This document shows positions 1 through 64,000 of a stretch of DNA of 64,000 nt, piece after piece. The notes beneath the pieces are model-generated. The model made no database searches. It was not told the origin of the DNA and was given only the letters and a program-made list of their open reading frames with translations. Origin of the DNA: Dacryopinax spathularia (taxonomy: Eukaryota; Basidiomycota; Dacrymycetes; Dacrymycetales; Dacrymycetaceae); the NCBI GenBank assembly GCA_037974965.1, contig JBBPFI010000002.1:2542001-2606000 (forward strand), read 5' to 3'. Positions within the stretch are counted from its first letter, which is position 1. Every line of letters starts with the position of its first letter. A program made the translations under genes and the position numbers.

Positions 1-3000
1 CGGACAGTACCGACATTAAGGATCGGACAACAGTCAACACTTCTTCTAATGTCTTGTATTCCAAAGCTGAGACGTTCTCTGCCATGTACCGAACGAATGC
101 TACATCATCCTGGGCCGTGATGAGCGTATGATGTACGATGTTTGACTCGGCCTACCTCGGTTGCTGCGAGATTGGTGGTGTCCACATCAAACGCTCGCAC
201 CATCGCCTTAAGGAAATCCTGACGCGCGGCGCGCTTCTCGCGCACCAAGGCGTACCAACGATGTAGGAGTGCAATGGGTGCTTCTTGTCCACGAAAGCCT
301 GTGCGAGCGAGGTTAGTCTGAGGCAAGCAAGTGGAGTCTGAGGAATCTACCTCGTACTACGCCCTGACAGATACGTGCCTGATATTCATAGGACCGTCGT
401 GCACAATCCATGAGGCGGCTGTTCAGCATAGATGCGTGCTTGTTTTGCAGCAGTGAATGTAAGGCACCTGCGCGAGCGGCAAGCGCGCTGTCGGGGCTCG
501 TCTCAAGGGATATTAGCACAGGGAGGCACTATGGACATTTCTTTAATGCAGCGCAGCAGTCGTAGCGTTGGTGCTTACACGCAGTGGATGGGATAGTCCC
601 TGCTTGATTGTGTAGCCCAGGATATCGACAGAGAACCGCTGTGTAGGCAGATGTGCCGATAGGGCTCCTTCGAGGATATGACCGAGATATCGTTGAATTA
701 CCGTGGAGGCAATGCTGAACGATGCCGATCAGCGAGGGCCACTGAGTGAGAAGAAGGTGTAATACCCGGAGTCCGCGAAGGTGTCCGCGCTGCCGATCAA
801 TTCGTCCATATCCACATCGCTGTTTTTCCCCGCTTTCTTGTAAGCTAAATATCCAATTTAGCGCTATACCGTGTAAGAATTCGGCTCCTACCTCGTTCCT
901 CGTCCGCTCTCTTGGCGGCTTCTGAGGCAAGGAAATCCTGCAGAATTTTAAGAACGCGACCACGCGCTTCCAAGTCTTTTGACGCGAAGACAGCATCCAT
1001 CAGAGTAAGGGTCGAATCGTGCGTAAGAAGTTTTGGGTATGCTTTGAACATGATTCCTATTGGTCGGTTAGAATGAACTTTGGAATTTCCCACACCCAGA
1101 CGAACCTAAGCACTGCAGTGCTGCGGCGGAGAGCTTGTCATTTCGTTGGCTTTGGTACAGTCTCAGGAACAATGAATAGAAATGCTCGGTAATCGAACCC
1201 TGTATCGCGGTTATTAGCAGTGAAGTATCCAGTAGAAGTGTCACTCAACGGCAGCCATAGAGTCAAGTTGTACAGCGGTCTCTGCCTGAGGTTAGCGGGG
1301 ACAAGTGCAACCCGTGCACGGATACGCACCGGGATTTGACTCGCGGACAGCGTCGAAGTCGCAATGCTCGTTAAGGAAAGCCACAATAAACATGAGCAGT
1401 GGCGTTGATTGCACGGAAGCTGGATTGACGGCGCCCCCTTCCAATGCCTTGATTTCTACCTGCAACTTTACTGAATCCGTGGTTAGCTAGATCGGAGAAG
1501 TCATATCAGAATAGCTTACTATTGCAAGGCCTTAGCAATGCTACGAGCCGGTTATAGTCATGGGTCAAATGCTTCACTGCGACACAAAGACAAGCGACTG
1601 TCTCCTGCAATCCCTGGAGATAAGGTTGTCATGATAAGTTCATCTGAAGGGGACGCGTTCACTCACGGAAATGCCTCCAACAGTGGAAGGTTTGCTGATC
1701 ATAGGCACAAGTATCTTTTGTAGCTCCTCACCGAAGCTGACCGCCGCTTTGGGCATTCCTGGAATGGCAGCTCGGAAGACCTTCAAAACAGCATCCGTGA
1801 TCGCTCTCTCGTCCGCCTGTGAGGAATCGGCAAATGATTCAGAGCCAGCTATAGGTACTAACCGTCGTTGCAACTTTGAGATAGGGCAAGAGAGTATCCG
1901 CTCTCGAGTCAGACATGACCTTCGGATGGGCGGTAGCTAAGAGATAGATGCCTTGCACACAGTGCACGAGATTCTGCAGGACTCAGAGACAGCTCTACGA
2001 ACTGTTGAGTGAGACATACGAATTCAGCGTCTTGACCGTCCACCAGACAGTTCATAAGGTCCTCGCAGAGTACTGAGTATCGCTGCACGATTGCTTGATC
2101 ATCTTTGATACTTTTCTGCTGCAAAATCTACGAAGGTACTTCAGTCTCGTGTAAATTATGTTTGGGACCTCGCACCATGCGAAGTAGATCCTCTAAAATT
2201 GCTGTCCGATCTTTGAACGTGCCGACGACTTGCATGAACACGCGCATGCCTTCTTGACGCGTGGAGAGGGCGCTTCGAACGCCTGCGCTCGCTGAAGGGA
2301 ACCATATCTCCTCCATCGACTTCACAGCAAGATCCTTCGCGTGTTTGAGTGGCAAGCGGGAGGGAGAATGCTCGAAGCTCACCTTTACCGATTCATCTTC
2401 GTCCTGCAGCCTCTGAATCATTTTAATGCAGATATCCACCTTTCTTGGGACATCGTCCGTCACGTCATAGAGACTGTGCATCAACTTCATGACACGCTTG
2501 CGGACTCCCAGTCCAGTATCCTACATGGAAGATTAGTTCCAGTCGGCCAGTGCATAACAAGACTTGCAGCCATCCGATCAGACAACTTGGCATAATATTC
2601 GCCAGCAATGGTAGGTTCTTGAACAATGTACCTTCCTATGAGCTCAATGGCTGCTTCCCTCACGGCGGATGAATTGTCGACCAAGTGGGACTCAATTGCT
2701 TGACGGACATGGGACTGAAGAGAGCCACCTTTCAGAACTAGTGACGCAGTCGTTTTGCATGCATACACTTACTTGTTGCAGGAGTTCCGGATCGCATGTG
2801 ACAAGCTGACCAATAGCCCGTAAGGCCTTTGTACGCATAGAGACCGCCGGTGAGCTCAGAGCGGACAGTATAGCACGCATGATTGGTTCGAAGGCGGTTT
2901 GTAGAGGGTTGGTTGCTCCTAATAACTGGCACATGGCGTCGACGCGAGGGCTGTCATTGTCTGAGCTGGATCGGGAATGAGAAGCCAGGATCGTCCGTAT

Positions 3001-6000
3001 ATGAGGGCACAAGGTGCTGACCTATTGTCGAAGACGCTGTCCGTCTCTTTCTTCCACGCATTCCGCAAGGCGAAAGTCATCTCCTTAACCAGGGCACTCC
3101 CTTTTTCGTAACGTTCGGCGGAGGTAGCTGCGTCCGCGTCCAGGTTTTCCACAGCTTGCAGGAGGTTGACGGCAAGCTCAAATCCCCACATAGCTATGGA
3201 AAACTCCCTGGCCGTCTATCCATTCATTTGTAAACTCTCAAGCGTAACTGCGCCGGCACTGAAATGACGCACAATGTAGGCTTGGTCCTCAGAGTGATCC
3301 TCCGATGCCCTCTTCGCGAGGTAGAATGTAATCTCAGAATGCGCCGCGAAAACATTCTTGAAACGATTCACACTGCAAGACGACACGATCTACGGGCAAG
3401 ATGACTATACGCAAGCAGCCGAAGAGCAAGATCACTCACCTCTTCCAGAGATCTATACTTGGGTTTTCCAGAGGGGTCGTCTGGACGAGCCTTCAAAGCC
3501 ACAGACCTTAAGTGAGCACCGATTGTTCCGAGGTGATCTAGTGCCATTTGCTTCGTTGCATTGTCGGCACTCGCCTTGCTGTCCTCTAGGGACGTAATCT
3601 ATGTACGGTCAACATGGAACACGTTTCCATGTCAGTGTGATCCCCCACCATTATTCGATAAGCGATGCGCAACAAGAGCGAGGCAGCCGGCCATTCAGGC
3701 CAATAAAGCACGGTGAGCATATCGGTAATGAAGTTGTCAAGAATCGCTCGGTATTCAGCCTCATTTGAATCCTTCATCGTTTTTCCCTTGCCAGACCTGG
3801 ATGCATTTGAGTGATTGTGCGATTCGGCTACACCGATTTACCTGTTCACGAGGAATTGCAAGATAGTCCTGGCGCAAGCCTGTGCATTGTCCAGACCGGT
3901 CTTATACAGTTGTAGCTCCTAAGAGCAGTTAAGAGCAAAATGTAGCCGATGGTCATGGCAACTCACAGCTAGAATATCTTTGTCCAGTATCTCGCGATCC
4001 TCTGGCTTGGGTTGGTGGTTGGACGCGCCTCCCGTAACAGATCTCACTTTTAGACTCTTGACACTGAGCCGTAGGTCCCGAGCAGTTGTTTGAACCAGCT
4101 GCAGTAAGAGGGCCGAAACAACGTTGATAGATTTCCCGTTTCGCAATCTGACCTAGGTTAGGTTGACCCCGCCAGCCAGTATCTCGGATCATACCTAAAC
4201 TGGCCCCCTTTCCGTTTGATATCCGGCAACTTAATCAGCGATGTCAGGATTTCCTCTATGATGCTCGATCTTTGCTCTGGGTGGTTTGCGAAAATCTAGT
4301 CGGTCATCAGCTAGGACTCGCAGCGGTCAAATGAATGGCGCACGCTTCGGATCAGGCTCAATGAGGACAACCTCAGCGCCGGGAAGCCAGCCTTCCCTCC
4401 CAAAGCGAAAACAGCAGCATCTTTTCCCTTGCTTTTTGGTTTCTTGGCATCTTCGCCCATTGATGAGTTGTCAACGACGAAGAACGGGCCGATGGCGATA
4501 TACGTTGCGGAGATGACAATAGCTTCGGACATGGCATGTTCACCATGCGAAATCAACGCTTCAACGCGCGGCAGGAGGGACAGCAGGGATTGAAAGGTTG
4601 CCGCCAAATGCTGGAAAGCGGCAGAAGCCTTGTCTTCGACGACTTGCTTTACTAAAGGAGACGCGGCTGTCAAGAAGCATTAGCTAGCAATTCAGACTTT
4701 GCACTATGTTGATCTCACGGGCACCATCCACAGATGTCTCCACCACTGGATAAACGACCCTCTCTAGGGATCCCTTGACGACATCCAAGCAGGCTTTGAT
4801 GGTATCCTCGGAATACAGCTGTTTGTTTGAGTCAGAAGACCATCACTATAAGGACCCTTCGACAGACCTGCTTAGGCAGTGCATCCGCAGTCAGCAGAGC
4901 CAAACAGCAGTCGGCAGCCAGAACGCCTAACGATAATCTCTGAAGAAGGCGGGTGCACCGCTCTATGCTCATGTCGAGGGCCGCCTCCTCCTTGGAGTCC
5001 TGCTGTTCTGGTTCCACGTCATCATCGTCGAAGGCAGGATCCGCGACATCGCCGTTCTCGCCATCCAGGCTGAACGAGACCGCCTCTGATGCAGCCTCGG
5101 AGACGGAACGCCTCTCATTATCTCCACCTTTCCGGGGCGTGAACCTCTCGGATTTGCGTCCGCGAGCAGTCTTGACTTTCAACTTTCGTGGCGATTTCTT
5201 GGATTTGGACGGAGCCATCGATGGAAACGGTTCAATGTCGACGGCCACTTTCACAGTTCTGTCGAGAAGACGGAAAATACGTGCGAGGACCGTGGAATCC
5301 ACCTGGCTGAGAGCGCCCCGCTTCCCCTTGTGGCGACGTTCTCGCGGTTGGACGGACGACGCCTCGATGTAACGCAGCAATTTTCGGAGGACGTGAGGTT
5401 GCAAGGTAGCTTCTGCCCCGATCTCCGTCGGAGGCAGGAAGATACCTGCGTTAAAGCCAGACATAGAGGGAGATGTCAACAGAAGTGTCGGGGAAGAGGG
5501 GTGTGACCCCGCAGGTAACGAGTCCTCCGCTTCGAAGATATCTTCCAGATAATCCAGCAGCTTTTTTACGTCTGCCCTATCGTCTCTGTCGCCGGTCCGC
5601 TTTCCTGAGGATTGAACCCCGCTCCGCCGGATGCGTGCTCCCAGAGTATCGTCCGACTCAGCATCCTCGCTCTTCTCGTGTCGGTCCTCCTTTCCTGGTG
5701 AAGCATGAACCTTCGGCTTGTAGTGACCTGGTACCGGAGGAACGAGCACATAGGGAACCGGTCTGCCGCGCAACTCGTCATTTGATCCAGGGTGAACTGG
5801 CGGCCTCATTGGCTGTGACACCTTCTGCTGGCCTTGAGAAGCCGTCCTCGGCGGTAGAGATGGTGGCGGCGGGAAGGATTGAGGACCAGGCTGCATCCTT
5901 GACGCCTGATACTGCTGGTATTGAAGATTGTTGGAATGTTGCGGATGGGTACCCGGAAAACAGGACTGAGACGGATAGGAGAACGATCCCAGAAGAGACG

Positions 6001-6610
6001 ATGAGAAGGAATTGGTTTGATATGTCGGGTAGTTGTAAGCCGAGCTGGTCTCACGGGCTACGGCTGTAGAAGGTGGAGCATAGGAAGAGACACTGTACCA
6101 TGATCTGGAGGGCATACACTCAGCAATTTTTCGAGACGCATATATGCAGGTATATGCGCACCTTTGCGTCCCTGACTGTTCCTCCTCTTGCCTGAGCAAT
6201 CGTGCAGTTCTATCCTGATGCTCTTCCCAGTACATCCTGTCGTTACGCCCTAGCTGCTCAGGATCTCCTTGCAGCACCTGGTGGGCACGGTCCTGCCCCG
6301 GAAATCGGTACGCGTCCATCCCGTTTTGCTCGTAGTATTGTGGGTAGAGGACAGATGGATAGCCCCTCGCGTTCGTCACGGGGTATGCCGCAGAAGAGAC
6401 TTGCTGACTGCCTGGATATAATGTGAGCATATATGTTCTGATCTGTGTCGACCATAGCGCGGACTTACTCTGTCCGCTTGGGAGGGTGGCGGCAAAAGGA
6501 TAGACGGATGATAGAGCCTGAGCTGAGGTGGAAGCCTGGGGCTGAAAGGTAAACTGCTGTTGCGTCGGCAGCTGCTGACCCGTCTGCGCCGGCCACCGTG
6601 ATGGGTCCAT
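1..6610 (-). CDS. Scc2/NIPBL (Nipped-B) cohesin loader, C-terminus beyond window
   Basis: Loads cohesin on chromatin in the nucleus; the Coprinopsis rad9 gene belongs to this family. The best start is the ATG at 6610 ([11 protein letters not shown]), because the frame upstream has no ATG. The first ~250 residues are Gln/Pro/Ser/Tyr-rich and probably disordered. A conserved block at about 5560-5300 ([20 protein letters not shown]) is followed by a basic Ser/Lys tract and then helical HEAT-like segments spread over many short exons down to position 1 (for example 2128-2490 and 2487-2768). An early intron at about 6410-6470 is suggested by GTAAGT and a matching acceptor. The stop codon lies left of the window, so only the N-terminal part and about half of the HEAT array are present. 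The Helitron begins about 144 bp upstream of the start. Family call is fairly sure; exon ends inside the HEAT region were not all worked out. Confidence 0.75.
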
Positions 6611-6753
6611 GTCAAGGAGAAAACAGTCACCGGGCAACGGCGGGACGGAGTGACTTGAATCGAATGCCGACCCCCAAATTCCGGGATCGCGCTCAGTGTG
6701 AATGTGGCGAGCGCCCGTTAGGTAGGCTGCCAGTTCGCACGCGTCCCTGAGGT

Positions 6754-6769
6754 TCCTGGGACCTTTGGT
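6754..6769 (+). repeat. Left copy of 16-bp inverted repeat of the Helitron
   Basis: Sequence tcctgggacctttggt; its exact reverse complement lies at 25483-25498. Matching stops on both sides. It sits 144 bp upstream of the Scc2 ATG. Interpreted as the 5' asymmetric terminal repeat; chance cannot be excluded, because one 16-mer inverted match somewhere in 64 kb is not very unlikely. Its placement at both ends of the element is what gives it weight. Confidence 0.5.
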
Positions 6770-6975
6770 TCCAGGTCTCAGGGGGAGGAACTCGCTGCAC
6801 AAAAATACATCCGTTTTGCAACCCTGGCGGACGTAAATGGAAGTCGGATGGAGGTAAAAGGGGAGGACTGTTGAAAGACAGATGGACGGTCTCGGTCGGC
6901 GCCGTCTTTAGTCTGTTTCTTTCCGCATTCGGTTTCTGTCTGTCCGATCTCTGCCGTGTCTCTTTCCGATTTCCG

Positions 6976-8489
6976 ATGCATCGGTTCTTCGACAATGCGC
7001 ATGTTGTCGGTCTCGTCGCCGACATTTTATTGTCTGCGCGTCTTTATAAGACCTTGGCCAGTTTGGCTCAGGTCGCACGATGCATGTTTCCTGCTCGTCG
7101 TCGACTCATGCTTCATGTGACAGAGGGGTCTTTCCGAGCTATCATGCGTCAGGTGTGTTTCTTGACCGTTGTTCCTGTCTGTTTACTGATCTGTCGGCGG
7201 TACAGCCATGGTCTACGTATCGAAATTATGTCCAGTCTATTTACTCGGCGGACATTCGACTTGAGAACAATCGAGACGTGACGGCTTTCATTGCTGCGTC
7301 TGAGGCGTTTCTGACGTCTGTCGTGGGGCCTTTCGCCAACCTTCGCGTCGTCTTCTTCGAGACGCGCTCCACGAGGACTCTGTCAAATTTGCTGGATATC
7401 CTGCCGCCTGTCGTCCGGTCGTTCGCTATTCGGATAACGGATGCTGTTCCGTCTTCGGCAAGAGACCTTATGGAGCAGTTCTTTCAGCGTCTGCCGGACA
7501 CGACTCCGCAGGTCGTTCGGTTTTCGTTCCTGTGGCCGATCGCTGTCTCGACGTCTCTCTATGCGGAACCGCTCTGTCGTTTCGCTGTGACTGTCAATTT
7601 ACGGTCGCTTGTCGTCGATTCAGGTGGTCTGGATGCTACCGGTTTGGGACTGCTTCTGTCCTCGCCGGTCCTTTCGGCATTGACGATCGTGGACGACTTG
7701 GATCAAGCTGTCAGTTCACGTCTTTTCCCGACCGGCACAAGTTTCAGTACCCGAACGATCCGGTTCCTCTCGTTACGGGGGACTGTCTTTGGTCTTTCCC
7801 TCTTCTTTCAGTCGGTTACCTGTTCAGTCGCAGAACTTTACCTCGACTGTCGGATCGAGGCGGATCAAGCAAGAGTCGGAACACTGTTGAGCCTTATATC
7901 CGCCAGCCCAGTGAATCTTCACGTCTTAGACATGCGGTTGTCTGGGTTGTTGCCACCGGGGGAGTCTTTACCCGCGTCGACTTTCGTTCCCTTGACCGGT
8001 TGTTTCGCTTTGCGCTCATTCCGGCTTTCATATCGAGTTTCCGGATTCTTACCGCTGAACGATAACGGCCTTCGAAACGTCATTCGGGACTGGCACGACG
8101 TCGAAGACATTCGCATTATCTGGACGGATCCTTTGTCGGACACGAACTTATCCCCTTGTAACGGGCTTCTGTCCTCGACAGACCTGTCAATTGTCGGCCT
8201 TGCTACTCTTTTACGACATTGCCGGTCGCTTCGGTCTGCGTCTTTCTCAACAGTGGCCTTTCCCGACAATGGTCAGTATCCCGTACCTGCAAGGCCGACA
8301 GACTCGTTCCGTCTCTCGATTGACGCGATCGAGTGTGCTAGTGATATTGTTGTTGCCTTTACTATCGCATCGTTCTGGCCGGGTCTACGGATTACTTTTC
8401 GACGTCGGGCTGACTTCGAACGTTCCGCTCATATTCATTTTCGGGCTCTTGCTATTTTACAAGGCATTCGTCGATGTCACGGACTGTAG
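6976..8489 (+). CDS. F-box/LRR-like protein carried by the Helitron
   Basis: Two exons: 6976-7152 and 7206-8489, joined in phase across a 53-nt intron (GTGTGT...TACAG with a CTGAT branch-like site). The product is 486 residues. Residues ~8-60 look like a degenerate fungal F-box (NAHVVGLVADILLSAR...LASLAQVARCMF), followed by a W-x-x-Y segment after the intron. The rest is regularly spaced Leu/Val-rich stretches (LRSLVVDSGGL, LSALTIVDDL, IRFLSLRGTVF) typical of basidiomycete F-box/LRR proteins, which recruit targets to SCF ubiquitin ligases. It is the first gene of the element, on the same strand as Rep. Codon use is rich in TCG/GTC/CGT and poor in A, like the rest of the left half. Fold assignment is by eye. 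It may be a captured host gene, as these families are large in Agaricomycetes. Confidence 0.6.
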
Positions 8490-8766
8490 TACAGGACTGT
8501 AGATTTCCAGCTGTAGCATCCAGGTTTCTCTTCTAGTTTCTGTTGTTGTTTGTAGGTTACGGTATGGCTGGTCCATTTAATTGCATCGTCTGTTCCATGA
8601 CTTGGCCTGTCATGTCGGTGATCTGTGTTTCGGATGACGTCACTACCATTATCTAAGTGGGATGACGTGATCCGGACCCCTTTATGTCCGCGGTTCTGTC
8701 AGACTGATCAGTCGCGACGCTGTTTTCCTTTTATCCGCTTAAAATTCTCGTAGAGGTACGGGGACA
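8490..8766 (+). promoter_or_regulatory. Intergenic region upstream of Rep-helicase
   Basis: No gene seen. It contains a CRE/ATF-type palindrome TGACGTCA at 8635-8642, and the octamer GATGACGT occurs twice (8633-8640 and 8661-8668). It probably holds the Rep promoter, because F-box stop and Rep start are 278 bp apart on the same strand. The binding role is inferred from the motif only. Confidence 0.3.
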
Positions 8767-11700
8767 ATGTCTGTGTCAGCGAACCCAGGTAAGTTGTCTG
8801 AACCAATGTAGTGTTGAATTGGCTGACGTTCTTCTTTTACCTGCTCTGTCGCCGTTTGTCTTGTTGACTGGTTGTTCTTCTCCGTGTCTCTGTGCATTCT
8901 AGGTCTACGTTTTGTTACTCTGACGAGGGGAGACATTGGTCCTGTTCGGGAGGAGGACGGTCGATGGGTCTTGAGTGTGACCGAGTTACGGGTCTGGTAC
9001 GATCTCCTGGGCGTGTTCAGTCATGTTGATGACATGCATCTGTCCGCTTTTGACCGCGATCCGCGTGATATTGTGGTCAACGGTCACTCCCTGGCGGACA
9101 TGGCTGACATATACCCGTTCTTTTCCAAGTCGGAGATCATGTACATTCTAAGTCGGAGTCATTTGACCCTTCCTTTAAGGTCCAGGGCAACTCGTACTGA
9201 CTTGTATAGTCTCATGAGAGGCTGTAATTGTCCGTGTGCGTTATGTCATCAAGTGTGTTACGTCTTTCGGTGTAGATGGTCTGCCCGTCGCACAGAACAA
9301 TTGGAAAGGATTGGGTTGAACATAGGTAATGTACCGCGATTGAGAAGGGACCGTGGTGGTAGAGAAGATGTGTCTGAGTCGATCCGTGAACAGTCAAGAT
9401 GTACAGGTCCGTTCGAGTCGACTTCTGTTTCAAGTCGTGACGTTGATGGGCCGGACTTGATCGGTCTGGACGGAAAGCATCGCATTATCAATCAAGTCAC
9501 TGCATCGTTATCGGTATCGGCACAGAGTCGTAAACCTTGCGGTGCTTGTGGAATCTCATGCACAGCACAGTCTCGCGTCACTTTATCAGTTGAGGACATT
9601 GACTGGAACTTATTGACAAACGATGCCGTGCCTGAGAACCTGTATCCTTCCACTTATAATGTGGAAGCTTATGGACGCGCTCTTCTTCATGCCGGTGCTT
9701 TGTCGAATTTAGATTGCCGTGCTGGGACAGTTGATCTCTGTCACCCATGTACGGCGTCTCTAAGAAGTGGAAAGACTCCGGAATTCGCTTATGCGAATGG
9801 GTACTACTTCGCGCTAGATGCATTGCCAGGTCCTGTCCGAGATGCTTTTGGAAGAGCGTCTGTCTTCGACCTGATGCTAGTATCAAGGGTCAGAGGCACG
9901 ACAATCACTTTCAAATACAGTGATAAGCCGTACACAACAGACTACGGCAGACCACGGTCGACTTCCCAGTCTTATACTAAAGGGAACGTAATGATTCTGC
10001 CACAGGATTATCTCAGGCTTAATTCGGTATTGCCCCCGCCTCCTGACGAGATTGGGAAGTCTGTCATAGTCCTGTTTACTCGTACGATGTCTGGAAGTGA
10101 TCGGAATCTTCGGTCCTTCAGGCCGGTCATGGTTACTCCCAGTATTGTCCGAGTACTCATCACTTTCCTGTTAAGGGAAAATAAGGCGTACTCGACTGTC
10201 GGGAACGGGTTTGAAGGCCCTACTGAATACAGTGCGGAAAATTTTCAGTCTTTGTCAGTGTCAGTCGGTACTCAGGTACCATCTGGTATACCTGCTTCGG
10301 TCAGTATAGGATATCTAGGCGAGAATGATCCGTCTGACGTTACCGGATCATCCTATGACGGTCGTGAGTTTGTTGCCTCCTCAGACGTGCTCTCGAATGA
10401 TCTGCTTGTCAATACCGTAGGCTGGACAGACAGCGACTTGACCAATGCAAATTACGACCGTATGAAACTTAGTGCTTTGTCGTGGTGTTTGGAAGGAAAT
10501 CCCTTTTTAAGGTCTGTAGCCGGTTCGCAGTCCATTCGAGACTTTGACTGTCCAGAATTATTAACGTGGATGTGGCCACACCTAGATCCTTATGGCTTGT
10601 TTCGCTTTGGTAGGGATCGTACCGGGAGGATCGTCGACCTAAAGCGTCAAGTCAGGCATCTATTGTCATTACACGATTCTCCTTTTGCAAGGGACAGCTC
10701 CTTTTCTTTTGTTTGTTATAACATTATCAGGAAGAGGGAGATTTATCGCACTATTCGGTTTAAAGTCCGGTCATCGGAAAGGAATGCACTTTTACAGAAG
10801 CTTTCAGATCTGTCTCCAGATCGTCTTAGAGAGTTTGAGAAGAAGTCTCGCGCTAATCCGAGTTATGTACCGCAGACCGTCGAGGAAAGGAACATAGTGT
10901 CTTTGCTTCGGCGCCTGTCCTTGAGTTGCATAGACCTACCGGGGACGTCTGCTTACAAGATAAAATGTAGGAACGAGATCCGCAGTATGTTCAATGTACT
11001 TTCTACGCCCGCTCTGTATGTGACTATCAATCCGTTTGACCGAGGGCATCCTTTGGTACGGATGTTGGCCGGTGAAGAACTTACAGAAGATCAGGCTTTA
11101 CAAGGTGATCTGGACCTTAATGCCTTTAGGCGTGCGCTTACTGCTGCGAAGAATCCGGTTGCTGCTGTAAAGTTCTTTGATATCGTCATGCAATCTTTTG
11201 TGAAAGACGTCTTGCGCTGTGGTGACCATGAACCGGGTCTGTTCGGTCGGTGTACTGGTTATTACGGCATGGTCGAAGCTCAAGGTCGTGGGACGTTGCA
11301 CTGTCATTTTCTAATCTGGGTGGACGGTCATTTACCACCTCAGTCCATGCGAGAACGTCTTAGGAGTGATCAGGTATATAGAGATAGGTTATTTAAGTGG
11401 CTTGAAGACGTGATAAAGTCAGAATTACCGTCAAATGCTACCGTTGTCGATGAAGTACCGTCTCAGCGTCCTGAGAGACAGTCATCAGTTGACCCGCGGA
11501 CGCAGTCGGTTCCTGTCACTTCCGGTCTATCTGATGAGTCGTTCTGTAGCGTTTTTAAGAATCATGTTGAGGCTCTTGCCGTCCAATGTAACTGGCACGT
11601 TCATACGGCCACTTGCTGGAAATATTTATCGCCCACAGACAAACGGTCCGATGCAAACTGCAGAATGCGGATGGACGGAACGACTCAACCTGTCACTGTA

Positions 11701-14700
11701 ATGGAACCTGGAACTGGGACTGTTTGTCTTCGACGCTTGCATCCAAAGATTACGAACTATAACGATGTTTGTCTGTTCCTTTATCGTTGTAACATGGATA
11801 TCAAGTTTATTGGTTCTGGTCAGGCAGCTAAAGCTCTCATGTTCTATATCACAGATTACATCACTAAGTCTGATCTGCCTTTGTACGAAGGCCTGTCTGC
11901 CTTGGCTTACGTGATTGACGCTACCGGTACTTCGCTCGTGACTGGTCACTCGTTACAAGAAGGTCAGGAAGATGAGTCTTGGAAGACAGTGACACGTTTT
12001 ATGAACGCGGTTATGTCACGTCGTGAAGTTTCACAGGCACAGGTACTGGCTGACCTTCTCGGGTATGAGGACAGGTACACTAGTGGGTCGTTTGCCTTAC
12101 TCCGACTTGGTGCCTTTGACCGTTTGGTGGCTCATCATGATGATGAACCTTTAGAGTTCTTCCATCATCGTACAGATCAACAGCGTACCTTCTCTGAAAG
12201 ACCGTCCTGTCGTTGTCTGGGTGGAGAAACCGACCCTCCCGGTACTGATTTCGACCCTCCGGATGCTCTAGAAGATGTAATGTTCAGTACAGAATCTATT
12301 TCTGCTTCGAACCAACAGCATGATTACATGTACAGGCCAGAGACAGACGAATTCGACTGTCTGAGTTTGTGGGACTTTGTCGCTCGTACAGTAAAGTACA
12401 AAAAGCGAGGTGGTCATGGATCTGGTCATGGAGGGGGTCGTAGTCGTAATCCACGTGCGCCTTTCCGACCGGGTCATAGACAGCACCTGACCCATTATTT
12501 ACAGTACAGGGATGTTCCTGTGATTCCTGTCCTTCTCGGACCATCTATCCCGCGACTGGATGGATCTCCATCTGTCTATGAGTTATGGTGTCGATATATG
12601 CTTATTCTCTTTAAACCTTGGAGACTACCGTGTCATTTACGTGACCCGGGTCGATCATGGGCAGAAACTTTCGAAATGACAGAATTTACTGCCAAGAGTA
12701 AAGAGATCATGGCAAACATTTGCATCCAGAAAGATTGTCAATCTGTTCGCGATGATTTAAGGACCGCTAGGAGACGGCACAACGGCGGCCGTTCCGGTCT
12801 GACTACAGACACTCCCAGTCTGGCTGAAGCTCTGGATGACGCGAGAGACCTCACGGATATGATCATGGACGATCCTGATCTTGACTATCCTTTCTGGACG
12901 TCTGATATACTAGAGACGGCCGAAAATGTTCCGCTTGAGGTACAGTCTGCTGTAAGAGCTGCCCAGTCTGGTACATTACTTACTTCAGTCATGCCTACCC
13001 TGCCTACGTCTGTGACAGAGTTAGACGTGCAAGATGTTTCCGGCGTCGACCGAACAGACATTGAACATCTGCGGACAGTCATGGTCGAGGCTCGTCGTCC
13101 TTTCAATAATCAGGCGGTGCCACTTACAGACTCCTCTGTGTCTAGAACTAGACGAAGATCTGACGGCCACGAGCCCTTGATTGAAAGGTCTGTAAGACGA
13201 CGTCTGACAGAAACGACGCTACCTGACCGACAGACAGGCGGTCTTGTAACCGATAACATCGTCTCGGAGTTGCTGAATCGACGGAATATGAGTTCTAATA
13301 ACGAACAATGTAGAGCCGTTCGATTAGTAGCACAACACCTGTTTAGTGACAGTCCCAAGCAGTTGTTAATGTACATAGGAGGAGTTGCAGGCACTGGTAA
13401 AAGTTATGTTATAGAGACGATTGTAGAACTCTTTGACCGTCTGGGAAAAAGGTCCTCCTTGATGTTGACAGCTCCGACGGGCATTGCGGCTGTAAACATT
13501 AAGGGTTATACTCTTCATTCTGTCGCACAGCTCCGGGGACATCACCACAGTCAACGAAACTCTTCAGGTACGGACACTTTACAGGACCTCTGGAGAGACA
13601 AGACATACCTGATCATAGACGAAATTTCTATGGTCAGTGGCGGTCTTCTCAGTAAGTTGTCCTACAGGTTAAACGTGGCCTGCCGGCCGAGGTGGGGCGA
13701 TGACTCTTACCGTCCCTTCGGTGGTTTGAATGTGATTTTTACAGGTGACTTTGGCCAGTTACGGCCTGTTCTGTCACGGCCACTGTACCACCACGCTCTA
13801 GTCCGTCGAGTACCCCAAAACATCGCGGAATCAGTGATTGGTCAGACAGACCTCTTCGGTGTTTGTCTATGGAGACAAGTGTCCGTGGTAGTCCTCTTAA
13901 AGACAAACATCCGTCAAGAGGCAGACACAAAGTATTGCAACCTTCTCTACCGCGTCCGGAAAGGAATTTGTTGGAATGGTCTTCAACCTCATACTAGACA
14001 GCAGGTCGGTATACCCACTTACGGCAATTTTCAAGTTTCGGACTATGACGTCATCCGGTCTCGATGTCTGTGTTACCTCTTACAGAACCCGGACGGAAAG
14101 GAGGAGATAGCGTCGTTCCGTGAAGCTCCTTTCATAGTTACTACGAAGGTACTCCGGGACGAATTGAACAAGCGACGGGCGATATCAGTAGCCTCCAGCC
14201 TCGGTATGCAGGTTGAATGGTACCATGCGAGAGACTTTTTAGGAGCACAGGAACTGTCTGGTCAAGTACAGGAACGATTATGGCAACTAGGATCCACTTG
14301 GACCGAGGACGCCTTAGGCCGACTGCCCTTGTTCATCGGTATGAAAGTTATGGTCACTGAAAATGTCGCAATCAAGTACAAGGTCGTTAATGGTGCTGAA
14401 GGGACTGTGACAGGGATCCGGTACGAAACCCGACATGGCAGACGATATCCCGTGCTCGTCTTTGTCCATATTCCGGACTTTGGCATGACAGGTTATGGAT
14501 TACCACTTGATGTCGTTCCAATCCTTCCTGTCCGAAGCACTTTCAAATACAAGCCCAGGGACAGTCCGAAAGCTTTCTCCATTCGGCGAGTTCAGTTACC
14601 ACTCTTGCCCTGTTACGCTTACACAGACTATAAGTCGCAAGGACGTTCGCTGGACAGAGCTATCGTAGACTTAAAAGGCTGTCAGAGCATTCAGAGTCTT

Positions 14701-14895
14701 TATGTCATGCTGTCAAGGGTAAAGTCGTTGTCGGGCTTGCTAATACTGCAAGATTTCAGACCGACCTTGTTCAACTCATCCTTGGCTGAAGACCTGACTG
14801 CGGAATTTTCGCGGCTGGATCGCTTACATAATGAGACTTATGACCTTACCGTTCGGTCCCTTTTTCAGGGCCAGTACAATAACGCACGGGCCTAA
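8767..14895 (+). CDS. Helitron Rep-helicase (RepHel)
   Basis: Rolling-circle replication initiator fused to a PIF1-type 5'-3' helicase. The uninterrupted frame 8872-14895 encodes 2007 residues (numbering below). Residues ~285-420 resemble the DUF6570 region (LCHPCTASL...YANGYYFAL). The Helitron-like N domain (~740-1010) carries the HUH motif H810-C-H812 (GTLHCHFLIW) and the two catalytic tyrosines Y992 and Y996 (FYITDYITK). The helicase has Walker A G1504-S1511 (GVAGTGKS), Walker B D1583-E1584 (LIIDEISM), YKSQGRSLD and a C-terminal YVMLSR at ~1944. All key residues are present. A better start is the ATG at 8767: exon 8767-8788 (MSVSANP), intron 8789-8902 (GTAAGT...TTCTAG), then 8903 onward, in phase. 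The ATG at 8872 would lie inside that intron. The gene appears functional. Confidence 0.95.
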
Positions 14896-15099
14896 CCGCG
14901 TCTTCCTGGGATGGTCAGTGCTTATATAATGACGCTTACGAGTGTACCCTTCGGACCGTTCCGCAAGGACAGAACTGTGGCGCACAGTCTGACCTCGTAG
15001 GGAACAGTACAGTGGCGTACTGCCTGACCGCGTCATCCTCGATGGTCATGTCTGATCCTTTCCGACAAACACCTTGACTTTTACCTCTGCTCGTCCTCA
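14896..15099 (+). repeat. Intergenic with near-duplicated 26-bp segment and TATA-like site
   Basis: A segment just after the Rep stop (about 14893-14918, accgcgtcttcctgggatgg) is nearly repeated at about 15026-15050 (accgcgtcatcctcgatgg). Two further similar stretches lie between them (acagtctgacctcgta and gtactgcctgaccgcgt). A TATA-like ttatataatg lies at about 14922. It is likely the Rep 3' end plus the promoter of the gene at 15100. No protein-coding content was recognised. Confidence 0.35.
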
Positions 15100-15667
15100 A
15101 TGCCGTCTAGTAAGTCTGGTCGTTCTTCTGCTTATTTCCCTGTCATCTGACTGTCTCTACACAGTAGCTGCAATTGACCGCAAGGTCGTGTGTAACGGGG
15201 ATATGCCCGTCACCGTCACTGTCTACAAGTCCTTCAACCTCTTACGCGGTACTCGTCCGACTGGTCGCGAGACACCGCCCTCTGTCGATTCCGACGTGCA
15301 CGTATATGCAACAGACATGTCTATATTCTACTTCGATGATCCTTTACCCAACGGTACATACCAGTGCTGGTTTTGGGACGCGATCCTAAACACTTGGCGT
15401 CACGGTTGGGAGAAATGTCCCAATCCTCGGTCTAACTCTCAGCTATTTCTCTCAACATACAAAAAGCCGTCGTGGGTTTCTTGGAAGGCAGTTGACCGTC
15501 GGAAACGAGAATGGGAAAGTCACCAGGTAACAATGTTAGCGCGTTCTGTATCTCGTCACTGAACTGAATACGTGATTCAGGCACGATCCATTCCGACTCC
15601 TGTACTGTCCCATTTACCGGTTTTTACTGTCGATACCGTGGGGAGACTGTACCAGGTCTGTAACTGA
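15100..15667 (+). CDS. Small spliced Helitron-carried protein of unknown function
   Basis: Three exons fit in phase: 15100-15109 (MPS), 15165-15526 and 15581-15667. The introns are 55 and 54 nt with GTAAGT/ACAG and GTAACA/TTCAG ends. The product is 152 residues. Visible features are VVCNGDMPVTVTVYKSFN near the N-terminus, a Trp/Cys patch (GTYQCWFWDAILNTWRHGW) at mid-length, and a basic stretch (KAVDRRKREWE). No family is recognised. An alternative end skips the last stop through a third intron (15656 to ~15702) and adds about 40 residues ending near 15825. A reading from 15074 without the first intron would give a false signal peptide made of intron sequence. Same strand and composition as Rep, 205 bp downstream of it. 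Confidence 0.45.
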
Positions 15668-16161
15668 AACTGGCGACTTCGTCTTACTGATCATGTGTAT
15701 AGCTGCCTGCACCTTTCTCTTTACAGTCTTTTTCTGGGGACACCGATCGCTGTCAAGTACAGCTGTCTTACGTGCGTCGGTTACCTATCGTTCGCTTTAT
15801 TTCCCTGATTTTATTGTGACAGGAGCAGTCGCATACTCCCGATAACACAAACTGTATAGTCGATCGTGACTCTGACCTTTGCCTTGTACGGCGGTCCGAA
15901 TTAGTAAAGCTGCGTCAAGATGTCTCCACCGGTCACCTTTATCGTCATCTTCCTACATCTTCCACTTCAAAGCTCGATCACCGTCTGGCTTGAAGCCTGA
16001 CTGTCTGGCCTAAAGCCCGATTATCCGGCCTGATATCCTGTCCAGTATGAACCCTTAACATTACTCGGACGTCATTCTGATAAATCGCAAAGATCTATTC
16101 TGTTTTTTGGAACTGTATCGTAATTGCCTCATACACGTCCTGGTCCTGTCCGACTTCTCTG
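15668..16161. other. Gene-free stretch with 20-bp imperfect hairpin repeats
   Basis: No coding gene is supported beyond a possible extension of the upstream gene. Three imperfect 20-bp units follow one another at 15983-16002, 16003-16022 and 16023-16042 (gtctggcttgaagcctgact, gtctggcctaaagcccgatt, atccggcctgatatcctgtc). The first holds the perfect stem ggctt-g-aagcc. They lie between convergent genes, so they may mark transcript ends or a structured site used during transposition. Confidence 0.35.
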
Positions 16162-17477
16162 TCAACAACCTCCTTTCCCGTCGCTCGGAATTCGCATTCC
16201 TTTCCCGTCCAGTGTCAGTGCGGTTACTTGACTAAATGGTGACCGACTGCTCACCTTGTGCAACACTTCCCACGTACCCAAATGAATTACGTGTTCCAGT
16301 AGCAAGTTAAGAACCGGACCACGGTCTAGATGTAGTAATTCCACTGAAAAGGCAACGTCGACGAAGTCTCCTTCTGTAAACGCAAGGTTTGTCGCCGGTC
16401 GTACTTCTCCGGTCGTGGTCCGAACACCAAGCGTCACAGGCTTTCCAGGTATCCATCTGTCGGCGATCTTTCTAGCGGCACCCTTTGGATCGTCTCGAGC
16501 AGACAATGAAACAGACACGCCTTGACGATTCTAGAAGACGGTCAGTCTGTCATAACAACTTTAAGATAACGACACTTACCTTTCGGAACACTTGCCTGTA
16601 GAAGGACAAGGCACTAGACGGTCCGTCTCTGAAAGGTGCTACTACCTCATGTGTGCCGGTTGCGGCATATACATAAGTCCGCAATCTATTAATGTTGTAT
16701 ACTGTACTCTTCCAGGCGTCATCATGACCACATCCCGTCACAGTTATCGACTGAACTGCTCGGCAGGCGTCTTTCTCAAGCCTAAACATCTGAAAGTCAG
16801 GCGTTATAACATGAGCATGTCTCGTGTACGTACCCGGTCCAGTTCCCCAGCCTACTAAGCCTCGCCGTCTTTAAGTGACCTTGCAGACGAATATATGCAG
16901 TCAACATTGGCGTCCTGGGTAAAGGACTTCGTCCCTTCCAAATCAGTTCCCAGACGACACTGCGACGCCCTGGTTCCCTTTTAGACCTGACGTCGAACAC
17001 TTCGTCTAGTCCAGCTGCTGTCATAGGTACTATGAAGGTCTGATCGTCCATTTTCAAGTTGAGTTCGACGTGCTGCCAGGTGTCGCGAAGAAGACCGCTC
17101 TCATCTGATACGGTCATGAGTTCTTTCAGTCCTGTCTCTCTGAAATCACTCACGACCGAACAGTGCCATGGCCGGTAGAGACTGGATAACCAGAAACGCG
17201 GTCGCTTCCACATTTTTCTTTGACTCCATCGGTCTACTATATATTGGTCCGACAAAGTCCGATCGATTATTTTGTCCCTTTTCAGATGCCTTGACAGGTC
17301 TAGTACCAATTCGGATGCCGTTACTCGTGTCCTAAGTACTTGGACTGGTGCTCGATACAGACCCATCCGGGCATCAGTTCCAGGCGTCAGAAAGAATTCT
17401 TCACTTGCTCTTGGCGGTGTCATTTTCACACAGTAACCATCACGGTACAGTTCCCGCCGTGCGTCTTGACTGACCAT
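16162..17477 (-). CDS. Unknown three-exon Helitron-carried gene
   Basis: Exons on the minus strand: 17477-16834, 16781-16580 and 16530-16162. The introns are 52 and 49 nt, GT-AG and phase-matched. The start is MVSQDARREL; a further upstream exon reading (MIFLVTEYGG, near 17530) is possible. The ~405-residue product has conserved-looking segments: a central EVFDVRSKREPGRRSVVWEL, a middle KDACRAVQSITVTGCG, and a C-terminal TEGDFVDVAFSVELL...LEHVIHLGTWEVL block. No family was identified. The C-terminal pattern (acidic Asp, D-x-V, then a beta-rich stretch) recalls the end of the gene at 17992-19728, so the two may be related. The C-terminus is uncertain because a GTGAGC donor occurs ~90 nt before the stop. 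Divergent from the next gene. Confidence 0.5.
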
Positions 17478-17991
17478 GAACCCACGCAAACAAATCGAAG
17501 ACCACCGTATTCAGTCACTAGGAAGATCATGTAAGTAACGGCGTCATTCCGTACCGGCAAGACGATTTGCATCCGACCTGGTCATTAAAACGAAAATTAA
17601 CCTGTTTCAGAACGATCAAAAAACGTTCTCAAGACGTTCTAAATAGGCCCTTCTTTACGAATACCGCGTTCCTGACATCCAGGTACAAGTCAACATCAGC
17701 ATGGAACAACTTCGAGCTCGGTACGGATAAGGCGACTCTACCAATCACACGTCCTGTCTGTCCGATATCCTCATATCGCGGAGCTCTGGAAAGAACTAGC
17801 AGCCCGTCGATGACGTCTGTCCATCAGTCGTCTTTCCCATCGTCTTGCGAATGGTACTGCTTCTTAACCCCCTCCCGCCCTTGAATTACGCTAGTATGAT
17901 TACATACAAGGCCGCCGAAGTCTTGTCCAGCCAGGTTATATAAATCTCTCACACTGCTCCCTTCCTGACAACGAAACGGACCGGCCAGGAA
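17478..17991. promoter_or_regulatory. Divergent intergenic region between two cargo genes
   Basis: It lies between the start of the minus-strand gene (17477) and the plus-strand gene (17992). Open frames here (17567-17884 on +, 17824-18030 on -) show no spliced or family-like continuation. A TATA-like ttatataaat occurs at about 17936, 50-60 bp upstream of the plus-strand ATG, which fits a promoter. It is otherwise uncharacterised. Confidence 0.35.
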
Positions 17992-19728
17992 ATGAAGAGA
18001 AAGGGGCCCCAATCTGCCCACTCGGATCAAGGTTCTCGTTCTAAACGCTCAAAGTCAGTATTTCGTCTGCCAGCTCCCACGTCTTACCCTTTCTTTGACC
18101 ATACTGTTATCGATCTCCTCAGAACCGTTCCATCTGACCGGCACGACACTGCGACTGACACGACGATCTCTGGCACGGAAGATTCATCCACGCCCCCGTC
18201 ACAGAGTGATCTTCTCGACAGGACCAGTCAAGCCACGACAATACCGGACAATCATATCATACCCCAGACAGGAGACTTGACCGACATCGAAACAGTTATG
18301 GTTACTGTCCCTTCATCGCCGGGTTAGTCCTTTCTTCTCTAGACTCTTTCCCACGTGACCAATGGAACTTCAACAGGAACTGCCGGTGCAGAAGCAAACG
18401 TGACCGTTTCACGGACGGTAACCACAACGGTGTCACACGTCAATACCGCGACTTCGTCTGACTCGCCGGCTTCCGTTCACGATCCTTTCCATGTGTCCTC
18501 TTCTCCGGAAAACGCGCAATTGGGTCCTCCGAAAGCCCCTACCGACACGGTCCGTTCTACTGACAGGTCCGGCAAGATCATATCCCCACACCCGTCCGTT
18601 TCCAACAGGTGATATATGTCCTTCATTCTTGATACTCTCGGCGCTAATGACACTTGACAGTCCCGTTTACGACAGATTCGGCAAAGTCCTAGGACCTTTC
18701 GTGGGTCCCTCATTCCTGACCGTCCTGAACATTGAAAATGACTTGACGATAAATAGCACAGTGAAGTACCAGAAGACAGCCAGTGGGGTTTTGATGAGGC
18801 CTTGAACCGGTAAGTCTCCACATACTAAGTTTCCGTCCAAGTCGACCAGGCGGGACTAAGCCGATCTAGACGTATTTCCGTCTTCATGTCTCGATCAGAT
18901 CCGAAAAATTCGACATACAGCATCTCGAGATTACCGCCGCGTGAGGTCCTCGATTTTGAGGCCAAGTCAGGCAGAGACTTCACCGAGTACTTATTCGAAA
19001 CACCGGCTTATCGACAGCGAATCCGACCTGACAATACAAAGCGCGTTCCGGTCACTATCTGGATCGTCGGCAAAATTACAGGGCTCTTCCTTTTCACGTC
19101 CGCTGGTGCGCCTGAACGACAAGCGAATGTCATGTTCAAACCGCTGAGAGATTCGGACCTCGTCGCTGCGAAAGACTTGGTGTCAAGGTACACTCACGAT
19201 AAATGTAAAGTCCTTCTCTGCTTCGTCCCGACAAGGCAGACTGACTAGAATTGTCAGATTTCATACCTTTCGGAGGCTCCGACTCTGTCAGGGCGGGTAA
19301 ATGGATGACTAAACGCGTACCTGGTACCCCTGCGGAAACAGTACAGTCTATTTCCCGTACACGTATCCGTCACACTGCCTGACCCGTTCCAGGTCGAACC
19401 CTTTACCTCAATTTACGATGCCACTACGGTATTTCAGGCAAAGTCCAACATGACTCTCGTCCGTCCAGAAGCCTTGAAAAGAGACGACTTGGCCCTTTTC
19501 GAGCTTCATGTCAGCCGGTTCCGTGACCGACTAGTGACTGACGACTTTTCGTCCCCAACAAGGTCCGGCGGCAGGACGAACACAGGATCTTCCATGAAGG
19601 CGCCGATCAAATGGCGCGCTACTCTGGTTCTTAAAACTATTAATTTGCTGCATTCAAGCGACATTGCTGACGACGCTGAGTCGACGGACGGAGGGAATGG
19701 TTCTGACAATGAGTTCGAACCTATTTGA
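17992..19728 (+). CDS. Unknown multi-exon Helitron-carried gene with disordered N-terminus
   Basis: Supported exons: 17992-18322, 18377-18608 (intron 18323-18376), an exon from 18661, then one including WGFDEALNR at ~18784 joined across GTAAGT...CTAG to RISVFMSRSD at ~18870, and a tail to the TGA near 19728. The junctions around 18700-18783 and 19190-19260 are ambiguous. The N-terminal ~200 residues are Ser/Thr/Pro-rich with a basic start (MKRKGPQSAH...SKRSKS), perhaps a nuclear signal. The ordered part includes EVLDFEAKSGRDFTEYLFET, FIPFGGSDSVRAGKWMTKRV and a C-terminal TLVRPEALKRDDLALFELHV...WRATLVLKTINLL, then an acidic tail. This end pattern is reminiscent of hypothetical proteins frequent in Agaricomycete genomes, but I cannot name a family. 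Confidence 0.5.
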
Positions 19729-19934
19729 CATGTTCTGGCCCATGCAGATACTCTTGTAGATAAAGACCTGGTTACCGAATAGAACATATATCTCCATGAC
19801 TCAGTCAAGGAATAGGATCATCGCTCTGTCAAGTTGTCTCATAAAGAAATATATAATCAGTTCCTCCGCGCGACATCGACCGTACCGCTATTGTCAACAA
19901 AAAGTACATCAGCTTCCGATTACTTCCGTCATAC

Positions 19935-21230
19935 TCAGACAGCCCGCACAGCCTCCTTCTCCTGACGCAGGAAATACTCGTCCATCACATAGGCGTTGAC
20001 GAGTAAAATGAAGTGATACTCTTCCCCCAGAATAAACATATAGTCCTCATCTAGTTCACTGCGAGGACTGTCAACGTCACTGCAAGACGTGTCGGACCTC
20101 CAGCTACCGCAGCTCGCACTCTCGTCGTCAGGCTCCGAAGTAGCTTCCGTCCCAGAATCCGCTGCGTCGGTCATTGCCACGTCAAAGTCAGGAGAAGTGA
20201 CCCAATCCACCACAGAGTCGTGAACGAACGACTTCTACACTTTTTGTCAGTACAAAATAAAGCATCGTGACATGCTGGAATACTTCAAGAGGCTCCTCTA
20301 CGCGACCTGAAGGGGTACTTTGAGAACCAGTAGACCGGACCATGTTAAACACCGGCGTACCTGCATGAACCCTTTCACGATCCAGAATCGAGAAACTGAA
20401 GAGTCTCTCCACTTCCAAGTCAAATGCTGATCCGAAAATGTCATCATGACCGTAACAGACACGTGACTGGTCTGTCGAGTATTGCAGTGTCCCGTTTCTA
20501 TATCCTGGTCTATATCAGACCTCCGCATACAGGCGACGATGATCAGTATGCGTACCTCCTAACTCCTTTGGCACATCGAGTCCTACATAAAAAAGGCAGG
20601 TCAGCTACCTTCAAATTCTTACTGAGCTCCAACGTGACGACTCACCGTTAACAACCACGATTTCTTTCCTAGACACTACCATCAGTGACGATTGCAGTGT
20701 GGATGAGAACAAACACTTGGATCACTGAACAGAGGCAAGGCTGTCACCTGCCCTAACGGATCCTATTGATTCGTCGGGCAGTCACGTTACTGATCCACGC
20801 ACGCGTTCCAGTGACACGTCCTCGACGAGTCTTTTCGCAACTGCCAGGACCTATGTCAGATCATCTCAGTACAGACGCGTGCAAAGCTCTCTTAGAAGGC
20901 AGATCTCTTACAGAACACATCGTCCAGGTCACTGACTTGAGCCCGATATGCACTACGCATGAGTCTAATGCGATTACATACCGGTACGCCACCGCACCCA
21001 TAGACGAAATTACGGTTACTCACGCTTGTCAGTAGTCTTACTCTCAATGACGGTCTCGAAACAATAACCACCACCTGCACATTCGCTCTGCAGGCAGACA
21101 TCAATCACGGTGACATACAACAATTTGACATTGTCAATATCGAAGACTTCGAAACATACCAGTATCAGAATTACCGGTACAGACCTCACCCTACCGTCCG
21201 TTCTCCTAAACTAAAACCTTCCTAGTGTCG
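19935..21230 (-). CDS. Unknown multi-exon Helitron-carried gene, Cys-rich core and acidic C-terminus
   Basis: Pieced from short minus-strand exons, so ends are approximate. At ~21160-21010: FEVFDIDNVKLLYVTVIDVC followed by a Cys-rich stretch, then a GTGAGT...TTAG intron and HSCVVHIGLKSVTWTMC. At ~20590-20360: CAKGVRR joined to PGYRNGTLQYSTDQSRVCYG, then DDIFGSAFDLEVERLFSFSI and a GTACGC...TTCAG intron. Then RVEEPLEVFQHVTMLYFV, an acidic Asp/Glu/Ser run at ~20190-20050 and a final YHFILLVNAYVMDEYFLRQE before the stop at 19935. No family is recognised. Protein-like character in consistently joined frames supports a real gene; the number of exons and the start are not settled. Confidence 0.35.
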
Positions 21231-21665
21231 TCATCCTAAAAAGGATCACGCCAATCTCACTCTCAAAGCACATCTACGGATCTCCGAAGTACAGGTCAAC
21301 AAAGACAGACATCACAACAAAGCGCCCTTGTTGTGTAGTCAATAACATCCTGTATGAACACGCCTGACAAACCCAGACAATCTAGTACAACAGAGTCTGT
21401 TAGACATGTAACAATAATTTATCGTCTGGTCAAGCATTAACATGACGACCTGCCTGACTCCTTTCCCAACCTCGACCGATCACACCCCACCAGTCCGTTC
21501 CAAGTCACAACAAGATAATATTACAACCACAATCACCCAGTCAACAGTCAAAACAGTCATCACTTCCAGTCCATTTCCGAGTCCCATAACAGTCCAGTCT
21601 TTGAGCAGTTCAAGACAACATCTTCATGTTCCAGTCCGTCCCCAGCATATGCGTGCCCGTATCTC
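21231..21665. other. Intergenic stretch inside the Helitron
   Basis: It separates the 3' end of RPA1 from the start of the unknown minus-strand gene. The plus strand is rich in A and C and poor in G. No splice-supported coding sequence was seen; the frame at 21442-21669 is low-complexity Thr/Ser and overlaps the RPA1 stop on the other strand. Confidence 0.3.
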
Positions 21666-24246
21666 TTAAACTTTCTGAGCACCAGAACCGCCGGTGACAG
21701 ACTTGTGACTTTTCAGAGGTTCGGCCCGAGTAATGTTGTATGCGACCGTCGACGTCATCTACCACGGTTCAGCAACGTCAAACGGAATAAAAGTCAAAGA
21801 CAATCTTACCTGACTAACACGGGCAAGAACAGTAAAGGTGTACCAGACTTTAGCATCTGTGATGATTTCGTCGAACTTCAAGTCTTCCGCATTCTAAACA
21901 GATAATCAGACTACTTCACAGACAAAAATTATCTGCCACCAATACTTACCTTTAACGCCTCCAGCTGACAGACATCAATTCCCAGAACTCTTTCGGCGAC
22001 GCGGTCAAACATAGTAGCACGAATAGACTCAATTCCGTCCGATATTTCGACCTCAACACGATAACTAGTAATACATCAGTAACAGCCCGTTCATATATGC
22101 TGAAATAGTGACAAGAGACCCAGTCACTTACCAATAACGAGGTTCATCAACACTCCGCCTACATACGCGACACTCCCACAGTTCCTTCGTTTCTACCTGA
22201 ACCACTCCCTCGCTATCGACCACGTCCTCGACCTCCCCGTCCTCGTTCTTGATCTGGATGGGATATTCGACCAAGAACTTATTCACCGAACCGTTACAGC
22301 CGGGTATCCTACACGCGTTGTAGGACATACGATCTGTCTTGATAGACTTGAGTTCTGCTCGAGTCTTGAAAACTGCCTTTTCTCCCTTCGACCCTAGCTC
22401 GTTCATGACCGCATCCGTTATACTGGTCAGACCTTCACTAGATGTGGTCGACGACAGTCGTTCATTAGCAGACGCCGTAAAGGCCGCATCCGACAGTTCG
22501 ATAAAAAGCTCGTCCCTGTTCTCGTTGAACCTAGAAACAGTTAGAAAGTGACTTCAACCTGAATGAAATTAAACTCACCATTGTAGAAGAACATTTGCTT
22601 CAGGAATGTCGGGGTCAAGTACGATCCTAGTTCCACTCGTCATAGACAAGCTCAGACCATTGAATTGACCAAGTCTGACGGCCTGCAACATAACGACGTC
22701 CCCGACAATTCCATTAAACGACTCCGCTTCGTCCCCATAAAGTACGACACGGCAGGCGTAACCCGACGAATCGACGACTTGAAGTTCCCGCAACATGCAG
22801 CCTTCATCGAGTGGCGTTACAAGACTAGACGCAGGCACGAAAGTCTCTGCGATATCAATAGGCGCACGATTAGCCGTTTCAAAGTTATGGAATCGGGCTA
22901 CGTCGCCGACAAGATTGACGACAGCCAAGACATCTACAAATGATATCAAAAGACTGACACAGATCATATGACTAACAACATACCACATCGTGTATTCTTG
23001 TACCCGGGAAGGTCCTTCAACTTTACGAAGTCATAGGTCAACGGCGGTACCTTGTCAGTCTCGTCCAACTGTGACAAGTCAGCAACTATCCTGTCCAGCC
23101 AATAACAATTACGAACGGCAACAAACTCAGTAGCAGAGGTAAACTTGGCTTGAAAAGGCGATCCGACCGCGAAACGAGGATCCGGTCTCGATACGTCTAT
23201 CTTAGACACCGCATATACCTACCTCCGTCGGTCAGTAACAAGCAATAATCCAGAAAACACGACCATACCTTTCCCACTTCAAGTTCATCCGTCTTTGCGA
23301 TAACCTCGGAGTCCCACGCCACTGCACTAATCTTCCCCTACTCCGCAGCTCAGAACACGCCACCAAGGTAGCATATATGCTTACCGACGCGTCTTGAAGT
23401 GTCAGGTTCGACACATAAGAACCGGGCTTAGACACCAACTCCGTCCCTCCAGTGTTCCGCACTATCCGAACACGAAGTTTATACCTGACAACCAGTCAGA
23501 AACGATAGTCCTACCCCGGCGAGACCAACTTACTGTCTCAATCCAGGTCTGAGGTCAGCGATACGATGGTACCCGTCCGAGTCCGTCCTCACTCCAGACA
23601 GGACACGACCGACAGGCCCCCCTCCGGACAAAACACGACCGACACTCCCATTGCGAGCACCCCGAATAACCGTTGACGTAGGTGCAGGTCGAGTAGACCT
23701 CGACGGACCCGCTTCAGGTACGGGCACCGGGTTAGTCGTAGCATAAGGCTGGTAACCAGGGAACTGTTCCGTGATCTTGTCGACTTCAGTCGTGATTTCT
23801 ACTGGGTCGCCGATACGCCGCTTACAGGCTCTGACTGTATCGATCGAGCAAATGATAGGAACACTGAACTCGATCAACCGACAGGCTAGCATCACAGACA
23901 GATGCTCACATGTAACCTGCCGCTATGTGCCGTTTGACGCCCTTGACTTTGACGACGTCAAGAACAGTCACTGCACCTCCCACGACTTTCGCGTGTTGAT
24001 AAGTGGACAGCATGATTGAGATTGCGTGAGTCCCGTCACTGACAATAATCCTGCACAGATATCAGTCCTTGTATGCGCATACATTTGTCACTCCACTTAC
24101 TTGTGTCTCGGCGGATCAAGCGGACGACCGTTCACGCTGACCTTCTTCAACGACAGGAGCTGCACGACAGCCTCGTCAGGCGGCGAAGAATCCGTCAATA
24201 CAGACCGACAAAAGAAAGGAGTAAGTATAGGTTCGATAGTAGCCAT
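21666..24246 (-). CDS. Replication protein A large subunit (RPA1/RPA70) carried by the Helitron
   Basis: Single-strand DNA binding protein. Eleven exons all join in phase: 24246-24101, 24050-23910, 23863-23534, 23484-23385, 23337-23269, 23218-22984, 22933-22579, 22530-22132, 22064-21950, 21893-21810, 21758-21666. The product is 688 residues; host RPA70 is usually ~600-630. The N-terminal OB fold (~1-110) shows LLSLKKVSVNGR and VSDGTHAISIML. A linker (~115-205) is Pro/Gly/Arg-rich with two GRVLSG repeats. DBD-A (~205-340) has LTLQDASGKISAVAWDSEV. DBD-B (~340-460) has LQVVDSSGYACRVVLYGDEA, LGQFNGLSLSM and DPDIPEA. DBD-C (~460-688) has the zinc-ribbon cysteines C-x4-C (CRIPGC) and C-x2-C (CRVC), then EISDGIESIRATMFDRVAE. 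Nothing essential is missing. Plant Helitrons are known to carry RPA-like genes; a role in protecting the transposition intermediate is inferred. Confidence 0.93.
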
Positions 24247-24729
24247 GATACAGTTAAGTGAACGTTAGAGAAAGAGAGACGAGGACAGTGACTAGTCCGA
24301 GAGCAACGACCATTAAGTCCCCTGTACGGAATCAATTACATGTCACGTGAAATTGATTTTAGTCATCTGACCGCGTCTCCGAATGCCTGTCTCTCGTCTT
24401 ACTCTTGCTACCATACCACTTTTCCGACTACCTCTTCCTCCAGCTAACGACTCATTCCCACCGACATCTTCGCCTGACAATCCACTTTATCGATACTTAG
24501 CAAGTAGTCCGGGTCTAAATCGACTTCGACGCCGACGGACAAGTCTAAGACAACATACCCACAATGTCTAAGCCGACAGACGACCCAGGCCGCCACCAAA
24601 ATGACCACCGACCCCCCAAATCCTCCGTCTGTCCGCTAACGGTCCCAATACGCCGTCCCTAATACGTCCCAGACTACTCTCTCGTCCACGACGACAGCCC
24701 CCGCAATTACAATCAACCTTAATCTGACA
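24247..24729. promoter_or_regulatory. Divergent region between RPA1 and the right-end gene
   Basis: It lies upstream of the RPA1 ATG (24246, minus) and of the plus-strand gene. Two short plus-strand frames start at 24383 and 24568 (MPVSRLTLAT and MSKPTDDPGR) and may be 5' exons of the gene at 24730, but no convincing splice join was found. It probably contains both promoters. Confidence 0.3.
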
Positions 24730-25269
24730 ATGGATGGCCAAACTCCGTCCGTGTCCTATCATGACTCGTCAGCACGAAACGCAGAAGCCGGTCCAAGCAG
24801 ACCACAACTGCCCCAACCCAGTCCTCAGCCCGACAACCCACGTCAAAGCAAACACCCATCAGTAACTGACATCCAAGAACAAGAAGACGACGTCGTCTTC
24901 ATCGCACACTTCCCGAACAAACGGCCACGTAATCCAAGGACAGCGTCAAACGGAAAGGTACGCCTGTTCTACGCGCGTAAAGAACCTCAGACAGTCCTTG
25001 ACCTCGACCCACAGAACTCAGACAGGCAACGACAGACCCAAGAACCGCCAAAGGTACCCAAGGACAACCCGTCAGACAATCGTCCCGTTCAACCAGACGC
25101 AACTAGACCAGAAGACCGTCCTACACAACTGGGAACGACCACTCGACAGACTCAGTCACTTGCAAGAAACAGACGTCCTGTACCTCAAATATCATCACAA
25201 GAGTCCGTCCCACTCAATAAACACAACCTGACAAGTCTGACGCCTAACCAGAGTGCAACTCTTAGCTGA
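24730..25269 (+). CDS. Disordered Helitron-carried protein, unknown function
   Basis: The start MDGQTPSVSYHDSSARN leads into a Pro/Gln/Ser/Asp-rich, probably disordered protein with the acidic patch QEQEDDVVFIAHF. An in-phase intron is likely at about 24958-25014 (GTACGC...CCACAG with a CTTGACC branch-like site). After 25100 two frames look protein-like. One is NWERPLDRLSHLQETDVLYL near 25115-25180. The other is LLAEAYIIAELADENEKRTQ near 25258-25320. A further splice may therefore move the true end to about 25340. It is the last gene before the right terminus. No family is recognised. Confidence 0.4.
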   Translation: MDGQTPSVSYHDSSARNAEAGPSRPQLPQPSPQPDNPRQSKHPSVTDIQEQEDDVVFIAHFPNKRPRNPRTASNGKVRLFYARKEPQTVLDLDPQNSDRQRQTQEPPKVPKDNPSDNRPVQPDATRPEDRPTQLGTTTRQTQSLARNRRPVPQISSQESVPLNKHNLTSLTPNQSATLS

Positions 25270-25482
25270 AGCGTACATTATCGCTGAACTTGCCGACGAG
25301 AACGAGAAAAGGACGCAGTCCAATAACAGAAGCAGATGACATCGACAGGTAACAGACAGGACTAAAAGAACAGACTCAGTGATACCTAGTTAGTGACAAA
25401 GACCGTTCAGTATACTACAACGACAGGCGACTGTACTCGGACAAAGTAATTGCAGCCTCATTACCCTAAAGTCTGTCACGTG

Positions 25483-25498
25483 ACCAAAGGTCCCAGGA
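25483..25498 (-). repeat. Right copy of 16-bp inverted repeat of the Helitron
   Basis: Sequence accaaaggtcccagga, the exact reverse complement of 6754-6769. Just left of it is the palindrome gtcacgtgac at about 25475-25484. The offset from the presumed 3' end, with a hairpin in between, fits the asymmetric repeats described for Helentron/Helitron2 elements. Confidence 0.5.
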
Positions 25499-25500
25499 CT

Positions 25501-25511
25501 GCGCGGAGCGC
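25501..25511 (+). other. Putative Helitron 3'-terminal hairpin
   Basis: gcgcggagcgc forms a 4-bp GC stem (GCGC/GCGC) with a GGA loop. Helitrons end a few bases after a short GC-rich hairpin that acts as the terminator of rolling-circle transfer. The element would end shortly after it (about 25513-25523); a CTGA occurs at 25520-25523. The stem is short, so this is suggestive only. Confidence 0.4.
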
Positions 25512-25513
25512 CC

Positions 25514-26293
25514 TTCTATCTGACATCGTGAAGGTCGCGGATGCAAAGTGATCGGCGGGCGTCGATCAAACGGACAGCCTAAGTAGAGTCTGCGCTGGAG
25601 ACATGTTTTCAGCTACTGTATGCCCTTAGAGCCATGGCCACCGGCAGTCGAGCTGTCAGCTAGGTGGACTAGCCTACGGTGAACTTTAAGAGTCTCATTG
25701 AGGCCTGACTTGCCGAAGTCGAAGGGTCACTGACGTTGACTATCATTCATAGAATTGCAGGGTTGGTTGGCCCAGATTGAGACTTCTGCGCTTGTAACCT
25801 AGTTGATGTGTAGTAGACTAGTTGATGTGTAGTAGACCTGCACGCTCTGTCATGTTGTACAATTTCGGCCTGCGTGTCCTGTGAAACGGGCTCCGTCAGA
25901 CATAGGATCGTCTCTCATCAATTCCACTCGCGGTGACTCAGTCGCGACTCAAACGGAAGTCAGACATAATTACAGTATTTGTGTCGAAAGCTAGATGCCT
26001 GGGTTTCAGATGCTCTCCAGTCAACCTCCATGCAACGCTGGCCAAAATGGAATACTGTAATAGTATGTTGTGGAGGAGCGAGCCATGGAATTGGCGCCCA
26101 TATTGTTTGCGTCCGTCCCTGTCACGTAACTTGAATGCAATGCGGGGTAAAGTCCGCGGACTATCGGGGGTCAACCCGTATATATAAGTATATATAAGTA
26201 TGACCAGTCCAATGCCGTCTCCTGATCACCGTTCGGTGTCCCTAACTCAGCACCTCCCCTGCAAACCGCGTCGCTTGACCGCCGGGCCCAGCA
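25514..26293. other. Host intergenic region right of the Helitron
   Basis: No gene is supported. It contains a perfect 19-bp direct repeat (ctagttgatgtgtagtaga) at 25799-25817 and 25818-25836. A doubled 10-bp TATA-rich unit at about 26179-26200 (gtatatataa twice) is the likely core promoter of the VOC gene that starts ~95 bp further on. If the element limits are right, this stretch once formed the upstream region of Scc2. Confidence 0.45.
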
Positions 26294-26686
26294 ATGACAA
26301 CGCCCTATGTGCCATCTACTTCTCAGCTCGTCCTGGAGCTGTTCGTCCGCGACGTCGCGGTATCACTCGCTTTCTACACCGAATTGGGTTTCACCCTCGT
26401 TGAGCAGCGCGGATCCTTCGTCGAGCTCACATGGGAAGGGCACTATCTCTACCTCGATGGATCGCATGTCGAAGCGAATCTTCCACCACTCGGATATCAC
26501 CCGCAAGCGAACGTGAGGATCATGGTACCAGACGTAGACGCTGCGTGGGCGCGGGTGAAAGCACGGGGAGCGAAAGTGTTGGTGCCTCTTGAGGACAGGG
26601 AATACGGATTGCGCGACTTCACGATCCTAGATCCGGATGGATTCGGGGTACGATTCGGAACCAGGTTGAGGAACAATGTCAGCTAA
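26294..26686 (+). CDS. VOC-family (glyoxalase/bleomycin-resistance/dioxygenase fold) protein
   Basis: Intronless, 130 residues, a single VOC domain filling the protein. It has LVLELFVRDVAVSLAFYTEL (first beta-alpha unit), then GSFVELTWEGHYLYLD, RIMVPDVDAAWARVKARGAK and the C-terminal RDFTILDPDGFGVRFGT. These are typical of the bleomycin-resistance/dioxygenase-like branch. The Glu in the first half and the DPDG stretch fit, but metal ligands cannot be assigned with confidence, so the substrate is unknown. The start is the ATG at 26294, ~95 bp after a TATA repeat. Intronless state and bacterial-like length leave open an old transfer from bacteria. Its neighbours are three oxidoreductases, but on the opposite strand. 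Confidence 0.85.
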   Translation: MTTPYVPSTSQLVLELFVRDVAVSLAFYTELGFTLVEQRGSFVELTWEGHYLYLDGSHVEANLPPLGYHPQANVRIMVPDVDAAWARVKARGAKVLVPLEDREYGLRDFTILDPDGFGVRFGTRLRNNVS

Positions 26687-26783
26687 AGATTACGTATGTA
26701 CCATAATCAGGTATTCCTCTCCTCACCCGTCAAGCAGTTCCATCCCAACCGTGCCAAATCGGCTCAAATCAGCAGGCCGTTTC

Positions 26784-27835
26784 TCAGCCGAAAAGCGTGC
26801 TCGTAACTTCCGGCCCCCACTCCTCGGTTGCGAGCGTAAGCTCTTGACAGGCTCCTTTCATCCATTCAATCGCGTCCGGTCCGATTGGCAGGTGAAGCGG
26901 GAGCTTCTCTGACTCTGCAACCTCCAGGACGAGCTTCATCGCCTTTGCTGGATCGCCCTGGATGTTCTCTGGCTCCATCAACGACCTATTGTGCTCCCCC
27001 GAGCCTCCCGTGTACGCCTCGGTTGGCGTCGTCCTTGTGGCCTTGATGGTATCTAAAATACCGGTGCGGAAGAAGCCTGGTTCGATTATGGTGACCTGGA
27101 AGACGTCACCTCCGGGATACTGAAGAATGGGAACGGCCCCACCTGAATATTCCATTCAGGTTTGATCTCCAGAACCAGAGTCTTGGTCAATCCTTCAACG
27201 GCTACCTATGGGTCAGCCGATCTCGAACAGGACAAGAAGTGATGCCACGAGACCATGTTTACTGTGCAATGTAAGCTTTCCCCTTTCAACGTGGCATTAT
27301 GAGCGGCTGACCTGGCGCAATAGTATCCTAGGGATGCGAAGGGTACAATACCGGCAATTGAAGCCATCTGAAGCAGCTTTCCACCTCTCTCGGGCCCGTT
27401 CACATCGCGAAACACCTTGATCGATTCCCGCATGACATTGATGACGCCCCAGAAATTGACGTCGAAGAGCTTTCGCGCCTGAGAGTCAGGTGTGGACTCC
27501 ACTTCATTGGCAAACGCCGTCCCGGCATTGCTGAAGACAAAGTCGATTCCTCCAAATTTCACCGTTGCGACCTTAAATACCTCTTGGACTTGCTGTTCTT
27601 TCGTCACGTCCATGAAGAGTGACAGAAGGCGATCGGTCCCATATTGTACAACTAATGAGTCCATGCAGTCAGGCTCGATCGAAGTGGCAACGCAGCGGTA
27701 GCCATGCTGCAGAACCAAGTCGGTCATGATGCGTCCAAAGCCGGACGACGCCCCAGTGACTAGGCCCAAACGTCAGTGTACTTTCTGACTGAGCTGCGCG
27801 AAGCGAGACCTACTCAGCCATACCTTGTGGGCCAT
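26784..27835 (-). CDS. Classical short-chain dehydrogenase/reductase (tandem copy A)
   Basis: NAD(P)(H)-dependent oxidoreductase of the classical SDR family, 282 residues. Exons: 27835-27814, 27759-27312, an 8-nt microexon 27261-27254, 27201-27143 and 27095-26784; all phases match. It has the cofactor motif TGASSGFG (TGxxxGxG), NAG (VFSNAGTAF), the active-site Tyr in GYYCA, and a Lys supplied by the microexon, which joins as ...CA-SKHA-VEGLTK to give Y-x-x-x-K. The C-terminal part has IIEPGFFRTGIL. The expected catalytic serine region reads QMASIAGIVPF. Substrate is unknown. Same strand, exon sizes and motifs as the two next copies, so the array arose by tandem duplication. Confidence 0.9.
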
Positions 27836-28368
27836 TATTGAAGAGTAGGAGATGCCAGGCAAAGCAGGGCTGTATCATGACGATGACATGCGAGCGTGCC
27901 CTTATAGGCAAATCCAGCGCTTTGGCGGAGATATGAAGATCCGCATGTTATGTCCCCCTCATTGCTCAGGCATTGGCAATACATTGCGGCAAGGACGCCT
28001 CATGCTGTTGCGGCCGCAAACAGTGTAAACACCGGTGCCGGTATCATAGCTGTGTTGCACAGGGATACCAGAGAGCAGCCCCATTATCACATGAGAACAA
28101 TATCGAATAGCGATCGGCACCCGTCGCAGACTTCCTTTCACGGCTATCCCTCAGCCTTTACGGCAGGAGGCTAAGAGTGGTGAGGCTGAGCGCGGGGTTC
28201 GACGAGGCAAACACTCTTAGCGTCCGCTACCAAGAGTCCTCCCTAACTTGGCGGACGCGTTCGATTGCTTGGGTCCATGGGAATCAGGCTCTTCTGGGTC
28301 ACAACAGTATGCGGATCTGGCTTGCTGACTTTACAAAGGAAGTGAAGTGGGGCCACTTCAAGCACGCT
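27836..28368. other. Intergenic between SDR copies A and B
   Basis: It holds the upstream region of copy A and the 3' end of copy B. No spliced gene was seen; short frames at 27950-28174 and 28177-28404 lack family features. Confidence 0.4.
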
Positions 28369-29421
28369 CTATTCTTCAAGCAGTACATCCTTTGCGCCAG
28401 CTGACTCCCATATATCGGCTGCCTCTATCAGCTGAGCAGCCTCTTTCCTCATAAGGGCGATGGCAGCCTCTCCAATGGGAAGATGAAGCGGCAACTTCTC
28501 TTGCCGTGCCACCCGATGTACCAGTTCCATCGCCTTCCTCGCATCTCCTCTGATACGACTCGGGTGAAACGCGCTGCGCGTCTGTTCCCCTTTCAAACCA
28601 GCGTATGCAGCCGGGGCAGGAAGCATGTTGTTGTCATTGAGGTTGAATATGGGTGTTCGCATAAAGCCAGGCTCGATCAGCATTACCTGGGTCGTGCATC
28701 AGTACTGCAGAAGCTGTAGGCCGGGTTGACTCTAACCTGGATGTTCCAATCTGGATTGAGTTCCTCCAAAAGAGCCTTTGTCAGGCCCTGAACGGCTTTG
28801 CCCGCTCATCAGACCGAGAGAGCATGGAAGGGGGTAAACACCAACCGTGTTTGCTGTGTCAACCCGGCTTAGTGTCCGTTACAACACACGGTATTTAAGG
28901 ACGCACCTGGCCCCATAATAACCGATGGTAGCCCATCCCCCTATGGCAGCGGCTGAGGTCATTTGCAGGAGCTTCCCTCCTCGTTGAGCTCCATTGACTT
29001 CGCGAAAGACGCGCACGGCCTCTCTCGTAACATTGGCACTTCCCCAGAAGTTCACCTCGAACATATCCCTCGCCTTGTTCTCGGGTGTGCCTTCAACTTC
29101 TGAGACAACCGTGACACCCGCGTTGTTGAATACATAGTCGACGTGGCCGTACGTCTGTTCTGCGATGTTAAAGGCAAGTACCACGTCTTCGAGCTGCGTG
29201 ACGTCTGTGTGCAACAGCCTCAAGCGCTCCTTGCCATACTTCGGGAAAAGATCTGCCAGCGCGGGCGGGTCTATAGACGTGGCCACACAGATATCTCCAG
29301 AGTCTAGCGCAAGCTCAGTCATAATACGCCCGAAGCCGGACGATGCGCCCGTAACTTCCCAGCATCAGCTCACGAAAAACAGGTAGATGAAGCTCTTACT
29401 GAGCCAGACTTTGGGTGCCAT
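28369..29421 (-). CDS. Classical short-chain dehydrogenase/reductase (tandem copy B)
   Basis: 284 residues in five exons: 29421-29400, 29354-28907, microexon 28853-28846, 28795-28737 and 28686-28369. The second and fourth exons are exactly as long as in copy A (448 and 59 nt). The start MAPKVWL leads into TGASSGFGRIMTEL. NNAG appears in DYVFNNAGVTVV. The serine region is QMTSAAAIGGW and the tyrosine lies in IGYYGA. The microexon caaacacg restores S-K-H, giving the YxxxK pair. The C-terminal segment has MLIEPGFMRTPIF. Reads as intact. Reaction and substrate cannot be told from sequence. Confidence 0.9.
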
Positions 29422-29663
29422 GGTAGATGGGATTGTAAGAGCGAAGGGCTCGTCGTCAAAGCCTGATAGCCCATAATTCTGGGCAATCGTTTTGCTGGCA
29501 GCTCAGGGATGCCCTGCTACTCAGATGGGTTCGCGTCAAGAGCCAAACAAAGTAAACGGCATTGTAAGACAGTCGTGCTCCAGCACAGCCCCTTCTACAC
29601 ATGGGCGGACACAATAAGAAGCTCTAGATAAGACCACCACGAATACCCCCACCGACATGCCCA

Positions 29664-30755
29664 TCATGCGAAAGCATTCGGCGGCAACTCGCCAAACTCG
29701 GGACGGGCACTTTCTGCTTGCCACTCGTCTGCAACACCTTTCCACATCGCCGATAGGAACCTAGCCGCCATGATAGGAACCGGTCCGACAGGAAGGTGGA
29801 ATGGCAACTTCTCCCGCTGAGAGATGCGGTACACGAATTCCATAGCCTTTTGCGGATCACCAGGCTTGCCCAGCGTCTCCTTCCGAGACACGACCCAGTC
29901 ATGACCGCCGTAGGCCTCAGGCACCGGAACCTGTACGTCAACGGATTGACCGAGGATGGAAGTATTCATCCAGCCAGGCTCAATAAGCATGATCTTTTGG
30001 ATAATGTCAGCGCGTAACCTCGGCATCGGAGCGAAACCAGCTACCTGGATGTTCCACTCTGGCTTGATCTCTTGCGCGGCGGATGTAGTGATAGCTTCCA
30101 CAGCTGGAATAGCAATCCTCAGCATATAGATTGGCGGATTCAAGAGTTCATCTTACCGTGTTTACTACAAAGAAGAATAAGTCACAGACGGCATGAAGCA
30201 TTTCGATAGAAGCGTACCTCGCGGCATAATAACCCATGATGGCGCCGGCACCGATTCCTCCAGCAGAGCTCACGACGAGGAGCTTCCCTCCTCGCTTTGG
30301 TCCGTTGACCTCTCTAAAGAACTTGAGAGCCTCCTTGGTGACGCTAGTACTGCCCCAAAAGTTGACATCGAAAAGCTTTCTGGCCCTGTCCTCAGGGATA
30401 TTCTCGACCACGCCGATCAAGCCTACGCCAGCGTTGTTGAAAACTATGTCAACACCACCAAATTTCTCTTTCGCTTCGACGAAGGCAGCCGCAATCTCTT
30501 CTGGCTTAGTTACATCGACGTGTGGCGTCAGGATTCGGGAGGGGCCGTACTTCTCCACCAGGTCAACCAGCGCTGAAGGGTCCAAAGAAGTCGCGACGAC
30601 GTTGTCACCGTCTGCGAGGGCAAGCTCGGTGATGATCCTCCCAAAGCCGGACATGGCACCGGTCACTGACAGGGGACAACTAAGCATTGGCGACGAGGGC
30701 TGTCCAACCAAGTTGAAAGGGACTCACAAAGCCATACTTTGGGTGCGGCAGGCAT
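29664..30755 (-). CDS. Classical short-chain dehydrogenase/reductase (tandem copy C)
   Basis: 290 residues in five exons: 30755-30728, 30665-30218, microexon 30164-30157, 30103-30045 and 29993-29664. The start is MPAAPKVWL. The cofactor motif is TGAMSGFG, with Ala-Met in place of the Ala-Ser of the other copies. NNAG is in DIVFNNAGVGLI, the serine region is VVSSAGGIGAG, and the catalytic pair is Y-A-A-S-K, with the Lys in the 8-nt microexon (taaacacg). The C-terminal part has MLIEPGWMNTSIL. If intron 30156-30104 or 30217-30165 is retained, the frame ends early, so correct splicing of the microexon decides activity. A TATA-like tttata lies ~65 bp upstream of the ATG. Confidence 0.9.
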
Positions 30756-31345
30756 TGTAGAGGTCAGGCGGTTGACAGTCTCGAACGTCTGAGCGTACTG
30801 CACGCGAGCGCTCTCGTTTTATAGGCGTGCGTCTTCCATTCCGTACGGATATGAGGCACTGAGCGTCAACGAGTATTCGGACGTCATCAGGTCGACTTGT
30901 TCCCTATCCGGCGACTCCAGTGATCATCAGCACGATGTCAAAAGCTATTAGATTGCGACAAGGAGTCAGGATGTCTGATAGCAGCACGCAATGATGCGCC
31001 CAAGAGTATTCGGGAGAGGATGGACAGGTGTCGCCGAAGTGGCGTAGGGACGAATTGATGCGCTGAGAGAATCCTGTGAGTTTGTATTGCAGCCGACTCT
31101 GAATTCAGGGACTCACCCTTGGACTAGTCAGGCCCGGCTTGCGTTGCAAGTCGATAAAGAATAGAGTCCGCTAGAATAGCCAACCATTAAGCCCTTATTA
31201 GTTGACCCTATCTCCACACCTGATTCTAAACCAAATCTTAATTGTAAGTTGTTGTATCATTAGCATAGCTGAATATAATTTCATTTCCTACCCATATTCT
31301 TTATTACCCACTCCATCCTCCTGTCTCCCATTCCCATCTTCCATT
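30756..31345. other. Intergenic left of the heptamer satellite
   Basis: Promoter side of SDR copy C (ttttata at about 30816), then AT-richer sequence. No gene is supported. Just before the satellite, degenerate units (ctgtctcccattcccatcttccat) suggest it grew from a pyrimidine-rich seed. Confidence 0.4.
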
Positions 31346-31695
31346 CCCGTCTCCCGTCTCCCGTCTCCCGTCTCCCGTCTCCCGTCTCCCGTCTCCCGTC
31401 TCCCGTCTCCCGTCTCCCGTCTCCCGTCTCCCGTCTCCCGTCTCCCGTCTCCCGTCTCCCGTCTCCCGTCTCCCGTCTCCCGTCTCCCGTCTCCCGTCTC
31501 CCGTCTCCCGTCTCCCGTCTCCCGTCTCCCGTCTCCCGTCTCCCGTCTCCCGTCTCCCGTCTCCCGTCTCCCGTCTCCCGTCTCCCGTCTCCCGTCTCCC
31601 GTCTCCCGTCTCCCGTCTCCCGTCTCCCGTCTCCCGTCTCCCGTCTCCCGTCTCCCGTCTCCCATCTCCCATCTCCCATCTCCCATCTCCCATCT
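31346..31695 (+). repeat. Heptanucleotide satellite (CCCGTCT)45 (CCCATCT)5
   Basis: I counted 45 perfect head-to-tail copies of CCCGTCT at 31346-31660, followed by 5 perfect copies of the G-to-A variant CCCATCT at 31661-31695. The minus strand reads (GGGAGAC)n, with G-triplets every 7 nt, a pattern that can form G-quadruplexes. Open frames across it on both strands are only translated repeat (SRLPSPV, GDGRRET) and not genes. Perfect homogeneity means recent expansion or ongoing slippage. Confidence 0.98.
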
Positions 31696-32754
31696 GCTCT
31701 CTCCCCACTCTTACACTGCAAAACATGTCATAATTATCAAGCCTGAGTACAATATGAAGAAAATCAGATATTAAGGCAGCATATGCTGAGTAACTTACCA
31801 TTACTTTACCTCATTCACTTCACCAAAGTCTTTCTACAACAAACAACATCACAAACAGTGAAGATTCTTCAATCAAACATTTATTTATGTACATAAAATC
31901 AAGTTACGCCTGGTCAGCTGTAAAGGCTAATTTTGAGCTGTAGGCCCATTAAGGGTGCACAGCCGCTGAGAGTCCAGCTTTCTTGACGCGGGCCATTTGC
32001 CACGTGCGTTTATGGGTACCGTCGGGGATTCATACATAAGGATCGCCCTTCATAATCGACGGAAAGGGTCCCCGGATCACCGGAGATGGAACGGGCGCTT
32101 GTTTTACGGCGCTTTCCCTTCAGCGGGCCAGGAACGAAATGTGCCTAAAAATAAGGTAGCAAGCGGTGTGCGTTAAAGCCACTACGAGTTCAGAGGCGTA
32201 AAGGTACCATGGCAGCAAATTCTGGTACATGCCACGCGTCGATGGAGTCGAAAAAATAGTCTAGGTCGAAAAATAGACGGGATACAGGATTTGGCGGGTG
32301 AAGTTGTCGAGATCGAGGCGGTGCCCATGGTTTTCTTGCTCAGAAAGACATCAATCTCATTCGGTAATCTACCTGATGGTGCTGGCAGGCCTTGAGAATC
32401 CTCAGTGTCTTTGGCGGTAGCTGCATCCTAGCAGAAAGTTACCCCTTCAGTCGCACTTGTCTACATTTTTCGCCGACCCAACTCTAAGAAAATGGTCCAT
32501 GACACAGGTCAGCGAGGTGACAGAGAGCAGAAGCGTAAATCCTTACCACGGGTCATCGTGGTCAGATGGAACGGACGACAGGTTCGGGCGTTCAAAACCA
32601 CGTGATCTGCCTCCGTGAGGACATCCCTCTGCGCGACGCGCCTCTCAACGGTCATTGCATGGTACAGCAGATCCCTGTTCGAACCTCGTCTGTCAACCTG
32701 ACTATCATTACCACTTATACCCAACATCGGATCTTCGCACACTGTCAATCGCCC
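31696..32754. other. Intergenic between satellite and SUMO-like gene
   Basis: AT-rich at 31700-31930, then mixed. No gene is supported; the short frame at 32509-32748 (-) and the upstream extension at 32566 (+) show no family signal. The last ~150 bp should hold the promoter of the plus-strand gene. Confidence 0.4.
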
Positions 32755-34324
32755 ATGGCGCCACGTCCACGTCCACGTCCGAGGCTGGCAACAAAGTCGT
32801 CGTCGTCGGTAACGCCCGTGTCACCGGTCAAACCGCGCGGCTCGCCTGAGATTACAGTCATTGACGACTCGCTCGCAGCATCACCCACGAAGTGTGCAGC
32901 AAATGCACCGCGTGGTTCTCCCATCTCGCAGAAAGTGGCGGAAGAGGAGGATGACTTTTTTGACCGCAGCAATAGAAGGAAATTGCAAGCTTTATCTAAG
33001 CGCGCTGCTAAGACACCGGGTATGTCCTGCGCATGCTTTGAGACCAATGTGGGATTGATCAACGTTGTAGAACCTCTCGATGACGCGCTCACAGAGAGCT
33101 CGCCAAGCACTGGACAGAAGCGCAAGCGTGGAGCAGGATCCAGTCGAGCAGAGTTGAATCTTCCCAAGTGGACTCAAGGGAAGCGAGTTGCCTCTGACAC
33201 GTACGTTATTGGATTAAGGGCTGAGTATATGCTGAGTTGAGACAGGGTGCAGAAGACTCCCGTACTATCGGTCTCATCGGGGTCGGACTCGGACCAGTCC
33301 GATGACATTGTTGTAGTTGGTGGATCCAGCCCTCGTGCACCGTCACGGAACATGACCATCACGCCGCCTCCAATTATGTCGCGTGAGGAGAGGGAACGGC
33401 TTCGCCAACAGACTAAGAAGGCATTCTCGGTTCCGCGCCCGTTCGACGAGGAGGAGGAGGACGCCACCATCATAGAGACGGTCGCGGATCTCGATCCGGA
33501 TTTGGCGGCCATCAAAGAACGTGCAAGACAGCGCTCCGAAACTCGCCGCGATATCCGGCAGCGGTTGTCACAGGAACCGGAGAGCATCTTACCACCGCGC
33601 TCAACGCCGCAGGTCGTGGGACCTGAGAAAGTGGAGCTGATCGTGCGCATATATCCTCCGGATTGGGAAACGGAAGACGACGACCAAAGAGTTCAACCTC
33701 TGAAGTTCAAAATCAAGCGGGTAATTAACTTTCTTCTGGAAAAATGGCGTGTATTAACGTTGTTATCCAGACCGATCCTTTCCGGCGATGCTTCGGCTGG
33801 ATTGCGGACAGGGTCGATTGGCCTTTGACGGATCTCATCGTAACTTACGAGCATAAGCAGGTGTGGGGCAGTGCCACGCCACACTCGCTCAAAATATGGA
33901 GTGATGCCACACTGGGTACGTTGTCATGTCCGATGTGTTCTGTCGTCACCTAATTCTGAGTCCCGTACCAGATGCGTACACTAGGGGCGTGCACGATCGC
34001 GTCGAATCGGCCAGACGCCTCCGTCAAGCATCTGTTGAACCTCTCTCGCAGGCGCCCGAATCGCAAGCGTCAGAGGCAGAGGCAGAGCAGGTGGAGGATA
34101 GGTTGCACGTTACGCTGCTTGGGGCGGGCATGGATAAAGCGATAAGAATCCTCGTCCGCAGGACTACGCCAATCAGCAAACTGCTCAACGGTTTCTTGAA
34201 GAAGAGCGGTCGTGAAGGCCAACGTGCGGCGCTCGTGTTTGATGGCGATGACCTTGATCCGCACACTACCGTTGGCGACTATGACCTCGAGGAAGGCGAC
34301 CAACTCGAGGTCAAAATCCTCTAA
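32755..34324 (+). CDS. Rad60/Esc2/NIP45-type SUMO-like domain protein
   Basis: 455 residues in five exons: 32755-33019, 33071-33200, 33246-33720, 33771-33915 and 33972-34324, with 45-56-nt GT-AG introns all in phase. The N-terminal ~240 residues are disordered, with a basic start (MAPRPRPRPRLA) and the acidic/hydrophobic patch SDQSDDIVVVGG that looks like a SUMO-interacting motif. Two SUMO-like domains follow. The first (~250-340) has VELIVRIYPP. The second, C-terminal (~380-455) has LHVTLLGAGMDKAIRILVRR and LVFDGDDLDPHTTVGDYDLE. This is the layout of Rad60/Esc2/NIP45, which act in replication-fork repair and SUMO pathways in the nucleus. It lacks a C-terminal diglycine, as expected for this non-conjugated family. 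Confidence 0.85.
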
Positions 34325-35856
34325 CGCCAACCATGTTTTCTTTCCGTCGTAATTGCTCTCTTAGCTGCCATCATTGCTGAACTTGCAGGTTCCAAGACGG
34401 TTTCTGTTGTCACCGCATTACTCATATCTCCTTGTTTTGTTGGCCCCTTTCTCCTCTTGTTGCAACGTAGTGTTGTCCATGATGAAACCTGTTGTAGATT
34501 CGTTAAGATGCAACTTTGCTGTACAATACACTCCAATGTCAGTCGCCGGCATACTGCCCCCTACTCCGCCGACCCGGACGAGTATCCTGTATCTCGTCAA
34601 GCTTGTTCTGAATTTGCGATCGCGGCTCTTCTTCCACACATGTAGGAACGTCTGCGGTTCCATATGACGGTCTCGCGCGAATCCGTACTTTCTTCACTGT
34701 CATTGAGTCTGCAGCAAGGTCATGTACCGGTAGGCTGACGCATCCATTGGAATGTGGAAGACTTCGGCTGTTCTTCGGATGGAGTGGCAGCGGAAATCGT
34801 CATGGATTCTCTTCGATAATTCGTCGCAGAAGTACGCGTAGTTCCGTAAGCAGGAAGTGATGGCTGACTCTCATTTTATGACACCCATAACACCCGCACA
34901 TTGTGCTTAACCTATCGAGCCCAAGTCTATTCATAGAGCATTTCATGTCGTCCACATTGTTGCGTTCTCGTGCACAGATTGTATGCTGACCTCGCGCGGA
35001 CGCGGGAAGACTTGCGCAATGTTGTGATGGCGCCCAAGCGGTCGCTCGGTAAACCCCCATGATTGTCGTAAGCTCATACCGTCAGATAGGTCCTCTTGCT
35101 GCAGGCCTTCCGGAGTCGCCGGACAAGATTAACCATCCATACGGTGCAAGCGCTAGCGAATTCAGCTGGGGGGCTGCCCTGTTTGGACTGGCGAGTGGCC
35201 TGAGGAAGACAGTATCAGGTAAGAAGGTGAGTGATAACGGTTCTTCATTTTCTTTCTTGTTTAACCCGAGCGAGAAACAGACGCCCCCAAAGAGCACGAA
35301 CAAGCGGGGGGGAATACACCGAGCAGAGGAGAGGACAGCGCGAGCTATAGAAACAGGGAGGAGGATCCGGCGCAGCAGCGAAGGTGAGAAACGAGGGACA
35401 GAGCGACGCACCCGGCCGCCTGCAAGGCTGCGACACGAAACGCATGGGGAGAGGCGAGAGGATACAGTGCCAATCGAAGAGGACGGAAGAAGGATACAGG
35501 GTGGAAGAAGAAAGGTGCAGGACAAGCAGTGGGAGATGTGGGTCTCGGGCGCCGAAGAAGAGGGGAGTAAGGAAACCTGAGGCATTGATACTTGCAAGCG
35601 GACGTCAGGCGTCGTTCGACGAGATTTCTACGTTATTGAGGGGTGGGAGGATTACGGTTTGCGTGCGGCGTGTGCAGTGCTGTTCGGGCAAGCGCAAGGA
35701 CGAACGTTATAAATAAGGATACACTTGTTTATTGGATAGAGGTACGTACGTTGATCCATCACCAGGAACGAGAGTTGTGAGAAGTTGACAGCAGAGGAGC
35801 AGAAGTGGGAAGGTCTGAGGGGCGTCGTGTATCAACCTGGTCCCATGCCTCTTTAC
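34325..35856. other. Intergenic; one uncertain open frame at 35059-35580
   Basis: No gene is established. A plus-strand frame at 35059-35580 (173 codons) has a protein-like first third (EFSWGAALFGLASGLRK), then a strongly purine-rich, charged stretch that looks like non-coding DNA. A start at 35027 (MAPKRSLG) with an intron is also possible. I recognise no family. The rest, including 34325-35000, holds nothing recognisable. Confidence 0.3.
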
Positions 35857-36662
35857 CTACTCCGCCCCTGTACCCCAGCTCTCCACGCCGTAGAAATCCC
35901 TCAACCACTTGTCAGCCTCCGTGTGTCCCTCCTTAATCTTAGCGAGCAGCGGGGTGATCAGTTCGAGCGCTTCCTTCGGCTCAAGCCTTGCCCCGTTCGC
36001 ACCACGCTTCAGTTGGCCGTAGTACTGCATTGCCTCGCAGCCGGTTTGAACCTGGCTGATCCCGAGCGCGGCTGAGGAGCCTTTGAGGAAATGGCCGAGA
36101 CGAGAAAGCTCGGGCAGGTTCTCTTGCTCGCTGTGGTGCAGTGAGAAAGTGCTGAGAATTATGAAGCAGACGTGGGGAACATACAGAGCCGCGGCCATAG
36201 AACCGAACGTCGCCTCTGCTTGCTCCATGTAATTCTCCACGATACTGAGCGAAAACTCGTGCGTATCGTCGTCGTCCATCTCCAGGATTTGGGAGAACGT
36301 ATCCATGTCGATTACGGGCACAGGGGCCTAGCCAATGGCACTGGTCAGCATCGTCGCAAAACGCGAGCACCGAAAAGGAAAGAGCGCACGTCCGGATCAG
36401 TTTTCCCTTCGCTTTCCTCCTTCGCCGGACTCTCCTTCTCCTTCCCGACGTCCTTCTCCTTTTCCTCTCCGGCAGCGGGTCCAGCAGTGCCAGTCGTGGG
36501 AGGTGAAGCTGATTTCGGCAGTTCCGTACTCTCGCTCTCTCCACCCTTTGCGGGGGTTACGACCGCATCGACTTTTCCCACACCGATCGTCTCGAGCGCG
36601 ACTGCTTGTTCCTTGCTCGGCTTCTCTTCTTTGGTCTTCGGCGCTGCTGATGGCATAGTCAT
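35857..36662 (-). CDS. Ypd1-type histidine phosphotransfer (HPt) protein
   Basis: Relays phosphate between hybrid histidine kinases and the response regulators Ssk1/Skn7 in the HOG osmostress pathway. Exons: 36662-36390, 36327-36185 and 36130-35857, in phase, 229 residues. The ATG at 36656 is an alternative start two codons later. The first exon is a ~90-residue Lys/Glu/Pro-rich disordered extension absent from yeast Ypd1 (167 aa). The HPt four-helix bundle follows: FSQILEMDDDDTHEFSLSIV, then NYMEQAEATF, then the phosphorylated-His motif LGHFLKGSSAALGI. The C-terminal helix is LITPLLAKIKEGHTEADKWL. The key His and the KGSS are intact. Confidence 0.93.
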
Positions 36663-39622
36663 GATCCAAACGATTTACAAGACTGTCAGGCAAGTGGCCG
36701 TAAGTGTAAGGCTCGAAAGGAGCTGGAAAAGAAGGTATATGCGTCAATTAACGGAGTGTAAAACGCGGAGGCTTGGCACGTACCTGCTAATACGGGGAAT
36801 GAACGAGCGACGGTCCGCTGTGATAATACTCCGGAATCCGCAACTGTGAAACCGATACTCCTACGCTGAGTGCGGTGTTGAGAAGTGGAAGAACGGAGAT
36901 GGAGGAAGGGTTGGGTCGAATTATCGCGGGTGACGATTGGTGTGAAAATGGGTTGATGATTTGGCTGTGATTAATAGGGAGAGTTGCGGATGAAAAGGAT
37001 GAGTTTGGTGGGGAAGGAAAGAGTGACGGGGCGACGGGGGGAGAGGGAGAGAGGGAGAGAGGCACACGACGGAGAATGTGCAATGTGCGATGTGAGAGGG
37101 AGTGAGCAGAGGCGTTGGTGGGTCGGTGGGAATGGTCGACTACTTTGACCGGTTGCGGATTCGATGGGGTTATTATTATTGACGACGCGGTTTTGGTCCG
37201 TTTGCGATTTCAGGGGCCGATCCACGCGAGTCTCGGCACAGAGGGAGCGAGAGAGGGAGAGCCTGCGAGGGAGAGAGCGAGAGAGGGATGAACAAGGTTC
37301 ACTACTACACCTTCTCACTCACACCACCCTTTGCACAACTCGCCACCACACAGACAGCCCTACCAGGACTCGGTCGGTAAAGCCGGACGGGAAGGCTCGG
37401 GAGGGCAATTACTCCGGATATTCACTCGTCCAACTCCACCTCTGCAAATGATAGGCGTCCGTGCGTTGCGCCTTTGTTGCCACGCAAGCAGAAGGGAAAG
37501 AATGAGCTGGAAAGGGGGGCACGGCGCGATGGTGTTTGTGGAACACGCTGGAGGGTGGCCCGTGGGACTGAGCGCGCGCTTGGAATGTTGACCACAGGCG
37601 AACCCATCTTATATAGCCACCCTCATGTTTATTGTCAGTCAGGACGGTTCGCCTCCTCGTCCACCCGACTGTTGCGCTCCTCCGCCTGGGCCGAGTAAGG
37701 CTTCTCCCTCCCCCTCTGGCAGGTAACTACACCTTATGGGTCGGGCTCCCACATGTTGCCTTGACGTTTTGCCCTGTCCTCCTTCAAATACATGTTCTTA
37801 TGCTATGCAACAAGGAGGGGGGGGATACAAGATGGACGGGGACATTATCAGTTCCTCTTACTGCCCTCTAAGCTTACATCCGCTCGATCGCATCTCATCT
37901 AATTCATCCGGCCTCGTCAAAAACCTCCTTCCAATTTTATGATCGGTGGGTCTGCGATGTGTGAAGGCGAAGGAGGAACGGTCAAAGTGCGAAACGGGGG
38001 TCCGGCACGACCGGCGCGGATAGACGACCATCTTTGCGCAAAGGATGGGTCGAGACCCATGCGTTCAGCCAGACAGAATGGACAAATACCACGACCCCTG
38101 ATGACCTCACTTCGGACCATTCAATCATGCCTTGCCTATTCGCCTATTCACTTGTCAAGCCTATTCGGACGTATTCCAACGGGTTCGGCCCCTGCGGCCC
38201 AAAGGAATATATTACACCGCTCCTCTCCAAGTGTGCCTTCTCCTGCCGGGCGGCCCTTAAGCTTGCTACCGATGATAATAAAAGGCTGCGGAAATTCACA
38301 CTTCCTCCACACAAACCTTTTCTTCCGACTAAAGGAGTCCCCTACACCCAGCGGGATTTCGATGTGGACGGCAAAGAACACGCCCTCATCCAGGACAACT
38401 CAGGGCTCGAGACCCCAAATGATGAGTGACGTAGACCGATGACGCACGAACGGGTCTAGCTCGTTGCAAAAGACCCCAAGAGCTACCCCCCACCCAGAAA
38501 CGGAGAAATACCCTTAGTGTACGGGAGTGAGGGCAGGGGGACCCTTCGGTGGCCGCACTGGGCCGTCCCCTAAACCTACCCTTAGGGCTGTGCCCGCTTC
38601 CTTGAAAAGCCAGAAGAAGGGGCGGAAGCTCCCAGAACCCTGTTTACGGGGTCTCCCTAGAAAAGGGGCATCAGCCGAAGAAGGCGCGGACGCAGATTTG
38701 TCCGTTGCCGTGCGTTTCCCCAATCCGCGCTGAGACGGTGTGACCCATCTGCGCCCATCAGTTGCATGCCATCGCATCCCGCCGAACCAGTCTGTTGGAT
38801 TGGCTACGGAGAGGTGCCTTTAATTTGACGATTTTCTTTTTCTAACAAAAATCACCAAGTTGGAATTCGCCGTTAAAAGACGACTCAAAAAGCAATGCCA
38901 ACTTTCCGCCCAGACCTCACCTCACAACACAATCAATCATCCCCAGCGGTCATGCCCAGGCACGGCATGACGTCTACCCGCTTTAGGAGGCGGCCTTTTT
39001 AGCAGGGTCAAGTGTCCGCAAGGTGACCAGCTTACAAAGATCAAGACCACACTCTCATTCCTCGGCCGGTCAAATCCCCGTAACGTCGTTCTCCTCTGCA
39101 ATGGGTAGGCCATACCAAGTGGTAGACTGTGCACCCCTTTTGGAAAAGCCAGTGCACGGTCGGCCAGCGCGCCAGCCTCTTTCGGGTCATTGCCTGCCAG
39201 TCACCACGCACCCACGATCGCCGAAAGGTTTACGAAGGGGGAAACCGCCTCCCGATGCCTCGCGAAATACAGTGACCACCGTAGTCCTCTTTTATGCCAG
39301 CACTGCATACACGGCCGGTGCTACCGGGACTCATTCTATTCAAGGACATGGTCATGCGGCTACCTCGAGCACGTCTTATCGTTGTGTCCCCCGGGGGTCT
39401 CGCGAATGTACTGTGGTGTGAATATTACTGTACAATTGTTCTAGCACATACCAAAGCGTGTCGAAAGCGACAGCAGGAAAACGGATCGGAACGCAAGGGG
39501 CCAAAAAAGCTAACAACAGCAAATAGACAGCTTAGTGAGACGCTTCACCCAAAACGCCTCACTGCAACCCACACCACCTGCGTGGCTAATATGCTCGACC
39601 ATCAGTTCTCAGCCTTCGACAA
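36663..39622. other. About 3 kb without a supported gene
   Basis: It holds the Ypd1 upstream region. A run of about 270 bp at 37020-37290 is very rich in G and A on the plus strand (gagagggagagag repeats). A GC-rich tract lies at about 38500-38760. Open frames at 37939-38442, 38034-38429, 39023-39421 and 39294-39740 overlap one another in different frames and have no recognisable motif or splice-linked partner. No tRNA or other RNA gene was seen by eye. Confidence 0.4.
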
Positions 39623-42504
39623 TCATACGATCAGGTCGTACAGCGTCGCGATGAGATCGCCCTATTGGCGCGGTCACATCAACAACTTCCCGAGTAGCCA
39701 GCTTGTAGAAATGTGCATACCTTTTTCTCAAGGATCGTAATCACCTCACCTAGATGCTCGGCCAGAATGTTTCGTCTGATCCGGTTCTTAGCTGCGATCA
39801 CCCCATACTGCTCTGCGAGCTCAGCGTACACCCTGACAAAGACAATTGCCATCAGGACATGCCGCTTAGTTTGCGGAGTCTCACTCACGACCTATAATGC
39901 GCAAAGTCGCCCTCCAGCTCATCGATTGCCCCTGTCAGCAACTCTTCGGCGGGGCGCCCAGTATGCTGGCCACTTCCCTTGGCAGCTCGGCGTCGCTGTT
40001 CTTCGCTTATCGCGCGTTCAACGGCGTCAGCGTTACCTTGCCTGTCGTTGCCAATGAGATGGACGAGAGCCGCAATGTTCACAGCACAAGGAGACATCCG
40101 GCCACTGACGCTGTGCGGTGAAGGGTGTCGGCACCGCCGACAGTGGACGGCATCGTGAGTGCATGGGTCGGCGAAGAGCCGATTAACGCGTTCATCCTGC
40201 AAACGTGGAGCAGGCGCGTTCCGGGCAGCGGTCTGAGAGGACGGCCGTGCTGCGGACGCCGCAAAAGGGACACGGGTGCGTTGGTGGTGAACGGCGGTCT
40301 GGGTTGACGACATGGGCGGAGCGCTGGACGGTCGTTGACCGGAAATCTGGATTTAAATGCTCTTCAGTTCATATCCATACATCGTGAAGTACCCCCGCAC
40401 CTTAGGGGGTGCAGCATGAGCGGATATGGGACTGCCGAATCTGCTGTCTGCACTGCGCACGGACCGTTCCTCTGCCATCTCATCCGCTAGTGCAGATATG
40501 TCCGCAGCCTACGGCACAGTCAGCATTGTCTAGAGACAAATTCAGCCTCATGACGCACCTGCATGAACGGCTTACGCCATGTGCGAGCAGGTCCTGCAAG
40601 CTCGGAGACTACGCTTGTATTGTGGAAGGACTCGTCGAAACGAGGGGAGTCTGGCTCAGGTGGCTCCATCGGCGTCCCGAATGACGAGACGCTCCCGCCG
40701 GACAAGTCAGGCACGGCCCGCTCACCCTCGTCGTTGGCTCCTACCCCGGAACTCTCCTCTTCTTCTTCGGCCACAGCGCTCAACTGTCTGCGCTCTGCAA
40801 ACCAGTCTCCGTCCTGAACGGCGGCAGATTGTGCGATTTCGTGGGCATTCGCCTGGTTACCAATGTGCTCCGCCGAGCCGGCTGCGTCCTGCTGCTGAAC
40901 TTGCTGAGTGGCAATATGATGATCCCACATTTCCTTCATATTGTCATAGTGTGCTCTCAATCGTGCAACATCCCGCTGAAGGCGTTCCACTTCTTCGCGC
41001 TTCCGGCGTAAATCTTGGAAAGTGCGGTCGTATTTCCGCTGAGCCTCTCGCAATCCTTCCTCGTCGCGTTGGTGCTTCGTGCGGAGTTCCTCCAGCTCAA
41101 GACCCTGCCTCTTAAGGGCACCCTCTGCCCTGGCGAGCTTTGCACGCAGCGATTCCAGATTTGTTTGCAATCCTGCATTCCGTCAGCGACGATTGCAGAT
41201 GAAGCGTCATTACGCACCTTTGTTCTCCCTCGTGAGCTGGTTAATCTGATTTTCAAGCTCCGCGATGCGGTCCGCATTGCCAGGGGACACTGGATGACGA
41301 AGTCTTCTCTCGTTGTATAGTTGATGCTGTAACTCCGATATCTGTGCATCCTTCTCCTGTAGCTGCGAGGTAAGTCGGTCGACCTCAGCCCGTTGCATGG
41401 AGAGTCGAGCTTCGGCCTCTCTATGGCGTCGCTTTTCGGCAGAGACCTCTTTCTCCATGGGCGAGTACGCGTTCACTGGGACATGCGATACTTGCGGCTT
41501 AGCGGGGGTGACAACTGCAGATGTAATTCCCGTTAAATCTGGTAAATGAATGCTGTTACCCTTAATCTGGGCGGCTGTACGCGCGGGTGGTTGTGATTCT
41601 TGTCGGGCATAAGTCATCTCTTGTCGCAATGCTCGTGCCTGACGGCCAAAAGCACTGGTCGGTTCGTCATCATCATCGGATCCACTACCACCAGCGGTGT
41701 TCTCTGTTGAATTTGACTGTACTTCCGTCAGCTGTTGTGCGTGGGCTCATAAGCAATTGAGCGTGCCTCGTGGGATGCAATCAGGGCAGCTCTTGTGGGG
41801 TATTTCGGCGAGCTTGAGGCAACCGCTCGCTTTCGGGAGATGTTTCCCGCGGTGCGGTTCGGACTGAAGTTGGGAGGTAATGCATCAGCGAGCCTAAGCC
41901 GACCAGCTCGCTCGATCCGTGGTGTTTCCTTGGATCAGAAGTCAACTCTGTGCATGAGGCAAGTGCGTAAAGGCGAACACACATTGTGTATCTCCCGTCC
42001 GTTCTTTTCCCATTTACGTCCCACCCTCCCGATGTCTTCCGCATTCCTTGAGGGTTCCATTGCGATGTTCGAAGCTGTTGGGCTGCTTGCCTTGCCACCG
42101 AATCCGGCACGCAAGGTGACATTGCTGACGTGGTGGCCGACTGATGATTGCGAGATGTCCAGCCCGGAAAGACCCAACGAACCATCCAGCTCTGTCTGTC
42201 TATACCGGCCGTCCATTATGTGCTCGTAGTCGGCGGCGTTGTGAGGCGGTTCTTGCGCAGAGAAGGACATCAAGGAGATATCGTGGTGATGCACGGGTGA
42301 TATAGCCCCGGTGCGGCCGTATTCCACGGACGGCTCGTCGTTCGTTCCGGCAGGCGAGGGCTCCCAGGTGATATCCAAGTTCGTCTCGAGAGTGTGTTCT
42401 GCCATCCTACGCTGATATTCGCTCTGGCTTCTGGCGATGAACGGGGCTTGGACGTAGGCATCTAGTGGTTCATGTCTGCGAGCGTCGCGATCTCGCCTTG
42501 ACAT
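39623..42504 (-). CDS. Cep57-like (Cep57 microtubule-binding domain) spindle-pole protein
   Basis: Fungal relatives (such as fission yeast Ppc89) organise the spindle pole body; Cep57 proteins bind microtubules. The start is MSRRDRDARRHE at 42504. The N-terminal ~250 residues are disordered (42504-~41750). A long coiled coil follows (about 41600-40900, KEVSAEKRRHREAEARLSMQ and QTNLESLRAKLARAEGALKR). Later exons have an acidic linker, ADISALADEMAEERSVRSAD at ~40480, and DPCTHDAVHCRRCRH at ~40150. The C-terminal domain ELEGDFAHYRS-VYAELAEQY...LAEHLGEVITILEKK-GDLIATLYDLI spans introns 39888-39833 and 39720-39662; the last exon is 39661-39623. An in-phase join also links 40540 (PFMQ) to ~40500. 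The C-terminal pattern is characteristic of the Cep57_MT_bd family. Exon limits near 41200 and 41700 are approximate. Confidence 0.8.
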
Positions 42505-42922
42505 GGTGGGTGTAGAACGAGACGATAGCGACGGGAAGATGTAGTAGCCAATCAAGAGTAGAATGCAGCGTATGCCAATATAAGTTTGGCGAATGGTATC
42601 AAAAGTTAACGATTGGGGAGAAAGTAAGTAAAATGTGTCGGGGCACTGTAACTCGTTTCCGCAGAGAGAGACGAACGGTCGAATGAACGCGCGTGTTATT
42701 GCGGCAACGACGCGGACGGAAATGAGGTCACGTGCTTTTATTTCGCCACCCTCCTACACGTGAAAAGTTCCAATTAGCCGCCCATGTCCGTCTGCTTCCG
42801 TGCTCCCAGGGCCCTTCACTTCTTCCTTCAAAGGGGGGACACCAAAAGACAGCCTGACGGAGTGAAAGGCCCGCTAGTCCCTCCCTCATTGAGAGCTATC
42901 ACCTCTCCTGCAATACCGACTC
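42505..42922. promoter_or_regulatory. Divergent promoter between Cep57-like gene and Bms1
   Basis: 418 bp between two divergent starts. No gene was seen; it presumably holds both promoters. Confidence 0.5.
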
Positions 42923-45900
42923 ATGGACGAACGTCCTCAAAAGGCTCACAGGAAGCCACAGTCCGGTCTGAAGGCTGAAAAGAAAGCCGGGAAAAAGACG
43001 CACGAGAAGAGTTTCAACGAGAAGGTGTGTTTGATCAGTCGTCGATGGACGAAACTATTTGAGCTCATCATTCCAAGGCCTTTGCGCCTAAATCAGGCCG
43101 AAATGCGGAGAGGCAAGGCCGAAGGAAAGTCGAACTCGATCAAACACGACTTCATGTACCTCTGGTCAACAGAACACCAGAGCGCGAGCCTCCCCCAGTC
43201 ATCGTTGCCGTTGCGGGACCGCCGGGAGTCGGCAAATCCACCCTCATCAAGAGCTTAGTGCGCAGGTACACAAAACATACCCTCACCGAAATCAAGGGCC
43301 CTATTACGGTCGTCAGTGGTGCGTTCCGTATTGTAAACATCTACCGACTCTTACCTGACAGTGAACATAGGCAAGACTCGTCGCCTGACATTTATCGAAT
43401 GCAACAATGACCTCAACACAATGATCGACATAGGCAAAATCGCCGATCTCGTCTTGCTCATGATTGATGGCTCGTTTGGCTTCGAAATGGTGTGTAGATT
43501 TCTGACTGACCCCCGTCCCGCCTGACACTCTCTGATATGTCACTAGGAAACCTTCGAATTTCTTAATATACTGCAGTCGCACGGATTTCCGAAGGTGCTT
43601 GGCGTCCTTACACACCTCGATTTGATCAAGAAAGCGGCCACGCTTAAGGCATCCAAGAAGCTGCTCAAAAAGCGGTTCTGGACGGAGATCTATCAAGGCG
43701 CAAAGCTCTTCTACCTGTCCGGAATCCTGAATGGCCGCTACCCAGACCAGGAAATCCAGAATCTGAGCCGATTCATAAGCGTGATGAAGTTTCGCCCACT
43801 TGTGTTCCGTAATACTCATCCATACCTGCTCGCCGATCGTATGGAGGATCTAACGCCCCGCGAGCGGATACGGCTCGAGCCGAAGTGCGATCGCATCATT
43901 ACATTATACGGCTATCTCCGTGGGACGAATATGAAACCTTCCACGAGCATCCATATCCCTGGAGCTGGCGATCTCAAAATCAAGAGTATTACTCGATTGC
44001 AGGACCCATGTCCCCTTCCGACGGCAGAAAGCGAAAAGCGTCGCAAGCTTAGCGAAAAGCACAAGCTTATCCATGCACCAATGAGCGATGTCGGAGGAGT
44101 AACGTACGACAAGGATGCGGTATGGATAAATGTGCCTGGTAGCTTTTCGCGGCATCGGCCGGGGGAGGATGGTGAACATGGTGGGTGCAACAAGCTTCCT
44201 CGAGTATCGTCGCACTGACTTAACCGCCAGAGGCGGAAGGAGAGGGCGAGAAAATGGTCATGGACTTGCAAGATGTTCGTTCAACCTTAAGCGAAGGCCT
44301 GGCTCATAGCCAGATTCGGCTGCTGGATTCGTCGTCGGCACCCTTGACTGGAACCGAGCTGAAGGAGAACGAGGACGAGGACGAGACTGATACAGAAGTT
44401 GCTCACGAGGAAGATTATGGACTTTGGGCTCAGGAAGAGATGGACGAATTAGGTGATGAATGGGAGGATGGCGAGCACGAAGAATTTTATGCCGCGACGA
44501 CGGAAGGTCGACCGGGGTTGCGGCGATCGATACGGGGCTTCCCACCGCCCCAAAGAGCGCAACCAGTGGATGAAGACGTCTCTTATGCCGAAACCGACTC
44601 GGATCTTGGTCTCGACTCCGAAGACGACGGCCCTGCCATTTTCGAGGAGCTTCAGGAGGACGAGTTAGCTTCTCCCCGGCAGGATGGTCGCAAACATACC
44701 TTGGATGAGTTTCGTCCATTCCAAAGACGTCGAGACTGGATGAAGCTTGTGTACCATTCCGATTCGTCACCACAGGGTATTCTGCGCGATTCACCTGTGT
44801 ATGAAGATCATGATCATGAGAACGAGGGGGAGGAGGACGAAGACCTCCTCATATTGGCCCAAGACTCGGCTGCGGGCGTGTCGGAAATTTTAGATCAAAC
44901 CAAGGAGGCTCCACCTGGTGCCGACGAACACTGGAACGCTGACGATTGGCTTGATACTCTTCATCACCTCTTCATTACAGGAGGTGGCCTAACTCGCTCC
45001 GAGGGCGAGATGGACGAGGCCGCCCTGAACACCGCGGAGGGGGAGGAGGCTGACGACGGGGAGTCTGATAGCGACGACGCAAGTGCTGTTTCAAGTAAAA
45101 GGGACGGTACGAAATGGGAACCCGCTGAAGGCTTGCTCGCCAAAAAAGAAGCTCTCAAACGTCAGTTCGACGCCCAGTATGATGACGTCGATGCCGCCGA
45201 ACATGTCGATTTTTACGATGAAAAGAAGGCCGAGATGGCTGAACAACACGCCTTGAATGAGCAAGAGTTTGCTGAGGTGGACGAAGATACCCGCGCTCTT
45301 GTAGAAGGCTATCGTCCCGGAGCCTACGTCCGGCTGGAAGTTGCCGATGTGCCGTACGAAATGGTTGAATTTTTCGATCCAGCCTACCCGGTAATTGTTG
45401 GTGGTTTGCTTCCCATTGAAGAGCAGTTCGGCTTCATTCAAGTAAGGATCAAGCGGCATCGATGGTATACCCGTACTCTAAAGAGCAATGATCCTCTTAT
45501 ATTCTCTCTGGGATGGCGAAGATTCCAATCGATACCCATCTACTCACTGGATGACCATAGCATTCGAATGCGAATGCTCAAGTATACCCCTGAACATATG
45601 CATTGTTACGCTACCTTCTACGGACCGCTCACGTTGCCGAATACCGGTTTCTGTGCCTTCAACACCCTGGAATCTGCTACCGCCGCATTCCGAGTTTCCG
45701 CGACTGGTGTGGTCTTGGATCTCGACCAAAGCTCGAAGATCGTGAAGAAACTCAAGCTTACGGGCGTTCCATATAAAGTCTTCAAGAATACTGCGTTCGT
45801 CAAGGATATGTTTACCAGCGCCCTTGAGGTCGCTAAATTCGAAGGAGCAAATATTCGCACAGTCTCCGGCATTCGTGGGCAGATTAAGAAGGCTCTGCCC

Positions 45901-46623
45901 AAACCAGACGGTGCTTTCCGTGCTACTTTCGAGGACAAAGTACTGATGAGCGGTTCGTCTTCCCACAACACGCTGGTGGTTCGTTCTGATCATACGAATC
46001 CAGACATAATTTTCTTGCGGGCTTGGTATAGTATTCAGCCGCGGAAGTTCTACAACCCGGTTACGTCTTTGCTCTTGGGAGATAAGCACAGATGGACCGG
46101 AATGCGGCTCACTGGACAAGTCCGGCGAGAAGAGGGACTGAAAACGCCGCTGAACGCGAACTCAACGTATAAGGTACGGTCACCATTGGTGCTCCCTCTG
46201 TCAATTTTGAGCTGATAGTGCAATCAGCCCGTTGTCCGAGCTCCACGACGATTCAATCCAGTTAAGGTGCCGAAGAAGTTACAGGCAGCTCTTCCATATG
46301 CGTCCAAGCCCAGGGAGATGAAGCCGCAGAAGCGGCCTACATACCTGCAAAAGAGAGCGGTGGTGATGGAGCCCGACGAGAAGAAGGCAATCGCTCTCCT
46401 CCAGCAGATCCGCGCCTTACAAAAAGACCAGGCTACAAGAAGAAAGGAGAAGCAAGCGGAACGCAGGGCTGAGCACAGAGCAAAGATTGAGAAAGCGGAA
46501 GAAAGTAAGGAAGAAAAGAGGAGGGCGGAACGGAAAGAGCAGATGAGAGTGGCTGGTGTCAAGGCCAAGCGACAGGCTTCGGACGAAGGTCAAGGAGACA
46601 GGCGGAAGAGACGGAAGACATGA
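42923..46623 (+). CDS. BMS1: Bms1, 40S ribosome biogenesis GTPase
   Basis: Nucleolar GTPase of the small-subunit processome; works with Rcl1 on early pre-rRNA cleavage. Exon 1 is 42923-43024, intron 43025-43077, and exon 2 starts at 43078 in phase ([13 protein letters not shown]). The GTPase domain has the P-loop GPPGVGKST from residue 81, ITVVSG, IECNNDL (G3 region) and [12 protein letters not shown] (G4-like THLD). A short intron follows VSG near 43320, another lies at about 43492-43546, and one at about 44179-44231. A long acidic middle (44340-45080) precedes the C-terminal domain ([45 protein letters not shown]). The last intron (46174-~46228) leads to [20 protein letters not shown] and a Lys/Arg/Glu-rich coiled tail. 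Overall length (~1130 residues) fits the family. Confidence 0.93.
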
Positions 46624-46688
46624 GAGTGCACATACGGGGAATGTGGGTGGATATCACCAATGTAGAGTATCGATGTATGTACGAGATA

Positions 46689-49600
46689 TCATGACCCTTG
46701 CACGCGACCATGTGTGTCCAGTACTTGACTGAGGCTACTGCGCCCCAGTCTGCTTTCGTTTTCCTTCCTCTCTTTCCTCTCACGCTCTTCCCTTTCCTGC
46801 CTAGCCTCCCTCATCACAACTGTAGCCAGCGCTCTGAAGGAACTCAAGGTTGGGCTGGAAGCAGCGTTCGTACCTGTGGAATCGAGGTTGGTGAGATACT
46901 CCGTTCCACCACCTTGTGTAGACTGTGCCGAGCGTAACGAGGGGGAACTAGGCATGCCTGGGGTTTCTTCCTGCGGGGCAGACAAGATCGCCGGCAGGGC
47001 GTCTCCTTCAGGCGATGGGGACTGGGCCTCGTGAAAGGATCCATGGTGGAGGGACATACGTTTGGAGGCTCGTGACGCAGACGACCTGGCCCTAGAAAGC
47101 GCCGGCCTCAAGTGACCTTGCAGCACGCCGCTCTCCACTTCCTCGATTTCCAATTCCGATTCCGGATGTTGGATGCGCGCAGCGATTATCGGTGGTAGCT
47201 CGATCTCTTCGAGGGTCCGTCCTGGCCCCTTCTTGATGGGCATCTTTGGTTGAAGCAGGGGTTCATGTGCGATCGACTTTCTAGCTTCTTCCGGACGGAC
47301 ATCTCTCTCCAAAGGTATGTTTTCATCGGAGTTGGCGGTTTCAGAGATGCCGCCGAAAACCTGCGCCTCTAAGTCCTTTGGCATCCTTCCTACTCCTCGC
47401 CAACCGCTCGCAGGACGACTGAGTAGTGCAGCATAGACGTTAACACCGTCGTCCATATCCAGTCTGGCAAGTGGGTTTCGTGGGAGCCACATAAAGTTGT
47501 CCAATGGACACTCGTACAGCGGATTCCCGTACGACGCCTCGTATCTTGGGCTATCATCCCAAAGGCTGGTGGGAGGGTGAGGTGTCACAACCGGTTGCGA
47601 GTCATTCAATTCAGCGTTGTGCTCTTGATTGGGATCGCTTTGCGGGCCCAATACGGGATGGGTGACCGGGGGCATGTATTGACCTTGGGTCATGGTAATG
47701 TCGGCAGTCCTCGGTGCCGACACTGCGGCAGGATCCGTGTCTTCGGCTGCCGGTGTATCCCCATTGCGCACGGGAGGATCCGCCGTGGTGGGCCGTAGTT
47801 GAATTCCAGCGAACTTCATATCAAACGGGAAGGTTTTCCACAGCTCCAACCATCGCTCGGTCAGGCGTTTCGCTATCGAACCGTGATTTCGGGGGGAATT
47901 GGTCTGCGGGGGACCTTTGTCTGTCGGCCCGCCAATCGCTTGGACTGAACACATGAGATCTCCTTCTAACTTGTCTAAAGTGGCATAAGCGGCCTTGCAC
48001 TTGCGGGAAAGGCTGCTGATAATGAGTGCACGTCGGGTTGGTAGCAAGATAATGCGCACTAGAGTTTGGCCAGAATAGTTACGACTATCAGTAATCCAGT
48101 CAGGACTGCCTCGCCGGCTTTCTTGACCAGGATCATCAGAACGAGGAAGATAAACTAATCTCAATCATTCATACGGAGACGGTCCGAACTCTGAAGTGGA
48201 ACGTACTTGCGAGAACACCAGCCCATCGCACGAATATCGCAAAATGCGGTGATTGATGTTGTATCCATTGGTCTCAAAGGCACGGGAAAAGACGTGCATT
48301 TTCTAGCGGCGAAGGTCAGTCAAAGAGCGTGCGACCCATGAACCATTTGGGATGACCTGGTGTTTAACAATGACTGGTGCCATCATGAGTAAATGGCCTC
48401 CTCGGTATGGGTGCCCACTTACTGATCTCGAAACAAAGATATATGAAGTAGAACGGGATTACAAGGGGATTCAAAATCGTGAAGACGTGCATGATCAGAT
48501 TCACGAGCATGTGCGTAGGCAACCAGTCTGTTCATTGCTCGAGAGTGGCGATCTTCGATTAGGGGCTCGTACGTACAAGAGAAGTCATACGTTCGTGGCT
48601 TCGTAACTTCCTGTCGTCTGCGTAAAGTGGTGGCTGCCCGATGAAACGGGTACATCCAGATGGGAAACTAACTCAGTGAGTCGAGATTTCCGAAGCACCT
48701 CTTGAACAACTCACGCCCACTGGATTGTTCCGTCAGGATCTAGACGTGCAGCACACGCGCGAAGACGCACTTAATGAGATAGACAGTCCAACATGCATGC
48801 CAGTTTCGAAGACGAACCAGCTACACTGCCGTCAGACTGGAGGAAGGCAGGCAGCGCAGACTCTTACCCTACGAAGAACGGAGCCGCATTCGGGAACGTT
48901 TGCGCTATTTCGAGCAATAAGGATAATGGCTGCTTGAAAACATTCACGAAAGACGAGATAGTAGTAACGCCTGACGGCGGAGGTCAGCATCGGGCAGCCC
49001 GTACGATGCGAGCTAATTTACCCAGCGAGAAGAAGAAAACGGCACTGATGTATAAATTAGACCGCTTCAGCAGGCTGCATTGGTGCACCTACTTGCAGAC
49101 CAGAAATTTCCAGTAACGACACATGACAAGATCGTTGATTTTAGAGGCTGTGATGGCCGAATGTCCATGATTGGTAATGAATAGCAGCAACGGTGGGATG
49201 AGAACGACGAGGATGGAGTACAGCAGCGTTGGAAGGAAACTGACACGGATATGTGAGTTGTTTGGAGACGCGAAAAGGCCGGCTCACCTAGATACTAGAG
49301 ATTCTTTGGCAGGGTTGGCATTGAAATAGTCGCGCTGAGAATGAGTGAGTTCGGACGAGCGAGTAGGCAAGCGCTCCGGAGGCATACCAAGGGCGGAAAT
49401 ATCGCTGCTAAATTTCGAATAGAAAACAGTCCGACAATTATGGTAACCTTCCATCTTCAGAATCAGAGCAAATCATCCAGGGAGGAAATCACCCACAGGA
49501 GGCACCCAAAGTAACGTGAAAGTCCACACTCCGATCGACACCAGAAGATCGCGTACGAAGACACCTCGAAAACTAGGCGTCATCGCTCGTTTCCAGATAA

Positions 49601-51436
49601 TATCGGACGGATCAGGGGCAGGCGTAACGAAGCAAGTGTCAGGGCTGCGAGGATTGAAAGCCAAGAATCGAAAGGCCTTGCGAGCAGAATGCGGAGCTGC
49701 AAACGTCACAAACGCTGTCCCTGATGGAGGCCGATTTGCGTCTTCTACAGCTCGCTCATCATCGATCTGCTTGCTGATTGTGGCTAGCTTGAGAGCATAA
49801 TAGTCGATTGCCACGTCCATCCTACCGCTGTATCGCGGCTTCATCCGGATTAGAGGCTGATAAGGATGCAACAGTTCCGGTGGGAGGCGATAGAGGGCCT
49901 CCCAAATTGTCTCTCCCTGGATCGGCAGAGGTGGCATTTCGCTATCTTCCTTCTCAAAAGCGTCAAGAAAAGGGCCAATCGCCTCAATCAACTTGTCAAG
50001 GCGTAGGTCTGTCCGCTTCGCATTTTCTGTAGTGGAGTTCTGGGCCGATTTTTCGGTTAATTTGCGGGAGGCGACATATTGCCGCAACGATCTTGCCGCC
50101 GCTACCGCATCGAGAACATTACAAGCCAGCTTGACGTGAAGCGCTTCCAGCTTGCGTAGAATGGTTTCGCGTTGTTCTACCAACGCTTGAAGCTCGTGTG
50201 CTTGCCGCACAAGAATGACGTCGTCGACCGTGGCACCCTCTCGTTCTTCAGGCGATTCCTCGTTGATAGGCATGGAATCTAGGTCTCTGACGAACTGATT
50301 GCGCACCACGCCCCACCAACCAAGCCAGCCACGTTGCAAGTAAGCTCCGCGCAGACTGGACAAGGAGAGATATCGCTCGAAGTATTCGCGCAGAACGCTT
50401 TCGTTTCTCATGGAGCCGGGTATGTTCTCCACCATGACCGTGCGGAAGCGACGGCCACGAAGATGTTTCGACTGCTCGGAAAGAGGTTGCTGGCTCACCT
50501 CATGGTAGGCCCGAAGTATCGACGCATATCGGTAGCGAAGGGCTCCACGAGTAAGCCAGACTATGTGAAAGTAAGCAAGCGGAGGGGGAAAGCACTATGC
50601 AGGCGCACTCAATGCCCCAATCCATGTCGCTGCCAGCCAACACAGCTTGCGTTTTGTGAGTTGCAAGAATACCAGAGTGAAGAGTCAGCTCACTATCACC
50701 CAGTGTACCCAGAGAAAGCGATCAGAAGTAGATATGTATTGCAAAGATGCATTATTCATGCTAGCCGCATCGAGCCCAGGAGTATTGAAGATCAGGTGAA
50801 TAGGGAGGACGATAGGCAAAGACGTGCAGACGTGAATCAAGGCGAACCAGACTTCGTCCAAGAAAAGTGAGAACGTTGAAGTTGGATAGAGGTGACAGGT
50901 ACTGACGGCAGGCGGTCAAATATCTGACATGTACCACTGCATCCAGGCTTCTGGTCAGCTTCGGAAGCTCCCTCTCCGGGAATCGGATGGTAGGCCAAAT
51001 CCATGAGAGAGGCGCCGGTCCTAAAGCCGGGGGAGGGTGTCTGTGAAATCTCTGAATCCCGCTATGGGTGTCGGTATCCCAAGGACATACAGTGACCAGC
51101 TCCGAGCCATGTAGAAACTAATGTAAGGTCAGCCTTGGTTCCACTTCTCTTTAAAGGAAGCAAGAGCGTACTAGCCAAATTCCCAAGTTTCCACGCTGCC
51201 CAATGGTCCACCCAGCTTCGACATCTTGACATCGTAGCGATTTGAGTGAGCTCTGACTCTCCGCAAGGACTCGAAAACAACTAATCCGACGCCTGCGATA
51301 ACGACCTAATGCCAGTAGTCAGCAAGATGTTCCCCATTACGGTATCTGTGCGATCACGACCTACCGCGAATACGGCATTGTTCGCGAGGCCAGAATATAA
51401 ACCTGAATAAGTGGCTCGATCACTCAAAGTGGCCAT
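46689..51436 (-). CDS. CSC1/OSCA/TMEM63-type stress-gated cation channel
   Basis: Multi-pass membrane channel opened by osmotic/mechanical stress. The start MATLSDRATYS at 51436 leads to N-terminal transmembrane segments and linkers (VVIAGVGLVVFESLRRVRAH, SKLGGPLGSVETWEFG, FYMARSW). The cytosolic RNA-binding-like domain lies at 50498-49600 (TVMVENIPGSMRNESVLREY, GTAFVTFAAPHSARKAFRFL). WKRAMTPSFRGVFVRDLLVS then opens the 7-TM core in short exons (49470-48170), with FLPTLLYSILVVLIPPLLLF and ASKINDLVMCRYWKFLVC. The C-terminal exon (48164-46689) has YGNPLYECPLDNFMWLPRNP, the usual end block of fungal CSC1, followed by an unusually long disordered tail of ~300 residues. Ends 65 bp from the Bms1 stop (convergent). 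Not all core exons were delimited. Confidence 0.85.
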
Positions 51437-51883
51437 TGATGGTCCAATTAGTCGTCGACCTTGCTTGACAGCCGACAGAGCAAGGGCAGTATTATCGCCG
51501 TCGGTTGAGCAGCCTGTCTGTTGTGTCGGTAGCGCTCCGACATGCGGCTGACTATTGTAGCCCGACGCTGCAATCGATGAAAGGTTGCGCGCTCATTGGT
51601 ACTGTACTGTTCGGACCTTTCGTCGGACGGACTGCTGCGGAGATCCCTTTGATAACGACGTAATGTGCCCCCGTCGAACCCTTGAGTCGGCATGTGTCAA
51701 ACCATTCATTTGATCGCGTGGTCGACGTCAACCCCCCGCACTCAACCACCCAAACTGCCCAAAAGTTCAAAACAAGTCCGCATCCCGGGAAGTACATTGC
51801 TTCGGCTGTCAGCATGACTATCGATACAACGCTGGGTAGGTGGACAGCGAAACATGCAGAGGCACCTGCCATATTAGCTGATA

Positions 51884-53762
51884 TTATTTCCTTCCCGACA
51901 TCTTGCCGAGCAAAGTTCCTGCCTGGAACGGATTGGAAGGTGCTTCCGGCACACCTACTGCTGCAGCTTGCCGGACAGACCGGGCTCGGGCGATCATCTG
52001 CGCTTCCGCATCCATGGCCGCTCTACGCGAGGTCGGTCCGTATGCTATCGGACTCTCTTGCATGAGCACGACCGACTCACATGCAAGTCAGTGTCGTTCG
52101 TCAGCAATGCAGATTTGCCTACCCTGGCGAGCAGGATCTGCTCCATCCAACGTTCGCCTTCGATGTGTCCAACCGCAAAAATATGCAGAGACTCTTCTGG
52201 GTTCTCGTAGAATGCAATGTTATCTGTGGATTTGATGGCGAAGATGAAAGGCTTCGGCGCCTTGTGTATCCGGGTGACCAGGTAGAAGTCGTGATTGCTG
52301 ACGGAACACAGGAACGGTTCGTCCTTGCCCTGTATGGTCACTCGCAGGACGATCTCGTGAACATGTGCTATGACTTTACCTTACCGGGTTTACTCAAGTA
52401 ACAGTTCCCGTCATGCAGGTGCAGATGGCGCTTTGACCATTTCCCCCGCCTGATCTGCCATTGAACGTCGCTCTGGGCAGTTGGTTGTAGTCCTCGAGTG
52501 ATGATCTGGGCTCCCTCAGCATGGGGTAGATCGGACAGTGCGATGGAGCTGCGTGCCTTGCTGCTCAGAAGGGTAGCCCGAGCCCAGCGTTTGACGATGA
52601 ATGCATTTAGGGTACGGTGCATTTCCCAAGCGTCACACACCTTACGCAGCAGTTCGAATTCTCGTATGGGACGTTCTGCGAGATGCAAGTCAGAGCGCGC
52701 GATAGCTTTCAGATTTTACGCACCCATTCCAAAGTCATTTGCCAGCTCCCAGAGAGTGAGCTGGTCGAGTGGGGCTAGATCACCACCTACAGCATCCCGA
52801 TGGTGCATCACAATATAGTCAAGTGCAGATCGCGCAGTTGTCGCTGCTGTAACATCGAATTTGATCGTTCGTTGCAAGTCAAGCAGATACACGTCAATCG
52901 TATAGAGGACTTCCGTCTGCGGTGACACGGGGTCCTTGGCACGCTGAACTGTTTCTTGCGCACGTAGTACTGTGGAAGAGATAGCCAATAAGCGCGGGCT
53001 AGACTCGTCATTCTTCCTGTTCGCGGAATCTGTCACACGTGCTGCCGATCGGCGTGCTACGTCTTGTTTCGCCGGAGGCGCGTTTAGGGTATCGGGACGG
53101 CTTTTCATTGGTGCATGGATGGTCCCCGTGCGGGAGATGCCTGGGTATGACTGCTCTGACCCCTGAGAAGCCTTTGCAACCGGCAGCGGCTGTCCGTTTG
53201 CGAGATCCTGACCCGCATTGGCTGTATGGTGATCGGGGTGTGCGTGCTTTGCCCGCTGAGCCAGTCGGGCGTCGGTGGAAGCTCGGTCACCCTGCACTCG
53301 TGAAGGGGCTACTGCGATCGACGTGAACGCTGATCCGGCGTGCGACTGTATTATCGGCGCACTTGTGGAAGGTTGCCCAGAAGACGTCCCGCCGTTACTT
53401 GCACTGCTGTCGAGCTTGAGTTCCATGAGTTTGCGCATCAATTCCTCCGCGGGCAGTCCAGGTGAGGGAGGGTTGGTTTTTGACCCATGTAGCTTGTTCG
53501 CCTGCGACCGAGGGGCGGCAAGTGTATGGTGTGGCCTGGAACAATGACGGGGCGAGCGTGCAGAGATCCGAATAGATCTCTGCGCGACTAGGGCAGTGGG
53601 GATACGATTGGCCAGTGGTATATTGTCATCATCTGCATCTGCTAGGCATGTGTCTCAGCCTACGACTACCACAGAGCCAAATGATTTACCATCAGTCAGT
53701 TCCTCCGGTGTCCTATAGTCTGAACCACTTGAAGGTGAGGCCGGTCGCGAGGAAGATGGCAT
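51884..53762 (-). CDS. Ras-association plus PH domain (RA-PH) adaptor protein
   Basis: The start MPSSSRPASPSSGSDYRTPE at 53762 is followed by an in-phase intron (GTAAAT...CCTAG, about 53684-53645). The N-terminal ~230 residues are disordered, with a helix (LPAEELMRKLMELKLD) near 53450-53410. The Ras-association domain follows at 52960-52600 (LYTIDVYLLDLQRTIKFDVT, SALDYIVMHH, LTLWELANDFGM, then ERPIREFELL). The PH domain spans 52470-52100 (GKWSKRHLHLHDGNCYLS, FLCSVSNHDFYLVTRIHKAP, FAVGHIEGERWMEQILLAR). The tail (MDAEAQMIARARSVRQA) ends at 51884. RA-PH tandems resemble the MIG-10/RIAM/lamellipodin group that links Ras-like GTPases to actin. The fungal role is inferred, not known. Confidence 0.8.
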
Positions 53763-54305
53763 GTCGTGTTTTGTTTGGTAGCGAGCGGAACTGGGTATCG
53801 CCAACATGCTCTGCCCTGGAGGTCGATATGTTTGTTCACAGGCAGCCAGCGAGTCCTGGCAGGATGCTGTAGATATTACAAGGTGGTGAAAAGAATGGGA
53901 GGGTCTGTATTAAGCTTGTGTGAGCTGGCGGCGTCTTTTAGAGAGACACGGCGAGAGGTGCGTGTTTGAAGGAATACCCAGCTTGGCTTTGGCGTGAACG
54001 CGGCGCGTGGTTTCAACGCGAGAAGGGACCGCGACGGTGATAATTAAGGGTCTTCCCGCGTCATCCCTCATTTACCTCCGAGGAACTACAGCAGTGGCCC
54101 CTTATCCCGCAGAAACCGAACAAAGTCGGGGTTAGATGGCAGGATGGCGAAAAAGAAAAAAAGCGGGCGGCGGACGAGGGCGCCGTTAAATGCTTGGGAT
54201 TAGAGGACAAGAGCTGTAGGACAAGAGCTTATTTTCGGATATTTAGGGTATGGTAGAGCACAGGCATTCAATATTTATACCCGGCGGTCCATCCAAAAGT
54301 TCCCC
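53763..54305. other. Intergenic between RA-PH gene and VDAC
   Basis: Upstream region of the RA-PH gene and 3' flank of VDAC. No gene was seen. A-rich at about 54150-54165 (gaaaaagaaaaaaag). Confidence 0.4.
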
Positions 54306-55359
54306 TCAACCCTCGAACACGAAGCTGGCGCCGACCTTGTGAGCTGGCTGGCCAGCAGTAGTATCGTTCAGTCTCTGGGTGTCGAGAGCGAGCCCGAAAG
54401 ACGCCTTGACACCAGGCCTCAGGGATTGCGTGTACGCGAGGCAGAGGACACCAGAGTTGTTGATTTTCGCCTTAACGAAAGCCGAGGAGTCGAGGTACCT
54501 GCAAGCGGCTTCAATGAACTGCCGAGCAATGTTGACGAAGATACTTACGCCTTCGCGCCAACTTCGAGGTTGACATTGCCATGAGTGGACTGGGTGTCGT
54601 AGATAGCCTTGGCGCCAGCTTCAACATCGCGATTGACGCGGTGGTAATACGAAGCCGCGAAGGTGCTCAGGTTGCCGAGTCCGTGCAGGGTAACAGCATA
54701 CTCAGGCGCGCTGTAGCCGACAGCAGCAGCGTAGCGCGTCAGTTTGCCCTGGGTCACGTCGTACGAGCCCTCGCCTCCAACAAGGAAGCCATCGCGACCG
54801 ACGACGGCGTCAGCAGTAAAGGTGGGACCCTGGGACAGCTCGTCAGGATATTAGATTTCCCGTTCAGCAGAGTACGGAGTTCACCTTAAACAGGTCAAGT
54901 ACAGCGCGGGTGTGAAGGGCAGGCTGCTTGTAAACGACACCGATCTGAGCGGTCTTATTGTTCTCGGCCTTGTCAGGCACGAGAGAGGCGTTCAAATCGA
55001 TCTTGAGACCAGTGGCAATCTGGTTCTCAAGCTCCACTTGCGACCTCAGCACGTTGGCAGTGGTCCAGCCCTGCGTGAATGTCACGCCATTCTTCACGTC
55101 GACGTACTTGGCCTCAATGTCACCATTGATGGCAGCCGACTTGGAGTCACGAAGGCCAGAGACTTTGAAAGTGACGTTGGACGGCGTGCGGGTCTTGACC
55201 TCGAGAGCCGTGCCGAAGATGGGGTAGTCCTTGCTGAACAAGTCGTTGCCGGACTTGCCAAGATCCTATGGAGGACGAATGTTAGACGGGGTGTGAGCAA
55301 GATATATGCGTGGCCAAACATACCTTCCAGTGCGGTGGAACAGGCTGAGGAAGGGACAT
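54306..55359 (-). CDS. Mitochondrial outer-membrane porin (VDAC)
   Basis: 19-stranded beta-barrel anion channel. The start MSLPQPVPPHWK at 55359 joins across a short intron (GTATGT) to DLGKSGNDLFSKDYPIFG, the conserved N-terminal helix/first-strand region. Alternating strands follow, such as KYVDVKNGVTFTQGWTTANV and KIDLNASLVPDKAENNKTAQ. An exon at ~54830-54550 has FTADAVVGRDGFLVGGEGSY and GYSAPEYAVTLHGLGN. After another intron come YLDSSAFVKAKINNSGVLCL, the VDAC loop LRPGVKASFGLALDTQRL and the terminal beta-signal VGASFVFEG before the TGA at 54306. Length (~295 residues) is normal. Divergent from the cyclophilin gene with 327 bp between starts. Confidence 0.93.
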
Positions 55360-55686
55360 GGTGTCTGTTTGTGACTAGGATGTGGTGGATGGGAGCAAAC
55401 GTGCAGCGAGGTGGGAAGAGGTGTTGAGGATGGAGAACGGAACGATTGGGGGACGGAAGGGGGCGGGGGATGAATTTAGGGCAAACCCCCTTTGCCTTCC
55501 GCCCGTTCGTTCGTTGATGACGACTGATTCCGGCCGCTCCCCTCCTTCGAACCGGCTCCATTCGGACTGTGTCCACGTGCCCTGTCATCCTCTCGCCACC
55601 CAAAGACGCGTCAACCCGTTCCCTGCGCGATTGGGCTTTCGCCACTCCGCTTGAATGGTAACAGCTGTCCCAGTCACTTTGACAAT

Positions 55687-58314
55687 ATGGACAACGACAG
55701 AACGCGAAAGCGACAGAGAGAAGAGCAGGAGGATGGCACGGTCGCATCATCATCTGTTAGCAATCATTTCGCTCAGGAAGACACCGCTGCAACGCACAAT
55801 GACCCTGCGGATGTGGCTGCCACCACTCATAACCAAGACCAAGACGAGGAGGACGGGGCTAGCGACATAGGTCCTATGCCCATGACTCAGGGAGAAGCAC
55901 CTCGAAAAAAGCGCAAGGGTGGGTAATCCTGGATCATCGAGTCTTGCGCGGCTGAGACTTCGTACCAAAGTGCTTCCCCATGAAAGCCTGTACCTGGACC
56001 ATCTTCCATGCGCTGACAGATACTGGAAAAGTTTTATGCATCGGGACTTCGTTAACTTTGTAACGGTCACCAAGTGAGTTGAGCCATGCTACTATCTCGG
56101 TACGGACGAGCCTTACCCTACAGAACTGAATTTGTCATCACCACATCTGTTGATGGCCACTTGAAGTTTTGGAAGAAGCAGTCGACCGGGATTGAGTTCG
56201 CGAAGCACTATCGGGCGCATCTTGCGGCTGTAATAGCTGTTTCTGCCAGTTCGGATGGCACGTTCTATGCCACCGTGTCAGAAGATGGAACTGCCAAAGT
56301 ATTCGATGTAATAAACTTCGGCAAGTCAAATTGCTACGGTTACTGTTCTTTGCCCTGACTCTCGGCACAGATATGATCAATATGATCAAGCTTGGATACA
56401 CGCCTCTATCGTGCTGTTGGGTACATAGACCCGGAGAAGGTCGAACAGTTCTAGCCATGTACGTCCCTAGAAACTATCTCAGCGGATGACTTGCGTGACT
56501 TGCCTGCTGATGCACGTGTTCAGCTCGGAACAGGGCACCAGCACCATCCGCTTTTACGACGCACGAGGAGACGGCGAACCGTTCGAGACTATAAGATCTC
56601 TGCACAGATCGCCCGTACACCTCATGGTGGTGGGTCTCACACCTCCTGTGCACATGATCACTTCTCAAGTCACACAGTATTCAGATCGGTACGATATTGT
56701 TGTCTCAGCTGATGAAGCGGGCTTCGTCGAATACTGGCAACCGCGGGAGCCCTGGGAGCTGCCCAAGACTGTGCCGAATCTTTGGCAATACAAGAGTTCC
56801 ACAGATCTCTATGACTTCAAGAAGGTAATTGCTGCGCCGTCGTTGACGAAGAGATATTTACTCACACGTGACAGACGAAAAGCGTGCCCTCCGCGATTAC
56901 ACTCTCGCCAGACTCCTCGCACTTCGCGGTGTTATCGATGTCAGACCGACAGATAAGGATATTCAATTTCCTTTCTGGAAAGATGACCCGGAAGTACGAC
57001 GAGTCTCTTGCCGCAATACAAGAAATGCAGCAGGCGGGGACCGCAATTTACAAGGTCGATGATATGGAGTTCGGGCGACGGCTAGCAGTAGAAAGGGAGC
57101 TGGAGAAGGATGTGAAAGCATGTGCTACAGCAAACGCTATCTGGGACGAAAGCGGGAATTTCGTGATGTACGCCACGCTGTTGGGAGTCAAAGGTGTGTA
57201 CCATCTGCGTCCCTTCTGAGCTGGAATTGATGAAACCGCGCGCAGTTGTGAATGTCGCGACCAATCGCGTGGTCAGGCTGCTGGGAAGAGACGAAAATAT
57301 TCGCTGGCTGAACCTGAGTTTATACCAAGGGGCGCCGCAGAAAAAGGGTCTGGTCACTGTGGTGGGTATACATCCATCTCCGCGAAGATAGCACGTACTG
57401 AACCTCATCATAGGCTATGGCGGCATCAGCTAATCCCATCTTGGAGGCAAAAGAAGCAAGAGATCCGACACTGTTCTGTACAGGATATAAAAGAGGGCGT
57501 TTCTACATGTTTGGACGGTTGGAGCCCGAGTGCGTCCCGAACCATGCCATTTCCCCGCTGTCTCACACTTGTTTCCAGGGAAATAAAGGGACAGGGAGAC
57601 CGGGACGTCTACAATGAACGGCCTACACGGGATGAACAAGCTATAGCGACGACTGCCCCGGTCAAGAAGACAGCTGTTCTTGGAACACAAGCAGTCATTC
57701 ATACAGAACTGGGAGATATCCACATTCGCCTTTTCCCTGAGCATGCTCCGAAAGCGGTGGAAAATTTCATCGGCCATGCCAAATCTGGATACTTTGAGGG
57801 AGTGATCTTTCATCGTGTGATACCGAAATTTGTGAGTTGTCACATTCTCCTGAAGTTACACTAAACTCAACCACATCAACCGTTTCCAGATGATTCAAAC
57901 CGGGGACCCGCTCGGTGACGGAACAGGAGGGACGTCGATTTGGGGCAAGGAGTTTGAAGATGAGTTCTCGCCGTCACTAAGGCACGACCGGTAAGCACGC
58001 GTCTTCACAGACCGTCATCTAGCACATTAAGATGGATGCAGGCCGTACACGGTCAGTATGGCAAACGCGGGCCCAAACACCAATGGTTGGTGCATCCACA
58101 CCGGCCTCGCGGAAACGTATTGCTGATTCCGTTTCTAGGTTCCCAATTCTTCATTACCACGACCGTCTGTCCTTGGCTGGACAACAAGCATACAATCTTT
58201 GGCCGTGTCGTGCATGGTCTGGAGGTAGTGCACGCCATCGAGAACGTGAAGACAGATAAGACGGACAAGCCGTACGAAGATGTCAGGATTGTTAATGTTT
58301 CTGTTGAATCATGA
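55687..58314 (+). CDS. WD40-cyclophilin peptidyl-prolyl isomerase (PPWD1 type)
   Basis: Nuclear, spliceosome-associated cyclophilin family with N-terminal WD40 repeats. The start [16 protein letters not shown] leads into an acidic segment. The WD40 part (about 56120-57360) includes [55 protein letters not shown] and [20 protein letters not shown]. The cyclophilin domain (57690-58314) has [20 protein letters not shown], the catalytic Arg in [26 protein letters not shown] and [14 protein letters not shown]. The join NTNG-SQFF crosses an intron at about 58083-58138. About ten short introns are present. PPIase key residues (R, F, W) are intact. Convergent with the kinase gene, 184 bp apart. Confidence 0.92.
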
Positions 58315-58498
58315 GTACAGTTGCCCGATCCACAACGTGGGTTCGTCGTGCTATCTTCAGCTCCCGATGATTGCGGGATATCCTACACAAACAAGAGAAT
58401 AACCAGGGAAAAGCCGAAGGATAAGGACATAATGGGAAAAGAAGGGCGGGGACGAGCATGAGCGCAAGTAACCGTGATCAGCATGCTATCTAAAGTGG

Positions 58499-60526
58499 TC
58501 AGATGCCAGACTGCACGCTTTGCCCCATTTCATCCCCTCTGCCGTCATAAGAGAAGCCCGCGAATTGGGCTTGCACAGTTGAGGACAGCTGAGAGTCAGC
58601 GACGACGCTGTCCAGCGGTTCTTCTGATGTGAAGACTTGATCGAAGTTACTGGTGTCTATGGCGCTCGCCTGATACGAAGTAAGCATCCGAGAGACGAAG
58701 GGCACGCTCACTGCTACATACCACGCTCGGCTTGAATGGTGGCTGGATCTTCTTGGCAGCAAGTTTCTTCCAGTCTATGTGACGGCTGAAGAAAGGATGG
58801 GATTTAATGTCCTGAGCTCCGTTGACACCGAGGCGCCTTGAGGGATCACGGTTCAGAAGTCCTGTCAGAATGCTGCGCGCTTCCGAGCTCATGTCCTCGG
58901 GGAAGACCAGCGGGTCATACAAGATCTTTTTGTACATTTCGTTCGTGTTTTCGTCATAGAACGGCGGAAGACCAGCTAGTGAAGTGGTCAGTTGGAAACA
59001 TCATGTGCGACTTCAACAGCATGCATACTCATCATCTCGTAGAGCAGCACACCTAAGGTCCACCAATCCACAGTCTTCGTGTAGCCCTGGTTCAGTAGCA
59101 ATTCCGGAGCCAAGTATTCGGGAGTACCGCAGAAGGTATTGGTGGTCTCGTTATCTGTCATATTCAGTTTGCATAGCCCGAAATCGCATAGCGCGATATG
59201 TCCTGTATAGTCCAGCAGGATGTTCTCGGGCTTGAGATCGCGATAGACCACATTGAAATCATGAAGATGCTCCAAAGCAAGCAGTAATTCAGCAGCGTAG
59301 AACCTGCTGCGTTCTTCGCTGAACCGCTGTTCCCGTTGGAGATGGTGGAAAAGCTCGCCGCCGTTCACAAAGGCTAGAACTAGATATAGTTTTTCGGGGG
59401 ACTGAAAGCTGAACTTCAGCGGAACGATGAAAGGGTTGTTCACTTGGGCTAGGACGGTACGTTCGGCCAAGGTATGGGTGACTTCCGATCGCGCTAGGAT
59501 ATGAGCTTTCCGAATCGTTTTCATCGCATAGATACGACCCGTGTCCCTCTTGCGAACCTGCATGACCTGACGGGCCATGAACCAAACAGGGCTAACAAGC
59601 AGGGCAGGCAACTTACCTTGCCGAAGCTACCTTTCCCAACCACTTGAAGCAGTTCGAAAGAATGGACAGTAAGAGGGGCAGCCTAACGCTGCAGTCAGCA
59701 CCATGGATATGTGGTAAGAGCTACATGGGCTTACATGGCTGATCGGCTTGTACATGATCTGCAGGTTCACTTCGCCTGAACCACCGGTCAACGGAATCCA
59801 TTCGTTGATCACCCTTGTGCTCGCAGCCTCGAAGTCAGGCATGAACTTGACGCCGCCTAGGTAAAGGTCGGATTTTCCCATGGAGTCCACGCCTGCATCA
59901 TTGACGGCATCCCCTGCCCCGGAACGCAAGTACAGCTGGAGGGAGACTTCGCACGAACGGGAGACATCGCTGGGACCCTGTCAGTTAATAGGTTCGTGCA
60001 TTATTAATTTGAACTAACAAGTGCGTCCGATACATCCAAACAGGAGCCGTTATATCCCCACCGAGGGCATCGAGAAGGATTTCGTTCTTATCGAACTCAA
60101 TGATAACATATGGGAGCCACCAGACTTGCTTGCGTTGAAGGCTTTCCCTGTTCTTCGAGGAACGCGCTTGTTGCTGCTGCTTGCTGACGCTGGCAGCTGA
60201 CACGCTCGATGCCACCTGAGCCTCCTGGGATCTCAGGGCCTTCTCGACTGCAGGAGGGAGAGGTGCCCCGTTGGGCAAAGAAAGCCCTCGCGCTTGCGAT
60301 ACGCAGACGGTGAGCAAGCCAGAACGACTGATAGGCCCCTGATCCACATTGCCATTCAAATTTCCGGGAGTCGGTGTAGTGGAACGGCTGATATCGGCAC
60401 TAGCGGTCAAGGAAGGGTTGGAGGACTTGTTCGAGAGAGTTGCATCTTTGATTTCTAATGAACGTCAGGCCGACCGAAACGCGAGCACGTTACGACGGAC
60501 TCACTTTTCCCGAGTTTCCAGGACAT
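58499..60526 (-). CDS. AGC protein kinase, Ypk1/Gad8 (SGK) type with N-terminal C2-like region
   Basis: TORC2 effector family. The start MSWKLGK at 60526 and an in-phase intron (GTGAGT...TTAG) lead to [20 protein letters not shown]. The N-terminal half (60450-59680) has [40 protein letters not shown] and [20 protein letters not shown], a C2-like domain. The kinase domain has [17 protein letters not shown], the catalytic loop [21 protein letters not shown] and the activation loop [20 protein letters not shown]. It continues with [14 protein letters not shown], then [20 protein letters not shown] and [20 protein letters not shown]. The hydrophobic motif is FAGFSY. All catalytic residues are present. 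Loop sequences match Ypk1/Gad8 better than Sch9. Confidence 0.9.
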
Positions 60527-61042
60527 CGCAGGAGAGAGTGGCTCGTCGGAGTACAGACACGAGTTCAGACACGTAGAGAAAGGACGGTATGAGCGGGTGA
60601 ACGGAGATGTATGGATAGGTTAGCGCAGGGACGGTGAACGGTTGGATGAGAGGCAAGGTAACGACGGCTGGCCCATGCGGGCCCGCTTGTTGACAAGGTG
60701 GCGTTCCAGAAGCGCGTCAGTTCAACGCGCCTTCTACGGCTAGGTCTCCGCCACCGCGAGTGAAGCTTGAAAGGGAAGGCTATTATTCGATGCTCTGCAA
60801 GCCACCCGCATCACCTCCATGTATCAAGACATTCCGGTCCTCCAGACACCGGGCATCTTCCATCGCAGCGTCTCACAGAACGTAGTCTCTTCTGTGCAGA
60901 AGGCACTCCTCACCCCTGAAAGAATGCCTAGCAACGACCCACACGCCTTTCTTGCTGATACTACTCTGATACCCAGACGCATGCGCGGATCTGCTACACT
61001 GCATCCTGTGTAGCGGGCAACTTCCATCTGTCTGTACTAGGA
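60527..61042. other. Intergenic between kinase and alpha-actinin genes
   Basis: Upstream region of the kinase and 3' flank of alpha-actinin. A 65-codon plus-strand frame at 60819-61013 (start MYQDIPVLQTPGIFHRS) could be a small gene, but it has no known motif and no support from splicing, so it is not called. Confidence 0.35.
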
Positions 61043-63806
61043 TCATCGCGGAGACTGCTGCATTGGCGTGGTAAACACGTCATCCAACCAAGCCTCGTAA
61101 TCCAGATGTTCCGCATTTGCCGCGCTTCGGGGGATGACTTCTTGAAAATAAGCAACCGCTGACTCCGACAGGACTGTCTGCTTCAAGTCCATTTCCGTCA
61201 TGAAGCCCTACCGGACAGAGCGATCAGCATCAGCAGGCCGAAGAAAGCAGGATATCGTGAGCACCTTCTCCCCTGATATTGATCTAAAGGCTTCACGAAG
61301 TTGTTCGGCAGACGTTTGGTCTTCCGTAATTTCGACCTTGTGTGTACAAGTTAGCGCCGGTCGGATCCCTGGGGAGTAGCGTACCAGCAAATTAATGAAC
61401 GCCTGGAAGGTGACAGCACCGTACTCGCGCCCTAATTCCAAGAAAATTGTTTCAAGATCGTCGTCCTGGTTTCAGATCAGCCAATGTCGCAGAAACTGAT
61501 TACATCGCTAACCGAGTATACAATTCCGAGACTGGCCAAGGCAGCAGCCATCTCAGCCAAACTTAGTGTGTTCGTTTCATCCTTGTCGAAATACCGGAAC
61601 GTGCTTTCAAATTGCTCCAGTTGCGCTGGAGTAAGATTCGACATGTTGCGAGAAACAATCTGCACGGTCTTGTTAGACGGAACGTACTCTTGATCCAATA
61701 ACAAGGCGACAGACTTGGTTTTCGATAAAGGCCACTTTCTTGGAAACGGCTTGTTGAACCAGACTCAGCTCGAACTGCAGATCCTGAACGTTAAAGACTG
61801 TATAATCATTCTCTTCGATATTGGCGTCTTGACAGCCCCTCTCCGCCCTCTCCACCACAGTAAGGGCATCACGAAGAGGTTCAAGCGCGTCGTGGATGGT
61901 TTTTAGCTGTTGCTGCTGCGACTAGAAGCGACATTAGTCCTGGCGCCCGAAAAATTGTCACTGTCGATTTTGACCGACCTCCAATGGACCATCAAGGCCA
62001 GCCAGCTCGGTTGCAATTTGTCGCAGTTTGTGCTCAAAACTGTTGGCCTGCTCAGCGAATTCTTGGCGCAAGGCTTCCTTTATCCTGTACGCCTCTGGCA
62101 TAAACACGGGCAGCGTTTCCCAACGTAGATACATACTCCCTTATTCGCGCATTGATGGCCCTTGAGCGTTCAGCCTCTGCCTCAACTAATCCCAACCATG
62201 CTTCGTCCAGGTCCTTCAAGCACGATGAGTAATTCTGAGGCGCAGTAAAGAGGGCTCACCATCGGACTCAGCCCTATTGGAGGCTCATACGCCCGTAGGT
62301 TGTACGTCTTCAGCTTTGTCTGTACGTTGCTGAAAAGAGTGGCCAAGTCCTGCTTTTCTGCGACCCAGGCGCGCTTTGTGGTTTGTTTGTACAGCCGAAA
62401 AGCGTTTGACTGAGCTTTGGCATCTTCGTATGTGCCAGTGAAAGGGATAGACGACCAGTCCGCTTGCATGTCTGCTAGCTGTTGTGTGAACTGAAAGATG
62501 TCAAGGGGAGACTGCGACAAGAAGCAGATTGCGAACCTGTCGAGCTCGACTTTCGTAATCATTACGGCTAAGCCATACAGAGCGCATCAGCTCGGCAAAC
62601 TTTTCAACGCGCCGAGAGACAGTTTCTTGTTGATCTGGGCGTGGGCACAGGTTAGTAGGACTAACGAAAGAGAATCTCGGAGCGTATCACCCATAGAAGA
62701 GAACGCATGGAAGTATGATGCAATGTAAGTCATGACACTTCGTTCGTCTGGTGGCCGCGCATCGGCGAGATCTTTAACCTCTAACAATTGCTTGGCAAGC
62801 TGAGTTTCCAATCAGGAAGGAAGTATGCACGGCTTACCGGAATGCCAAGATGCTGAGAGGCAACATCGAATGCCAGTTGAATCAAGGTGCGGTTGTCGCT
62901 CTAGAGCATCTTTTGAGGAAAACGGAGCATGAGGAGCACTGTCCGCGACGCTTACCTTATCCAGACAGTCGAAATCCAAGAGGTCCGGCCGATGATGGTG
63001 AATAAGTGCACATCTTTCGTTGTTCTGATCAGCAAGATCACCGAGATACCACAACTAGCTTACTGACAATGCCAATCCATCGGACCAACTGTACCCAAAG
63101 TCAACGACGTGAACGTCCGAGTAACCTGCAGTCTTCCGCTGACACCATAATAATAGTCCTTCTTTGGCAGACAGTCCTTCCTCGCTGGAGAACGGTCAGG
63201 AAGTCGCGATCTGCAGAAGGATGGCAGCTTTCCTTATATCGGCTATGGTAAAGCGGAGAATCAGCGTCCAGATCATGCCGAGAATGAGCTTCAGATTTCC
63301 GTCAATAATATCTGGAGGCATTGGAACTTCAGCAGCATTGGGGTGACGTTTTCTGTACCTTCTGGACCGATGTTGGTCAACTTGACGCCGCGGGATCTGA
63401 TGAATTCCAATGCCTTGTTGACGTTTTCGGCCTTTTGTACACGCATCCTTGGAGACTTGTTGTATCGCCCCAGTGATACATCGCCTAATATCAGGACATT
63501 AAACGTTTGCGGTGACGCAGTGTAAGGTAGGAAATGTCACCCATGATTTCCTTGGAGAATCTTAGCATTAATTTTCACCGGTAGTCCTGTGCAGAGCCAT
63601 CTTACCATAAGTTGGATGAGCTTTACCCCGTCAGAGAGATCCTTGACCAGGGAGGTCATCGGCTGATATCCTTGGGACTCGAGTTTGGTGTTGAGCCTGA
63701 GCATCTAGTGTAAGGAAACGTGGAAGGCGCGGGATGGCTGCAGGGTTAACCATTTACAGAATGTTCTCTCTTGAACGTCCCTCGATTGCGTCTCCAGAGA
63801 ATCCAT
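61043..63806 (-). CDS. Alpha-actinin (actin-bundling protein)
   Basis: Cross-links F-actin at the cytokinetic ring. The start [16 protein letters not shown] at 63806 joins over an intron to [16 protein letters not shown], the first calponin-homology (CH) domain, with [29 protein letters not shown] follows near 63400, then a second CH domain ([20 protein letters not shown] at ~63300; [16 protein letters not shown] at ~62990). Spectrin-like helices run from ~62900 to 61720 ([32 protein letters not shown]). The C-terminal EF-hand at ~61630-61560 has the full calcium loop [13 protein letters not shown] second EF-like region is near 61440-61260. The last exon reads [19 protein letters not shown] to the stop at 61043. 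Fungal alpha-actinins have fewer spectrin repeats than animal ones, which fits. Exon limits are approximate. Confidence 0.88.
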
Positions 63807-64000
63807 GGGAGACCTATTGTCGCACCTGCAATATCTTACCGGAGATGGTGTAAGCAGAACAAGAAAGTCGCAACGCAGCTCCGAGCCTTTCGTTGTTGCA
63901 GACGCGTGTCAGGGACGCACTGTACGCGCGACGCGCCTTTGGTTTGATTCCGGCAGTCAGGGACCTCCCCTTGTTCTCCCATATTCTCAGAGGACCGGTC
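63807..64000. other. Upstream region of alpha-actinin
   Basis: Right edge of the window; presumably the promoter. No further gene was recognised in 194 bp. Confidence 0.35.

Follow-up and report, generated by a model that had tools for sequence, protein, structure and literature searches.

Helitrons are noted above all for capturing fragments of host genes, and to our knowledge it is unclear how long single strands are moved by them without breakage. Among the closest described systems, FoHeli, a Helitron2 of Fusarium oxysporum, lacks any RPA-like gene and has, beyond its transposase, no more than one additional frame in the part of its description cited here (PMC5148889); Helentrons are presented, in the sections of the account drawn upon, as having a subterminal inverted repeat, a TT target, an RPA partner gene and short, ends-only elements (PMC4067079). 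The same excerpts place a SET-domain protein and hypothetical proteins beside RepHel in the proto-Helentron of Phytophthora infestans (PMC4067079), and plant Helitrons are described in the passages cited as carrying an RPA70-like gene beside RepHel (PMC4067079; PMC4683698). HELPO1 of Pleurotus ostreatus is listed as 7 kb; downstream of RepHel it carries between one and four further genes that vary by subfamily, and its RepHel frame is reported to lack an RPA domain, as given in extracts of its description (PMC4289320). In the open-licence literature on fungal Helitrons we found no RPA genes, F-box cargo or accessory-protein sets, nor any ‘giant’ or ‘large’ fungal Helitrons mentioned together with RepHel.

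Here we describe an element of Dacryopinax spathularia that is probably an autonomous Helitron2-type rolling-circle transposon, together with which about seven accessory genes are inherited as a set. Coordinates are positions in the window, i.e. the whole 64,000-nt stretch analysed (GCA_037974965.1, contig JBBPFI010000002.1); relatives were sought in the same 29.2 Mb genome.

The element and its relatives

The element occupies positions 6754–25518 (18.8 kb; + strand, as defined by Rep), its ends having been set against related copies with differing flanks. The genome holds three related families, here B, C and D. Family B (20,323 bp) comprises two complete copies, which do not differ at a single base and have different flanks, plus a third that is cut by a contig end and is identical over the 16,671 bp present; C (21.4 kb) has two copies, about 99% alike, one of which (C11) carries 2 stops in Rep; D is a 20,337-bp single-copy cousin, its ends and core gene order common with the others. 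In all four families, the window element included, Rep, g2, g3, g4 and a full-length RPA70 follow one another in the same order and on the same strands. A further element, N (4,996 bp), has only its ends in common with B, as is expected if the ends suffice in cis.

The initial annotation took recurrence in multiple copies, with gene order and ends in common, as the mark of a mobile module, and B, C and D provide this within the same genome. Its proposal that the genes move together holds for the relatives, where, judged at the level of sequence, identical 20,323-bp copies in different flanks show the gene set moving as a unit; it does not extend to the window element itself, which has no close twin (best-scoring match elsewhere in the genome, 66% over 1.7 kb).

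Termini and presumed target site

The left terminal inverted repeat, TCCTGGGACCTTTGGT (6754–6769, + strand), is complementary at 16/16 positions to a subterminal right repeat (25483–25498, - strand); the pair is thus asymmetric, lying at the very terminus on the left and some 20 bp inward of the right end. Downstream of the right repeat is a conserved tail, CTGCGCGGAGCGCCCTTCTA (25499–25518, + strand), which resembles the tails of B, C, D and N and closes with CTA|T. The start of 6754 previously assigned to the element is exact, since the perfect 16-bp repeat begins there, but the end at 25513 falls about 5 bp short of the true terminus at 25518. T flanks the element on both sides, and the same is seen amongst element copies generally, with T before the left end at 7/7 junctions and after CTA at 8/8. 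These junctions differ from those of a canonical Helitron (Helitron1), which has a 3′-CTRR end and inserts between A and T: all 7 left ends are preceded by T, not A, and the right end reads CTA|T. Plant Helitrons with RPA genes, unlike this element, have canonical termini.

A potential hairpin (arms 6755–6764 and 6773–6782) overlaps the left inverted repeat through its first arm, and was equalled in 1 of 200 shuffles; the 5′ end of B and three 3′ ends were unremarkable against shuffles. Searching the genome with the right-end pattern returned 11 places, 5 of them in the elements described here; the other 6, with 2 or 3 mismatches, were set aside, a control having given 4 hits.

A perfect 16-bp inverted repeat could suggest a cut-and-paste transposon in which the Rep gene is incidental, as could the 32-bp direct repeat that abuts both ends of D, a feature unexpected for a Helitron. 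Yet a scripted comparison of flanks in 5 copies found an abutting repeat in D only, there is no DDE transposase domain among the element proteins scanned, and the identical copies share a fixed, asymmetric right end. As the copies extend past the right repeat by some 20 bp or more, we reject this explanation, which we consider scarcely credible.

The RepHel transposase

The transposase gene (8767–14895, + strand) consists of a short exon and an intron, both placed by eye (8767–8788 and 8789–8902), followed by a main exon at 8903–14895. Its frame is open for 2,022 codons from stop to stop (8827–14895), and matches Pfam families Helitron_like_N (1.5e-30), PIF1 (5.4e-23) and DUF6570 (3.2e-19). 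Within it we see HCH (an HUH motif), YITDYITK, a Walker A motif, DEISM and the later helicase motifs; the unbroken Rep-helicase with catalytic motifs noted initially is therefore borne out. The protein combines a Helitron-type Rep (HUH motif and tyrosines) with a PIF1-type helicase, as expected of the Helitron superfamily, and by tblastn is 45–55% identical to the Reps of B, C and D. Pfam matches to the 2,022-aa frame, considered up to E 1, include no endonuclease domain; taken together with the asymmetric 16-bp repeat and the Rep–PIF1 helicase architecture, this fits the Helitron2 type.

Accessory genes

Eight genes, several of them spliced, had been proposed for the element, a content with which our analysis agrees: besides Rep, seven genes (LRR-like, g2, g3, g4, g6, g7 and RPA70) have protein-level support in related elements. 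In the portion of PMC4067079 cited here Helitron2 is characterised by a single RepHel frame, from which these seven further genes depart.

The LRR-like gene (6976–8489, + strand; intron about 7168–7205), named by eye along with its F-box-like start, matches proteins of D (2.9e-17), B (7.4e-16) and C (3.3e-8), although its position within the element differs between families; the D version returned nothing in Pfam or PDB searches. Gene g2 (15100–15562, + strand; exon 15100–15109 by eye, main exon 15165–15562) encodes a small protein with matches in D (2e-21), B (3e-20) and C (5e-13). On the opposite strand, g3 (16162–17510, -) is conserved over 17135–16222, with introns at 16833–16782 and 16570–16531, its N-terminal part being unsupported by relatives; g4 (18886–19728, +) has introns at 19205–19257 and 19341–19392. 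An exon of g6 (19938–20234, - strand), partly acidic in sequence, is common to B (2e-8) and D (5e-6).

The remaining two supported genes both resemble RPA70. The larger (21807–24246, - strand) matches Rep_fac-A_C (5.9e-17), REPA_OB_2 (2e-13) and Rep-A_N (4.8e-7) in Pfam and RPA70 in the PDB (5.5e-29); our model contains 11 GT-AG introns, and the models built for two cousins have 10 apiece. The smaller, g7 (20853–21225, + strand), is like the RPA70 N-domain and matches B (3e-9) and D (6e-9), where it is longer; the window gene is short and its model weak, and the B version matches Rep-A_N at 0.0057, below the cut-off. A 179-codon open frame, g9 (24730–25269, + strand), is unsupported as a member of the shared set; homology with its positional counterpart in B was rejected, as 267 of 500 shuffles reached as high a score.

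For g2, g3 and g4, Pfam gave no accepted match. A match of g3 to DUF7195 (E 0.14–0.21) was taken as chance, as were the best results of PDB profile searches (E of 3.2 for g3, 0.042 for g4 and 1.1 for g2), and a profile comparison of g3 with g4 detected no relation (E 0.62). In viral contigs, 33 pattern matches to g3 and 26 to g4 were found, none confirmed as relatives. Exon 3 of g3, modelled with AlphaFold without an alignment, gave a mean pLDDT of 42.7, and the model was not taken into a fold search. On inspection by eye, an OB fold seems conceivable for both g3 and g4.

Selection and co-occurrence

Between B and D, dN/dS is below 0.5 in all 15 gene blocks tested, and lies at 0.032–0.185 for Rep, RPA70, g2, g3, g4 and the LRR-like gene. 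All 19 genome rows for g4, and 7 of 8 for g2, are inside the elements described here; apart from weak matches, both genes are confined to this clade. Most g3 loci (13/15) lie downstream of a Rep domain and converge on it; conversely, g3 was detected at 13 of 45 Rep loci, so that it is either dispensable for some Helitrons here or too diverged for detection. From these distributions, most of the cargo is not made up of host gene fragments.

It follows that chance capture of unrelated host genes, carried as passenger DNA bound to decay, is an unlikely account, for all that Helitrons are known for gene capture. The same genes recur, their order unchanged, in four families with Reps 48–57% identical to that of the window element, dN/dS between B and D is low, and g2 and g4 are nearly confined to elements; against this stand the matches to the RPA70-like and LRR-like genes that occur elsewhere in the genome, the reduction of g7 in the window copy and the differences in g9 between families. 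To us the element resembles a self-sufficient group of genes that moves together, not a chance accumulation of pieces of host genes.

We hold it very unlikely that the extra genes are a selfish or host-directed set (for example, one with an F-box-type protein that targets proteins of the host) riding along outside the transposition machinery. The most constrained genes are RPA70 and g4 (dN/dS 0.032), and a single-strand-binding protein suits transposition better; it is the LRR-like gene, more variable (0.185), shifting within the element and belonging to a large family with many relatives elsewhere in the genome, that would accord with such a role. Purifying selection and co-occurrence instead suggest that the genes work together, and that the accessory proteins would serve transposition rather than the host.

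Discussion

For an autonomous Helitron2-type transposon of this kind, the Rep tyrosines would nick at the element ends and the PIF1 helicase would peel off a single strand of roughly 19 kb. The element's own RPA70, perhaps also the RPA70-like g7 protein, could then coat this strand, with g2, g3 and g4 presumably serving as further accessory factors, prior to insertion at a T-T step.

More tentatively, the four families may represent a line of large rolling-circle elements with a self-encoded set for handling single-stranded DNA, in which RepHel and a full RPA70 would be joined by a second RPA70-like protein, with g3 and g4 in the role of dedicated partners. If true, a single strand of 19–21 kb would be peeled off and inserted intact, giving a Helitron a plasmid- or virus-like self-sufficiency. 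Identical 20-kb copies, together with a gene set under purifying selection in a cousin, offer a natural system in which to list and test the accessory needs of rolling-circle transposition gene by gene.

Compared with known systems, as far as the cited portions describe them, the element is like FoHeli and Helitron2 in its asymmetric terminal inverted repeat, its Rep-Hel protein and its lack of an endonuclease domain, but differs in its terminal sequences and in having about seven accessory genes, RPA70 included (PMC5148889). The subterminal repeat, TT target, RPA partner and short ends-only relative are shared by the present elements with Helentrons, in the account as excerpted (PMC4067079); the endonuclease domain fused to RepHel in Helentrons was not found in the window element. 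An RPA70-like gene alongside RepHel is a likeness to plant Helitrons, in whose descriptions, within the passages cited, we found no counterpart of g2, g3 or g4 (PMC4067079; PMC4683698). The presence of several proteins beside RepHel recalls the proto-Helentron of Phytophthora infestans, so far as the extract portrays it (PMC4067079), and HELPO1, on the part of its description cited, is likewise a fungal Helitron with extra genes, from which the present element is set apart by its 18.8 kb and its RPA70 gene (PMC4289320).

The window element and its surroundings

The window corresponds to G000:C2:2542001–2606000 (G000 being the 29.2 Mb genome of Dacryopinax spathularia, in 24 contigs), and the Helitron-type element within it, W, occupies window positions 6754–25518. 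Its left end is formed by TCCTGGGACCTTTGGT; at the right an exact inverted copy of TCCTGGGACCTTTGGT is followed by 20 more bases. Its Rep is encoded by a 2,022-codon open frame with Helitron_like_N, DUF6570 and PIF1 domains, in which the HUH, two-tyrosine and helicase motifs are present; in agreement with the unbroken, catalytically equipped Rep-helicase of the initial annotation. The G+C content of W is 49.4%, against 53.2% for the remaining window. To the left, and with its 5′ end close to W, which lies upstream of it, is a minus-strand gene (1–6753) resembling the cohesin loader Nipped-B/Mis4/Scc2 (PDB, 1.9e-4 over 46 residues), whose long N-terminal frame has no Pfam match; the rightward neighbouring frame belongs to the glyoxalase superfamily, so that W seems to separate two host genes that are read divergently, with their 5′ ends facing it. 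Further right, at 31318–31695, is a tandem array of 54 CTCCCGT units.

Related elements in the same genome

The reading of this region as a multi-gene module is upheld by a DNA search of the same genome: relatives with the same core gene order and shared ends are found, a close twin of W is not, the best-scoring other match being 66% identical over 1.7 kb, with shorter pieces reaching 82%. Family B comprises two mutually identical 20,323 bp copies with differing flanks (contigs C4 and C1), plus a third on contig C7, identical across the 16,671 bp held by that contig and again differently flanked. Element D (20,337 bp, within G000:C6:1684631–1704969) is 71–76% identical to B in the longer blocks and 65% in one 864-bp block. 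The two members of family C, on contigs C2 (21,393 bp) and C11, share 98.7% identity in the 12.4 kb that were compared first and 99.1% in a 1.2-kb stretch at the right end. Element N (4,996 bp, within G000:C7:269801–275200) has only its ends in common with B (61 bp left, 46 bp right); by eye, an inverted pair, AATTGAGCAGGGCTAA, lies near both ends of its interior, as if N held another inverted-repeat element inside. Allowing up to three mismatches, a limit outside which the left end of W falls, the B left end occurs at six places in the genome, all within these elements.

The junctions are uniform: T|TCCTGGG in 7/7 cases at the left (C4, C1, C6, W, N, C2 and C11) and CTA|T in 8/8 at the right (the same seven plus C7), where the junction Ts may be either host or element letters. 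The inverted repeat is asymmetric, terminal at the left and subterminal at the right; an arrangement known for Helitron2, according to the available portions of PMC5148889. The 5′ hairpin of W was equalled by 1 of 200 shuffles, the four others compared being unremarkable (64 of 200 for the B 5′ end; 81, 143 and 187 for three 3′ ends). D is abutted at both ends by a perfect 32-bp direct repeat, which is unexpected for a Helitron and was seen in none of the other copies among the five compared by script; the same comparison found a 10-base flank match at the C1 copy, away from the ends.

A conserved gene set

When W was compared in translation with the other three families (B, D and C) and a spliced-alignment script was applied, one order emerged in all four: RepHel(+), g2(+), g3(−), g4(+), RPA70(−), with g6(−) and g7(+) shared by W, B and D. 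The initial annotation's count of at least seven further genes is thereby borne out, the LRR-like gene, g2, g3, g4, g6, g7 and RPA70 all being matched in related elements. In W and C the LRR-like gene lies upstream (5′) of Rep, in B and D it is found downstream of g4; to judge from these positions, this one cargo gene has moved within the element. Pfam assigns Rep-A_N, REPA_OB_2 and Rep_fac-A_C to RPA70, and the PDB search returns RPA70 chains (5.5e-29 at best). In the RPA70-like g7 of B, Pfam picks out an N-terminal domain (0.0057) and a C-terminal-like segment (2.6e-5), neither reaching the curated cut-off; the W version can be recognised in its N-terminal part only. Pfam gave no match for g2, g4 or the LRR-like gene, and a chance-level one for g3.

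Between B and D, dN/dS (NG86) is 0.094 for Rep (1,961 codons), 0.032 for both RPA70 (632) and g4 (226), 0.074 for g2 (132), 0.101 for g3 (260) and 0.185 for the LRR-like gene (445). Values for g6 (0.178, 0.083), g7 (0.117, 0.059, 0.409, 0.234, 0.47) and g9 (0.105, 0.345) come from part of the blocks, picked as conserved open frames and thus biased towards low values. The underlying dS ranges over 0.70–1.51, apart from 2.15 (g4) and 2.40 (one g6 block), and so approaches saturation; it is saturated when W is compared with B, D or C. The Rep frames of B, D and the C2 copy of family C are stop-free; that of the C11 copy has two stops.

Co-occurrence of accessory genes with Rep

Helitron_like_N is found at 45 listed loci, every one above cut-off, and g3 at 15 distinct loci (30 rows). 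Thirteen of the latter lie within 12 kb downstream of a Helitron_like_N Rep locus and convergent with it; a fourteenth belongs to the truncated B copy with which contig C7 begins, and the remaining one (C5:1825789) is without Rep. Chance placement gives a binomial probability of 4e-25, copies within one family not being independent. Conversely, g3 is detected at 13/45 Rep loci. One distant element, whose Rep at C6:1169064 shares 38% identity with that of W, carries g3 (1e-14) and, after it, a weak g4-like match (E 0.025) in the same order and strand. All 19 g4 rows, and 7/8 for g2 (the eighth at C6:1204786), fall within copies of W, B, C or D; for RPA70 and the LRR-like gene there are additional matches elsewhere. 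The Helitron_like_N matches measure about 0.5–0.56, 0.65 or 0.72 kb on the DNA, which points to three or more Helitron lineages within this genome; at many of these loci the frame is close to 2,000 codons long.

Proposed mechanism and comparison with known systems

We envisage that Rep nicks the T-flanked ends and that the helicase then peels away one strand, which would be coated by the element-coded RPA70 and joined elsewhere at a T–T step, g2, g3 and g4 being likely accessory factors. That the whole set is transferred intact is shown by the identical 20-kb copies of family B.

In the literature searched, we found no fungal Helitron2-like element combining two RPA70-like genes with several conserved accessory genes. 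As far as the available portions of each source go, RPA partners are known in plant Helitrons and Helentrons (PMC4067079), a TET/JBP gene occurs in some fungal Helitrons (PMC12730594), and in Pleurotus the RepHel frames are without an RPA domain, HELPO1 elements carrying one to four extra genes (PMC4289320). W is Helitron2-like and carries two RPA70-like genes, whereas the Fusarium Helitron2 elements, as described in the available text of PMC5148889, are without an RPA-like gene.
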